The notes beneath the pieces were generated by a model. It did not search any database. It was not told the origin of the DNA and saw nothing but the letters and a program-made list of their open reading frames with translations. Shown piece after piece: positions 1 through 64,000 of a stretch of DNA of 64,000 bases. The position numbers and the translations under genes are program-made. Position 1 is the stretch's first letter. Each line of letters opens with the position of its first letter. Source of the stretch: Stomorhina lunata (lineage: Eukaryota > Arthropoda > Insecta > Diptera > Rhiniidae); assembly GCA_933228675.1 (NCBI GenBank), contig OW121743.1:108371468-108435467 (forward strand). The letters run 5' to 3'.

Positions 1-599
1 ATAATGTGTAATGTGTTGTAAACATTTCGTTAAAACTTATTTTATAAAGTTTAGCGGATCCTGCACAAGGAAAAAAAAGACTTGAGACAATTTAATTTTA
101 TCATAATATATTTAAAGTATTTTTGTGTAACATATTTTTTTATAATTTATGTTACAGTTTCTTCAGCTTCTTTTTGGGATTGAAAATTTTATTTTCACCA
201 AAATTTTATTTAAAAAACGTATCTTCAAATATGTTCTTATAGATAGATTTTGGTGTGATCTTTTATAGTATGAGAATTACGGGCTTTTTAAATTTCAAAA
301 ATTATACGGCATAACTTTAGAAGATTAATCCGATATAAACTGGTATATCAAACAAAAGCTACTGAAAGTATCATTCAAATGATATATTATACATTCTTCC
401 GATTTATAAAGATTAAGAGCTCATATACTCAAAATTTATTTTTACAACCGACTTTGTTTATAAAAATGAGCATATCTTAAAATAACATAGATATAAGTAT
501 GGTCTTTTATATAATGAATTTTATACAGGATATACTGGGCTTTTATATAACATAAACTACTTAGCTCTAGCATATGTAGCGAGTTAGTTATGACAGCGT

Positions 600-674
600 A
601 AAATTTTACTTCTATTGAGTTAGAGTTATATAAATAGTATTTATGTAACTCTAACTCAATAGAAGTAAAATTTT
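600..674. repeat. Perfect 29-bp-stem inverted repeat (hairpin)
   Basis: Arm 600-628 begins AAAATTTTACTTCTATTGAG. It is the exact reverse complement of arm 646-674, with a 17-base A/T loop between them. The stem is perfect, which is unlikely by chance even in AT-rich DNA. It could be a tiny foldback element or a transcribed hairpin; no target-site duplication is obvious. Confidence 0.85.
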
Positions 675-1000
675 ATTTATTAAATATACATTTTTATATT
701 ATACATAAAATGTATATATTTTTTTGTCTATATCTGAAAAAATAAATAAATAAATATTATCTGCAACTTCTGTCGACGCTTAAAAAAATGATTTCTATTT
801 GAATGAATGTATTCTAATTTTAACAGGTTGTAGCCTGCAGTCGTGATTGTGTTTATAATATAATAGCAAACCGAAACTGGGATTTTTAAAAGTAGTATGG
901 TAGCTTAATTTGAGAAAAGAAAATAATAATTCGATCAAACGTCAGAAAGTTAATATGGCTGACAAAAGAGAGAACGGTTATACCTTACTAATTTCTTTTA

Positions 1001-1060
1001 TCATGACACCAAATATAACCGGTATTGGTTTTCAAAACCGAGAAATTTAAAAACTGACTA
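1001..1060 (-). repeat. Fragment of the CAGGGGTG-ended element family
   Basis: On the minus strand this 60-base stretch matches 40911-40971, the subterminal part of the element at 40892-41993. Shared blocks include GGTTTTGAAAACCAATAC and TTTGGTGTCATGA. It is a truncated relic and neither terminal sequence is present. Confidence 0.7.
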
Positions 1061-2659
1061 AGTAGGAGATAATTCAAAGAAAATTTACTTATATTCCTGT
1101 CCGTAGTATTTTATAATATTTACATATATACAATCTCGATCAAGATTCTCAATTTCGCATTCTTCAAAATTTTAAAGATAACTTTGATTTGAGCAATAAC
1201 GTCTGTCAATAAAATAATTTTTCAAATTCTAATACATTAACAATATTTGATTAATAGGTTTTCAATTAAGTATCATCAGACATATGTAAAAGATAAGCAA
1301 AGAAATATTATCATTTGTAAATTACATTCAAAATCAATTATAATCCGTCTCTTCAATTATCCATTAATCGCCTGTCGCCATAATTATAATTTGATAGATA
1401 TTTAATGCATTTATTTATGTGGGAAAGAAACCTAATCATATTTATTTTCAAACATTTTTTCTGCATTAAATATGAAGTATTTAACATTAATGTATAAAAT
1501 GTATTTACATAGTTTACTTCAATGTAATTTCTTCTATTTTACTTTTACACAAAAGACGAGACAGATTTTTTCACAATGATAAAACTAAATACACGAAACG
1601 ACTAAATGCAAAGCAAAAAAAAAAAACAAAACTGACAACCGCACAATTCCTGATAATAAAAAAGGAACCTTTACTTTCTACTGCCAAAGGAATGATAAAG
1701 GAAATAAGTGTATGTATGTGTTTCTTACTTAAGAGTACTTAGAATATTATACATAAGTAATATGGATAGGAATGTCCTTAAGGCATCATTAATTTTATTT
1801 AACGTCTGTAAAAATTTGCATCTTAAAAAATTGTTGTCAATTGAGAATATGAAATAATAAGAAAAAAAAAAAGAAAACTGAACAAGAAATAACATAAATG
1901 CTGTAATTACTGGTTGTTAAAAAGCGGTAGTTATTTAAATTATGCTCCGCTTTTGCTTACTTTACGTCATTTACTTGCCAACATTTAGAGTTTTTTCTTT
2001 CATTCATTCGTTTCATTGGAACGTGTAGACAGACGTTCGGTATGAATGACACTTTATGAAATAACTTTGAGTTACTTTTTTAGAATTGCCCTGGAGGAAG
2101 GTGTTTGTTTTATTTAAATATTTAACCAATTAATCATTTGACAACACATGTTTAAAATGATATAAATTAAAATAAATTTTTTAAGGAATTTATTTTATGT
2201 TTTTTTCTTAACGTTTTTATCAATGAATTAATCAAGCAACCCCTCCAAAATTGGTTTGAAAATTGTTTGAATGAATCATACTTTCCAGTTACACGATTTA
2301 AAAATGAAGTAAGGAATAGAAATAGAAGAAACACTTTGAGTTCTTTTTCATTTTGGAAATTATAAATATTTAAGTAAGGAAGTAAAATTGGTTAAGACCG
2401 ACCTTAAGATACTCTAAATTTTGGAAATTGATTTTTGCACTTTGATAAAAACAAATATTTTTAAAATAAATATTTAGGAAAATAACAGTTTTCCTTCATA
2501 TCTTTATTTAAATCCTAAAAGACACAAAATTTTTGAGAAAAATGCAAGAAGTGGGAAGCGAAGGAAGATGAAAATTGTTTGTGTTTTCTTCAGTCAATGA
2601 TCTACGCGTTTACTTATGGTTTATGAACATAATTCTGAAAGGTTTTGTTTGTAAAATAA

Positions 2660-2842
2660 GTAATAATGCGAGGTTTTCGGTCTGTCTAAATTGGGGATAA
2701 TCCTTCTGAAGAAATGGCCTAAGCAACCCTCGAAACGCTTCGATTAATTTTGGTTTCTCCGCAAACAATTTTTGGCTTTTTATCAATAAATTGGTCTGTT
2801 ACATTAATAAATAAATGCAACAGATTTGGGATCAAATGTGAA
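2660..2842 (+). mobile_element. Penelope-like/retrozyme-like fragment with decayed hammerhead
   Basis: This region is homologous in order to 38180-38340. It has the 'GGTTTTCG-TCTGTCTA' lead-in, then TAATCCT, a CGAAACGC block, 'GGTTTCTCCGCAAACAATTT', and a closing TTGGGATC-like end. The hammerhead core is degenerate: CTGAAGA replaces CTGATGA, and GCTTC replaces GCGTC after GAAAC. It is probably inactive. Assignment to Penelope-like elements is inferred from the ribozyme-bearing relative at 31053-31098. Confidence 0.6.
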
Positions 2843-2950
2843 TAGTCATTCTTTTTGAAAAATGCAAGAACTTGAAAAGTTTTTAAAAGTTTTGCGATTT
2901 TTACAAATTTTTATATCAATATTGAATGCTAATAAAAATTTATTAAAAAA

Positions 2951-2999
2951 TGTTACTGTAGTGTATTACACTAAAATCCCAACTTATTACAATAAACCT
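2951..2999 (-). repeat. Short Penelope-like family fragment
   Basis: On the minus strand this matches the tail of the family copy at 38003-38362 (TGTAATAAATTGGGAT followed by the block that pairs with ACTGTAGTGTATT). It lies about 110 bases downstream of the previous copy in the opposite orientation. Confidence 0.55.
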
Positions 3000-3059
3000 T
3001 TTTTAAGAAAATTGATTTTATTATCGCCCTTAGGTCTTATATCGTAGCTATGTTCGAAT

Positions 3060-3946
3060 TAGGACCGATTGCAACGAAATTAGGAAAAAAATTTATTGAA
3101 AGATTTTAATCAAAAGTTTTTTTTATTGAACTATTTTACGTCAAAAAATTTCCATGAAAATTTTGTAAGTACAACAATTTTAAATTAAAAACATCATAAA
3201 AAAGATTTTTATATTAAAAAGTATCTTTCCAAAAAATTTGAATCGAATTTTTTTTTTGTGAAAATTTTTTATAATATAATATCCATGAAAAAATTTTAAC
3301 ACAAAAGATTTTTTTGAAAACTTGAAAACGTTTACATACAAATTTTCCACACAAAAAACTTTTCATACAAATTCTTCCAAGAAATATTTAAAAATCGAAA
3401 ATTTTTCAATAAAAAACTTTTTTTTACAAAATATTTGTAAAAAAAAAATTTTATAAAAAATTATTTTATAAAAAAATTTTATATGAAATATTTTTGTCTA
3501 TTAAAAAACCGTTTACATCGAAAAAGCTTTATAAAAAAAGGCTTATAGAAAATTTTTTACAAAAAAATTTATATCTAAAAATATTCTGCACTTAAAAAAT
3601 TTTTTGTGAAAAAATTTTATATCGAAAAATTTTTATAAAAAAATATTTTTCATCTTAAATTTTTTACAAAATAATTTTACAGTAAAATTTTCTATGATAG
3701 AATTTTACATTAAAAATTTTCTATGAGAAAATTTCCCATCAACACTTGTTTGCATAAAAATTTTTATAAACAAAAAATTTCTATGAAAAAATTTTATATC
3801 GAACATTTTTAGTGAAAAAATTTTACATACAAGTTTCAATTAAAGTAATTATAGATCGTAAATTGTATATGAACAAAAATTGTAAAATCAAACATTTTCT
3901 AAAATTGTTTATTCTATATGACATTCTAAGGTAAAAATTTAAACCG
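3060..3946. repeat. Degenerate A/T-tract minisatellite-like DNA
   Basis: AAAATTTT-type blocks are spaced roughly every 14-30 bases (for example 'ATTTTACATTAAAAATTTTC') but there is no clean repeat unit. It reads as an old, diverged relative of the array that follows. Confidence 0.6.
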
Positions 3947-5185
3947 ATTAAATTAAATTAAAAATTTTAACCGAACATTTTGGTATTAAAAATTTTTAAC
4001 CGAAAATTATTCTATAAAAACTTTTAACCGAAAATTTTTCTATAAAAATTTTTAACCGAAAATTTTTCTATAAAAATTTTTAACCGAAAATTTTTCTATA
4101 AAAATTTTTAACCGAAAATTTTTCTATAAAAATTTTTAACCGAAAATTTTTCTATAAAAATTTTTAACCGAAAATTTTTCTATAAAAATTTTTAACCGAA
4201 AATTTTTCTATAAAAATTTTTAACCCAAAATTTTTCTATAAAAATTTTTAACCCAAAATTTTTCTATAAAAATCTTTATCCCAAAACTTTTCTATAAAAA
4301 TCTTCAACCGAAAATTTTTCTATAACAATTTTTAACCGAAAATTTTTCTATAAAAATTTTTAGCCGAAAATTTTTCTATAAAAAAAATTTTTAACAGAAA
4401 ATTTTTCTATAAAAAAAAAAAATTTTAACCGAAAATTTTTGTATAAAAAAAAAATTTTAACCGAAAATTTTTCTATAAAAAAAAAAATTTTAACCGAAAA
4501 TTTTTCTATAAAAAAAAAAATTTTAACCGAAAATTTTTCTATAAAAATTTTTAACCGAAAATTTTTCTATAAAAATTTTTAACCGAAAATTTTTCTATAA
4601 AAATTTTTAACCGAAAATTTTTCTATAAAAATTTTTAACCGAAAATTTTTCTATAAAAATTTTTAACCGAAAATTTTTCTATAAAAATTTTTAACCAAAA
4701 ATTTTTCTATAAAAATTTTTAACAGAAAATTTTTCTATAAAAATTGTTAACCGAAAATTCTTCTATAAAAATTTTTAACCGAAAATTCTTCTATAAAAAT
4801 TTTTAACCAAAAATTTTTCTATAAAAATTTTTCAATAAAAATTTTTAACCGAAAATTTTTCTATAAAAATTTTTAACCGAAAATTTTTTTATAAAAATTT
4901 TTAACCGAAAATTTTTCTATAAAAATTTTTAACCGAAAATTTTCCTATAAAAATTTTTAACCGAAAATTTTTCTATAAAAATTTTAAACCGAAATTTTTT
5001 CTATAAAAATTTTAAACCGAAATTTTTTCTATAAAAATTTTTAACCGAAAATTTTTCTATAAAAATTTTTGACCGAAAATTTGTCTATAAAAATTTTAAC
5101 CGAAGATTTTTTATTAAAAATTTTTAACCGGAAATTTTTGTTATACAAATTTTTTTTAGACAAATTTTCGACCCAAAATTTTTCA
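3947..5185. repeat. 28-bp minisatellite, 'AACCGAAAATTTTTCTATAA' type
   Basis: About 40 head-to-tail copies of a 28-base unit, AACCGAAAATTTTTCTATAA followed by AAATTTTT. The copies around 4020-4230 and 4530-4690 are almost perfect. Copies with extra A-runs (4375-4520) mark a local subfamily. A 69-codon ORF starting at 5069 is only a translation of the array edge and the DNA just beyond it. Confidence 0.95.
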
Positions 5186-5279
5186 TCTTCAGGAGAAGCA
5201 TCCTTACTTGTAGACGTATTAAAAAAGTTGCATTATTACCTATTTTACAAACACAATCATTACGAGTTATGTTTTTAAA

Positions 5280-6110
5280 TAAAATTTAAAAGCTTAGATT
5301 ATCGACTAAATAAAAAGACCTTAATAAATGTAATAAACTCGGATTAAGTGCGAATAATTTTTCTTTTAAATAAAATTTTATGAAAACAATTTAATAAGAA
5401 AGTTTTCACTTAAAATAATTGTTAAATATTGTAATTATACATGAAAAAATTAAATTCCGAAAATTTTATAAAAAAATTTTTACGAAAAAATTGTATTTTA
5501 AAAAAAATTTGCATTGCAAATTTTTAGGAAATATTAATAATAAAAGATTCTGTGGAAAAATTGTAACCCAAACTTTTTAAATAAAATTGTTCTTTAAATA
5601 ATTACATTGAAATTTTTCTATAAAATTTTTATCAAAAATTTTTCATATCAAAAGTTTTTGAAAAAAAAAATTAATAAAATTATTTGTAAAAAAATTTTAA
5701 TATTGAAAATTTTTGTCTAATTTGTGAGACCAAATAAATACGAATTTTATTATCTAAGCTAATATATACATTAAGAGAAATTTATGTAAAAATTTTACAT
5801 CTTCAATTTTATAAGAATGTTTTTAATCAAAATAACTGTACATCAAAAATTATCTATGAATTTTCTGAAAAAATTTTTTTGTGAAAAAATTTTACTTCAA
5901 AAATTTTTGGTGAAAAAATTTTCAATTAAAAATTCTTTGTGAAAATTTTTACATCACAAGTTTTTTCTGTAAAGCAACTGCATACAAATTTTCAATAAAA
6001 ATTGTTTTCCATGAAAAAATTTTACATATTAAAAATTTTAAATTAAAATTTTCTATTTAAAAATATTACATAGAAGTTCTTTATTATAAGTTCATGAAAA
6101 CTCATATTAT
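5280..6110. repeat. Degenerate A/T-tract region
   Basis: It consists of irregular AAAATTTTT blocks like those at 3060-3946. I see no coherent unit and no gene. Confidence 0.5.
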
Positions 6111-7366
6111 TTTACAAAAAATTGTATATAAGATATACAAACATCATAAAATAATCAAAGAACTCTTTCCACCTCTGATGGTGTAGGGTATAATGAAAAT
6201 TCCATTTTAAATATATTTTCTATCATTGAATTGTTCTATAATTTGTCAACTTGATTATTTCAAATGTTCTTGACATGTAACATTCTTTTGTCTTTTTTGT
6301 TTTCCTTAAGTTCTTTTCATTTAAGCCCACATCTTTTAAGGGAATTTTCAGAATATTTTCTTTCATTTTTTTTGTTTGACATTGTCAAAGTAATGTTAAA
6401 TTACAGTCATTGTAAGATAAGACGAATATCAACAACATCCACAAACAACTAAAACAAGAATTGTTTAATTTCCAGCCATGAATTTAAAAGATTTTAACAT
6501 TTTTCAATTCCTTTTGCTTAATGTAAGTCATTAATTTACTTCTTCTCCTCCTCAACTTTAACTTCATCTTTAATTTTATTTATTTCTCAAATTTGATTTG
6601 AAATTTGGAAAAAGTGATAAAAATTACAATGGAAAATAAAATAAAAAATGTCATGTCTTATTTCGGATAATTTGAAAAATTTCTTAGTTAATTTATTTAT
6701 TTATTTGTTGCTTGAAATTACCAAAACCCAAAATTTTTATTTATTATTTTCATTAGCAGGTCACGTAATTGACTTGAAAATTCATTCATTAAAACCAATT
6801 TTTTTTGATAAACAATAAGAGTAAATTATTCTTGCTTATGATTTTTGTTTGTTTAAAATATTAGCCCTTAGATTAATGATTTATTTCGTGTTTGTTAGTT
6901 AACAAACAGAAAAATACATTTTGAATATTATTTAAAATTCCCTTAAAAAAATAAATAGAAACGTGTTTTTTTAATTTTGGAAAAAAACCTTTGGTTTCAT
7001 CTTATTTTTCCCTAATTAAAGTAGAGCAACATTAATTTGTTCCACTCTAATTATTTGGTAATTGCAATTTTCTTTAGTTTTGCCTGGGTTATAATTAAAA
7101 AGAAATTAGAAACTTTTTGTTTCACATAAATAAATAGAATGTTAGCTTAAATAATAAAGGGGGAAGAACCGAGTTTGTTATTTAAAATTTACCTTGATGA
7201 AGAGCTTGGACAGTGTTAAAAATATAGGGGAAAGAAAAATTTTAATTTTACAAAAAGCACTAACTATAAAAATTCATACATTTTATTAACAAAATGTGTT
7301 ACAATTTACTACTTTAAAGTACTATATAGATTTTATTCGTTTTAAAAAAGATTATATTTAGCATTA
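6111..7366. other. Noncoding AT-rich region with FR1 remnant
   Basis: No gene is seen. At 6168-6192 the text CTTTCCACCTCTGATGGTGT followed by AGGGTATAATG is a decayed terminal piece of dispersed repeat FR1 (complete copies at 23799 and 31793). The remainder is unremarkable. Confidence 0.5.
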
Positions 7367-7445
7367 GTATTTATTCCATAAACTATATTTTTTTTTATTA
7401 TATGGGTTTTCGATAAACCGCCCTGCAGTAAATGCCGTCAGAGAA
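7367..7445 (+). repeat. 79-bp direct repeat, copy 1
   Basis: This sequence, beginning GTATTTATTCCATAAACTAT and ending GCCGTCAGAGAA, recurs at 8057-8135, 690 bases downstream, apparently without mismatch. The pair could be a local tandem duplication or the flanks of an insertion. Confidence 0.85.
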
Positions 7446-7809
7446 ACAATACTGTTTTGCTATTGACAATGTCTCCAGTACTACTTGCCTATTTTGCCCC
7501 ATCCAATGTTATATACTATTGACATTTAACATTTAGAGTTCCTACGAAATCGACCAGTAGACATTACCACTATTTACTTTGTATTGACTTTGTAGTTCTT
7601 TTGGTCCAAATGGAGACATTGGGATCAAATCGGGGCCTATTGATATACATATATGTTGACACATTCGTTGACAATGTCACCAGATATATACTAGAATAGT
7701 TGTCTCTATATATTCACTATTTCAGTACTGAACTAAAATTGGGGACATTTGAATTGATGTTACACAAAGTGTTGACATGGAGACACATGACCCCAGTTTT
7801 ACTACAGGG
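7421..7809. mobile_element. Possible small MITE with CCCTG ends
   Basis: CCCTGCAGTAAA at 7421-7432 and TTTACTACAGGG at 7798-7809 are near-perfect inverted ends of a 389-base segment with no coding capacity. The interior repeats TGTCTCC and GGAGACAT in both orientations. No convincing target-site duplication is visible, and the left end is part of the 79-bp direct repeat. The superfamily is not assigned. Confidence 0.4.
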
Positions 7810-8056
7810 CGAAGCGTTTTATGTATGTAAATAGTATAAATAGCAGAACCCGTTCTGCTTTGCTGGACTTAACAAAGTATACATGTATATGCTTCGTATG
7901 CACTCTACCCCTAACTATTTTCCTGTCCCCATAGGTTTTTAAAAACGCAGCTACTGATCTCCTCGGAACACATGACATGAAGATAAGCACTTTCGCCCTC
8001 TCTTATACGGCGTCGACAAACCCCAAAATGGACTTTGAAGCAATCTTTTAATCACG

Positions 8057-8135
8057 GTATTTATTCCATAAACTATATTTTTTTTTATTATATGGGTTTT
8101 CGATAAACCGCCCTGCAGTAAATGCCGTCAGAGAA
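8057..8135 (+). repeat. 79-bp direct repeat, copy 2
   Basis: Second copy of 7367-7445. It is followed at once by an A-run and then by the minisatellite at 8165. Confidence 0.85.
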
Positions 8136-8164
8136 CAAAAAAAAATAGCATATTATACTTTTAA

Positions 8165-8440
8165 CTAAAATAGGTTTTTTTTATCAAAAATTTTTCTATA
8201 AAACATTTTTTATCAAAAATATTTCTATAGAAAATATTTTTATCAAAAATTTTTCTAGAGAAAATTTTTTTATCAAAAATTTTTCTATAGAAAATATTTT
8301 TATCAAAAATTTTTCCAGAGAAAATTTTTTTATCAAAAATTTTTCCAGAGAAAATTTTTTTATCAAAAATTTTTTTTTAGAAAATTTTTTATAGAAATTT
8401 TTTTACAAAAATTTTTCTATAGAAAACTTTTTTAGAAAAA
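8165..8440. repeat. ~29-bp minisatellite, 'TTTTTATCAAAAATTTTTC' type
   Basis: About nine copies of TATCAAAAATTTTTC plus TATAGAAAATTTTTT. The unit is the reverse complement of the 30-bp GATAAAAAA/TTTTCTATA unit that forms the large arrays at 33720-38645 and 60296-64000, so it is a small inverted outlier of that family. Confidence 0.85.
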
Positions 8441-10335
8441 ATGAAAATGATTATTTTTGGCAGTAGTACTTTTAAATAAAATTAAAGAAGTTGTTTTTAT
8501 GATATGGTAAACTATTTAGGACAACCTCTTCAAAAATCCCAAAAATTTGAAAAAAAAAAATGAAAAAAATCGATTTAAAAAATTTTAAATTTCTGGTGTT
8601 TTGTAACTCATAAAAAAATGTTAAAGTAAATGTATTTTTTTTTTGTTGACCAGTGTAATCTAAGCTAACGATTCCAATATCGGTTTGGTTTTAAAATTAG
8701 TTCTTTGAATTATTTTCGATTTTTTTTTTCTGAAACGCCCTAATTTATATCATCAAAAAAACTTTAAAGCTCTTGATTTAAAATAAATGATCTCATCTAT
8801 AGTTGGACATGTTCAATAAATTAATCCTTCCTTTTTCGCATCAAAATTAATTATTTACTTTGTAAAATGTCAAGTATTTCGTTGTTCCAACATCAAACAA
8901 AATATTTACTTAAGCTTCCAGGTAAGACGACGACCACCGTAAAACTTAAGCTTTTAATACAACAATAACAATAACCACTTTTAGGATTAATTATAGACCA
9001 TCTGATGGCATTTATGCACTAAAATGTTGATACAATATAAAGAAAACGTTAATTCCACATAATTACATACAATTTGCTCAATTAAAACTGAATGTTTCAA
9101 GTTGAAGTTTTTAATTTTTTTTGCGCACTCGAATGTTGAATGTGTGTTTTTAAATTTCCAGTAATTTATCTTTGGAGGTAAGAAAGTGAAGAAGATGTAC
9201 GGCCGAGTAAAAGGTAACAATTGCCGAAACAAAAATGATTTCCTTAAAAGAAAAAGAAATGAATCCAAAAAAAAAATCTTAAAACAAACAAAAATCATGT
9301 TTTTGTTTACGAGAAAAAATGTTTGTCATTAAGTGTTTTTTTTTTATTTTAAAAGATTTAATGATGTTAAATTAGTATGTTGTTGGTTCATATAAGACAA
9401 AACATACAGATAAATCAATCACTCATTCAATCAGTCATTCGGTCAATCAGCAACAATTTCTTAACATCAACTTCAATGACTGTAAGACAATTGATCACAA
9501 TTTAGATCTTGTCTAAGATAAAATAAATAAATATTTACTCTCGATCTTATAAGACAGTCAATATTTACTTTCTGTAACAGATTTGCCCAATTACCTACAT
9601 TTATTACGGGAATATGGGTATTATAAATTTTACCTCCATTTGCTGAGGAAAAAGAAAGTTTTTTGTAACTTTTAACCAGAATTTTGCACTACATTTAATT
9701 CTTTGAAATTGTTTTTATTTTTTGAATTTTGTCCTTTTTTCCTTCTTAACCCTTTTTTGACAAGAAAATGAATAATGTTTTGTATAAAATGTTATTGCTG
9801 TTGTCTGGTTTGATCATAATTTACATAAGTTATGATAGGAATCAATTTTTACATCGATCTAAAAAAATTATTATCGTTAATTATAAGGCATTAATTTAAT
9901 ATTCAACCTGAACTTGGTTGCAAGTTGCAGCAACAACAACAGCAACTTTAGGAGTAGCAGCAACAAAATTGAGGGGGCTACACACATGGTAGAAATATAT
10001 AAATTATAATTTTTTGTTTTAGTTTCATCTGGGTAGAAATTTTCAATATGTTACTTTTTTTAGTTAAAAATATGTATGTTAGCAGATACTCCGTATGATG
10101 TCTATAATAATCATGGCCAGTGTCCGTCCATCCATTGTTGCAAGAAGTAAATAACAATTTTATACATGTAACTTTAAGAAAAGATGTCCACACAACACTA
10201 ATTATAGGTATATTGATCCATTATGATCTTATGTTTTCCTTGAGAGGGACGAAATGGAACCATGAAGTTTTTTTTTATAAAGGATTTGGGGGTAATGTGA
10301 CCAGTTTTATACGATCATTTTCTCTATTTGCAACA
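8441..10335. other. Noncoding region
   Basis: No gene is recognised. The ORFs of 103 and 99 codons here have no domain, signal or compositional support. A CAACAACAACAGCAAC-type short repeat lies near 9930-9965. Confidence 0.55.
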
Positions 10336-10339
10336 GCAT

Positions 10340-13300
10340 CGATACAAAAATTTCGGGATAAATATTTTTTTAGGAAAATTTTTGGTATTAAAATTTTTAT
10401 AGAAAATTTTTGTTATTAAAATTTGTTGTAGAAAATTTTTTATCTTTAAATTTTTAAAAGATATGTACTTTTCGGTACTAAAATTATTTATAGAAAATTT
10501 TTTCTATTCAAACTTTTTGATAGGAAACTTTTGATATTAACATTTTTTGTAAAAAACTTCTTATAATAAAATTTTTATAGAAATTTTTTGATCTTAAAAT
10601 TTTTATAGAAAATTTTCGATACTAAAATTTTTTTACAGAAAATTTTCGATATTGAATTTATGTAATAAATTTTCAATATTAAAATTATGTATAGGAAATT
10701 TTTGGTATTAAAATTGCTTAGAAAATTTTCGACACTAAATGTTTTTACTCAAAATTCTCGATATTAACATTTTTTATAAAAAATTTTCGATTATTTTTTA
10801 TAGAAAATTTTCGATACTAAATGTTTTTACTCAAAATTCTCGATATTAAAATTTTTTATATAAAATTTTCGATATTAAAATTTATATACAAAATTTTCGA
10901 AATTAAAATTATATATAGAAATAATTGTTTTTAAAATTTTTTTATATCGAAAATTTTCGATTTTTTTATAGAAAATTTTTTATATAAACATTTTTTATAG
11001 ACAATTTGTAATATTAAAATTTTTTTAGAAAATTTTGGATATAACAATTTTTATAGAAAATTTTTGATATTAAAATTTTTTAAAGAAAATTTTTTATTAA
11101 AAATTTTTGATATTAAAATTTTTTATTAAAAATTTTTGATATTAAAATTTTCTTAAAAAAATTTTTTGATATTAAAATTTTTTAAAGAAAATTTTTAATA
11201 TTGAATTTTTTTATAGAAAATTTTGTATAAAAATTTTCGATTTTCAAATTATTCATAGAAATTTTTTGATATTAAAATTTTTATAGAAAATTTTCGATAT
11301 TAAAATTTTTTTTAGAAAATTTTCGATATTAAAATTTTTTATTGAAAATTTTCGATATTAAAATTTTTATAGAAAATTTTCGGTACTTAAATTATTTATA
11401 GAAAATTTTCGATATAAAAATTTGTTATGTAAAATTTTCGATATTCCAATTTTTTTAAGAAAATTTTCCATATTAAAAATTTTTATGGAAAAATTTCAAT
11501 ATTAAAATTTATAATATTTTATAGAAGATTTTTTATATTAAAATTTTTTATAAAAAATTTTCGATATTCAAATTTTTTATAGAAAATTTTCTATATCAAT
11601 TTTTTATAGAAAATTTTCGATATTGAAATATTTGATAGAAAATTTTGATATTACAATTTTTGGTAGATAATTTCGATATTAACATTTTATATAGAAAATT
11701 TTTAATATTCAAATTTGTATAGAAGATTTTTAATATAACAATTTTCTACAAGGATTTTTTAATATTAAAATTTTTTATACAAAATTTTCGATATTAAAAT
11801 TTTTTATAGAAAATTTTCGATATTAAAATTTTTTATAGAAAATTTTTGATATTAACATTTTTTATAGAAAATTTTTGATATTAAAATTTTTTATAGAAAA
11901 TTTTTGATATTAACATTTTTTATAGAAAATTTTTGATATTAAAATTTTTTATAGAAAATTTTTGATATTAAACTTTTTTATAGAAAATTTTTGATATTAA
12001 AACATTTTATAGAAAACTTTCGATATTAAAATTTATATACAAAATTTTCGAAATTAAAATTATACATAAAAATATTTTCTATAAAATTTTATAGAAGATT
12101 TTTTATATTAAAATTTTTTATAAAAAATTTTCGATATTCAAATTTTTTATAGAAAATTTTCTATATCAATTTTTTATAGAAAATTTTCGATATTGAAATA
12201 TTTGATAGAAAATTTTGATATTACAATTTTTGGTAGATAATTTCGATATTAACATTTTATATAGAAAATTTTTAATATTCAAATTTGTATAGAAAATTTT
12301 TAATATAACAATTTTCTACAAGGATTTTTTAATATTAAAATTTTTTATACAAAATTTTCGATATTAAAATTTTTTATAGAAAATTTTCGATATTAAAATT
12401 TTTTATAGAAAATTTTTGATATTAACATTTTTTATAGAAAATTTTTGATATTAAATTTTTTTTATAGAAAATTTTTGATATAAACATTTTTTATAGACAA
12501 TTTTCAATATTAAAATTTTTTATAGAAAATTTTCGATATTACAATTTTTATAGAAAATTTTTGATATTAAAATTTTTTAAAGAAAATTTTTTATATTGAA
12601 ATTTTTTATAGAAAATTTTGTATAAAAATTTTCGATATTCAAATTTTTCATAGAAATTTTTTGATATTAAAATTTTTAAAGAAAATTTTCGATATTAAAA
12701 TTTTTTATAGAAAATTTTCGATATTAAAATTTTTTATAGAAAATTTTCGATATTAAAATTTGTTATGGAAAATTTTCGATATTAAAATTTGTTATGGAAA
12801 ATTTTCAATATTCAAATTTTTTATAGAAAATTTTCTATATTAAAATTTTTTATGGAAAAATTTCAATATTAAAATTTATAATATTTTATAGAAACTTTTT
12901 TATATTAAAATTTTTTATAGAAAATTTTCGATATTCAAATTTTTTATAGAAAATTTTCTATATCAAATTTTTTTATAGAAAATTTTCGATATTGAAATAT
13001 TTTATAGAAAACTTTGATATTTAAATTTGTATAGAAAACTTTTAATATTTAAATTTGTATAGAAAATTTTTAATATAAAAATTTTTTATAAGGACTTTTT
13101 AATATTAAAATTGTATATAAAAAATTTTCGATATTAAAATTTTTATAAAAATTTTCGATATTAAAATTTTTTATAGAAAATTTTTGATATTAAAATTTTT
13201 TATATTATATTTATATTAAAATTTCATATAAACAGAGTTCAATTTTGAAATTTTTTGTTCAAAATTTTTGACATTAAAGTTTTTTAAGGAAAATTATCGA

Positions 13301-14160
13301 TATTATAAAATTTTATAAAAATTAAATATTTTTGAAGAAAATTTTCTATATTAAAATTTTTAATAGAAAATTTTAGATATTAAAATTTTTTTTTTTGAAA
13401 ATTTTTGATACAAAGATTTTTTATAAAATATTTTGGATACTAAAATTTTTGATATTGAAATTTTTTATATTCAAATTTTTCATAAAAATTTTTGATATTC
13501 AAATTTTTCATTGAAATTTTTTATAGAAAATTTTCGATACTAAAATTTTTTTATAGAAAATTTTCGGTATTAAATTTTTTTATAGAAATTTTTAATATTA
13601 AAGTTTTTTACAGAAAATTTTTAATATTAAATTAAATATTAAAAGTTTTTATAAAAATTTTCGATATTAAAATTTTTTATAGAAAATGTTTGATGTTTAT
13701 ATTTTTAATAGAAAAGGTTTGATATTAAATTTTTTTTATAGAAAGTTTTCGATAATAAAACATTATATAAAAAATTTTCTATAATTAAATTTTTATAGAA
13801 AATTTTTAATACTAAAATTTTTATAGAAAATTTTAGATATTAAATTTGTTAAAGAAAATTTTCGATATTAAAATTTTTTATAGAAAATTTTCGATATTAA
13901 AATTTTTATAGAAAATTTTTTATAGAAAATTTTCAATATTCAAATTTTTATAGAAAATTTTTTATATTAAAATTTTTATAGAAAATTTTCGATATTAAAA
14001 TTTTTTATAGAAAATTTTCGATATTAAATTTGTTTTTAGAAAATTTTCGATAATAAAATTTTTTACAGAAAAAAAAAAATTTTAAAAAAAACTTCGATAT
14101 TAAAATTTTTTATAGAAAATATTCGATTGTATGATTATTTTTTAATAATTTTTTCATAAA
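10340..14160. repeat. 3.8-kb 29-bp minisatellite, 'TTTTCGATATTAAAATTTTT' type
   Basis: Some 130 diverged head-to-tail copies of a unit TATAGAAAATTTTCGATATT plus AAAATTTTT. It contains a higher-order duplication: the block starting ATAGAAGATTTTTTATATTA at 11521 recurs at 12091 (offset 570) and stays alignable for several hundred bases. It has no coding capacity. Confidence 0.95.
11521..12480. repeat. Higher-order 570-bp duplication inside the 29-bp array
   Basis: A distinctive series of variant units at 11521-11900 is repeated in the same order at 12091-12470. The series includes ATAGAAGATT, GGTAGATAATTTCGATATT and CTACAAGGATTTTTTAATAT. This shows block amplification and not only single-unit slippage. 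Confidence 0.8.
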
Positions 14161-15340
14161 TTTTTGCATAGGAGATTTTATATGGGCTATTCGTTGTTGG
14201 TCACATTAAGCTAATCACAACAAATTCTTACAAATTGTACAACAAAATAACCGCAAAAGAAAACAGAAAAAAATGGCCTCAAGATCTCTTCCTCAGCTAA
14301 TAAATGGAGGATGAACTGCGTATAAATGGATAATTGATGTGTGTGTAACATAGTACATCAATACTTTGGCGTTCAACGCAAAATAACAGAACAGATTCCC
14401 TGAAAAAGACTACAAAGCGAAAAAAGAAAACCAAAGACGAAGATAGTACAGCTGAATGATGAAGATGGCGGTGGTTAATAGTGATGAAGATGAGATGATG
14501 CTGGTGATGTAGCGTAAAAGTAGCATTATCAGTAGTAAAGTAAAGTAAAACCTTTGAATGCAGTTTCTTCAATTATTTATTTATTTGCACTCAGACTCTG
14601 TTCGTACTCCTGCTCCACATATCCAACATGCCCCAAAAAATGAATATTGCATACACTTTGCTCTGATGCATGTTGTGCTGTAATGCATGCGTTGCACATA
14701 CATTTTTTGTGCGTTTTATAGAACGAGTACATCATGTTTCATTTTGACGAAAATTATGCAAATCACGCTCGGTACAATGAATTATTTATGAAACGTATGA
14801 AAGCACATCATAAATTTTCTTGTTTCAATCACCGACAACAAGACGAGACAGAACAGACACAGGAGCTATCCAACGAAAGGTTGTACCCTTTCGTACTCTT
14901 AATTTGTGTAATTTTGTTTAAATATTTTTTATAGTAGTTGTGTTTTTTCAGATATATTTACATATATTTTTTACCAATACATTGTTTCGTTAATTTATGT
15001 TCTATATATCACTTCAGATTTTTTCCCCGTTGTCTTTGCTCTGTTTTAGAGCGAAGAAAAATGACAAAAATTTGCTTAAGGGCATTTGTTTTTTAAAAAA
15101 TGTTTTTACACAAATTTATGTGTTTTTGTACATTTTAAAGCGTTGATTAAATTTCATTTTTTTTTTGTGGAATTTTTTTGAACGAACGGGGTAAAAAAAC
15201 AAAAAAGTACTTAAATTTCATTATTTGAAATGGCTGCTATGTTTCTGTATTTTGAGTGTTTCAAAAATTTAGTTTATAAATCGACGGTCTTTAATACAAG
15301 CATTTTACTAAAAAAGTTTTAAAAAATAATTTTGTAACAT
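14161..15340. other. Noncoding region of more balanced composition
   Basis: This is a break between two big minisatellites with higher GC and no repeat structure. ORFs of 91 codons (minus) and 66 codons (plus) show no recognisable domain. It may be single-copy DNA. I see no exon signal strong enough to call. Confidence 0.5.
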
Positions 15341-18300
15341 AAAAAATTTACGATATCAAATTTTTGTAAAGAAACTTTCGATACATAAATTTTTTATAGA
15401 AAATTTGTGGTATTAAATTTTTTAATGGAAAATTTTCAGTATTCAATTTTTTATGGAATATTTTCGGTATTAAAGTCTTTTTATAGAAAATTTTCGGTAT
15501 GTATTAACATTTTTTATACATATTATTGGTATTAAAATCTTTTGTAGAAAATTTTGGATATACATTTTTTTTTACCGAAAATTTTCGTTATTTAAATTTT
15601 TTATTGAAAATTTTCGACATTAAAATATTTTGTAGAAAATTTTCGATACTATAATTTTTTATAGAAAATTTCGATATTAAAATTTTTTATATAAAATTTT
15701 CGATATTAAAATATTTTGCAGGAAAATTTCGGTATTCAAATTTTTTATAAAAAATTTTTGGTACTAAGTTTTTCTTAGAAAATTTTCGGTATTATATTTT
15801 TTTTAGAAAATTTTCGGTATTCAAATTTTTTATAGGAAATTTTCAGTATTATATTTTTTTTTAAATTTTTGGTATATAAGTTTTTATAGAAAATTTCGAT
15901 ATTAAAATTTTTTATATAAAATTTTCAATATTAAAATTTATTATAGAAAATTTTCGATATTTAAATTTTTTATAGAAAATTTTTGGTATTAAATTTTTTA
16001 ATGGAAAATTTTCGGTATTAAATTTTTTATGGAATATTTTCGGTATTAAAATCTTTTTATAGAAAATTTTCGGTATGTATTAACATTTTTTATACACATT
16101 TTTGGTATTAAAATCTTTTGCAGAAAATTTTGGATATAAATTTTTTTTACCGAAAATTTTCGTTATTTAAATTTTTTATTGAAAATTTTCGACATTAAAA
16201 TATTTTGTAGAAAATTTTCGACACTATAATTTTTAATAGAAAATTTCGATATTAAAATTTTTTATATAAAATTTTCGATATTAAAATATTTTGCAGGAAA
16301 ATTTCGGTATTCAAATTTTTTATAAAAAATTTTTGGTACTAAGTTTTTCTTAGAAAATTTTCGGTATTATATTTTTTTTAGAAAATTTTCGGTATTAAAA
16401 TTTTTTATAGGAAATTTTCAGTATTATATATTTTTTTTTTTAATTTTTGGTATTTAATTTTTTATAGAAAATTTCGATATTAAAATTTTTTATATAAAAT
16501 TTTCGATATTAAAATTTCTTGCAGGAAAATTTCGGTATTAAAATTTTTTATAAAAAATTGTTGGTACTAAATTTTTTCTTAGAAAATTTTCGGTATTATA
16601 CTTTTTTTTAGAAAATTTTCGGTATTAACATTTTTTATAGGAAATTTTAAGTATTAATTTTTTTTTTAATTATTGGTATTTAAATTTGTTAAGGAAAATT
16701 TCCGGTATTAAAATTTTTTACATAGAATTTTTGGTATTCAAATTTTTTATAGAAAATTTTCGATATTACAATTTTTTGTAGAAAATGTTCGGTATTCAAA
16801 TTTTTTATAAAAAATATTCTTTTTTAGAAATATTTCGGTATTAACATTTGTTATAGAAATTTTTTTGTAGAAAATTTTCGATATTTAAATTTGTTTATAA
16901 AAATTTTTGATATTAAATTTTTTTATCGAAAATTTTCGTTATTGACATTTTTTATTGAAAATTTTCGATATTAAAATATTTTGTAAAAAATTTTCGATAT
17001 TAAAATTTTTTATAAGAAATTACGATATTAAAACTTTTCATAGAAAATTTTAGATATTAAAATTTTTTTAGGAAAATTTCTGTATTAAAATTTTTTATAA
17101 AAAATTTTTGGTTGTAAGAAAATTTAAAAAAAAAAAATTTTCGTATTAAAATTTGCTATAGAAAATCTCTGGTATTAAAATTTATATAGAAAAAATTAAA
17201 ATTTAATTAAAAACTTTTATATAAAATTTCGGGATTAAAATTTTTTATAAAAAGTTTTGGGTAAATAAATTTTTTAGAGAAATTTTATGGTATTAAAATT
17301 AGCTATATAAAATTTTCGACATTAAAATTTTTTATATAAAATTTTTGGTATTCAAATTTTTTATAGAAAATTTTCGATATTAAAATCTTTTGTGGAAAAT
17401 TTTCTCTATTAAAATTGAAAAAAAAAAATTTCGGTTCTAAGTTCTTTTATAGAAAATTTTCGGTATTAACATTTTTTATAGATAATTTTTGGTAGAAAAT
17501 TTTTGATATTAAAATGTTTTTATAAAAAATTTTTGACATTAAATTTTTTTATAGAATATATTTGTTTTTGAAATTTTTTATATAAAATTTTCGACATTAA
17601 AATGTTTTGTAGAAAATTTTTAATATTAATTTTTTTTTATAGAAAATTTTATAAGAAATTATAGAAAAAAATCGGTATTAAAATTTTTTGTGGAAAATTT
17701 TCGGTATTAAATTTTTTTATACAAAATTTTCGGTGCTAAGTTTTTTTTTTTGGAAATTTTTGGTATTACAATTTTTTTTAGAAAATTTTAGGTATTAAAA
17801 TTTGCTAGAGAAAATTTCAAAACTAATTAAAATTTAACTACAATTAATTAAAATTTAATTAAAATTTTTCATATATAATTTTTCGTATTCAATTTTTTAT
17901 AGGAAATTTTTGGTATTAAAATTTTTTTTAGAAAATTTTCGGTATTAAAATTTTTGATAGGAAATTTTTTGTATTAAAACTTTTTTAGAAATTTTTCGGA
18001 TTTCAAAATTTTTAATAGGAAATTTTTGGTATTAAAACTTTTTTTTAGAAAATTTTCGGTATTAAAATTTGCATAGAAAATATCCGGCATTAAAATTTTT
18101 GGTATTAAAATTTTTTTTAGAAAATTTTCGGTATTAAAATTTTTAATAGGAATTTTTTTGTATTAAAACTTTTTTAGAAAATTTTCGGATTTCAAAATTT
18201 TTAATAGGAAATTTTTGGTATTAAAACTTTTTTTAGAAAATTTTCGGTATTAAAATTTGCATAGAAAATATCCGGCATTAAAATTTTTTATACAAAATTT

Positions 18301-18990
18301 TTGGTATTCAAATTTTTTATAGGAAATTTTCGGTATTAAAATTATTTTTAGAAAATTTTCGGTATTAAAAGTTGCTATAGAAAATTTTCGGTATTAAAAT
18401 TTTCTATAGGAAATTTCCGGCATTTAAATTTTTTATAAAAAATTTTTGGTATTAAAATTTTTTTTAGAAAATTTTCGGTATTAAAATTTTTAATAGGAAT
18501 TTTTTTGTATTAAAACTTTTTTAGAAAATTTTCGGATTTCAAAATTTTTAATAGGAAATTTTTGGTATTAAAACTTTTTTTAGAAAATTTTCGGTATTAA
18601 AATTTGCATAGAAAATATCCGGCATTAAAATTTTTTATACAAAATTTTTGGTATTCAAATTTTTTATAGGAAATTTTCGGTATTAAAATTATTTTTAGAA
18701 AATTTTTGGTATTAAAAGTTGCTATAGAAAATTTTCGGTATTAAAATTTTCTATAGGAAATTTCCGGCATTTAAATTTTTTATAAAAAATTTTTGGTATT
18801 AAAATTTTTTATAGAAAATTTTCGGTATTTCAATTTTTTATAGCTAATTTTTATATTAAAATTATTTATAAAAATGTTTTAATATTAAATTTTGTTTATA
18901 GAAAATTTTCGATATTAAATTTTTGATAGAAAATTTTCGGCATTAAGTCTTGTAAAGAACATTTTCGATTTTCTGTATTTAATTTTTCGT
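15341..18990. repeat. 3.6-kb 29-bp minisatellite, 'TTTTCGGTATTAAAATTTTT' type
   Basis: The unit is closely related to the 10340-14160 array, with GATATT changed to GGTATT. Higher-order structure is present. The variant TTTTCGGTATGTATTAACAT recurs at an offset of 576 (15501 and 16077). A block with 'TTTTAATAGGAATTTTTTTG' recurs at an offset of 347 (18144 and 18491), and a weaker relative lies near 17950. Confidence 0.95.
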
Positions 18991-20504
18991 TAAAACAATA
19001 GGTAAATTTCCCTGAGTGTAGTATATTGAAATCTTTAACATAAACTCAATATCCACCGATCAGTCAAATATCATCGATTTTTTAAATCATTAACAGTTGT
19101 TTTTATTGAAAAATGTTTACTGATGACGACAGGATTATCTCAGTTGCGTTCTATCATTTTGTAAACTTCTGCTCATCTCTTCAAGTTCAACCATAAAATA
19201 AAGATATTTTTGGTCATAACTGAGCACAGCGGTATGTTGATTTGATTTCATTAAATTCGATAATCATCTGTGTATGTACTCAAGCGTAGTATTTATTTAA
19301 CGTTTACAAACTCAAGATTTTTTGAGTATTTATTTGAAATATTATTTCCACTGTTTGCTCAGCAATCAACTCCTGCAGCTAAAAATATTACCAACAAGAT
19401 AATCATTATTAGAAACATCAACTACGACGTTACTTCCTTTGCTGCAGTGTCACCAACCTTTTTTCTTATCTCTGTTCTCTAATTAATAAAACTATTCCTT
19501 CTTGAAAGTTGGCTAAAAGATTTCCTCTTCGTGCTCCGTTTGCAAATACGAACGTTACAATATTTGCCTTAAACTTACGCTCACAGTCGGAGTGCGTATA
19601 GAAGCGGGTAAATTAAAACTGGCAGCATAATTTGATCATTAAGCAAAACAAAAATTTTACAGTCTTATATCATTTGTCTCTGCTAAGTAAGTATCTGATA
19701 TCTGCTGAGCTTAACACTCTTGTAGATTAGGCTACCGTTGTGACAACACACTCGTCGTTGTCTTTCTTCCCCACATATATATATATTTTTTTTAAATTCA
19801 GAGTCATTTAACCAGGAAAGCAAATATCCAACCATTCAACAAGCTATAAAAACGCATACTGCATTCCAAGTGTATCTTAGCTTGCCACTACCACCACCAT
19901 CATCCTCATCATGTTACCGTTTGCTAGCAATTTATCCAAATCACATAAAACAACCAGTCTTTTTCCATACTTCTTCATCGTTTTACTTACTACCAAGATA
20001 CTCAAACGTTCATCTATTTTACTATTTATTTCTCAAGCCAACGTAACCAAACTAAAGCAGTTACCACTCTGCCGGGCTATATGATATGGCACAGCTACAA
20101 ACGACAGTCACAGTAAGTTGACTTTTTATCAGTGGCGATATCAGAAAATGCAAGTCGGCGACAAGAACGGCTAAATGCGCGCTTGTCGATGATTAATGGA
20201 CTCATGCCACGATGACAAATGGAATCACTAAGAATCCAACATATTTATCAAGACGCCAACTAAAACACAGTCACACACTCACTCTCAAATCCGTTTGCTC
20301 ATTCATTCATGCTCGTAGTTAACTGACTGACTGAATGCATGGAGTACCTAGAGATAGGCAAAAGTGACGGAGATTGGAAAAAAGGTAGAGTAAGAAATCT
20401 ATGGGGTAAATAGAGTGTTTGTTTGCTAGGCAAATATTACGAACAGGGACGTAAAATATCTTGGTTAAGGAAATTGATGTTTTTGCAAACTTCGATAACA
20501 AAAG
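18991..20504. other. Noncoding, probably single-copy region
   Basis: Mixed-composition DNA without repeats. The ORFs of 60-70 codons have no support. This is one of the few places in the window where conserved host noncoding sequence might sit, but I see no specific motif. Confidence 0.5.
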
Positions 20505-21335
20505 AAATTTTGAACAAAATTTTGATCAAAATTTTCAAATAGTGATACTTTGATCAAAATTTTCATATAGTGAAATTTTGATCAAAATTTTCATATAGTG
20601 AAATTTTAATCAAAATTTTCATATAGTAAAATTTTGATCAAAATTTTACTATAAAGTAAAATGTTCATATAGCGAAATTTTGGTGAAAATTTTTATATAG
20701 TGATACTTTGATCAAAATTTTCATATAGTGAAATTTTGATAAAAATTTTCATATAGTGATACTTTGATCAAAATTTTCATATAGTGAAACTTTGATCAAA
20801 ATTTTCATATAGTAAATTTTCATAAAGTAAAATATTCATATAGCGAAATTTTGAGCAAAATTTTCATATAGTGATACTTTGATCAAAATTTTCATATAGA
20901 GAAATTTTGATAAAAATTTCCATATAGTGAAATTTTAATCAAAATTTTCATATCGCCAAATTTTGATCAAAATTTTCATATAGTAAAATTTTGATCAAAA
21001 TTCTCATATAGTAAAATTTTGAACAAAAGTTTCATATAGTAAAATTTTTATTAAAATTTTCATATCGAAAAATTTTGATCAAAATTTTCATATAGTAAAA
21101 TTTTAATCAAAATTTTCATATAGTAAACTTTTGATCAAAATTTTCATATGGTAAAATTTTGATCAAAATTTTCATATAGTAAAATTTTGATCAAAATTTT
21201 CATATAGTAAAATTTTGATCAAAATTTTCATATAGTAAAATTTTGATCAAAATTTTCATATAGTAAAATTTTGATCAAAATTTTCATATAGTAAAATTTT
21301 GGTAAAAATTTTCAAAATTTTTATATGTAGTAAAA
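20505..21335. repeat. 28-bp minisatellite, 'AAAATTTTGATCAAAATTTT' type
   Basis: About 29 copies of AAAATTTTGATCAAAATTTT plus CATATAGT. The core is a perfect palindrome (AAAATTTTGATCAAAATTTT), so every unit can fold back on itself. Copies near 21140-21300 are virtually identical, whereas the left part is more diverged. Confidence 0.95.
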
Positions 21336-23798
21336 TCTTACTTCCATCCCTGTCCGATTAAACTGAAGTATTTTACAAAGATTGTGTATATTTCTTCTTT
21401 GGCTTATGGTTGAGGATGAGCTGGATTAGTTTCATTATTTTTTTTCTAAGTAAGTATGTGCAAATGCATGGTAATTTTAGAATAGAGTATTTGTCTACTT
21501 TGTACTCGTATGATAGAATTGGAGTATATAAATTATATGATTTAGGTAAGATTTTGGCAGAATGGCGAAGAGTGTGTGGTTGTCGTCGTCTTGATGGTGG
21601 TTGATTGAATGAATGAATGACTGAATGTGTGAATGAAGGCAAATGAAAATAAATACTTATAATGATGATTGCATGAAAAAGTAAATATTTAACTACTGAT
21701 TAAGAAGGGGAAGGTATCCGAAAAAAGCTATGATGGTTTAAGAATATTTTGTTGTAAAGTATTTAAAATATTGAAATGAAAATTATGTATTTAAAGTTTT
21801 TTAATTTATAAGTTCAAAATTTGTTCAAAATTCAAGTTTTCGTTTTCTATTTACGTAATACTCCTACTTAAAATATTTCTGAATTACAAAAGGTTTAACG
21901 AAATCATTGAAATTTCCAGCAAAAATTCATTGTATGAGAATTACAAATTTTTGTATACAAAAAACCTTTTAATGACTATTATAATTTAACGCATCATTAA
22001 GTTTTCAACACTTTTTCATTAAAAGCTTTTACTTAAAGAATGTCTCATTCCGGGGTTATTTCCCTTCTAAGTGAGAAACGTCAAATGTAAGTCAATCCCA
22101 AAAAAGAAACGGCCTTTACGATGGTCATACATTTCAACCTAATACTCGTAGTATAACATTTACATTACTTTGATATCAAATTGAAAATCTTAAGTCATTG
22201 AAAATATGCGGATTTACGATTCTATTTTTTTTTCTTTGGTCTCTTGCCTCCTTTAGCCCCAGTCTTTATATGATTTGTATAAGAAATGAATGAATGAAGA
22301 AAAAAACTGCAGAAGCCTAAAGATTCATTAATTTGTGTAAAAAGGGAAGTTAATGCCCTTATGTTGTAGTGGAATTAAGATAAAACTGGCTGAACGTACA
22401 AATTACAATAACAATGACATAAAGAAGACAAAAAAAAAAATCGTAAAAGAATTAAAGAAAACTTTGTTCCAACTTACTTAAAACAATCCCTTGAAAAATG
22501 GCTAAAACTTAAGCTCTTTCTGTTTTTTTTACTTCTATTTCCCATCTAAAACGTTTTGTCGAGTCTCGGGTAGTTTCAGTTGTTGTCTTGTTGTCACAGT
22601 TGTCGTTTGTCTATGAAATAGGAAAAAATTCCGAAATAAAAATCCTGTAGAGATTAAAATTCAGATTAATTGCATTGGGAAACGAAAATGTTCAAGTTTA
22701 TGTTTTTTTTTTTTCTTATTTTTGTTGTTGTTTTCGTTTTTATGAAAGCTTTTTCTTCTGCTTTCTTTCGTTAAGTCTTAGTTTATTTTCTTTTTTGGCA
22801 TTTAAAATCCTCGGTGAAAACTGGGAAAAAGAAAAGAAAGAATAGAAATTGGAGTTTTAGGAATTTGAAGGAATTAAATCGAGGCAATGTTGGGCTAAGA
22901 TCTGCTTGGTCTTATTTTTAAATGCAGAATGAGCCATCGTGTGCTTTTTTAGAATATAATACTAATTATCCATCATATAATAACTTCTGTAACATATGGG
23001 ATGAATAGTACCAGGCCTAATACATAGATAGCTCTAGTTTTATTGCATTTACCTCTCCTTCAGTACCTTCAAAATACAAAAAGAAAATCCGAAATATCAA
23101 ATTTTCAATATAATTTTTTTAGGTTGTCCTAGTACGTTTATCATATCTTGGTTAATTTTATAGAAAATTTCATTTCCATTAGATATGGAACAAAATAAAA
23201 ACATATCCATAAAAAACCGAAAATGGCAAAAACTTACCATCGTTTATTATTTAAAAAAATTAAGAAAAGATCCCAATTTTCAGGATACTTTCATTAGACA
23301 TGAAATTTGTTTGCTACGATCTTAAAACCTAGTAAAATAAAACAAATCGTTCAAAATTTTAAGGGAACTCCGAAACAATTTTCTTCCTTGATTATAGTTT
23401 TATGATTCTCAAAGCAACAATTTGGATTTGTCATTATGACCAATACTATTTCAACAGTATTGGTCAATTATTTCGAATAACTCCCATAGATCTTACTTTC
23501 TGGAATTAAGATTTCCCAAATTAGCGCAAGTTTGCACTTCTTAGCGTAATTGCCACGCAAATTTAAAAAATGTTAAAAGAATCGATTAAATCATTCACGT
23601 TTTTTTCATATTTCGTCTTCTTCTTAATTTATTTTAATATTTTAACCCAAGTCGTTGTTCTACGAAATACCACATTTGGGAGATGAATCCGTTGCCCTAT
23701 AAATTTTAATTTCGTCACTTCTAATACTACCTAATGGCTGCCAAAATGAAAGCACGTTTTCGCCACTTTTTATTTTTCTAGCATATTTTTCGGCCGCC
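21336..23798. other. Noncoding region
   Basis: No gene or structured repeat is recognised in these 2.5 kb. ORFs of 89 and 64 codons overlap on opposite strands and look fortuitous. Confidence 0.5.
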
Positions 23799-24840
23799 CC
23801 AAGTAATTAAAGTGCTATAGTCGGTCGAGCCCGACTAAACGATACCCTTCACCACTAAGGTCAAAGATGGTCTTCTTCCCGTATAAACACAAATATTTGC
23901 TAAATTTTGCCTTCATACAAACATTTTCTCAAAACTTATATATCTAAGCTGTTTCCGTCATTTTTTACATTATGTATGCAAAAAATAAACTCAAAATTCT
24001 TATTATCATCAGATTCACCAGCGTTTAACTGATTTTTGTCTCATTTAGTGCATTTTAACAGAAGAAATTGTATGGAAGCTATGGTCAAATGTGGACCGAT
24101 TTCAAAGAAACTTGGTACAGTAATTTTGGTTTATATAAGCAATATATGTTTTAAATTTTATGAAAAATATTGATTTTTGTGGCCAAAATATCAATTCCGG
24201 AAAGAGGGACCTATGTTAGGTACCATAAATAATGGACCGATTTTGACTTTAAAACTGCAACCTGTAGTTTCATAACATGTTTTATGTGGGGGTCCAGTAG
24301 AGCGGTTCGCCTTCCATACAATAAAAAAAGATGTGTCAGTCACCCCCTAGGATCAAAGATAATGTTAAAACAATTCAAATTTTTTTTTTATTTTTTTACC
24401 ACGCCTACAAATACCGCCCTTTTTGTATTTTGTTAGCTGTGTTCGCGTCTCTGTAAGGGCTACATTTCTTTCTTTGATAGTTTTTACACAGCCGTGAACA
24501 TCGATATATAAAGTATTCTGATCGGACTGAAGATAGCGACACAGTTAATTAAAAGGCGGTGGTAAAAAAATAAAAAAAAATTTTAGAATTATTTTTACAT
24601 AATCTTTAATCCTAGGGGGTGACTGATTCCTCATTTTTTTCCCAACCACTCTAGGGTCCAGCTAGCCAACCGTCCAGCCAGACAGACGAACGGACTGACA
24701 TCGCTAAATCTACTCAGAAAGTGATTCCAAGTCTATTGTTATACTAAAAGGTAGGTCTAAGATAAGTACTTCTTTGCGTTACATACATCAGCACAAACTT
24801 ATAATACCCTTTCCACCTATGGTGGTGAAGGGTATAAAAA
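23799..24840 (+). mobile_element. Dispersed repeat FR1, copy 1 (interrupted)
   Basis: It begins AAGTAATTAAAGTGCTATAG, continues with TCGGTCGAGCCCGAC and TACCCTTCACCAC, and ends GTGGTGAAGGGTATAAAAA. The same ends and interior occur at 31793-32305 and, inverted, at 42159-42930. TACCCTTCACCAC near the start and GTGGTGAAGGGTA at the end are inverted repeats. There is no open reading frame. From memory this family type is frequent in schizophoran flies; its class (Helitron-like or other) is unresolved. It is interrupted by the MITE at 24298-24653. Confidence 0.8.
24298..24653. mobile_element. hAT-type MITE nested in FR1
   Basis: The 356-base segment has long imperfect terminal inverted repeats. 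The left end reads TAGAGCGGTTCGCC and then TCAGTCACCCCCTAGGAT; the right end, reverse-complemented, reads TAGAGTGGTTGGG and then TCAGTCACCCCCTAGGAT. It is flanked by perfect 8-bp duplications GGGTCCAG at 24290-24297 and 24654-24661. Uninterrupted FR1 copies carry GGGTCCAG only once, as at 32132-32139. Eight-base duplications and TAGAG-type ends fit the hAT superfamily. It has no coding capacity. Confidence 0.88.
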
Positions 24841-25250
24841 TGGAAAAGAATTGGAAGATCTTTCAGTATCGCATGGTTTGATGGGTACGTTTTTTTCAAG
24901 TAAGAAGGGAAAAAATCGTAAAGGTTTTATCTCCTAAAGTAAAAGGTATAGAAAAAAAAAAAGTAAACAGGTGTTTGCGACTTTTTTGAAAATATGCCCT
25001 ATAGGGGGTAAAAAAGGGTGAAAATAGTTATTTTGATACTATTTTTAACCCAATCTTATCTTTTGAACCAACGAATATATTTATTGATTGCACTACAACT
25101 GCAACCAATAAATGTGAAAAAAATATGGTAACATTTTAATAAAATGTACCAAATTCAATTATTACGAATTAAGTTCCAAATATGCATATGAACCTTTTTT
25201 GAAATAAGGGGATAACAAATTTGTAACATTTAAGGAAATAGGTATATCTA
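24841..25250. other. Noncoding spacer
   Basis: Nothing recognisable lies between FR1 and the tandem array that follows. Confidence 0.5.
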
Positions 25251-26225
25251 TGTACTATATCTTCTATATATGTATATCCAATTAAGTTGTTGCCCGTGGG
25301 CCAGCAAAGATTTCTTATTTGGTATGACTGATTTCTGATAGGTGGCGCCACTAAAAATTCTTCAAAATAAATGAAATAGTGAACTGTGCATTAGATCATG
25401 CTATGATCTTTAGCAAAACTGTTGCCCATGAGCCGACGAAGGTTTCTTAGTTGGTGCAAACAATTTCCGACAGGTGGCGCCCCTGATAATTACTCAAAAT
25501 ATATTTAAATGCTATGAACTTTGCGCATGAGCCGACAAAGATTTCAAAGTTGGTATGTCCAATTTCCAACAGGTGGCTCCACTGAAAATTACTCAAAATG
25601 AATTAAAACGTTAACTGTGCATTTGATTATGCTATGATCTTTAGCAAAGTTATTGCGCATAAGTTGACGAAGGTTTCTTAATTAGTATGACCAATTTCTG
25701 ATAGGTGGCGCCATAGAAAATTCATCGAAGTGAATTAAAATATAAACTGTATATTTGATTATGCTAAGATCTTTAGCAAAGTTGTTGCGTATAAGTCGAC
25801 GAAGGTTTCTTGGTTGGTATGACCAATTTCTGATATTCGGCGCCAAATAAAATTACTTAAAATAAATTAGTAATAAAGCCGCTACGTTTTAACTCCGGTT
25901 CCAAACGGAAAATGCATTAGTTTCAGAAGTTTTACATATCCTAATAAGTTTTACATATCAATTACCAGTGGCTAGAGATGAGATGAACCGCTATACCACG
26001 GCGGTTCACAATGAGTCTAAAAATAGAATCGAATGCAGCATATTGTCTGAGAGAAGTACCCCTTGTATATATGAATTACTAGTACTAGTACATTTGATTA
26101 TGCTATAAATATTAGCAAAGTTGTTGCCCATAGTTAGCTAAGTTGGTATGACAAATTTTTAAAATTATCCAAAACGAATTCAATTGTAAACTATGCATTT
26201 GATCATATGTGATTCAAAATTAATT
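25251..26225. repeat. ~131-bp tandem repeat, five to six copies
   Basis: Repeated landmarks are TTGTTGCCCATGAGCCGACG, TTTCTTAGTTGGTATGACC, GATAGGTGGCGCCAC and GCATTTGATTATGCTATGAT. They occur near 25287, 25421, 25521 (shortened), 25651, 25783 and 26121, with about 131 bases between most. The last copy is separated by about 200 unrelated bases. A 60-codon minus ORF over the first unit is incidental. Confidence 0.85.
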
Positions 26226-27822
26226 GGATATTTATCTTAGTTGGTGGAATTTTCACCAACTAAAAAAAAAATTTTCCTCAAACTCCATGTCAGAAAGCTC
26301 CGAGAGGTCGGTCTGGTACTACGTATAAAATGTGACAGGTGTAAATGACGAAAACTTCAACGTAACGTTATTAAAATAACGGTTTTTCTTGGAGCACAGT
26401 GTTAAACTTTAAATGATTTCCTTAAAACTTCATATATTTCCATACAATCAATAAATTCCTTTAATTCTTCCAGACGACATTGAAATTAAGTTTTTAGTTT
26501 TAAATGTATTCATTCCATGCAACCGAACAAAAAATAAAATTGGAATAAAACAAAATCACAAACATTGAATTTTTGTGTAAATTGTCCAGACAAAATAGAG
26601 TAAAAGCCCTTTGGCGAAAATAAACGGGTCCTTTTTTTGGATTTGTCTTCTTAAAATGCAGACAAACACACACAAACACTTGCTCAAAGTTGTTCTCATG
26701 CATAACATAAATGTTTAAATGCGACAAAACAGTAAATTTAAATATTTTCCGAGTTTGTTGTTTCATACTCCATTTTTATTATACGAGTATGTACCGAATG
26801 ATGATGATGGTTGGTTGGTTTGGATGGATATGGTCCTGAATGAAACTGGATTTGTTGGAGAATAAATGCAGGTTGCTGGATTTAATCCCTTTAGTCTTGA
26901 ATGTTTTTTATTTTCTATTTCTTTTTTGGGCAATTGTCCTTTTTGTTGTTATTGTATCTTTTTATACTGAATTCGTTAGAATAATGTCATAGTGAAAAAT
27001 TCCCACTTTGTTGCCTTAACACCATTAGATTTTTTGGGGGTTTTAGATTTTGGGTTTTTAATTGGGTACATAGAGCTATATTTGTAAATATGTGTGAAGG
27101 CGGAAATGGACGTAGAAAAACAATTGAAAAACTTTATGACAAAATAGTCTTTAAAATAGACCAACTCATAAAGGATGGAAATATATACATATACTAAATG
27201 TTATATACAATTACAATATAATTGAATTCTAAGTGCTGGCAACTTAAATAATTTTTTGGGGAGTTTTAAATTTGTGTAAATTGAAGAATACTGCAGGCTT
27301 TTATTTAATTTAAAGAATTATTTCCTTCTACTTTCAGATATGGAAAGTAGAAGGAAATTTACTGAGAGTTAAAAAAATATTTTTTTTGTTAAATTTATTA
27401 TCAAAGTTATTTAATAATTATGCAAATTATTCAAATAAGTTTTTAAAAATAAAAAAGATTTATCTTAGTAAAAAAATAAATCGATTTTAAATGAATTATT
27501 TATTTAATATTTTAATATTTACTTTGTAAATTTATTATACAATTTTTAAATCTGTTAATTACTTATTTGCCCTCCTTTTAGTTTTTATTTCTTGTTCATT
27601 GTGCAAATGTCGGAAAAAAATTGCATAGCTCTATGTAATTTATTACTTTGTATGTTAAAAAAAGTGTTATATTAACTTTAATAAATTTTATATTACTTGG
27701 TAAATATTTGTTGTTCACATTATATTTAATAATAAAGAATGTTCCGAATAAAATATGCATTTACTATTTAAGGTAAAACCTGTCCACACACAATATTTTT
27801 TTGATAACAAATATGAATTTTT
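26226..27822. other. Noncoding region
   Basis: No gene is recognised apart from chance ORFs of up to 88 codons. It contains the hairpin listed at 27320-27358. Confidence 0.5.
27320..27358. repeat. 16-bp-stem hairpin
   Basis: ATTTCCTTCTACTTTC and GAAAGTAGAAGGAAAT are perfect inverted arms around a 7-base loop. Its role is unknown. Confidence 0.8.
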
Positions 27823-28110
27823 TTAAATATTAATCTCTCTGTTCAGATCGAACGTTCTCATAATTCTTAAGCGTCTAAGACGCTCTGGTGTTAGCAATGC
27901 CCTTGCAAGGTGATTTAGATGTTCAGCCAGTTTTGTTGAATACTTGAGAATGTAGTTCTTAATTTCTTCGCGTACTGTAGGAATCATAAATCTTTATGAA
28001 TTTTGCTGTTTCTGATGTACCATTGAGCACCAGTTATTATTCTTAAGAGTTTTGGCTGTCTTCTTGGTAATTTTTCAACATTAGATGAAGATTCTGTACC
28101 CCACAACTAC
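27823..28110 (-). pseudogene. C-terminal remnant of Jockey-type non-LTR reverse transcriptase
   Basis: Translation of the minus strand gives the conserved C-terminal part of Jockey-clade reverse transcriptases. It runs from LWGTESSSN through LLRIITGAQWYIRN to HKDL, and after a one-base frameshift through IPTVREEIKNYILKYSTKL and AEHLNHLARALL to RRLRIMRTFDLN and a stop at 27823-27825. In intact elements this follows the polymerase palm and thumb and lies just before the end of ORF2. Only about 95 codons survive. There is one frameshift (between the HKDL and IPTV parts), and the upstream side is cut off exactly where the 21-bp array begins at 28113. It is dead. The family assignment rests on motif recognition, not on a search. 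Confidence 0.85.
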
Positions 28111-28112
28111 AC

Positions 28113-30288
28113 CATTTTCAATTGTAATTGAGAAATTTTCAAATTGAATTGAGAAATTTTCAATTGAAATTGAGACTTTTCAATTGAAATTGAGAAATAT
28201 TCAATTGAAATTGAGAATTTTCAGTTGAAAATGAGAAATTTTCAATTTAAATTGAGAAATTTTCAATTGAAATTGAGAAGTTTTCAATTGAAAATGAGAA
28301 TTTGTAAATTGAAATTGAGAAAATCCCAATTGGAAATGAGAAATTTTCAATTGAAATTGAGAATTTTTCAATTGAAATTGAGAAAAGCCCAATTGAAAAT
28401 GAGGTCGGTTTTTTTAATTGAAATTGAGAAATTTTCAATTGGAATTGAGAAATTTTCAAATGAAAATGAGAAATTTTCAATTGAAAATGAGAAATTTTCA
28501 ATTTAAAATGAGAAATTTTCAATTGAAATTGAGAATTTTACACCATTTTCAATTAAAATTGAGAAATTTTCAATTGAAATTGAGAATTTTCAATTGAAAA
28601 TGAGAAATTTTCAATTGAAATTGACAATTTTCATTTGAAATTGAGAAATTTTCAATTGAAATTGAGAATTTTCAATTCAAAATGAGAAATTTTCAATTAA
28701 AATTGAGAAAACCCTAATTGGAAATGAGAAACATTCAGTTCAAATTGAGAAATTTTCAATTGAAATTGGGAATTTTTGAATTGAAATTGAGAAAAGCCCA
28801 ATTGAAAATGAGAAATTTTCAATTGAAATTGAGAATTTTTAAATTGAAATTGAGAATTTTTCAATTGAAATTGAGAAAAGCACAATTGAAAATGAGGTTG
28901 AATTTTTTAATTGAAATTGAGAAGTTTTCAATTGAAAATGAGAATTTTTCAATTGAAAATGAGAAATTTTCAATTGAAATTGAGAAATTTTCAATTGAAA
29001 TTGAGAAATTTTAAATTTAAATTTAGAATTTTTCAATTGAAATTGAACACCCCAAGTGGAATTTCAACCTCATTTTCAATTTAGGTTTTCTCAATTTCAA
29101 TTCTAAAATTCTCAATTTCAATTGAAAATTTCTCATTTTAAATTGAAAATTTCTCATTTTCAATTGAAAATTTCTCATTTTCATTTGAAAATTTCTCAAT
29201 TCCAATTGAAAATTTCTCAATTTCAATTAGAAAAACCAACCTCATTTTCAATTGGGCTTTTCTCAATTTCAATTGAAAAATTCTCAATTTAAATTTACAA
29301 ATTCTCAATTTCAATTAAAAATTTCTCATTTCCAATTGGGATTTTCTCAATTTCAATTTACAAATTCTCATTTTCAATTGAAAAATTCTCAATTTCAATT
29401 GAAAATTTCTCAATTTAAATTGAAAATTTCTCATTTTCAACTAAAAATTCTCAATTTCAATTGAATATTTCTCAATTTCAATTGAAAAGTCTCAATTTCA
29501 ATTGAAAATTTCTCAATTTCAATTGAAAATTCTCAATTCCAATTGAATATTTCTCAATTTCAATTGAAAATTCTCAATTTCAATTGAAAATTTCTCAATT
29601 CAATTTGAAAATTTCTCAATTACAATTGAAAATGAAATTGTTGAATTGAAATTGAGAAAACCTAAATTGAAAATGAGGTTGAAATTCCACTTGGGGTGTT
29701 CTCAATTTCAATTGAAAAATTCTCAATTTAAATTTAAAATTTCTCAATTTCAATTGAAAATTTCTCAATTTCAATTGAAAATTTCTCATTTTCAATTGAA
29801 AAATTCTCATTTTCAATTGAAAACTTCTCAATTTCAATTAAAATATCAACCTCATTTTCAATTGTGCTTTTCTCAATTTCAATTGAAAAATTCTCAATTT
29901 AAATTTAAAAATTCTCAATTTCAATTGAAAATTTCTCATTTTCAATTGGGCTTTTCTCAATTTCAATTCAAAAATTCCCAATTTCAATTGAAAATTTCTC
30001 AATTTGAACTGAATGATTCTCATTTCCAATTGGGGTTTTCTCAATTTTAATTGAAAATTTCTCATTTTTAATTGAAAATTCTCAATTTCAATTGAAAATT
30101 TCTCAATTTCAAATTAAAATTCTCAATTTCAATTGAAAATTTCTCATTTTCAATTGAAAATTCTCAATTTCAATTGAAAATTTCTCAATTTCAATTGAAT
30201 ATTCTCAATTTCAATTGAAAATTTCTCAATTTCAATTGAATATTCTCAATTTCAATTGAATATTTCTCAATTTCAATTGAAAATGGTG
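28113..30288. repeat. 2.2-kb giant inverted repeat built of a 21-bp unit
   Basis: The unit is ATTTTCAATTGAAATTGAGA plus A. From 28113 to about 29045 it runs in one orientation, and from about 29095 to 30288 in the other. The outermost ends mirror each other (ACACCATTTTCAATTG and CAATTGAAAATGGTGT). A unique marker, AACACCCCAAGTGGAATTTC, lies at 29046-29065, and its inverse lies near 29680-29700. The ORFs here on both strands (up to 134 codons; QLKLRNFQLKMRNF or SIENEKFSIEIEKF patterns) are translations of the array; they exist because 21 is divisible by three. Confidence 0.93.
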
Positions 30289-30945
30289 TAGCACAAAAAT
30301 AGAGACAATCTTAATGAGGATCTTTTTAGCCCTTGGATGATTATAAAGTTATTTTTTTTTACTTTTATTCTTCCAAGTAATAATAACAGTTATTTTTGAT
30401 TTTTATTTTTTGGAGCACAAATAAAAGTTATATTTTTACTTGTATTGTTTCGAGCAGAATTAAGTTATGTTTTAATTCATTCATTGCTATTTCCACCCGA
30501 ATAAAAAAAAATTAAAAAATAACTTTCATTTCGGCTAGAAAAAAATAAAGTAAAAAATAACAGTTATTTTTGCTCAAAAAAATAAAAATCAAAGAATAAC
30601 TATTATATAAAGAATAACTATTAAACCCAACTGGCCTTTTGTTGCAACTAAAGTTATGGAAATTTGCCGTGTTTTATAATATAATGTTATATATTTTTGT
30701 ATATGAATTTGCGTAACTTTTTTGTTTAAAAATCTAAAGAGAACATATGGGCTATATAACTGCATTTTAAAAAGGAGCAAAATTGGCTTGGCTTTTTCGT
30801 TGTATTTATATTCAAAAACTCAAAAATTTTCAACGAAACTTTCGGCTAAAAATTGAATTAAACTGATTTTAGAATTCCATTCTCTATGAATATATACATA
30901 ATAAAACATTCACTTTTAGTGAAAAGGGAAGAATTGATTTTAAAA
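30289..30945. other. Noncoding region with imperfect foldback
   Basis: Segments 30391-30455 and 30540-30600 are imperfect inverted copies sharing GATTTTTATTTTTTGGAGCA-like text and AAATAACAGTTATTTTT. This may be a decayed foldback element. No gene is present. Confidence 0.55.
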
Positions 30946-31165
30946 AGTTTTACTGTAGTGTATTGCACTAAGAATCCCAATTTATTACAATTATTTATTA
31001 TTGTAATAAATAGTTTTTTGATAAAACCAAAAAATGTTGGTGGGGAAACCTTTCCTCGACGCGTTTCGATGGTTGGTTAGACCATCTCATCAGGAGGATT
31101 ATCCCTAATTCTAGACAGAGCGAAAACCTCACATTATGTATAATTTGAGGGACTGAATAAATACG
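30946..31165 (-). mobile_element. Penelope-like/retrozyme-like fragment carrying a hammerhead
   Basis: Read on the minus strand it has the order GTGAGGTTTTCGCTCTGTCT, GGATAATCC, the hammerhead, TTTCCCCACCAACATTTTTT, a TTATTACAATAATAAATAAT palindrome, and TTAGTGCAATACACTACAGT. The same order is seen at 38003-38362. There is no reverse transcriptase. Type I hammerheads of this compact form are known from the terminal repeats of Penelope-like elements and from small non-coding retrozymes. That knowledge is the basis for the class; the fragment alone cannot separate the two. Confidence 0.65.
31053..31098 (-). ncRNA. Type I hammerhead ribozyme (intact-looking)
   Basis: The minus strand carries every hammerhead core element in order. 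Stem I 5' strand TCCTC is followed by CTGATGA, then stem II GATGGT with loop CTAACCA and ACCATC, then GAAA, a very short palindromic stem III CGCG, the cleavage-site TC, and stem I 3' strand GAGGA. Stem I (5 bp) and stem II (6 bp) are perfect. The tiny palindromic stem III is the form reported for Penelope-like and retrozyme hammerheads, which are thought to work best as dimers. Cleavage is predicted after GTC. Activity has not been tested. Confidence 0.82.
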
Positions 31166-31792
31166 AATTATTTTTATTGATTTTTGAATTCTTTTTGATA
31201 AAAAAAAACGCGATTTTTTGATTTTGAAAATTTTTCAATACGAAACGCTCCAAGATATTTAAAAACGATTTTTACAGTTTTATTTACTAAAGTGTTGGCT
31301 AAAAATTAGTATTTTTCTAAAAATTTATCGGTTTTAAGTCGAATGTGCAATTAGCAAAAAACTGAAAAAAGTCAAGGAAGAAGTTATTTTTTTTATTTTT
31401 GAAATGAAATAACTTGAAACCCATAACAGTTATTACACAGTACGACAGTGGTTAGTACACATTGGAAATGTTAACGGAATATGAAAATAGGCTCAAAATA
31501 AAGAAATACGTGTCTCGGCGTTTTGCTGTAGCACATCAGAATTTTAAGAAAATAGATTTTAAAGATTTGAAGGACCGTGGAGGTTCACTTGTAATGTAAT
31601 ACTATTATAATAGGATGAGAAAAAAGGCTAAGCAGATGGTAATGCAAAATAAGTTTTTAGCGTTTTCTTTTATTATAAAAGCAGCTAGTACGGTTATAAG
31701 CTTTTAAGACTTTGTTATTTAAGTCATATTAAGTTCAGAAAGATTAAGATCGAAAATCGGTAAAGAACTTAGAAGTTAAGAAACTAGAGAAA
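31166..31792. other. Noncoding spacer
   Basis: AT-rich DNA with no recognisable gene or repeat. Confidence 0.5.
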
Positions 31793-32305
31793 ACAAGTAG
31801 GAAAGTGCTATAGTCGGTCAAGCCTGACCATACGATACCCTTCACCACTAAGGTCGAAGGTATTTTTTTTCTGTATCAAGGCAAATATTTGCTAAATTTT
31901 GCCATCATACAAACATTTTCTAAAAACTTATGTATTTAAGCTATTTCCATCATTTGGACTTATATGTATATATATATCAATTCCGGGAAGTTGGAGATAC
32001 CATAAATAATGAACCGATTTTGACGAATTTCAATAGCCATCGTCCCACTATCAAAAAAAATTATCTGTGCCAAATTTCATCAAATTGTCATTAGAATTGC
32101 GACCTGTAGTTTGATTACATGGTTTACATGGGGGTCCAGCCAGCCATCTAGACGGACGGACGGACGTCTCTAAATCGACTCAGAAAGTGATACTAGGTCT
32201 ATTGGTATACTAAAAGGTAGGTCTAAGACAAATATTTCTTTGTGTTACATACATCAGCACAAACTTATAATACCCTTTCCACCTATGGTGATGAAGGGTA
32301 TAAAA
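31793..32305 (+). mobile_element. Dispersed repeat FR1, copy 2 (short, uninterrupted)
   Basis: It begins ACAAGTAGGAAAGTGCTATA and ends GATGAAGGGTATAAAAA. The interior contains GGGGGTCCAGCCAGCC without the MITE found in copy 1, so it gives the empty-site state. GGTCAAGCCTGACC just inside the left end forms a short hairpin. It has no ORF. Confidence 0.82.
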
Positions 32306-32833
32306 ACTCTAAGAAGTTTTTGAAAAATCGCAAAAATTATCTCAAAACAAAAAACATTTTTTTTTCCAAACAAAACAAAACAATTCCAAAATTAAACTAA
32401 AAAACTAATAAGTGTTCCTGAAACATAATTTTGTTGCCAATTTTCGATTTTTTTACTTTGTTCAAGAAAATAAATAGTTTTCGAGTTACGTGAATATCTA
32501 TTGAGCAACCTTCTTCATTATTTTATATAGCTTTATCTCGAAAAATAGCGCTAACCTAAAAAAACTGTTCTCACCTCGATTTATCTTTACCCACTAGGTC
32601 TCCCTTTTGGCGGTAAAAAAAGTTGTTAAAATCGAGCACGGTCTAATTAAATAATTTGTCAATGATGAATTTTTGCAAATTTCTGAGTTTTTAGAAAATT
32701 TTATATTGCACTTACAATTTAAAATTTTATTCGGAACACGCCTTAAGTTTATTAAAGTGAAAGTGTTTTATTTAAAAAAGCAAAGCAAACATGAAAGTTT
32801 ATTTATTAATTCTGCTCTATTTACGAATTATTA
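32306..32833. other. Noncoding spacer
   Basis: No gene or repeat is recognised. Confidence 0.5.
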
Positions 32834-32984
32834 ATCATAATTCCCATTATTTGTGCTTCGAATTTAGTTTTTTATACTTATCTTTAATATAATTAATGTT
32901 ATTGTTTTTGTAAAAAATTGTTATAGCATTATTTAGAATGTTTATTAATAATAAATGTCAATAAACAAATGATTTTTTTCTATG

Positions 32985-33240
32985 CCTCTTTAGAGTGTCC
33001 GAAAGGTAAAATGTTATTTTTTGTACCCACCATCAAAAGGAATCAGGGTATATTGAGAGAGATAGTCATTCCGTTTTTAATTTCCTTAATATTGGCTCAA
33101 AACCATAAGTATCTGTGTATTCTGAATCCTTACGAAATTCTAAGACAATTGAACGATGTCCATCTGTCCGCCTGTCTGTTGTCGGCGCGATAGGGCCTGA
33201 ACGAAAGAAGGTAGGTCATTGAAAATTCGCAAAAAAATAT
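32985..33240 (+). repeat. Dispersed repeat FR3 fragment
   Basis: Landmarks are TTTTTTGTACCCACCATC, AGGGTATATTGAGAGAGATA, GTCATTCCGTTTTTAATTTC, and CATCTGTCCGCCTGTCTGTT followed by GAACGAAAGAAGGTAGGTC. A diverged relative lies at 46160-46330. From memory this is a fly dispersed repeat type; a 74-codon ORF spanning it is not a gene. An identical copy lies at 35407-35662. Confidence 0.6.
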
Positions 33241-33353
33241 CAATTTCTTGAAAAAAGTTAGTATTGAAATTCTGCAAACTCGGTTTACATTTGACTATAG
33301 CTTCAGTATAATCGCTTATTTGCCAATTAATAACAAATCTTAACACTTATGAT

Positions 33354-33715
33354 CAGGAGTAGGCAGCTCACATTACCAGCAGCCGAGGAATTTCTTTAAT
33401 TTTCGTAAATTCCACGATCATTAATAGAAATCGTGAAAATGAGTTTTAAAGTCATTCAGTTGGAATTTGGATGTTAACAGAGTTGGTTGGTGCCGCTTTA
33501 TTAAAGAAAAGACAAAAACAAATAGGCAAGAAACAAATCAAAATCCAATTTATAGCAACAAAATACATGGTTCTAGAGAGCAACGAAATATAATCTTGAA
33601 CATTGTTGCCACGACACTATTATTTTTGTAAACATTAGGAATATTTTTGTAAATATTGGGAACATTTTTCAAAACAGAAATAAATTCTAATATTAAACAA
33701 TTTTAGATATTTATA
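33354..33715 (+). repeat. Dispersed repeat FR6, copy 1
   Basis: It starts AGGAGTAGGCAGCTC and contains GAGTTGGTTGGTGCCGCTTT, AATCCAATTTATAGCAACAA and CATTGTTGCCACGACACTAT. It then runs into the 30-bp minisatellite. A second copy (35776-36137) is part of the duplication. An independent, diverged copy at 59949-60295 is also followed by the same minisatellite. Confidence 0.85.
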
Positions 33716-35255
33716 TTATTTTTTTTTTTAGATATTTTTGATCAAAAATATTGTACATGAAAAATTTTTGATAAAACATTTTCCATAAAAAAGTTTTGAT
33801 CAAAAATTTTGCATAGAAAAATTTTTCATCAAAAATTTTGCATAGAAAAATTTTTGATCAAAAATTTTGCATAGAAAAATTTTGATCAAAAATTTTCCAT
33901 AGAAAAATTTTTTAAAAAAATTGTTCCATAGATATTTTTTATAAAAAAGTTTCTATAGAAAAATTTTTTATAAAAAAAGTTTCTATGGAAAAATGTTTGA
34001 TAAAAAAAGTTTCTATAAAAAAATTTTTGATAAAAAATTTTATATAGAAAAATTTTTGATAAAAAATTTTATATAGAAAAATTTTTGATAAAAAATTTTA
34101 TATAGAAAAATTTTTTATAAACAAATTTTTGATAAAATAATTTTCTATAGAATAATTTTTAATAAAAAAATTTCTATCGAAAAATTTTTGATAAAAAAAT
34201 TTTCTATAGAATAATTTTTGATAAAAAATTTTTCTATAGAAAAATTTTTGATAAAAAAATTTTCTATAGAAAAATTTTTGATAACAAAAATTTTCTATAG
34301 AAAAATTTTTGATAAAAAAGTTTTCTATAGAAAAATTTTTGATAAAAAAGTTTTCTATAGAAAAATTTTTGATAAAAAAGTTTTCTATAGAAAAATTTTT
34401 GATAACAAAAATTTCTATAGAAAAATTTATGATAAAAATAATTTTCTATAGAAAAATTTTTGATAAAAAAATTTTCTATAGAAAAATTTTTGATAAAAAA
34501 ATTTTCTTTAGAAAAATTTTTGATAAAAAAATTTTCTATCGAAAAATTTTTGATAAAAAAATTTTCTAAAGAAAAATTTTTGATAAAAAAATTTTCTAAA
34601 GAAAAATTTTTGATAAAAAAATTTTCTATAGAAAAATTTTTGATAAAAAAATTTTCTATAGAAAAATTTTTTGATAAAAAAATTTTCTATAGAAAAATTT
34701 TTGATAAAAAAATTTTCTATGGAAAAAGTTTTGATAAAAAATTTTCTATAGAAAAATTTTTGATAAAAAAATTTTCTATAGAAAAATTTTTGATAAAAAA
34801 ATTTTCTGTAGAAAAATTTTTGATGAAAAAATTTTCTATAGAAAAATTTTTGATAAAAAAATTTTCTATAGAAAAATTTTTGATAAAAAAATTTTCTATA
34901 GAAAAATTTTTGATAAAAAAATTTTCTATAGAAAAATTTTCTATAGAAAAATTTTTGATAAAAAAATTTTCTATAGAAAAATTTTTGATAAAAAATTTTC
35001 TATAGAAAAATTTTTGATAAAAAATTTTTCTATAGAATAATTTTTGATAAAAAAATTTTCTATAGATAAATTTTTAATAAAAAAATTTTCTATAGAAAAA
35101 TTTTTGATAAAAAAATTTTCTATAGAAAATTTTTTTATTAAAAATTTATCTATAGAAAATTTTTTTATCAAAAATTATTCTATAGAAAAATTTTTTATCA
35201 AAAATTTTTCTATAGAAAATTTTTTATCAAAAATTTTTCTATAGAAAATTTTTTT
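33716..35255. repeat. 30-bp minisatellite, 'GAAAAATTTTTGATAAAAAA' type, block A
   Basis: The unit is GAAAAATTTTTGATAAAAAA plus ATTTTCTATA, highly homogeneous between 34200 and 35130. From about 35131 to 35255 the units are in reverse orientation (TATAGAAAATTTTTTTATC). Because the unit length is divisible by three, ORFs such as the 181-codon KKFSIEKFLI repeat appear on both strands. They are not genes. Confidence 0.95.
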
Positions 35256-37552
35256 ATCATAATTCCCATTATTTGTGCTTCGAATTTAGTTTTTTATACT
35301 TATCTTTAATATAATTAATGTTATTGTTTTTGTAAAAAATTGTTATAGCATTATTTAGAATGTTTATTAATAATAAATGTCAATAAACAAATGATTTTTT
35401 TCTATGCCTCTTTAGAGTGTCCGAAAGGTAAAATGTTATTTTTTGTACCCACCATCAAAAGGAATCAGGGTATATTGAGAGAGATAGTCATTCCGTTTTT
35501 AATTTCCTTAATATTGGCTCAAAACCATAAGTATCTGTGTATTCTGAATCCTTACGAAATTCTAAGACAATTGAACGATGTCCATCTGTCCGCCTGTCTG
35601 TTGTCGGCGCGATAGGGCCTGAACGAAAGAAGGTAGGTCATTGAAAATTCGCAAAAAAATATCAATTTCTTGAAAAAAGTTAGTATTGAAATTCTGCAAA
35701 CTCGGTTTACATTTGACTATAGCTTCAGTATAATCGCTTATTTGCCAATTAATAACAAATCTTAACACTTATGATCAGGAGTAGGCAGCTCACATTACCA
35801 GCAGCCGAGGAATTTCTTTAATTTTCGTAAATTCCACGATCATTAATAGAAATCGTGAAAATGAGTTTTAAAGTCATTCAGTTGGAATTTGGATGTTAAC
35901 AGAGTTGGTTGGTGCCGCTTTATTAAAGAAAAGACAAAAACAAATAGGCAAGAAACAAATCAAAATCCAATTTATAGCAACAAAATACATGGTTCTAGAG
36001 AGCAACGAAATATAATCTTGAACATTGTTGCCACGACACTATTATTTTTGTAAACATTAGGAATATTTTTGTAAATATTGGGAACATTTTTCAAAACAGA
36101 AATAAATTCTAATATTAAACAATTTTAGATATTTATATTATTTTTTTTTTTAGATATTTTTGATCAAAAATATTGTACATGAAAAATTTTTGATAAAACA
36201 TTTTCCATAAAAAAGTTTTGATCAAAAATTTTGCATAGAAAAATTTTTCATCAAAAATTTTGCATAGAAAAATTTTTGATCAAAAATTTTGCATAGAAAA
36301 ATTTTGATCAAAAATTTTCCATAGAAAAATTTTTTAAAAAAATTGTTCCATAGATATTTTTTATAAAAAAGTTTCTATAGAAAAATTTTTTATAAAAAAA
36401 GTTTCTATGGAAAAATGTTTGATAAAAAAAGTTTCTATAAAAAAATTTTTGATAAAAAATTTTATATAGAAAAATTTTTGATAAAAAATTTTATATAGAA
36501 AAATTTTTGATAAAAAATTTTATATAGAAAAATTTTTTATAAACAAATTTTTGATAAAATAATTTTCTATAGAATAATTTTTAATAAAAAAATTTCTATC
36601 GAAAAATTTTTGATAAAAAAATTTTCTATAGAATAATTTTTGATAAAAAATTTTTCTATAGAAAAATTTTTGATAAAAAAATTTTCTATAGAAAAATTTT
36701 TGATAACAAAAATTTTCTATAGAAAAATTTTTGATAAAAAAGTTTTCTATAGAAAAATTTTTGATAAAAAAGTTTTCTATAGAAAAATTTTTGATAAAAA
36801 AGTTTTCTATAGAAAAATTTTTGATAACAAAAATTTCTATAGAAAAATTTATGATAAAAATAATTTTCTATAGAAAAATTTTTGATAAAAAAATTTTCTA
36901 TAGAAAAATTTTTGATAAAAAAATTTTCTTTAGAAAAATTTTTGATAAAAAAATTTTCTATCGAAAAATTTTTGATAAAAAAATTTTCTAAAGAAAAATT
37001 TTTGATAAAAAAATTTTCTAAAGAAAAATTTTTGATAAAAAAATTTTCTATAGAAAAATTTTTGATAAAAAAATTTTCTATAGAAAAATTTTTTGATAAA
37101 AAAATTTTCTATAGAAAAATTTTTGATAAAAAAATTTTCTATGGAAAAAGTTTTGATAAAAAATTTTCTATAGAAAAATTTTTGATAAAAAAATTTTCTA
37201 TAGAAAAATTTTTGATAAAAAAATTTTCTGTAGAAAAATTTTTGATGAAAAAATTTTCTATAGAAAAATTTTTGATAAAAAAATTTTCTATAGAAAAATT
37301 TTTGATAAAAAAATTTTCTATAGAAAAATTTTTGATAAAAAAATTTTCTATAGAAAAATTTTCTATAGAAAAATTTTTGATAAAAAAATTTTCTATAGAA
37401 AAATTTTTGATAAAAAATTTTCTATAGAAAAATTTTTGATAAAAAATTTTTCTATAGAATAATTTTTGATAAAAAAATTTTCTATAGATAAATTTTTAAT
37501 AAAAAAATTTTCTATAGAAAAATTTTTGATAAAAAAATTTTCTATAGAAAAA
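35256..37552 (+). repeat. 2.3-kb tandem duplication, copy B
   Basis: Second copy of 32834-35130 with FR3 (35407-35662), FR6 (35776-36137) and the minisatellite in the same order. The left junction has microhomology: ATCA is shared by the end of block A (TTTTTTATCA) and the start of the unit (ATCATAATTCCC). Confidence 0.9.
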
Positions 37553-38002
37553 TTTTTGATAAAAAAATTTTCTAAAGAAAAATTTTTGATAAAAAAATTT
37601 TCTATAGAAAAATTTTTGATAAAAAAATTTTCTATAGAAAAATTTTTGATAAAAAAATTTTCTATAGAAAAATTTTTGATAAAAAAATTTTCTATAGAAA
37701 AATTTTTGATAAAAAAATTTTCAATAGAAAAATTTTTGATAAAAAAATTTTCTATAGAAAAATTTTTGATAAAAAATTTTTGATAGAAAATTTTGATAAA
37801 AATTTTTTTATACACAAATTTTTGATAAAAAATTTTTTATAGAAAAATTTTTGATAAAAAATTTTTTATAGAAAAATTTTTGATAAAAACATTTTTTATA
37901 GAAAAGTTTTTTATAAAAAATTTTTTATAGAAAAATTTTTGATAAAAACATTTTTTATAGAAAAATTTTTTATAGAAAAATTTTTTATAGAAAAATTTTT
38001 GA
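36138..38002. repeat. 30-bp minisatellite, block B
   Basis: Same unit as block A, continuing beyond the duplicated part to 38002. The last 250 bases shift to a TTTTTTATAGAAAAATTTTT variant. ORFs of 181, 140 and 105 codons are repeat translations. Confidence 0.95.
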
Positions 38003-38362
38003 TTTTTGTCTTAGTCGCCAACAAAGCAACAACAAAAGTGTGGAAAATAAAGAAATGATAAAACTGAAAAATGTTTGTGCGTTTCTGTTCGGATGATAAT
38101 CTTCGCTTTATGTTTATATCTGTTGGACACAATAATAATTCGTATTTATTTTGTCCCTCAATATAACATAAATAGTGTGGTTTTCGCTCTGTCTAGATTT
38201 ATTGATAATCCTCCTGATGTGAGATGTCCTAACCAACCATCGAAACGCGTCGAGGAAAGGTTTCCCCACCAACATTTTTTGGTTTTATCAAAAAACTATT
38301 TATTACAATAATAAATAATTGTAATAAATTGGGATCTTAGTGCAATGCACTACAGTAAAATT
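38003..38362 (+). mobile_element. Penelope-like/retrozyme-like fragment inside the 30-bp array
   Basis: Its order matches the minus-strand copy at 30946-31165. It extends further upstream, with GTCTTAGTCGCCAACAAAGC and GATGATAATCTTCGCTTTAT, which are shared with 47365-47530. It ends CACTACAGTAAAATTTTTT, where minisatellite units resume. It therefore appears inserted in, or flanked by, the 30-bp array. No protein is encoded; the 78-codon ORF over it is incidental. Confidence 0.65.
38209..38256 (+). ncRNA. Hammerhead ribozyme, degenerate copy
   Basis: TCCTC, CTGATG, a disrupted stem II (TGAGATGTCCTAACCAACCATC region), GAAAC, GCGTC and GAGGA are present. Compared with 31053-31098, two bases are inserted after CTGATG and the second-strand pairing partner in stem II is mismatched (GATGT against ACCATC). 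The conserved CTGATGA is thus broken, and activity is unlikely. Confidence 0.65.
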
Positions 38363-38650
38363 TTTTAAAACAATTTTTTATAGAAAAGTTTTTGATAAAA
38401 AATTTTTAATAGAAAAATTTTTGATAAAAAAATTTTTAATAGAAACATTTTTGATAAAAAAATTTTTTATAGAAACATTTTTGATAAAATAATTTTTTAT
38501 AGAAACATTTTTGATTAAAAAAAAATTTTATAGAAACATTTTTGATAAAAATTTTTTTATAAAAAAAAAATTTTTTGATAAGAAAATTTTTTATAGAAAA
38601 ATTTTTGATAAAAAATGTATAGAAAAATTTTTGATAAAAAAATTTAAAAA
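38363..38650. repeat. 30-bp minisatellite, block C (diverged)
   Basis: Continuation of the TTTTTGATAAAAAATTTTTTA / TAGAAA array after the ribozyme-bearing insert, with more sequence variation. The 117-codon minus ORF is a repeat translation fused to chance sequence. Confidence 0.85.
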
Positions 38651-40891
38651 AGATATTGCACTCCATACATTTTTTTTTTCTCTCAAATGTGAAGTTAAAG
38701 GATAAAGAACAATGAAAACTCATAAACGCACAAACAAATATACATTTCATGAGTGCCTTAGCTTTCTCTGATTGGACAATCGTCTCCATTAGTTGTTTCC
38801 GAATTAGAGTAAAAGCGGTATACTATCTTTTGTATGGGACTTTTCAAAATGACCATACGCCAAATCAGTATATGGAAGTGCAACATCTTTATGTTATAGA
38901 TTCTTTGGTTAAACTGTACTGTTGTGAGACCAAATTTTGTGCAAATTAAATGTATACCAGAGAAAACACTTAGATACTTTTAAATGTTGAACTGTAAAGA
39001 TGAAAGATTTCATTTTTTAAGAAATATGTTTCACCCTAATACACATCCTGCGAAACCACATGATGTTTGAGTATAAAATCGAAATGTGAGAAATTTGTAT
39101 AATAATTAATATTTAGAATTCATAGTTAAATATTCTCCTTGAACTTAGACCTCTAATTAAAAATTATCAGTAAATTAATTCCATTTTAAAATGCATAAGC
39201 ATTTAAGTTAAAATATTTTTAACTCGAAAATACAACCCCTTTCAAAGAAAACTAAATAGTAAATTATTTCCCTAGCCCAATGAAACTTTATTATCTTAGA
39301 CAACATATCTTTAAGTTAAAACATTGAAAATTTTCTAATATAAAATAATGTTACAATCTTTCTTTTATTCACTTTATTTTGTCTGCAACTGAGAAAATTT
39401 CATTGTTAAGTTTCTTCGCTTCGGCTTGAGAGTCGACTTCTCGAATGTTTTTGTAATTTCTCCAGCCATAAAGACTAATTTATATGCTCCCGCGTGACAA
39501 ATAAAACAAATTAGCATTATGTTAATTAATTTTCACAAAATAACTGTTATCATTAAATTATGCCACTGCCACTGTCTTGCTCTGCTGCTGCTGCCGCTAC
39601 TTGCTTCCACAACTGACATTTTCCCTTACTTAAAAGAAATCTAATGCATACTAATAATATTTAAAACCTCTACTCTGGGTTCTAACACAAAAGATACAAG
39701 AAAGAAGTTTTCATTTATATTTCAAACTTGGGTTCATTTTATTCTTCTGTTTTTGTAAAACAAAAATTAAAAAAAGATCTACAAAAAACAAAACGGAAAA
39801 TATTCAAGACACAAAATGTCTTGAATCCACTCTTTCATACAACACAACATCCAGCCGTGGAAATATTGTTGTATTATCATGAGGTGCAAACCGGAAAAGG
39901 GGAGAAGAGTTAAAGTATTTCAGCAATTAATTTGCGTGAGCACCTCAACTGCTTGAGCTAAAGAATACAGCGAAATTCTTCTACTTGTTTTCACTCATAA
40001 CTACTGTACAACAAACTTTCTTATGCGTCCTGGTGGTAACTAAAACTTCAACTTCATCATCTTGTCACCATGCCACATAGCGTTAGATGATGTTGAGATG
40101 TGTCCGTTTGTCTGTCTGCCTGCCTGTATATTAGCTCTAGGTGCGAGTTTAAATGTGCATCTCATGTGAGCTGAGTCTTTTGCTTTTTTTTCCTGCTTCC
40201 AAAGACTTTGAGAGTCTAGTGCGCGGTTGGAGTTTATGTGAACCAAATGGTGCCGTCTGTGGCAGAATACTCACTCGTATACATATATAGTAGAAATTGC
40301 TGTCTGGTTGGTTCGTTTGACTGTTATTTTTTCTATTTGACTGGCGCTACTATATTGCTACTTAATCTTTTTTGTTAGAAAAAAAAAAATTCTTTTGTTT
40401 TTTTATATTTTATTTCTTTTATGCGTAAGTTTTTTCCCTCGAGTGCAACCTTTTCTTTTTGTGACTTCATTGGCAATAATTTCTAACACTTTTTATTTTG
40501 TATATAAGAGTACAATAAAAATACTTTTTATTGGTGGTTACACTGGGGAACAAAAATTAATAGTTTTGTGTGGATTTTTTTTTAAATCACGATCGACTAT
40601 ATGATAGAAACTACCTATGTGGACCGAGTACTAAATATTTAAAATTTTATTTTAATCCCTCTAAATATATGTATTAGGGTGACCAAACATTTTTCGGAAT
40701 CTTGTTCGTCTGGAGCCCACAAAACGATTTCAGTTTCCAGATATTGAGATAGCCAAAATTTGATCTCGATTAAACTACATTAACCCGTGCCCTCCGTTTA
40801 TCAATGTTTGAAAAATCTAAATTTTAGACCAAATATCTAACATATGAAGCTATAATAAAACGGTAACTACTGTAATAGAAATCCGATTAAT
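38651..40891. other. Noncoding, possibly single-copy region
   Basis: 2.2 kb of mixed composition, including a CTGCTGCTGCTGCCGC stretch near 39580. ORFs of 60-70 codons have no recognisable domain. No exon can be supported. Confidence 0.5.
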
Positions 40892-41993
40892 CAGGGGTGT
40901 CATAGAAACCAAGTCAGTTTTTAAATTTCTCGGTTTTGAAAACCAATACTGGTTATATTTGGTGTCATGAATCCAAGTCGGTTTTGTTATTATTGGTTTT
41001 AAATCAAACAAAATTTTCGAATCAATTGTTTATTATTTCAGTTGAAATTTTTTAGAAACATCAAAAATGAAATAAAAAAATAAAATAAAAATTATTAAAG
41101 ACAATTATTTGAAGAAAAACTTTCAGTTTTTGCGATGTTTTTGGTATAGGTATAAAGAAAACGCTGCTATTTGGACAAATGAAGCTTGTATACCCCAACG
41201 AATTGCGGGCTGGAAAAAATGTAATCTACCTACACCAAGAAACAAACCACAGCCAATCAAAGGACGATTGTCACTTACATACGATATTCATTAAATTGCA
41301 AACAAATATGTTGATATGCATTTGCTTCGCCAGTACCTCCACACAAAGAATATTCTAGCCTTAAAATTTTCCTCATTTTTGATATTTTTTATGTTTGTCG
41401 ATACGGTTTATTGATTCCAAAGACAAAAGACAAAAAGTACCAAAACTTGTTTTTACCTTATTACATGATAAAAAATGCTATTTAAATTTTTCACCCATCT
41501 CTTATTATTTGAAAGTTAAAGCTAAAAAGTACCAAAAATATTTTTTCTCTTTTTCTCCCCTTTTTTCGAAAAGTACTTAACACTTGTACTGTTATTTTTT
41601 ATTACTTTTGTAACTGATCCAAACTCGATTTCAATTTTGGTTCTATTGTTTTTAGTTTGGGAATTATAGCGTTATTGAATTTTCCTTTTTTTATCCCCCA
41701 CAGGGCCAAATTTTCCAAAATCTGTTCTTAGTGGATCTTTAAATCGAAAAAGACACCAGTTGGCCAGTAACGCCTTTGTTTTAAATTGATAGACCAATTT
41801 TGAAATGAAATCTGTTAACTGTAAGTTGCTTGGTTTATTTCCAATACTAAACCAATAAAATTATTTTCTGTGACACATAAAACCAATAGAAAATGTAGCT
41901 CGAACATTAATATTGGAATTCATGACACCAATTTAATTTTTTTTGTCGTTTTCAAAACCAATACCAATGAAATTGGTTTCTATGACACCCCTG
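40892..41993. mobile_element. Non-autonomous DNA element with CAGGGGTG ends
   Basis: The left end CAGGGGTGTCATAGAAACCA and the right end TGGTTTCTATGACACCCCTG are perfect inverted repeats for 20 bases. Looser inverted matches continue further in (GGTTTTGAAAAC, TGGTGTCATGAATTCC). Length is about 1.1 kb with no transposase. CAGGG-type ends would suit hAT, but I see no 8-bp duplication (CGATTAAT against AATATCTC), so the superfamily is open. A relic of the same family lies at 1001-1060. The ORFs inside (61, 61 and 77 codons) have no domain. Confidence 0.72.
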
Positions 41994-42158
41994 AATATCT
42001 CAAAAGGAACCTTATGTTGTTCTCTAAAATTTGTATTGTGTACATAATTGTTGTAAGTTTACGCCAAAGAGAGTTACAACAGCCTTTGATCCCAAAAATG
42101 TGACCTGCTACCACTAGAAGCATACTTCGTATATTTTGTTATTAAGTGATAAATTTAG

Positions 42159-42930
42159 TTTTTATACCCTTCACCACCATAAGTGGAAAGGGTATTATAA
42201 GTTTGTGCTGATGTATGTAACGCATTGAAATATTTGTTATAGACCCAAAACGCGTATACCAATAGGCTTAGAATCACTTTCTGAGTCGATTTAGCGATGT
42301 CCGTCCATCCGTCCGTCTGGCTGGCTGGACCCCCATGTAAACCTTGTAATCAAACTACAGGTCGCAATTCTAAAGATAATTTGATCAAATTTCGTATTTC
42401 ATCATTTCATCATAATTTTTTTGATAATGGGACCATGGCTATTGAAATTCGTCAAAATCGGTCCATTATTTATGGTACCTCCCATAGGTCCCACTTCCCG
42501 GAATTGATATATTGGCCACAAATATCAATTCATGAAATTTGAATCAAACACTGCTTATGTAAACTAAAATCACTGTACCAAATTTTTTTGATATCGGTCT
42601 ACATTCAGCCATAGCTCCCATACAAACTCTTCTATCAAAACGCACTAAATGAGACAAAAATCACTTAAAGTTTATTTTTTGCATAATTAATTTGTGTAAC
42701 AACTGTAATCAACTTGCCAAATTCGAGATAATCGGTCCACATTTGACCCTAACCTTATATAAGTCCAAATGACGAAAACAGTTTAAATAAATAAGTTTTG
42801 AGAAAATGTTTGTATGATGGCAAAATTATGCAAATATTTGTCTATACAGATAAAAAAAACATCTTTGACCTTAGTGGTGAAGGGTATCGTATGGTCGGGC
42901 TTGACCGACTATAGCACTTTCTTACTTGTT
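42159..42930 (-). mobile_element. Dispersed repeat FR1, copy 3 (inverted)
   Basis: The plus strand starts TTTTTATACCCTTCACCACC and ends CTATAGCACTTTCTTACTTG, which is the reverse complement of copies 1 and 2. It is longer than copy 2, with extra interior sequence around 42540-42780. GTCGG and CCGAC form a small hairpin next to the CTATAGCAC end. The 81-codon ORF at 42297 is repeat sequence. Confidence 0.8.
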
Positions 42931-44108
42931 TTTTTACAGTTTTGAGTTAAAAGTAGTAACAAGCAAAGAGGTAACTAAAACAGCTTTCTTTAGGGTCATA
43001 AAATGCAAAATATAATGGGCTGGTTTTAAAGTTATTGCAATTTTTCCATGAAAATTCGTTTCCTTTTCAACATGCCTAAGGATATGCAACAACAAAATTT
43101 ACTTTAAAATAAAGAAATCACATCCTAAGACATGAATTACCATTTTAAGACTTGTAAGTACTTAATAGTTGAATCTTGTAAAATTATAATCGAATTTACA
43201 TAGTTTTTTTATACTGGAAAATGGTACCTTCTTTTTAAGGTCGGTTTTAAAACTCATTTTTTATTTTTTTGAAAATTTTGTTAGACAAATATAAAAAATT
43301 ACAATTTTATAAATTGGCATATTAAAATAGACAAATGGGGTAATAAAATTCAGAAAAGTTTAGGTTGATATCTTACATGGTTTCGCCGTACCTTTGATTT
43401 TAAATCATCAATTTTAATTTTTAGACATAATTAATTTTACTTGAGTTTAGTTTTAATGAAACTAATACTGAATATTGAATATTTTTGCTTAGTCTATAAA
43501 AAATGTACGCTAAAACTTTTTTTGAAATTGGGTAATTTTAACTCTTTTTCATCCGGGTCAAAGGTCAAAACGATTTTCACCACAAAATAACGGTGGATCT
43601 TAGGACATTTATGTATTTCTACTACCAATTTGTAAGGGCAAAAGTGGGAGTTTTTTTTAGCTTTAGCTTAATTTTAACCTTGGAGTCATAAAAACAATCT
43701 ATGCAATTGTTTTGAAGTTATTAAAATTTTACCCTGAAAATTCATGTCATTTTCAATGTGCCTAAGGATATGCAACAAGAAATTTAATATGCAACGAAAA
43801 TAACACACATGGACAATACTACTTGATAAAAGATCCGTTTCTCCCAGTTTTGCCCAAATTCATCTTTCTTTTTTTAGGGGTCCCCAAAAATTTGGAAAAT
43901 TTAAGAACAAAAATGTACCCAACATCACACTAAACAACTTTCTAGAACATATGAACATCTTATGAATGATTCCTAGTACCGTTTATGTAGCGCATTGGTA
44001 GCCGCAAAAGCTATTAATTTCCTAAACATTTTTTAATTTCATTTGTCTTTTCATTACTTCATCAATTGTTCGTTATTTTTAAAAGTCGTTTAATGAGATC
44101 TTGGGTAT
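42931..44108. other. Noncoding region with a diverged direct repeat
   Basis: About 100 bases at 43005-43115 (with TTTTCAACATGCCTAAGGAT and ATGCAACAACAAAATTTA) recur in diverged form near 43695-43795 (TTTTCAATGTGCCTAAGGAT and ATGCAACAAGAAATTTAA). No gene is seen. Confidence 0.55.
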
Positions 44109-44235
44109 ATTTATACCCTTCACCACCATAGGGTATTATAAGTATGTGCTGATGTATGTAACGGAAAGAAATATTTGTCTTAGATCTACCTTTTAGTATA
44201 CCAATAGACTTTGAATCACTATCTGAGTATTTCTT
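44109..44235 (-). repeat. FR1 terminal fragment
   Basis: The text TATACCCTTCACCACCATAG, GTGCTGATGTATGTAACGGA and CTTTTAGTATACCAATAGAC matches the corresponding end of FR1 copy 3. It is truncated after about 125 bases. Confidence 0.8.
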
Positions 44236-46129
44236 GTTTCACCACCGATTTGTCATAAATGTTAAAAAACTGTTGAAACTTTAAAGTTAAGTTTGTTTTC
44301 AATAAAACCTCAAAAATCTAAAATTTTTTAGCCAAAATTTGCATATCGGCATTTTACTATTTTTTAGATGAAGAATCGCTAAAATGCCGATTTATCATCA
44401 AATCTGGCAGGCCTGGTTGTGAAGGTAATTAAAAGATATAAAGGATATTTCTGTGAGATATGATAAAATATGAACCCATTGTAACAAAATTTGACTAAGA
44501 TTCGTTTAAGATTGAGGTTAAAAAGTAGATTGAGAGCACTAATTTGAATTTTAAGATTTATAATTTTTTTGTAAGATTTCTTGGTATGTTTATGGCATCA
44601 CTTTTATCCCTTAGTGTAATTCAACATCTCTCTAACTATTTCAAAGAAGAAATGTATCCACACTTGGCACATTTTTATTCATTTAATTTCATTCATTTCA
44701 CTTATTTACAACACAAACGTTTGTGATACAAGGAGTAAGTACAATGAAATAAATCAAGACTATAATACAAGACAGGAGTCGAGTTGGAAAATGGAGCTTT
44801 CATTCAACACGCTTCTTTCCATTTTAATTAGAAAATTGTTAATACCACAGCAAGCGAAATGTCTGTCTATCCGCCATATCAGCCACATGCACAGAATGAA
44901 TGTTCGTTCGTTCTACTTCTGTTATGCGAATTAGAGCTAAGCGAATTGTTTCACAGGAAAAATTAAGGAAACGTTAGTTAGAACGCTAAAACTTTACAAC
45001 AAAAAAGGATAGACTAAAAACAAATAAAAATAAGCTTTAAGTAAAAAACAAGATTTTTTTCTTCTGAAAGCGTATAAATAGTAGATTTATTTATATATAA
45101 AGAAATAATTTTTATTTTCCTACATAAATATTTTATTTTTTCACGTAAAGTGGCTATAAAAAATGAGTTACCCAGAAATTCTTTAGCTGTTCTTCTGGAT
45201 TTTGGAACAGTGAAGCTTAAACAATTTATGGTTTTCAAACAAAATTACATGACAATGAGTTGGGTGATGATGATGTTGGTTGGTGTGAAGAACAAAATTG
45301 TAACAAAATGCTCTGAATTAGCAATAGGAATATGAATATTCACAAAGAAATAAAAGATAATAATGTAACGAATCTTAATTTAATGTATGAATTATTTTTA
45401 AGGGCTCTTGTTCTATGTATTTTTTTTTCTTATATATTTTTTAAAATTTTTTTATAATGAATGGCAGTCAAAATGAAATTATGGCACGCTTGGTCGTAAT
45501 TCATAAACAAATTAGTCAGTTTTTTTTTTGGGGGGGGGGGGGGGGAAGTATGCTTTAAATTAACGTGACAATTTGTTGGGAAATAAAAAACATTTAAAGT
45601 ATGCATAAATTTTAATATGAGAAATTTATTTTAGTAGTTATGCTTTGGGGGTCTAAATGAAATATTTATGGGAATTTTTCTGTATTATTTCCAAACGTGA
45701 TCGGAATTATACAAATTTTTTAAAATATGAAACCGGGTAATGTTTAAAAGTGAATCGGATCGTCTAGCAACTTTAATGGGCTTTCCTACAAGAAGTTTAA
45801 GCAAGTTTTTAGTTGACAAAACCAATATTTTGATAAAGTTTGATACAATTATACAGACCCATTCAAAACGCCTAAGTGAAATGACAAGTTTAAGAAATCG
45901 GCAATAGCATTTAGGTTTATTTTTATAGAAGATATTGTGTAGATTTTACTTTTTAATTTAAGCTACGACAACTATTTTTTTCTCAAAACAAGTAAATTTT
46001 CCTAAATTCAGTTCATTTTTTATCCAAGTGTAGACTTAACCTACGAGGAAGAAGAGAAGAAGAACCAGACTGCAGCAAATTGGTTCATATTTAGAATAGA
46101 TTTTATGTAAATTCCACTCTATATTTTAA
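44236..46129. other. Noncoding region
   Basis: No gene is recognised. A short inverted repeat (CGGCATTTTA and TAAAATGCCG) lies at 44348-44395. A pure run of 16 G at 45530-45545 directly follows a T run. Confidence 0.5.
45530..45545 (+). repeat. Homopolymer G run
   Basis: Sixteen consecutive G follow about ten T. This is striking in such AT-rich DNA. It is able in principle to form G-quadruplex structure, and its length is also prone to sequencing error. Confidence 0.9.
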
Positions 46130-46350
46130 ACAGCAAAAATTTTCGTGCCAAAAGTATATTTTTACTTTTTGTACCCCCCAGCAAAACGGTATTAAAAGCT
46201 TGTGAATTAGTTTGATATTTTTTTTCACCTCCAACCAATTTCGAAACGGCAGAAAAATCGATTAGGCGTCTGTCTGTTGAAATCAAGTTTCTAAAGCTCT
46301 TATAGGGCGGACCTACATAAGAGTGCCCTAAAAAGGTTGTTTTTTTTCTC
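46130..46350 (+). repeat. Diverged FR3 relative
   Basis: TTTTTGTACCCCCCAGCAAA, GGTATTAAAAGCTTGTGAAT and GGCGTCTGTCTGTTGAAATC follow the same order as the FR3 fragment at 32985. The 77-codon minus ORF here is not a gene. Confidence 0.5.
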
Positions 46351-46659
46351 AATGCATACCACCTATTTTTTTCATGGTATCAAAAACACTGCAAAAAATG
46401 TTGATGTAAATAGGAAACCGTATCGACTTTATCGTTAGTAGCTTTGTCCCCATTTGTATGGCAGAAAATAGGTATATTTTTAGTTTTATCGAAATTTCAA
46501 GCAATGAGGATTTATTTTCACCAATATAAGATAATAAAATCTAAATTAGTACTAAAACAGCTTTATTTAATTCAAAGTTATATAATTCTAAAATCCAAGG
46601 AATTGTGTTAGAGTTATTGCTATTTTTCCCCAAAGTTTCGTAAACATTTTATGAACATT

Positions 46660-47300
46660 TTCGAATTTTTTTTTTTTTTTTAATTTTGATATACAGTTTT
46701 TTTACAGAAAATTTTTTAATATAAATATTTAAAAAAATTTTTTGATAGAAAATTAAAAAAAAAAAATTGATATAAAATTTTGCACAAACATTTTTTATAT
46801 AAAATTTTCCACAAACATTTTTTATATAAAATTTTTCACAAAAATTTTTTATATAAAATTTTTCATAAAAATTTTTGATATAAAATTTTTCATAAAAATT
46901 TTTGATATAAAATTTTTCACAAAATTTTTTTGATTAAAACATTTTATGGTCATCTTCGTTATAATTTTTTTTTCTAGAAAATTTGGTTTTTAAAAATTGG
47001 TATAAAATTTTTTATGACTCAAAAACAAAATTTCGGAAAATTAGCTAAAAATTTCGAAAATTTGCTAATTTTTCGAAATTGGGTCATAAACCACCTTTTC
47101 GTAGACCAGGTCACATATAAATTTTTTGATATGAAAAATGTTTTATATAAAAATTCGATATTCAAATTTTTATAGAAATTTTTCCACTTGAAATATTTAA
47201 TAGAAAATTTTAAATAGAAAATGTTTAATAGAAAAATTTCAATTCAAAATTTTTTATGCAGTACAAAATTTTTATAAAAAAAGCTTTTTTATAAATTCGG
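46660..47300. repeat. ~28-bp minisatellite, 'ATATAAAATTTTTCATAAAA' type, and degenerate tail
   Basis: About eight fair copies lie between 46740 and 46930 (ATAAAATTTTTCACAAAAAT, ATAAAATTTTTGATATAA). After an unrelated interval, diverged units follow from about 47120. Confidence 0.8.
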
Positions 47301-47364
47301 CTGCACCTGTGCCAAGTTTTTTAAATAAACTTTTTATAATTTTAATCTTTTTTGAAACCCATTT

Positions 47365-47530
47365 ACAGTGCTTTTGTCTTAAATCGCCAAAAAAGCTACA
47401 AATAAAGAAAATAAAAATCTGATAAATGTTGTATATATCGATTCATTTGATAATCTTCACTTTATGTTAATATTTGTTTAGACACTATAATTCGTATTTA
47501 TTCTGTCTCGGAAATAAAATATACATATTT
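47365..47530 (+). mobile_element. Penelope-like family fragment without ribozyme
   Basis: GTCTTAAATCGCCAAAAAAG, TTGATAATCTTCACTTTATG and ATAATTCGTATTTATTCTGT match the upstream half of the copy at 38003-38160. It stops before the position of the hammerhead. Confidence 0.6.
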
Positions 47531-47559
47531 CATACACTGGCTTGTATTTATATAGAGTT

Positions 47560-48411
47560 TATTTTTGCAAAATTTAGTGGCCATAGCTGCCAAAGTTTAT
47601 ATTTTAAAAGCTTTTAACTGGTGTTTGTGGCATTTTAATGGTTTCAAGTGGTTTTTATATCAAAGCTATAGTATGGGCCGATTTTTATAAAATTTTATAT
47701 ACTGACCAATAGTTGCATAAAATTTCTCTGTTCTAAATTAAGTTGTTGGATTTAAATTATCAGAATTAATGTGATTCCCGGGCGAGGTTATATGGGAGCT
47801 CTATCTAAATGAAAACCAATTTCGGCCATTTTCAATGCATGACTTTCTCAACATATTGAAAAATATAATAAAATTTTGCAAAATTAATTATTTCTCTAGC
47901 TCTTACCGTTAAGTCGCTATCGTGCTTTCATTTGACCAAGAAACGGACAGAAACCCCCTTTTGTTTTTGGTATTCTTGAGTTTCCGTAAGTTTTTTATTT
48001 AGAAGATATGGTCAACCGATTGTGACAAAATTTTGCGTGCTGGCTGACATTGACATATAACTTCCTTCTATTATCATTTATTGACATTTAAGTGTATTTT
48101 AGGTGGAATTTAGACTGTTTCTTTAAGTCTTTTTTATGGGAGCTATGGCTGAATATGAACCGATTTCGATGAAATTGTATATGTTGCTTATATAAAACTT
48201 CTATATACCCAATTTTATCATCATGGCTGTTATATTTTTTCATTTATTGGCAAATAATCGATTATCCTAGGCTAGGTTATATGGTAGCTTTGGTCAAATG
48301 GGAACCAATTTTATCGCAATTTCAATATCAAAATTTTCCTAAAAATTAAGAATACCCTTGACAAGTTTCAGTGACCTAGTTGCTTTCGTTTAGGAGTTGC
48401 TTTCGTTTAGG
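47560..48411. other. Noncoding, dispersed-repeat-like sequence
   Basis: Phrases such as TTATATGGGAGCTCTATC, TATGGCTGAATATGAACCGA and GTCAAATGGGAACCAATTTT resemble a family of fly intergenic repeats. No complete boundaries can be seen. It leads directly into the GACA microsatellite. Confidence 0.45.
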
Positions 48412-48579
<168 letters not shown>

Positions 48580-49984
48580 ATTCTTTTTGCATTTCTATCG
48601 AAACTGGATACAAAATTCATAAAATACTATAATTTTCCACTACAGATCCACATTTTGACATACATTTCCATATTCTAAGTAATAGTTTTTATCTCTAGCT
48701 TTATTTAAATTGAAAAAAAACTAAAGTTTATTAATCACTACTTAAACCAAAAAAAAATCGGTATTTTTTCTATGACTTTTATACCGACCTTTACATCAAA
48801 CTTTGGCGTCAAGTCGCCATGGGTTAATGTTTCCGATTGCAATTGTTATTGGGACCAAAAGGAAACAATGAAGGTTATCAGTATGTATGTATATGAATTA
48901 AAAAAAAATCCCCATACATTTCATCATTTGTTTTTAGTACCATTTGACTTAAATTTGCTTTTTTTATAAAAAAAATATAATAAATTTACCAAAAATCCTG
49001 AAAATATTAACCAAAATTAATTTCTTTGTTTTAATATTTCCTTGCAATCACGTCTTTTATATGTTCTTAATAAATTTTTCTAAAACACATACAGACATAC
49101 GAGTACATGAAATGTATGTAAAAATTTTATATTGATCATATTTTATAACAACCTACATTAAAACATTTTAAACTCGGTATGCAGTCCAGACTAAATAAAG
49201 GAAAAACCAACAAAGTCAACTAAATGTACAAAAAGTCTGCGGCTTAAACTAAGAGGACAACATAAAAAAATGTACAAAACGAAACACTAAAACGACTCAA
49301 ACCCAAGTGATTAATAAAATCAACGGGTGGCCACTGAAATTAGTTTCATTTATTTATTTCGCTTTTTTTATTCTGAAGCTGCTTCTAAATTTTAGTGTAA
49401 TGATATCAAAAGGATGCAACCAATATTTGTTTATGAGAATTTTACATCAAAAGCAGCAGCAAAGGCAACAAGTTATAAAACTAAAATAAATAAAAACAAA
49501 TAATACGAAATTGAAAAAAAAGGATTAAATATATTTTGAAAGGAAAAAAATTATTTATTGATTCGGTTACCCAGGTACTCGTGTCTATGTACAGACGGAC
49601 CTATAAACAATTTATGGCTTGTCTAAATAAATCATGGTAGTGTGGCGTATTTAACCAACCAGTCAACCGTACAACCAATGGACTCAGCAACAGCGACATC
49701 AGATATTGGTTAACCTAACAGGACAGATAAACAGACGGACTAACTGAACGGCGAAGTGATAGACAGACAATCTATAAAATTAAAATAAATGGAATTTAAT
49801 GATCAAAATTCATTTTACTATCGAATAAATTTGTGAGGAAAACTATATAAACGAAAAAATTTCGATATTAAAATAGAAATAAACATTCGAAATTTCAAAA
49901 ACAAATAATAAGTATGTACTCACTGGTACACATTAGAGTAACCCTTATATTTGAAAATTTTAGAAAAAATTCACATTTTAGATA
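48580..49984. other. Noncoding region
   Basis: No gene or structured repeat is recognised; short ORFs of 60-65 codons only. Confidence 0.5.
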
Positions 49985-52745
49985 AAAATTTTTCTAGCAA
50001 AAATACAGTTTTTTATTGAAAATTTTCGTTACAAAATTTTCTATAAAAATATTTCATTATAAGTTTTAAAGACAATTTTCAATATAAAATTTTTTATAGA
50101 AAATTTTCCATATAAATTTTTTTATAGAAAATTTTCGATATAAAATTTTTTATATCCAATTTTCAATCTAAAATTTTGAATAGAAAATTTTTGATATACA
50201 ATTTTTTATATAAAATTTTCGATATACAATTTTTTGATATGAAATTTTCTAAGAAAAATTTTATATCGAAAATTTTTGATACAAAATTTTTATAGAAAGT
50301 TTTCGATATAAAAATTTCTATAGAAAATTTTGAATATAAAAATTTTTGTAGAAAAATTTCAATATAAACATGTTTATAGAAAATTTTCGATAAACAATTT
50401 TTTATAAAAAATTTTAGATATAAAATTTTTATAAAAAATTTTCGATAATACATTTTTTATAGAAAATTTTCGATAATAAATTTTTTATAGAAAATTTTCG
50501 ATAAACAATTTTTTATAGAAAATTTTCGAAAATACATTTTTTATAGAACATTTTCGATATAAAATTTTTTATAGAAAATTTTCGATATAAAATTTTTTAT
50601 AGAAAATTTTCGATATAAAATTTTTGATAGAAAATTTTCAATATAAAATTTGTTATAGAAAGTTTTCTATAATATATTTTTTTTTTAATAAAAATTTCTT
50701 TAATAGATAATTTTCGATAATGAATTTTTTATAGAAAATTTGCAATATAAATTTGTTTTTATAGAAAATTTTCGATATAACTTTTTTATAGAAAATTTTT
50801 GATATAATTTTTTTTTTTAAATTTGCGATATAAATTTTTCTTATAGAAAATTTTCGATATACAATTTTTTATAAAAAATTTTCGATTTACAATTTTTTAT
50901 AGAAAATTTTCGATATAATATAATTATAGAAAATTTTCGATAATAAATTTTTTTACGGAAAATTTTCGATTATAAATTTTTTATATAAAATTTTCGGAAA
51001 TACATTTTTTATAGAAAATTGCGATTATAAATTTTTTATAGAAAATTTTCGATAGTAAATTTTTTATAGGAAATTATCGATACAAAATTTTTTAGAGAAA
51101 ATTTTCTATACAAAATTTTTTATAGAAAATTTTCGAAAAAAAAATTTTTATAGAAAATTTTCGATACAAAATTTTTTATAGAAAATTTCGATACAAAATT
51201 TTCGATACAAAATTTTTTATAGAAAATTTTCGATACAAAATTTTTTATAGAATATTTTCGATACGAAATGTTTTATACAAAATTATCGATAATACATTTT
51301 TTATAGAAAAAATTCGATAATAAAATTTTTATAGAAAATTTTTGATAATAAAATTTTTTATAAAAAAAAATTTTTTACAGAAAGTTTTCAGATATAATTT
51401 TTTTTTATAGAAAATTTTTATCAACATTTTTCTATCAAATTTTCGATACAAAATTGTTTGTAGAAAATTTTCGAAACAAAATTTTTTATAGAAAATTTCC
51501 GTTTTTAAATTTGTAATAGCAAAATTTTCCATATAAAATTTTTTGTATAAACTTTTCGATATAAATATTTTTTTATAGAAAATTTTCGATACAAAATTTT
51601 TGTAGAAAATTTTCGTTATAAAATTTTTTTAAAATTAAAATTTTTTATATGAATTTAAAATGTTTTATATAAACTTCTTGATATAAATATTTTTTATAGA
51701 ACATTTTTGATATACATTTTTTATAGAAAATTTTCGATATAAAATTTTCGATATAAAATTTTTTATTGAAAATTTTCGATATAAAAATTTTTACAGAAAA
51801 TTTTCAATATAAAAATTTTTATAGAAAATTTTCGATATAAAATTTTTTATAAAAAATTTTCGATATAAAATTTCTTATAGAAAATTTTCGATATAAAATT
51901 TTTTATAAAAAATTTTAGATATAAAATTTTAATAGAAAATTTTCGATAATAAATTTTTATAGAAAATTTTCGTTAAAAAATTTTCGATTACAAATTTTGT
52001 ATAGAAAAATTTTTTATAGAAAATTTCCGATAATAAATTTTTTATCGAAAATTTTCGAGAGTAGATTTTTTATAGAAAATGTTCGATAATAAAATTTGTA
52101 TACAAAATTTTTGATAATTAATTTTTTATAGAAAATTTTCAATAATTTAATTATTTAGAAATTTTTTGATAATAAAATTTAAAAAAAAAAATTTTTGATA
52201 GTAAATTTTTGATTGAAAATTTTCAATATAAATTTTGTTTATTGAAAATTTGCGATAATAGCTTTTTTATAGAAAATTTGTGATATAAAAAATTTTCGAT
52301 AATAAATTTTTTATAGAAAATTGCGACACAAATTTTTTTATATAAAATTTTCGATATATTTTTTTAATAGAAAAGTTTTGACATGCAATATTTTATAGAA
52401 ACTTTTCGATATACAATTTTCTATAAAAAAAAATCGAATTAAAATTTTTTATAGAAAATTTTCGAAACAAATATTTTTATCGAAAAAACTTTGTATTGAA
52501 AATTTTCTAAGAAAAATTATATATCGAAAGTTTTCTAAGAAAAATTTTATAACAAAAATTTTCTAAGAAAAATTCTATATAAAAAATTTTCTAAGAAAAA
52601 TTTTATATAAAAAATTTTCTAAAAAAAATTTTGTTTCGAAAATTTTCTAAAAAAATTTTTTTTTCGATTTTTTTAAATGAAAAATTTGTGTGTAAAATTT
52701 TCGATATTATATTTTAAAAACAAAATTTTGATTTTAAAAATTTTA
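49985..52745. repeat. 2.7-kb 28-bp minisatellite, 'TTTTCGATATAAAATTTTTT' type
   Basis: About 95 diverged copies of TATAGAAAATTTTCGATATA plus AAATTTTT, a close relative of the 10340-14160 unit shortened by one base. Variants with GATAATAAATT and GATACAAAATT form local clusters. Minus-strand ORFs of 96 and 67 codons are repeat translations. Confidence 0.95.
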
Positions 52746-53744
52746 AATTTTTGCAAATAATGGTCATCCTACTTGTACTATATACTCTTATAGTTAAAAG
52801 TATAAATACATTTATAGGTTTGTTAATTTCAAACAACACATGTCCATTAAATAAATGGTTGTATTAATAATAAACAGAATAAATATAAAATAAAACCGAA
52901 AACAAATAAATGACTCCCAATAAAAATGACATAAAAATTGATTTTCTGTTAAATACAAAAACATTAAAATTTGTACTCTGATTTCCTACAAACGAAAAAT
53001 ACTCATGTGTAGATTAATATAAATATGTATGTATTTTTTATTGGCACTAACTATTTAGTTAGTTAATACAAGCAACTATTTAAATATTCACACAAATTTT
53101 TTTTAATTTTTCATTTAATATCGTCAGTCGTTGGTTTGGTTACCTGGCGAGTGGAAAATGGAAATGCAATTTCGTAAATTGTTTTTTTAATGCCATTGAC
53201 TGAGTAAATGATTATAAATATGTTTGTGCTCATACAAATACGTATGTATTAATGTTGCAAGCGGTTGTAATTTGTTGTATTGAAAATAGTTTTCAAAATT
53301 TATAGCCCATTTGTAGTTAAAGCTGTGGCACCCATTGATGTCGCTTTATTAATGAACAATTTTATTTTTGGGCGTCTAAAGAGGTAATTACTAATTTAAT
53401 GCTTCATATGCATTAAATTATATATTTGTTTAGGAGTCTATGAATTTGTTGAAAATTTGAACACTTTATTGACTTTTACAATTAAAATGTAAGAAAAATT
53501 TTTAATTGCATAAACAATCAAATAATACTTTTTTTTGCTAATTACATTAAATATTTGTTTAAAAATCTGGTACAGCAATAAACAAAAAATATGTTATCTA
53601 AAAAATTTTTTTTTAAAAAATTTAAATAGAAATATTAAAAATATTAAAAATTTAACCCTGACAATTTGATACCCATCAAATGTGGACTAATTCTTCTTAA
53701 ATTTTAATTCTCTAATCATCAATTTTTTTGTCTTACATTTCTTT
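52746..53744. other. Noncoding spacer
   Basis: AT-rich DNA without a recognisable feature. Confidence 0.5.
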
Positions 53745-53970
53745 TATAAAATTTTCAGTTTAAAATTTTTTTGTGTAAAATTTTCAGTTGAAAATTTTTT
53801 GTGTAAAATTTTTAGTTGAAAATTTTTTGTATAAAATTTTCAGTTGAACATTTTTTGTGTAAAATTTTCAGTTAAAATTTTTTGTGTAAAATTTTCATTC
53901 GAAAATTTTTATAAAAAAATTTTAGTCGAAATTTGTTTTAAAAAGTTTTTTTAATTAAATTTTTTTAAAT
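53745..53970. repeat. 28-bp minisatellite, 'TTTTCAGTTGAAAATTTTTT' type
   Basis: About seven copies of AAAATTTTCAGTTGAAAATT plus TTTTGTGT. The sequence then runs into a decayed Penelope-like fragment at 53985. Confidence 0.88.
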
Positions 53971-53984
53971 AGGTAATAATTTAA

Positions 53985-54060
53985 GGTTTTCGATCTGAAG
54001 ATAGGCCATCATCTTCACCGACCATCGAAACTCGTCAAGGAATAAAGGGCAAATAAATTT
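53985..54060 (+). mobile_element. Decayed Penelope-like fragment with hammerhead relic
   Basis: AAGGTTTTCGATCTG, a disrupted core (ATCATCTTCACCGACCATC), GAAACTCGTC and AAGGAATAAAGGG follow the order seen in the intact hammerhead copy. CTGATGA is lost, so it should be inactive. Confidence 0.5.
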
Positions 54061-54413
54061 TATTTTTAATACATGTTAACTATCGCATATTTACATTAAT
54101 ACATATTTACTATTTTTTATACAATTTCTCTAGCATAATTTTAAGTTAAACATTTGTCCAAACAATATTCGGTCGAACATTTTTCTCTGAAAGATTTTAC
54201 TTAGAAACTGTTAAAATATTTTTGCAAATTCAAATAAGAATAGATTTCATTCGAAATATTTCTTATAGAATAATCCGTTGGGCCAAATATGAATCGATAA
54301 TCGGGAGATTTAGATTATCGATTTATGTTTTCACAAAATATGTTATATCTAAGCAGGGTGTTTTAGATTTTCTTGAAATTTCAGTTACTTTTGACAGTTA
54401 GTCTTATATAATC
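54061..54413. other. Left flank of the Transib insertion
   Basis: AT-rich DNA. The last bases, ATCAGGCG, are the left half of the FR6-like target (ATCAGG-AGTAGGCAG in the other copies). Further left, similarity to FR6 upstream sequence is weak. Confidence 0.5.
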
Positions 54414-54418
54414 AGGCG
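54414..54418 (+). other. 5-bp target-site duplication, left
   Basis: AGGCG sits immediately before CACAGTG and is repeated at 59949-59953. A GC-rich 5-base duplication is the known signature of Transib insertion. Confidence 0.93.
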
Positions 54419-55787
54419 CACAGTGGTTTACGGACGCTTTTTTTTGGAAATAATTCTTTAACTTTTGAACGACTGGAGATATTTGAATGAAATTTGACAT
54501 GGTGATAGTCAAGGAGTATTCGAGTTGGTTTTTAAAAGCACTGGTCCATGAGGGGTCGGGAGAGTGATTGATGGACCTTCAAAGTTGGTCACCTCGGGTG
54601 TTCGACTTTTTTAAAAATTCGCCAAAAATCCATTTATGTATGGATTGAAAAGAAATTTTAAACTTAAGTTGTCCTTGAGAAGATCTACAAAAAATACGCT
54701 TAAATGTGTAGGTTATCTCCTTTGGATTTCGAGATATTTGGGTAAAAAGGAATTTTTAGGTTGATTTTTTACCTCTTTTTTTAAGCTTTTTTTGATCTGG
54801 TGGACGCATCTGAGGACCAAAAATTTTTTAAGAATATTCTTTAAATTTGTAATAAAATTCTGAATAATTTTTGTGCAAGTTAGTTATAGAAATCTTCTTT
54901 TGTTTAAAAGTTAAAAATATTCAAAGTTGAAACTTACAAAAAATTTCGCTTTTTTTTTAGTTTTTCCCCAAAAGATAGCTATATTTTTTCACTAATAAAA
55001 AAATATTTTCTTGAGAAACATAAAAAGATTTTTAAAGTTTTTAAAAGAAAACATAATGAGAATGCGTATAAAACAAATTTCTTGCTAATTGGACTTTTGG
55101 TCCTCGCACATGTCCTCTCCAAAAAATGGCAATTTGTAAAAAAAAAAATTAGTTTAAACAAAAATTTCTCAAAAGGCAAAGCACCGATTTGAAAAAAATT
55201 ATAATGTTCATATTTTCCAATATATCTGTTATTGATTAGAAAAGTTTTTTCTGAAACGCGCTGCAAATAGAGACAGTGTTGCCATATTTGTAAAAAAACT
55301 CATTTTTTGAAACACCTTTTTCCCCAGTTGGGAATTGGGGAATTTTTAAGTTAAAATTGGGAATTTTTTTTAGTCTATTGCTTTTACATCTTATTGGTCT
55401 ACATTATTACAAAATTTCATTGTAATATCTTTATCCATGTCATTTCCACAGAATATCAAAGATTAAAAATATTTTCCTTAAAAAAGCAGAAAAACAATTT
55501 TTTTTTGTTTTACGATACAAAGTGTAAAAAAAGTAACGCACTTAAAAAAAACTTTTACTTAGTGCTAATCTCCTAGTCTTTCCCGATCTAATGATACTAA
55601 ACATGTATATAAAGCATTAATACCGAGTCTTAAAAAACTCTGAAAAGTTTGGCCCCCGTAGCATTTTTACACTGTTTATTTAAATATAAGTGATGAATTT
55701 GTGCATATAAAGTTAATTATCATACTCAAATATTTCACTATTTTTAAGATGACAATGATCCTTCGCTAATAAACAAATATTTTCTTC
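54419..55787 (+). repeat. Transib left terminal inverted repeat (~1.36 kb)
   Basis: It matches 58588-59948 in inverted orientation almost to the base. Early differences include TTTAAC against TGTAAC, GTGATAG against GTGGTAG and ATTCGAG against ATTTGAG. The conceptual 95- and 60-codon frames within both arms differ by single residues only. Similarity fades about 40-50 bases inside GATGACAATGATCCTTCG. The ORFs in the arms are probably not genes. Confidence 0.93.
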
Positions 55788-56206
55788 AAAAAGATATAAA
55801 TAGTTTTTTATTTTTTTAAAGAAAACATTATAAGAATGACTTAAAAAAATTTTATTCGATTTTGCCTTTTGTTCCAAGCTAAAAAATAAAATTTTAGTAA
55901 AAGATTCTAAATAAGTAAGTACGAGTAAGGCACCGATTTTGATAACAGTGTAAAGGTAATATATCCATAATTTGTAGCAAAAGTTTAATTAGAAGAGTAC
56001 TTTTATAGTAACAGTGTGACAATTTATTTAAAATAAGATTTAAAGGCATTTTTCCGGTATTTAAAATTGGTGTATTTGAAAAAATTGCAAAATTATGTTA
56101 AGGTTATAAAATGTTTTTTAATGTGAAAGTTAATGCAATAGGTAAAAATTGTTACAACTTGGGTTTTTCATAATGGTCAGAAAGGATATGGTTACTCACC
56201 TCCATA

Positions 56207-56390
56207 CAGGTAGGTTTTACGAGACGCACATATTGGTTGAGTTATATATGCACCTATTTTTAGAGGTAAAAAATACATTAATTCATTGATTTCTTTATTA
56301 TTCTTTGGATACAGGTATATATAAAAAATGTTTTTTTTTAATATAAAAAAGAAAGTTTTAAATGTAACTGCTATTAACAGTTAAAACATC
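56207..56390 (+). promoter_or_regulatory. Possible leader signals of the transposase gene
   Basis: TATATATAAAA at 56316-56326 could be a TATA box 65-75 bases before the ATG. Alternatively CAG|GTAGGT at 56207-56212 is a good splice donor, and TGCTATTAACAG ending at 56380 a plausible acceptor, giving a 5'-UTR intron. The two readings compete, and the sequence alone does not decide. Confidence 0.3.
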
Positions 56391-58427
56391 ATGGCTATAA
56401 CATTGGAATTTAAAGTGTTGTGCGATATTCTTTTTGAACTACCAAGCAGTTCGAGAGCAGAAAAAATTAAAATAATCATGCGATATGCTAAAAGTCAAAC
56501 TAACTCCATGATTCTCAATAGTGAGGAAGACAAAGTCGTAAAATTTGTAAAGTTATTTGAACTTAAAATTAAGTCGGTTAATTACTGTTTAAAAAGATTT
56601 GAATCTAAATTTAAAGACTGGCTGAAGGACTCAATTGAGCTTAAAACTTCTGGTGCTGGAGCCCCTCTAAAAAACTATGATGATCTCGGAGAAAGATCTA
56701 AAAAGATGCGATTATCCGAAGTTCTTTCTACTCATTCGGATACTGAAATCAAAGATTCCTTTAAGGAAGTGCTCAAACGAAATAATCAACCAGCTGAAGC
56801 TAAACAAATAGCAGATATTCTCCCAGAGGCTTCTCCTAAACGTCTTAAGCGAATTATTAAGAGTATACCAACTCCTTCTTCTCAATCAGAATTTTCGGAG
56901 GAAGAAGCACTTGCTCTTATGCTCGAGTTGAAATTGAGTAAAAATAAATATATTAAACTCTGTAAGGCATTACGAGACAAAGGACACTCAATTTTACCAG
57001 GATATAATGCGTTATTAAAAACCAAAAAAAACTTAATACCAACAAACGTGATAGGAGACGAAAGTGCATCTGTGGATTTATCAAAATTATTGGAAAATAC
57101 GGCATCAAGGCTGATATCTACTACATTGTCTGAAGAAGAAGCCAAGAAACTTGACAACAAGGACTTAACTTTAATATGTAAATGGGGATGTGACGGTTTA
57201 TCTGGATTACCGGAATACAAACAATCAACATCTCATCAGAACACAAATGACTACAGAAGCGTTTTTATGGCATCCCTAGTACCACTAAGATTAAGAAAGA
57301 ATCGTTCTGAACCATCCACATCAAAAGAGCGTACTGAATATGTGTGGGTTAACACATCTCCAGGATCAAAGGCATTTTGCAGACCGATCAGATTCGAATA
57401 TTTAAAAGAAAATGCAGCAAGCACAAAAAATTGGGTTGATGATATCAAATATTCAATAGACAATTTGAGTCCAGTCTGCATAGACATACATGGATATTTG
57501 ATTAATGTAAATTTTGAGCTTCAATTGACAATGATAGATGGAAAAGTAAGCAACGCTATAACGGAAACCCATTCAACTTGGAAATGCTCATTATGCGGAA
57601 AGAAGAAATCGGAATTTCTACAAACTTCAGAAGATGCATCAGCTAGTACTGCAATTAATCAAGAGGTTCTGGAATTTGGTATATCGCCCCTACATGCACG
57701 TATCCGATTTTTAGAATTTATGCTACATATAGCATATGATCTGAAATATAGGAATATACCTGATAATCAGCTAAAATCCGTGAGAAATAATAAGGAACTG
57801 ATTGAAATGAGATCCAGTGAAAAAAAAAGGATTCAGGAAGAATTCAAAACTATGACGGGTCTAAACATAGACAAACCACTTGTAGGATATGGCAGTACAA
57901 ACGATGGTAATACGGCCAGGCGATTCTTTGAAAATTATGAAACAACTTCAAAGATTACTGGAATTGATGAGGAAGTTCTTCGTAAATGTTACGTAATATT
58001 ATCGGCAATAAATAGCAAATATCAAATAAATGCTGAAAAATTTCATTGCTATGCCCTCAACGCGTTAACTCGTATACGACATTTGTATCACTGGAAAGAA
58101 ATTACACCAACAGTTCATAAAGTCCTTCAACATGGTCGTGAAATAATTGAATCAAATCTTCTCCCACTTGGTGAACTGACAGAAGAGGCCCAGGAAGCGC
58201 GGAATTCAGATTTCAAGTATATCCAACTATTTAATACCAGAAAATGCTCAAGAAAATCGCAAAATCAGGATCTAATAAATTATCTCTTGTTGTCTTCTGA
58301 TCCTGCTCTATCAACGATAAGAAAGAAATGGTGGAGCAGTTATACAAAAACTTCTGAAAACGAACACCTAGAAGAGGTTCTTGATATAATAGATTGTACT
58401 GATTATTTTACTGAAAATAAAAATTAA
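56391..58427 (+). CDS. Transib (RAG1-related) transposase, 678 aa
   Basis: Cuts and pastes the surrounding element, acting in the nucleus on its CACAGTG ends by an RNase H-like DDE mechanism with hairpin chemistry related to RAG1. Residues 1-150 are the poorly conserved N-terminal part; a basic stretch (SKKMR, 103-107) follows GAP at 90-92, where relatives often carry GRP. The catalytic core is complete. D268 lies in KWGCDGLSG, D383 in MIDGKV and E602 in EEAQEARN. The probable zinc site is C399 and C402 (CSLC) with H576 and H581 (HKVLQH), which by my alignment from memory correspond to RAG1 C727, C730, H937 and H942. The start is fixed by an in-frame TAA at 56382-56384. Length matches the family (about 650-700). 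No frameshift or stop is seen. No RAG2-like partner is encoded. Confidence 0.95.
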   Translation: MAITLEFKVLCDILFELPSSSRAEKIKIIMRYAKSQTNSMILNSEEDKVVKFVKLFELKIKSVNYCLKRFESKFKDWLKDSIELKTSGAGAPLKNYDDLGERSKKMRLSEVLSTHSDTEIKDSFKEVLKRNNQPAEAKQIADILPEASPKRLKRIIKSIPTPSSQSEFSEEEALALMLELKLSKNKYIKLCKALRDKGHSILPGYNALLKTKKNLIPTNVIGDESASVDLSKLLENTASRLISTTLSEEEAKKLDNKDLTLICKWGCDGLSGLPEYKQSTSHQNTNDYRSVFMASLVPLRLRKNRSEPSTSKERTEYVWVNTSPGSKAFCRPIRFEYLKENAASTKNWVDDIKYSIDNLSPVCIDIHGYLINVNFELQLTMIDGKVSNAITETHSTWKCSLCGKKKSEFLQTSEDASASTAINQEVLEFGISPLHARIRFLEFMLHIAYDLKYRNIPDNQLKSVRNNKELIEMRSSEKKRIQEEFKTMTGLNIDKPLVGYGSTNDGNTARRFFENYETTSKITGIDEEVLRKCYVILSAINSKYQINAEKFHCYALNALTRIRHLYHWKEITPTVHKVLQHGREIIESNLLPLGELTEEAQEARNSDFKYIQLFNTRKCSRKSQNQDLINYLLLSSDPALSTIRKKWWSSYTKTSENEHLEEVLDIIDCTDYFTENKN

Positions 58428-58455
58428 GTAAATAACTACTTTTATATAAATATGT

Positions 58456-58501
58456 AATAAAAACTGTAAGTTTAAACTTTAACTACAAATACTTCAATAA
58501 A
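58456..58501 (+). terminator. Polyadenylation signals of the transposase gene
   Basis: Two AATAAA hexamers, at 58456-58461 and 58496-58501, lie 29 and 69 bases after the stop codon and before the right inverted repeat. This suggests the transcript ends inside the element. Confidence 0.6.
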
Positions 58502-58587
58502 ATGTATTTCACCTTTTAATATAAGTACAAATTATTTACATTTTGATATTTCATAAATCCTCATGATATTTTCTTTAAAAAAATAAA

Positions 58588-59948
58588 AAAATATTTGTTT
58601 GTTATCGAAGGATCATTGTCATCTTATAGTGAAATATTTGAGTATGATTATTAATTTTATATGCACAAATTCATCACTTATATTTAAATAAACAGTGTAA
58701 AAATGCTACGGGGGCCAAAGTTTTCAGAGTTTTTTAAGACTCGGTATTAATGCTTTATATACATGTTTAGTATCATTAGATCGGGAAAGACTAGGAGATT
58801 AGCACTAAGTAAAAGTTTTTTTTAAGTGCGTTACTTTTTTTACACTTTGTATCGTAAAACAAAAAAAAATTGTTTTTCTGCTTTTTTAAGGAAAATATTT
58901 TTAATCTTTGATATTCTGTGGAAATGACATGGATAAAGATATTACAATGAAATTTTGTAGTAATGTAGACCAATAAGATGTAAAAGCAATAGACTAAAAA
59001 AAATTCCCAATTTTAACTTAAAAATTCCCCAATTCCCAACTGGGGAAAAAGGTGTTTCAAAAAATGAGTTTTTTTACAAATATGGCAACACTGTCTCTAT
59101 TTGCAGCGCGTTTCAGAAAAAACTTTTCTAATCAATAACAGATATATTGGAAAATATGAACATTATAATTTTTTTCAAATCGGTGCTTTGCCTTTTGAGA
59201 AATTTTTGTTTAAACTAATTTTTTTTTTTACAAATTGCCATTTTTTGGAGAGGACATGTGCGAGGACCAAAAGTCCAATTAGCAAGAAATTTGTTTTATA
59301 CGCATTCTCATTATGTTTTCTTTTAAAAACTTTAAAAATCTTTTTATGTTTCTTAAGAAAATATTTTTTTATTAGTGAAAAAATATAGCTATCTTTTGGG
59401 GAAAAACTAAAAAAAAAGCGAAATTTTTTGTAAGTTTCAACTTTGAATATTTTTAACTTTTAAACAAAAGAAGATTTCTATAACTAACTTGCACAAAAAT
59501 TATTCAGAATTTTATTACAAATTTAAAGAATATTCTTAAAAAATTTTTGGTCCTCAGATGCGTCCACCAGATCAAAAAAAGCTTAAAAAAAGAGGTAAAA
59601 AATCAACCTAAAAATTCCTTTTTACCCAAATATCTCGAAATCCAAAGGAGATAACCTACACATTTAAGCATATTTTTTGTAGATCTTCTCAAGGACAACT
59701 TAAGTTTAAAATTTCTTTTCAATCCATACATAAATGGATTTTTGGCGAATTTTTAAAAAAGTCGAACACCCGAGGTGACCAACTTTGAAGGTCCATCAAT
59801 CACTCTCCCGACCCCTCATGGACCAGTGCTTTTAAAAACCAACTCAAATACTCCTTGACTACCACCATGTCAAATTTCATTCAAATATCTCCAGTCGTTC
59901 AAAAGTTACAGAATTATTTCCAAAAAAAAGCGTCCGTAAACCACTGTG
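58588..59948 (-). repeat. Transib right terminal inverted repeat (~1.36 kb)
   Basis: Inverted copy of 54419-55787, ending GCGTCCGTAAACCACTGTG. It differs by a handful of substitutions and small indels, for example CACTATAAGATG against CACTATTTTTAAGATG near the inner end. Confidence 0.93.
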
Positions 59949-60295
59949 AGGCGTAGGCAGGCCATACCACCAGAAGCCGAAGAATTTTTGTAATTTTCGT
60001 AAATACCACAATCTTTAATAAAACTCGTGAAAATGAGTATTAAAATCAATCAGTTTAAATATGGATGTTAACAGAGTTGGTTGGTGCCGCTTTGTTAAAG
60101 AAAAGACAGAAACAAAATAGGCAAGAAAAAAATCAAAATCCAATTTATAGCAACAAAATAAATGGTTCGAGAGAACAAATAATAATCTCAACATTGTGGC
60201 CACGACGCTATTAGTTTAGTAAACATTGGGAATATTTTTCAAAACAAAAATAAATTCTTATATGAAACAATTTTAGATTTTTATATTTTTTCGAC
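59949..60295 (+). repeat. Dispersed repeat FR6, copy 3 (Transib target), with right 5-bp duplication
   Basis: The first five bases, AGGCG, are the right target-site duplication. The following TAGGCAGGCC, GAGTTGGTTGGTGCCGCTTT, AATCCAATTTATAGCAACAA and TGTGGCCACGACGCTATTAG match FR6 at 33354-33715 at roughly 85-90 percent by eye. It again leads into the 30-bp minisatellite. The transposon therefore split a copy of FR6 near its left boundary. Confidence 0.88.
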
Positions 60296-61070
60296 ATTTT
60301 CGATCCAAACATTTTTTTTAGAAAAATTTTTAATAAAAATATTTTTCTTTGGAAATTTTTTCGATAAAAATATTTTTCATTTGAAATTTTTTGATAAAAA
60401 GGTTTTCTATAAAAAAATTTTTGACAACAAGATTTAAAAAAAATAACATAATTGTCGAGATGAATCGAGGTGAATATTATTAAAAAAGAAAGATCATTTG
60501 CATTTAGTCTTGATCTGTTACATTTATTTATTTATAACCAATAACCAAAAGATTTTCTAGAGAAAAATTTTAGATAGAAACATTTTTTATCAAAAAATTT
60601 TTCTCAAAAAATAACATTTGATTATTTGCATTTGAAATCAATAACTATAACAGATCGAGATCAAATGCAAATAATCTTTCTTTTTAAAAAATTTCTATAG
60701 AAAAATTTTTGATAAAAAAATTTTATATTGAAAATTTTTTATCAAAAATGTATCTATAGACAATTTTTTGATAAAAATGATATATCCTAATATTTCTATT
60801 AATTCAATATAAAGTTGGAGTAATTAATTCTTAAAAAAAACTTCGATAGAAAAATTTTTGATAAAAAAATTTTCTACAGAAAAATTTTTGATAAAAAAAT
60901 TTTCTATAGAAAAATTTTTGATAAAAAATTTTATATAGAAAAATTTTTGATAAAAAAATTTTCTATAGAAAAATTTTTGATAAAAAAATTTTCTATAGAA
61001 AAATTTTTGATAAAAAAATTTTCTATAGAAAAATTTTTGATAAAAAAATTTTCTATAGAAAAATTTTTGA
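60296..61070. repeat. 30-bp minisatellite, block D, with an internal inverted repeat
   Basis: Diverged units at 60296-60440 and 60535-60605 and homogeneous units at 60845-61070. In between, AAAGAAAGATCATTTGCATT with CTTGATCTGTTAC (about 60485-60520) is mirrored by GTTATAGTTATT-side text ending AAATGCAAATAATCTTTCTT (60640-60685), an imperfect foldback. Confidence 0.85.
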
Positions 61071-62754
61071 AAAATTAGGTTTAATCAGGCTTGAGTTCAT
61101 TTAACTTTCAAATTATTAATTTTGAAAATTTGGAAAGTAATTGTGGAGAAAAACTGAAAAAATTATTTTTGAACGCGGCTCAGTGGATTGCAATTTCTGT
61201 CCCGCCACAGGACGTCATCAGCACTTAGCGCCCTCGACCACAGTCGAGTTGTCAAATTGCAGAGATAATCATCAATTTAACTCATTGAGTTTGATCGAAC
61301 ATCACTACATTTAATTGATTGTGTATTCTCCTATTACTTGTTTTGCTCGATCTTTTCACTTGCCGTTGGCATGTAGAGAAGAACAAGACTTTTTGGTTTG
61401 ATGCTATTTTTAGAATAGTAACAATGTTAACAACATATGTATGTAAGTAAATTACATGAATGTATGTAAATGCAACGTGCCCTTTGCTTTTTATTTATTT
61501 GGGAATTAATTATTCGAACTTTAGAATTGATTGAAAAATTAGGTTTAATCAGGCTTGAGTTCATTTAACTTTCAAATTATTAATTTTGAAAATTTGAAAA
61601 GTAATTGTGGAGAAAAACTGAAAAAATTATTTTTGAACGCGGCTCAGTGGATTGCAATTTCTGTCCCGCCACAGGACGTCATCAGCACTTAGAGCCCTCG
61701 ACCACAGTCGAGTTGTCAAATTGCAGAGATAATCATCAATTTAACTCATTGAGTTTGATCGGACATCACTACGTTTAATTGATTGTGTATTCTCCTATTA
61801 CTTGTTTTGCTCGATCTTTTCACTTGCCGTTGGCATGTAGAGAAGAACAAGACTTTTTGGTTTGATGCTATTTTTAGAATAGTAACAATGTTAACAACAT
61901 ATATATGTAAGTAAATTACATGAATGTATGTAAATGCAACGTGCCCTTTGCTTTTTATTTATTTGGGAATTAATTATTCGAACTTTAGAATTGATTGAAA
62001 AATTAGGTTTAATCAGGCTTGAGTTCATTTAACTTTCAAATTATTAATTTTGAAAATTTGAAAAGTAATTGTGGAGAAAAACTGAAAAAATTATTTTTGA
62101 ACGCGGCTCAGTGGATTGCAATTTCTGTCCCGCCACAGGACGTCATCAGCACTTAGCGCCCTCGACCACAGTCGAGTTGTCAAATTGCAGAGATAATCAT
62201 CAATTTAACTCATTGAGTTTGATCGAACATCACTACGTTTAATTGATTGTGTATTCTCCTATTACTTGTTTTGCTCGATCTTTTCACTTGCCGTTGGCAT
62301 GTAGAGAAGAACAAGACTTTTTGGTTTGATGCTATTTTTAGAATAGTAACAATGTTAACAACATATGTATGTAAGTAAATTACATGAATGTATGTAAATG
62401 CAACGTGCCCTTTGCTTTTTATTTATTTGGGAATTAATTATTCGAACTTTAGAATTGATTGAAAAATTAGGTTTAATCAGGCTTGAGTTCATTTAACTTT
62501 CTAATTATTAATTTTGAAAATTTGAAAAGTAATTGTGGAGAAAAACTGAAAAAATTATTTTTGAACGCGGCTCAGTGGATTGCAATTTCTGTCCCGCCAC
62601 AGGACGTCATCAGCACTTAGAGCCCTCGACCACAGTCGAGTTGTCAAATTGCAGAGATAATCATCAATTTAACTCATTGAGTTTGATCGAACATCACTAC
62701 GTTTAATTGATTGTGTATTCTCCTATTACTTGTTTTGCTCGATCTTTTCACTTG
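61071..62754 (+). repeat. 464-bp tandem repeat, three full copies plus a truncated fourth
   Basis: The landmark AGGTTTAATCAGGCTTGAGT begins at 61077, 61541, 62005 and 62469, a constant period of 464. Copies differ at a few sites (for example TTAGCGCCC or TTAGAGCCC, and GATCGAACATC or GATCGGACATC). The unit contains CTCGACCACAGTCGAG, a near-palindrome, and TGTCCCGCCACAGGACG. The fourth copy stops at TTTTCACTTG (62754). No ORF spans it. Confidence 0.95.
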
Positions 62755-63148
62755 TTAACATTGTTACTATTCTAAAAATAGCATCAAACCAAAAAGTCTT
62801 GTTCTTCTCTACATGCCAACGGCAAGTGAAAAGATTGAGCAAAACAAGTAATAGGAGAATACACAATCAATTAAACGTAGTGATGTTCGATCAAACTCAA
62901 TGAGTTAAATTGATGATTATCTCTGCAATTTGACAACTCGACTGTGGTCGAGGGCGCTAAGTGCTGATGACGTCCTGTGGCGGGACAGAAATTGCAATCC
63001 ACTGAGCAGCGTTCAAAAATAATTTTTTCAGTTTTTCTCCACAATTACTTTTCAAATTTTCAAAATTAATAATTTGAAAGTTAAATGAACTCAAGCCTGA
63101 TTAAACCTAATTTTTCAATCAATTCTAAAGTTCGAATAATTAATTCCT
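62755..63148 (-). repeat. Inverted copy of the 464-bp unit
   Basis: From TTAACATTGTTACTATTCTA to GAATAATTAATTCC this is the reverse complement of the unit. With the truncated fourth copy it forms a stem of about 295 bp (62459-62754 against 62820-63114) around a 66-base loop. Confidence 0.93.
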
Positions 63149-64000
63149 AGAAAAATTTTTGATAAAAATTTTCTATAGAAAAATTTTTGATAAAAAAATT
63201 TTCTACAGAAAAATTTTTGATAAAAAAATTTTCTATAGAAAAATTTTTGATAAAAAAATTTTTGATAAAAAAATTTTGTATAGAAAAATTTTTGATAACA
63301 AACTTTTCTATAGAAAAATTTTTGATTAAAATTTTCTATAGAAAAATTTTTGATAAAAATTTTTGATAAAAATTTTCTATAGAAAAATTTTTGATAAAAA
63401 AATTTTCTATAGAAAAATTTTTGATAAAAAAATTTTCTATAGAAAAATTTTTGATAAAAAAATTTTCTATAGAAAAATTTTTGTTAAAAAAATTTTCTAT
63501 AGATAAATTTTTGATAAACAAATTTTTCTATAGACAAATTTTTGATAAAAAAATTTTCTATAGAAAAATTTTTGATAAAAAAATTTTCTATAGAAAAATT
63601 TTTGAAAAAAAATTTTCTATAGAAAAATTTTTGATAGAAAAAATTTTCTATAGAAAAATGTTTGTTAAAAAATTTTCTATAGGAAAATTTTTAATAAAAA
63701 AATTATCTATAGAAAAACTTTGTATGGAAAAATTGTTGATAATAAAATTTTCTATAGAAAAATTTCTGATGAAAAAAATTTTTAATAAAAAAATTTTGTG
63801 TAGAAAAATGTTTGAAAAAAAAAATTTTCTATTTGAAAATTTTTGATAAAAAAAATTTCTATAGAAAAATTTTTGATAATAAAATTTTCTATAGAAAAAT
63901 TTCTGATGAAAAAATTTTTGATAAAAAAATTTTCTATAGAAAAATTTTTGATAAAAAATTTTCTATAGAAAAATTTTTGATAAAAAAATTTTCTATAGAA
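63149..64000. repeat. 30-bp minisatellite, block E, running off the window
   Basis: The same GAAAAATTTTTGATAAAAAA plus ATTTTCTATA unit as block D, in the same orientation on the far side of the 464-bp repeats. It is still homogeneous at the window end, so its length is unknown. The 151-codon ORF is a repeat translation. Confidence 0.95.

What the first reader, a model, noticed from the sequence alone, without database searches (positions are those of the whole stretch)
54419..59948. Apparently intact, possibly active Transib (RAG1-family) transposon
Seen: one uninterrupted 678-codon ORF with D268, D383, E602, CSLC and HKVLQH; CACAGTG at both ends; perfect AGGCG duplications. Known: Transib is the family from which the RAG1 core and recombination signals are thought to derive, and its ends resemble the RSS heptamer. 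Here the heptamer equals the vertebrate consensus. Inference: recent insertion, possibly still mobile.
Basis: partly seen in the sequence, partly recalled or inferred. Interest (0 to 1): 0.92.

Follow-up and report, generated by a model that had tools for sequence, protein, structure and literature searches.

The report
Recently multiplied fly RAG1-like jumping gene
This is an intact cut-and-paste transposon of the Transib family, relatives of the enzyme that cuts antibody genes; its insect host carries hundreds of very similar copies, so it jumped very recently and may still be moving.

Summary
Confirmed at its exact coordinates. The element at 54419-59948 (5530 bp) carries one 678-codon transposase gene, ends in CACAGTG and sits between perfect AGGCG duplications. 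The protein matches Hztransib, the Transib with known biochemistry (E 9.7e-90; D268/D383/E602 align with its D126/D225/E436; fold TM 0.90 on the solved chain), far better than RAG1-like proteins.

The host genome (728 Mb, probably a fly) supports recency. The exact 38-bp terminus occurs 1350 times and 39 bp around D268 516 times (reversed controls 0). All 65 copies scored by protein, the best of 2031 candidates, have open full-length frames. Of 73 copies with both ends resolved, 71 have perfect 5-bp duplications. Empty paralogous sites exist. Seventeen copies, chosen for similarity, average 0.52 private substitutions per kb. A 3.9-kb non-autonomous family shares the ends. Arm ends are recombinant mosaics.

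Verdict: a new member of a known kind, with long exchanging arms. Present mobility is likely but unproven.

The parts
54414..54418 (.). left target-site duplication AGGCG
   Evidence: perfect 5-bp duplications in 71 of 73 copies with both ends resolved (window, 16 of 16, 54 of 56)
54419..55786 (+). left terminal inverted arm (to 55741: 1323 bp ungapped with 9 mismatches; to 55786: 1368 bp at 98.8% with gaps)
54419..54425 (+). terminal heptamer CACAGTG, equal to the consensus RSS heptamer
   Evidence: consensus RSS heptamer given in PMC8289069 (passages); 38-bp terminus occurs 1350 times in the genome
56391..58427 (+). Transib transposase gene, one uninterrupted frame, 678 aa
57192..57194 (+). 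codon of catalytic D268 (Hztransib D126)
57537..57539 (+). codon of catalytic D383 (Hztransib D225)
57585..57596 (+). CSLC, C399 and C402, invariant pair; zinc binding inferred (recalled from RAG1/Transib)
58116..58133 (+). HKVLQH, H576 and H581, invariant pair; zinc binding inferred (recalled)
58194..58196 (+). codon of catalytic E602 (Hztransib E436)
58496..58501 (+). AATAAA after the gene, possible polyadenylation signal (read by eye)
   Evidence: sequence; no test run
58585..59948 (-). right terminal inverted arm
59942..59948 (-). terminal heptamer CACAGTG on the minus strand
59949..59953 (.). right target-site duplication AGGCG

Best explanation
An autonomous Transib DNA transposon. Its gene, one open frame, makes a RAG1-core-like DDE transposase that pairs the two CACAGTG ends, cuts at the heptamer (by Hztransib precedent leaving blunt transposon ends and hairpinned flanks) and joins the ends to both strands of a new site 5 bp apart, giving a 5-bp duplication, preferably at GC-rich near-palindromic [AC]C[GA]N[CT]G[TG]. 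The family has multiplied to several hundred very similar copies in its host genome recently and probably still moves; a related 3.9-kb non-autonomous family with the same ends and even longer arms probably uses the same enzyme. Its long arms exchange sequence, which helps to keep them alike and reshuffles the outer ~280 bp. Shown here: anatomy, homology, predicted fold, target duplications, empty sites, copy number, low divergence, arm mosaicism. Inferred: the cleavage chemistry, present activity, cross-mobilisation, and the route of arm exchange.
For: Hztransib match E 9.7e-90 over residues 162-657 versus 1.4e-4 for a RAG1-like chain; Foldseek best hits are Hztransib (E 1.2e-34, TM 0.90 on the target), then RAG1 (E 4.1e-21) (model pLDDT 88.6). 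Catalytic residues align with Hztransib D126, D225, E436. Perfect 5-bp duplications in 71 of 73 copies with both ends resolved (window, 16 of 16, 54 of 56). TSD GC 60% versus 34% in flanks, n=51. Empty paralogues: 114 bp at 100% through the junction of one copy, 300 bp at 99.3% for another. 1350 exact termini and 516 exact 39-bp stretches around D268, reversed controls 0; 65 of 65 scored ORFs open. 49 private substitutions in 17 copies of 5.5 kb.
Against: No direct sign of movement now: no polymorphic allele, footprint or transcript was examined. The 17 aligned copies were chosen by near-identity to the window's left arm, so the divergence is biased downward; the 65 ORFs are the best-scoring ones. 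9 of the 16 full-length copies read have a broken frame (some could be assembly errors). In the first 100 termini 22 have no facing partner. Of 59 ORF-selected copies one has no matching duplication, one a 6-bp duplication, and 3 lack an end in the fetched stretch. The empty-site evidence for the window copy itself is modest. Pfam gave no RAG1/Transib hit, but its library evidently lacks PF26100, which is precomputed for many homologues.
Confidence: 0.9

Rival explanations
1. The family is a Transib that burst recently but is now silenced; all insertions are fixed relics, many still looking intact because they are young.
For: 9 of 16 fetched full-length copies have lost the frame, and private substitutions in the ORF show no third-position excess (11, 3 and 7 at codon positions 1, 2 and 3), as in copies decaying without constraint. 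The mean private divergence of 0.05% fits an age of order 1e5 generations at Drosophila-like rates (rates recalled, not from a call).
Against: 65 of 65 scored ORFs are open and 64 tie in score; two of 17 copies have no private substitution.
Confidence: 0.33
2. Copies were spread by segmental duplication, or homogenised by gene conversion, and not by transposition.
For: Arm ends clearly exchange sequence, so conversion or recombination does act in this family.
Against: Copies share exact ends but not flanks, each with its own 5-bp duplication, and empty sites carry a single copy of the duplicated bases.
Confidence: 0.03
3. The gene is a domesticated RAG1-like host gene that only looks like a transposon.
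For: The frame is intact and its key residues are conserved; some relatives carry names of host proteins.
Against: Complete ends, target duplications, 516 copies of the stretch around D268 and non-autonomous partners.
Confidence: 0.01
4. It is a RAG-like (ProtoRAG/RAGL) transposon with RAG1L and RAG2L genes.
For: It has a RAG1-like fold and a CAC heptamer.
Against: Only one long ORF is present; the next start-to-stop ORF is 112 aa. Similarity to Hztransib is far higher, and both ends carry the same arm.
Confidence: 0.01

Closest known systems
Hztransib of Helicoverpa zea (PDB 6pqn, 6pqx; GenBank DQ788836)
   Same: Same transposase family and fold, same DDE residues, 5-bp target duplication; its 3518-bp element is also described as having long TIRs (PMC1852546, passages).
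   Different: 36-39% identity in the Foldseek alignments. This element is 5.5 kb with a 678-aa protein where the first Hztransib report deduced 489 aa. The length of Hztransib's TIRs is in a figure not held, so arm length could not be compared.
Drosophila melanogaster transib1-4
   Same: Dipteran Transib DNA transposons; some insertions differ between strains (PMC10299278, passages).
   Different: Elements of 2.2-2.9 kb with TIRs of 40-45 bp and 3-27 annotated copies (same paper), against 5.5 kb, ~1.37 kb and hundreds of copies here.
P0001 and the Stomoxys protein P0032 in the protein database
   Same: Near relatives in sequence (61% identity over 100% and 51% over 62% of the query) and in the tree (window with P0001, SH-aLRT 99; P0032 in the same 19-row clade).
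   Different: Their ends and copy number, and the host of P0001, are unknown; no DNA was fetched for them.
Galileo and Foldback-like elements
   Same: Unusually long inverted arms (Galileo abstract, PMC3688188).
   Different: Galileo belongs to the P-element superfamily with a THAP domain (same abstract); unrelated transposase.
Vertebrate RAG1 and recombination signals
   Same: RAG1 fold and heptamer CACAGTG (PMC8289069, passages).
   Different: No RAG2 gene seen; both ends carry the same arm, so there is no 12/23 asymmetry; no nonamer was demonstrated.

Membership tests
Transib superfamily | Transposase homologous to known Transib transposases, closer than to RAG1/RAG1L | tested here: met
   6pqn E 9.7e-90 versus 6b40 E 1.4e-4; Foldseek ranks Hztransib first
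Transib superfamily | DDE catalytic triad at the Transib positions | tested here: met
   D268, D383, E602 align with Hztransib D126, D225, E436 and are invariant in 54 sequences
Transib superfamily | 5-bp target-site duplication | tested here: met
   71 of 73 copies with both ends resolved
Transib superfamily | Ends starting with a CAC heptamer | tested here: met
   CACAGTGG at all 114 resolved ends of 118 fetched and at the ends of 16 of 16 full copies
Transib superfamily | GC-rich target sites | tested here: met
   TSD GC 60% versus 34% in flanks, n=51; GC bias for Transib stated in PMC8289069 (passages)
Transib superfamily | A single gene, no RAG2-like partner | tested here: met
   Next longest start-to-stop ORF in the element is 112 aa; single gene stated as the rule in PMC4411706 (passages). 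No gene finder for split genes was run
Transib superfamily | Hairpin formed on the flank during excision | not testable with these tools
   Chemistry reported for Hztransib (PMC6941560, passages); needs an assay
RAGL / ProtoRAG transposon | Convergent RAG1L and RAG2L genes | tested here: not met
   Only one long ORF
Vertebrate-type 12/23 RSS ends | Heptamer, 12 or 23 spacer, nonamer, asymmetric pair | tested here: not met
   Heptamer identical, but both ends share the same arm sequence, so there is no 12/23 pair; nonamer only looked for by eye

The most novel reading that the evidence does not exclude
A Transib lineage whose kilobase-long arms are kept alike, and whose ends are continually reshuffled, by recombination between the two arms, so that the body can flip between its ends; the long arms are an evolved part of the transposition system, since a diverged non-autonomous family (arms ~1.61 kb in the one copy read in full, about 90% like those of the autonomous element) keeps them too.
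Probability: 0.35. Interest if true: 0.6.

Novelty: new member of a known kind. Interest (0 to 1): 0.5.

Why it matters
In the papers seen here, Hztransib is the Transib with demonstrated biochemistry. A second family with hundreds of very similar copies, tens of them with open and apparently identical transposase genes, intact RSS-heptamer ends and empty-site controls is a natural system for studying how RAG1-like enzymes behave as transposons inside a living genome. The many young insertions also give a target-site profile from nature, and the mosaic arms show recombination acting on transposon ends.

Tried and rejected
Pfam scan of the transposase and three homologues: no RAG1/Transib family; uninformative, because these three homologues have PF26100 precomputed and the scan did not find it in them either. 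Viral contigs: 35 pattern matches, none confirmed. Rfam and tRNA scans of the window: nothing. Paper searches for Transib with long terminal inverted repeats (no paper) and with foldback, long TIR or gene conversion (15 of 129 listed) brought no description of this family; that covers only the held open-access library, and the 2005 paper on RAG1 and Transib was not held. None of the 15 listed papers of the fly-family search (15 of 1,175) holds the word Transib.

Considered and rejected: a RAGL element (one long gene only); a domesticated gene (hundreds of copies with ends); segmental duplication (flanks differ, own duplications). I first took position 595 of the left arm as a fixed left-right difference; it is not among the shared variants of the 17-copy alignment, so it is not used. 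A T-rich stretch after a 12-bp spacer was considered by eye as a nonamer and dropped (wrong polarity, AT-rich genome). An earlier count said 8 of 16 fetched copies have intact frames; the right count is 7 of 16.

Not achieved: a search for an empty allelic site of the copy on contig C4 was asked five times and never answered. The second predicted structure, the second and third protein searches and the other fold libraries were not used.

Full report
WHAT IS THERE. The element spans 54419-59948 (5530 bp).

WHAT THE PROTEIN IS. By sequence the best solved relative is Hztransib (6pqn, E 9.7e-90, residues 162-657); the only other hit up to E 1 is the RAG1-like chain 6b40 (E 1.4e-4). The Hztransib catalytic residues are D126, D225 and E436 (PMC6941560, passages); their spacings (99 and 211) equal those of the chain residues that line up with D268, D383 and E602 (counted by hand). 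A protein search gave 92 relatives, the best 61% identical, most of them unnamed; named insect hits include Stomoxys, Lucilia, Eurosta, Colias, Trachymyrmex and Periplaneta. In an alignment of the window protein with 53 of the 92, the triad and C399, C402, H576 and H581 are invariant. A tree of 87 rows (window plus 86 of 92; P0074, P0076, P0079, P0082, P0090 and P0092 dropped beforehand for foreign domains or odd names) joins it to P0001 (SH-aLRT 99), inside a 19-row clade with the Stomoxys protein. The predicted structure (mean pLDDT 88.6, pTM 0.73) matches Hztransib on nicked ends first (TM 0.90 on the target, 0.64 on the query) and mouse RAG1 next (E 4.1e-21).

THE HOST GENOME. Exact matches to the 38-bp terminus: 686 + 664 = 1350, control 0 and 0. 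Exact matches to 39 bp around D268: 259 + 257 = 516, control 0 and 0. The first 100 listed termini, all on the first 60.6 Mb of contig C1, make 39 facing pairs and 22 unpaired ends; of the 39 pairs, 29 are 5.37-5.54 kb, 6 are 3.87-3.98 kb, 2 are about 2.1 kb, and 2 are longer (7.3 and 13.4 kb, perhaps holding other insertions). A protein search scored 65 of 2031 first-look candidates: all 65 are full-length open frames, the window copy at 1510.1 bits and the other 64 at 1507.4. Five of those 64 were read in full and differ from the window protein only by L17Q. The scored 65 are the best matches, so the fraction of all copies that are intact is not known from this.

COPIES READ IN FULL. 16 of 20 hold a full-length copy (99.2-99.9% identical to the window copy); of the other 4, one has an internal deletion (L023), one is an arm fragment (L010) and two are truncated or rearranged (L027, L028). 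All 16 have perfect 5-bp duplications; 7 of 16 keep the 678-codon frame and 9 have it broken, two pairs of copies at the same place; some of these may be assembly errors. With the window copy, 17 sequences carry 49 private substitutions, 0.52 per kb, gap columns left out; two copies carry none. At recalled Drosophila rates of 3-5e-9 per site and generation this is about 1-2 x 1e5 generations on average; assembly error would inflate it and the choice of copies deflates it.

ENDS AND TARGETS. For the 59 of the 65 ORF-selected copies not already in hand (the other six are the window and five of the 16), 390 bp around each end was fetched. Both ends were found in 56; 54 have perfect 5-bp duplications, one (L133) reads as a 6-bp duplication, one (L095) has none; in 3 (L055, L075, L081) one or both ends are missing from the stretch. 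All 114 resolved ends begin CACAGTGG. From 51 sites with duplications (of 52 with exact ends among the 57 copies in hand at that time) the target is C (75%), G/A (84%), N, C/T (90%), G (65%), preceded by A/C (86%) and followed by T/G (80%); the strict form C[AG]N[CT]G fits 10 of 51 sites against 0.6% of flank 5-mers; GC is 60% in the duplication and 34% in the flanks. Empty sites: the joined flanks of the copy at C1:4.66 Mb equal the window's own 464-bp tandem repeat at 61149-61262 and 62077-62190 over 114 bp at 100%; those of L018 match two other loci over 300 bp at 99.3% and 98.0%. For the window copy the evidence is modest: its right flank belongs to a dispersed repeat that begins close to the insertion, and of 42 rows (40 of 3182 candidates scored) 38 extend leftward past the duplicated AGGCG, by 1 to 20 bases, 34 of them by at least 5.

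LONG ARMS AND THEIR EXCHANGE. Among the 17 aligned copies the shared variants (gap columns left out) are 13 sites, all in the arms; ten of them are five mirror pairs at 40, 87, 103, 188 and 279 bp from each end. They define two main arm-end types, TACCC and GGTTT. Copies carry either type on either side: in 55 ORF-selected copies with complete markers, left/right is GGTTT/TACCC in 12, GGTTT/GGTTT in 12, TACCC/GGTTT in 4, TACCC/TACCC in 2, and 25 carry at least one other, mostly recombinant-looking, end. All four combinations occur for 7 of 10 marker pairs on the left and 9 of 10 on the right, some through single copies, where a repeat mutation or an error is possible. Hence arm ends recombine with each other, within or between elements. 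The other three shared sites, near the inner edge of the arms, also look like arm-to-arm transfer in a minority of copies. Whether exchange is conversion of ends or flipping of the body was not resolved.

A NON-AUTONOMOUS PARTNER. One 3949-bp copy read in full (L147) has arms of about 1.61 kb at 97.5% identity to each other and 90.4-90.5% to the autonomous arms over 1299 bp, the same first 38 bp, a CGTCG duplication and no frame over 104 aa. A second, partial copy sits beside the element of L024 (94-95% to L147). Of six shorter elements whose ends were read, 5 have perfect duplications; the exception (L148) is a hybrid of the two arm kinds. Arms within each family are more alike than arms between families, as expected if arms are homogenised; independent formation of the arms is not excluded. 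That the Transib enzyme moves these partners is inferred from the shared ends.

HOW IT PROBABLY WORKS. By homology: a transposase complex pairs two ends, cuts at the heptamer, hairpins the flanks (reported for Hztransib, PMC6941560, passages) and inserts at sites 5 bp apart. The 5-bp duplications and GC-rich targets are shown here; the chemistry is not.

WHAT IS KNOWN AND WHAT IS NOT. Transib, its 5-bp duplications, RSS-like heptamers (PMC4411706 and PMC8355894, passages) and even long arms (Hztransib, PMC1852546, passages) are known. D. melanogaster Transibs have 40-45 bp TIRs (PMC10299278, table seen in passages). I found no description of this family in the listings of the held library, which is only the open-access part of the literature; Repbase was not searched. 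So: a new member of a known kind, notable for its fresh, large burst and its recombining kilobase arms.

Noticed in passing
window 32828-37677: A 2.43-kb stretch is directly duplicated in tandem (32828-35254 and 35250-37677, 99.1% identical), including AT-rich minisatellites.
   Followed up: partly
window 61067-62754: A 464-bp tandem repeat (3.6 copies, 99%) with a further inverted piece to about 63156; its units match the empty target of another Transib copy on contig C1.
   Followed up: partly
window, many places (e.g. 3959-5154, 10359-14127, 15339-18967, 50009-52659): Kilobases of AAAATTTTT-type minisatellites with 28-30 bp periods; the window is only 24% GC.
   Followed up: no
window 24802, 32268, 42175: A repeat with the near-palindrome CACCATAGGTGGAAAGGGTATTA (two exact, one with one mismatch); other Transib copies (L015, L089, L093) sit at the centre of this palindrome, so it may be a favoured target.
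   Followed up: partly
G000 C1:32263932-32274985 (L149-L151): Two full-length copies lie back to back with only CGATG between them; the second is flanked by CGATG on both sides, the first has no matching duplication.
   Followed up: partly
L018 insertion site: This copy sits inside a repeated, coding-looking sequence whose other copies in L010 and L012 are uninterrupted there.
   Followed up: no
window 54972-55073 and 55746-55847: A diverged (75-78%) repeat in the left part of the element, about 770 bp apart, suggests that the arms grew partly by internal duplication.
   Followed up: no
window 48415-48578: A CAGA microsatellite of 41 units, 96% matches.
   Followed up: no
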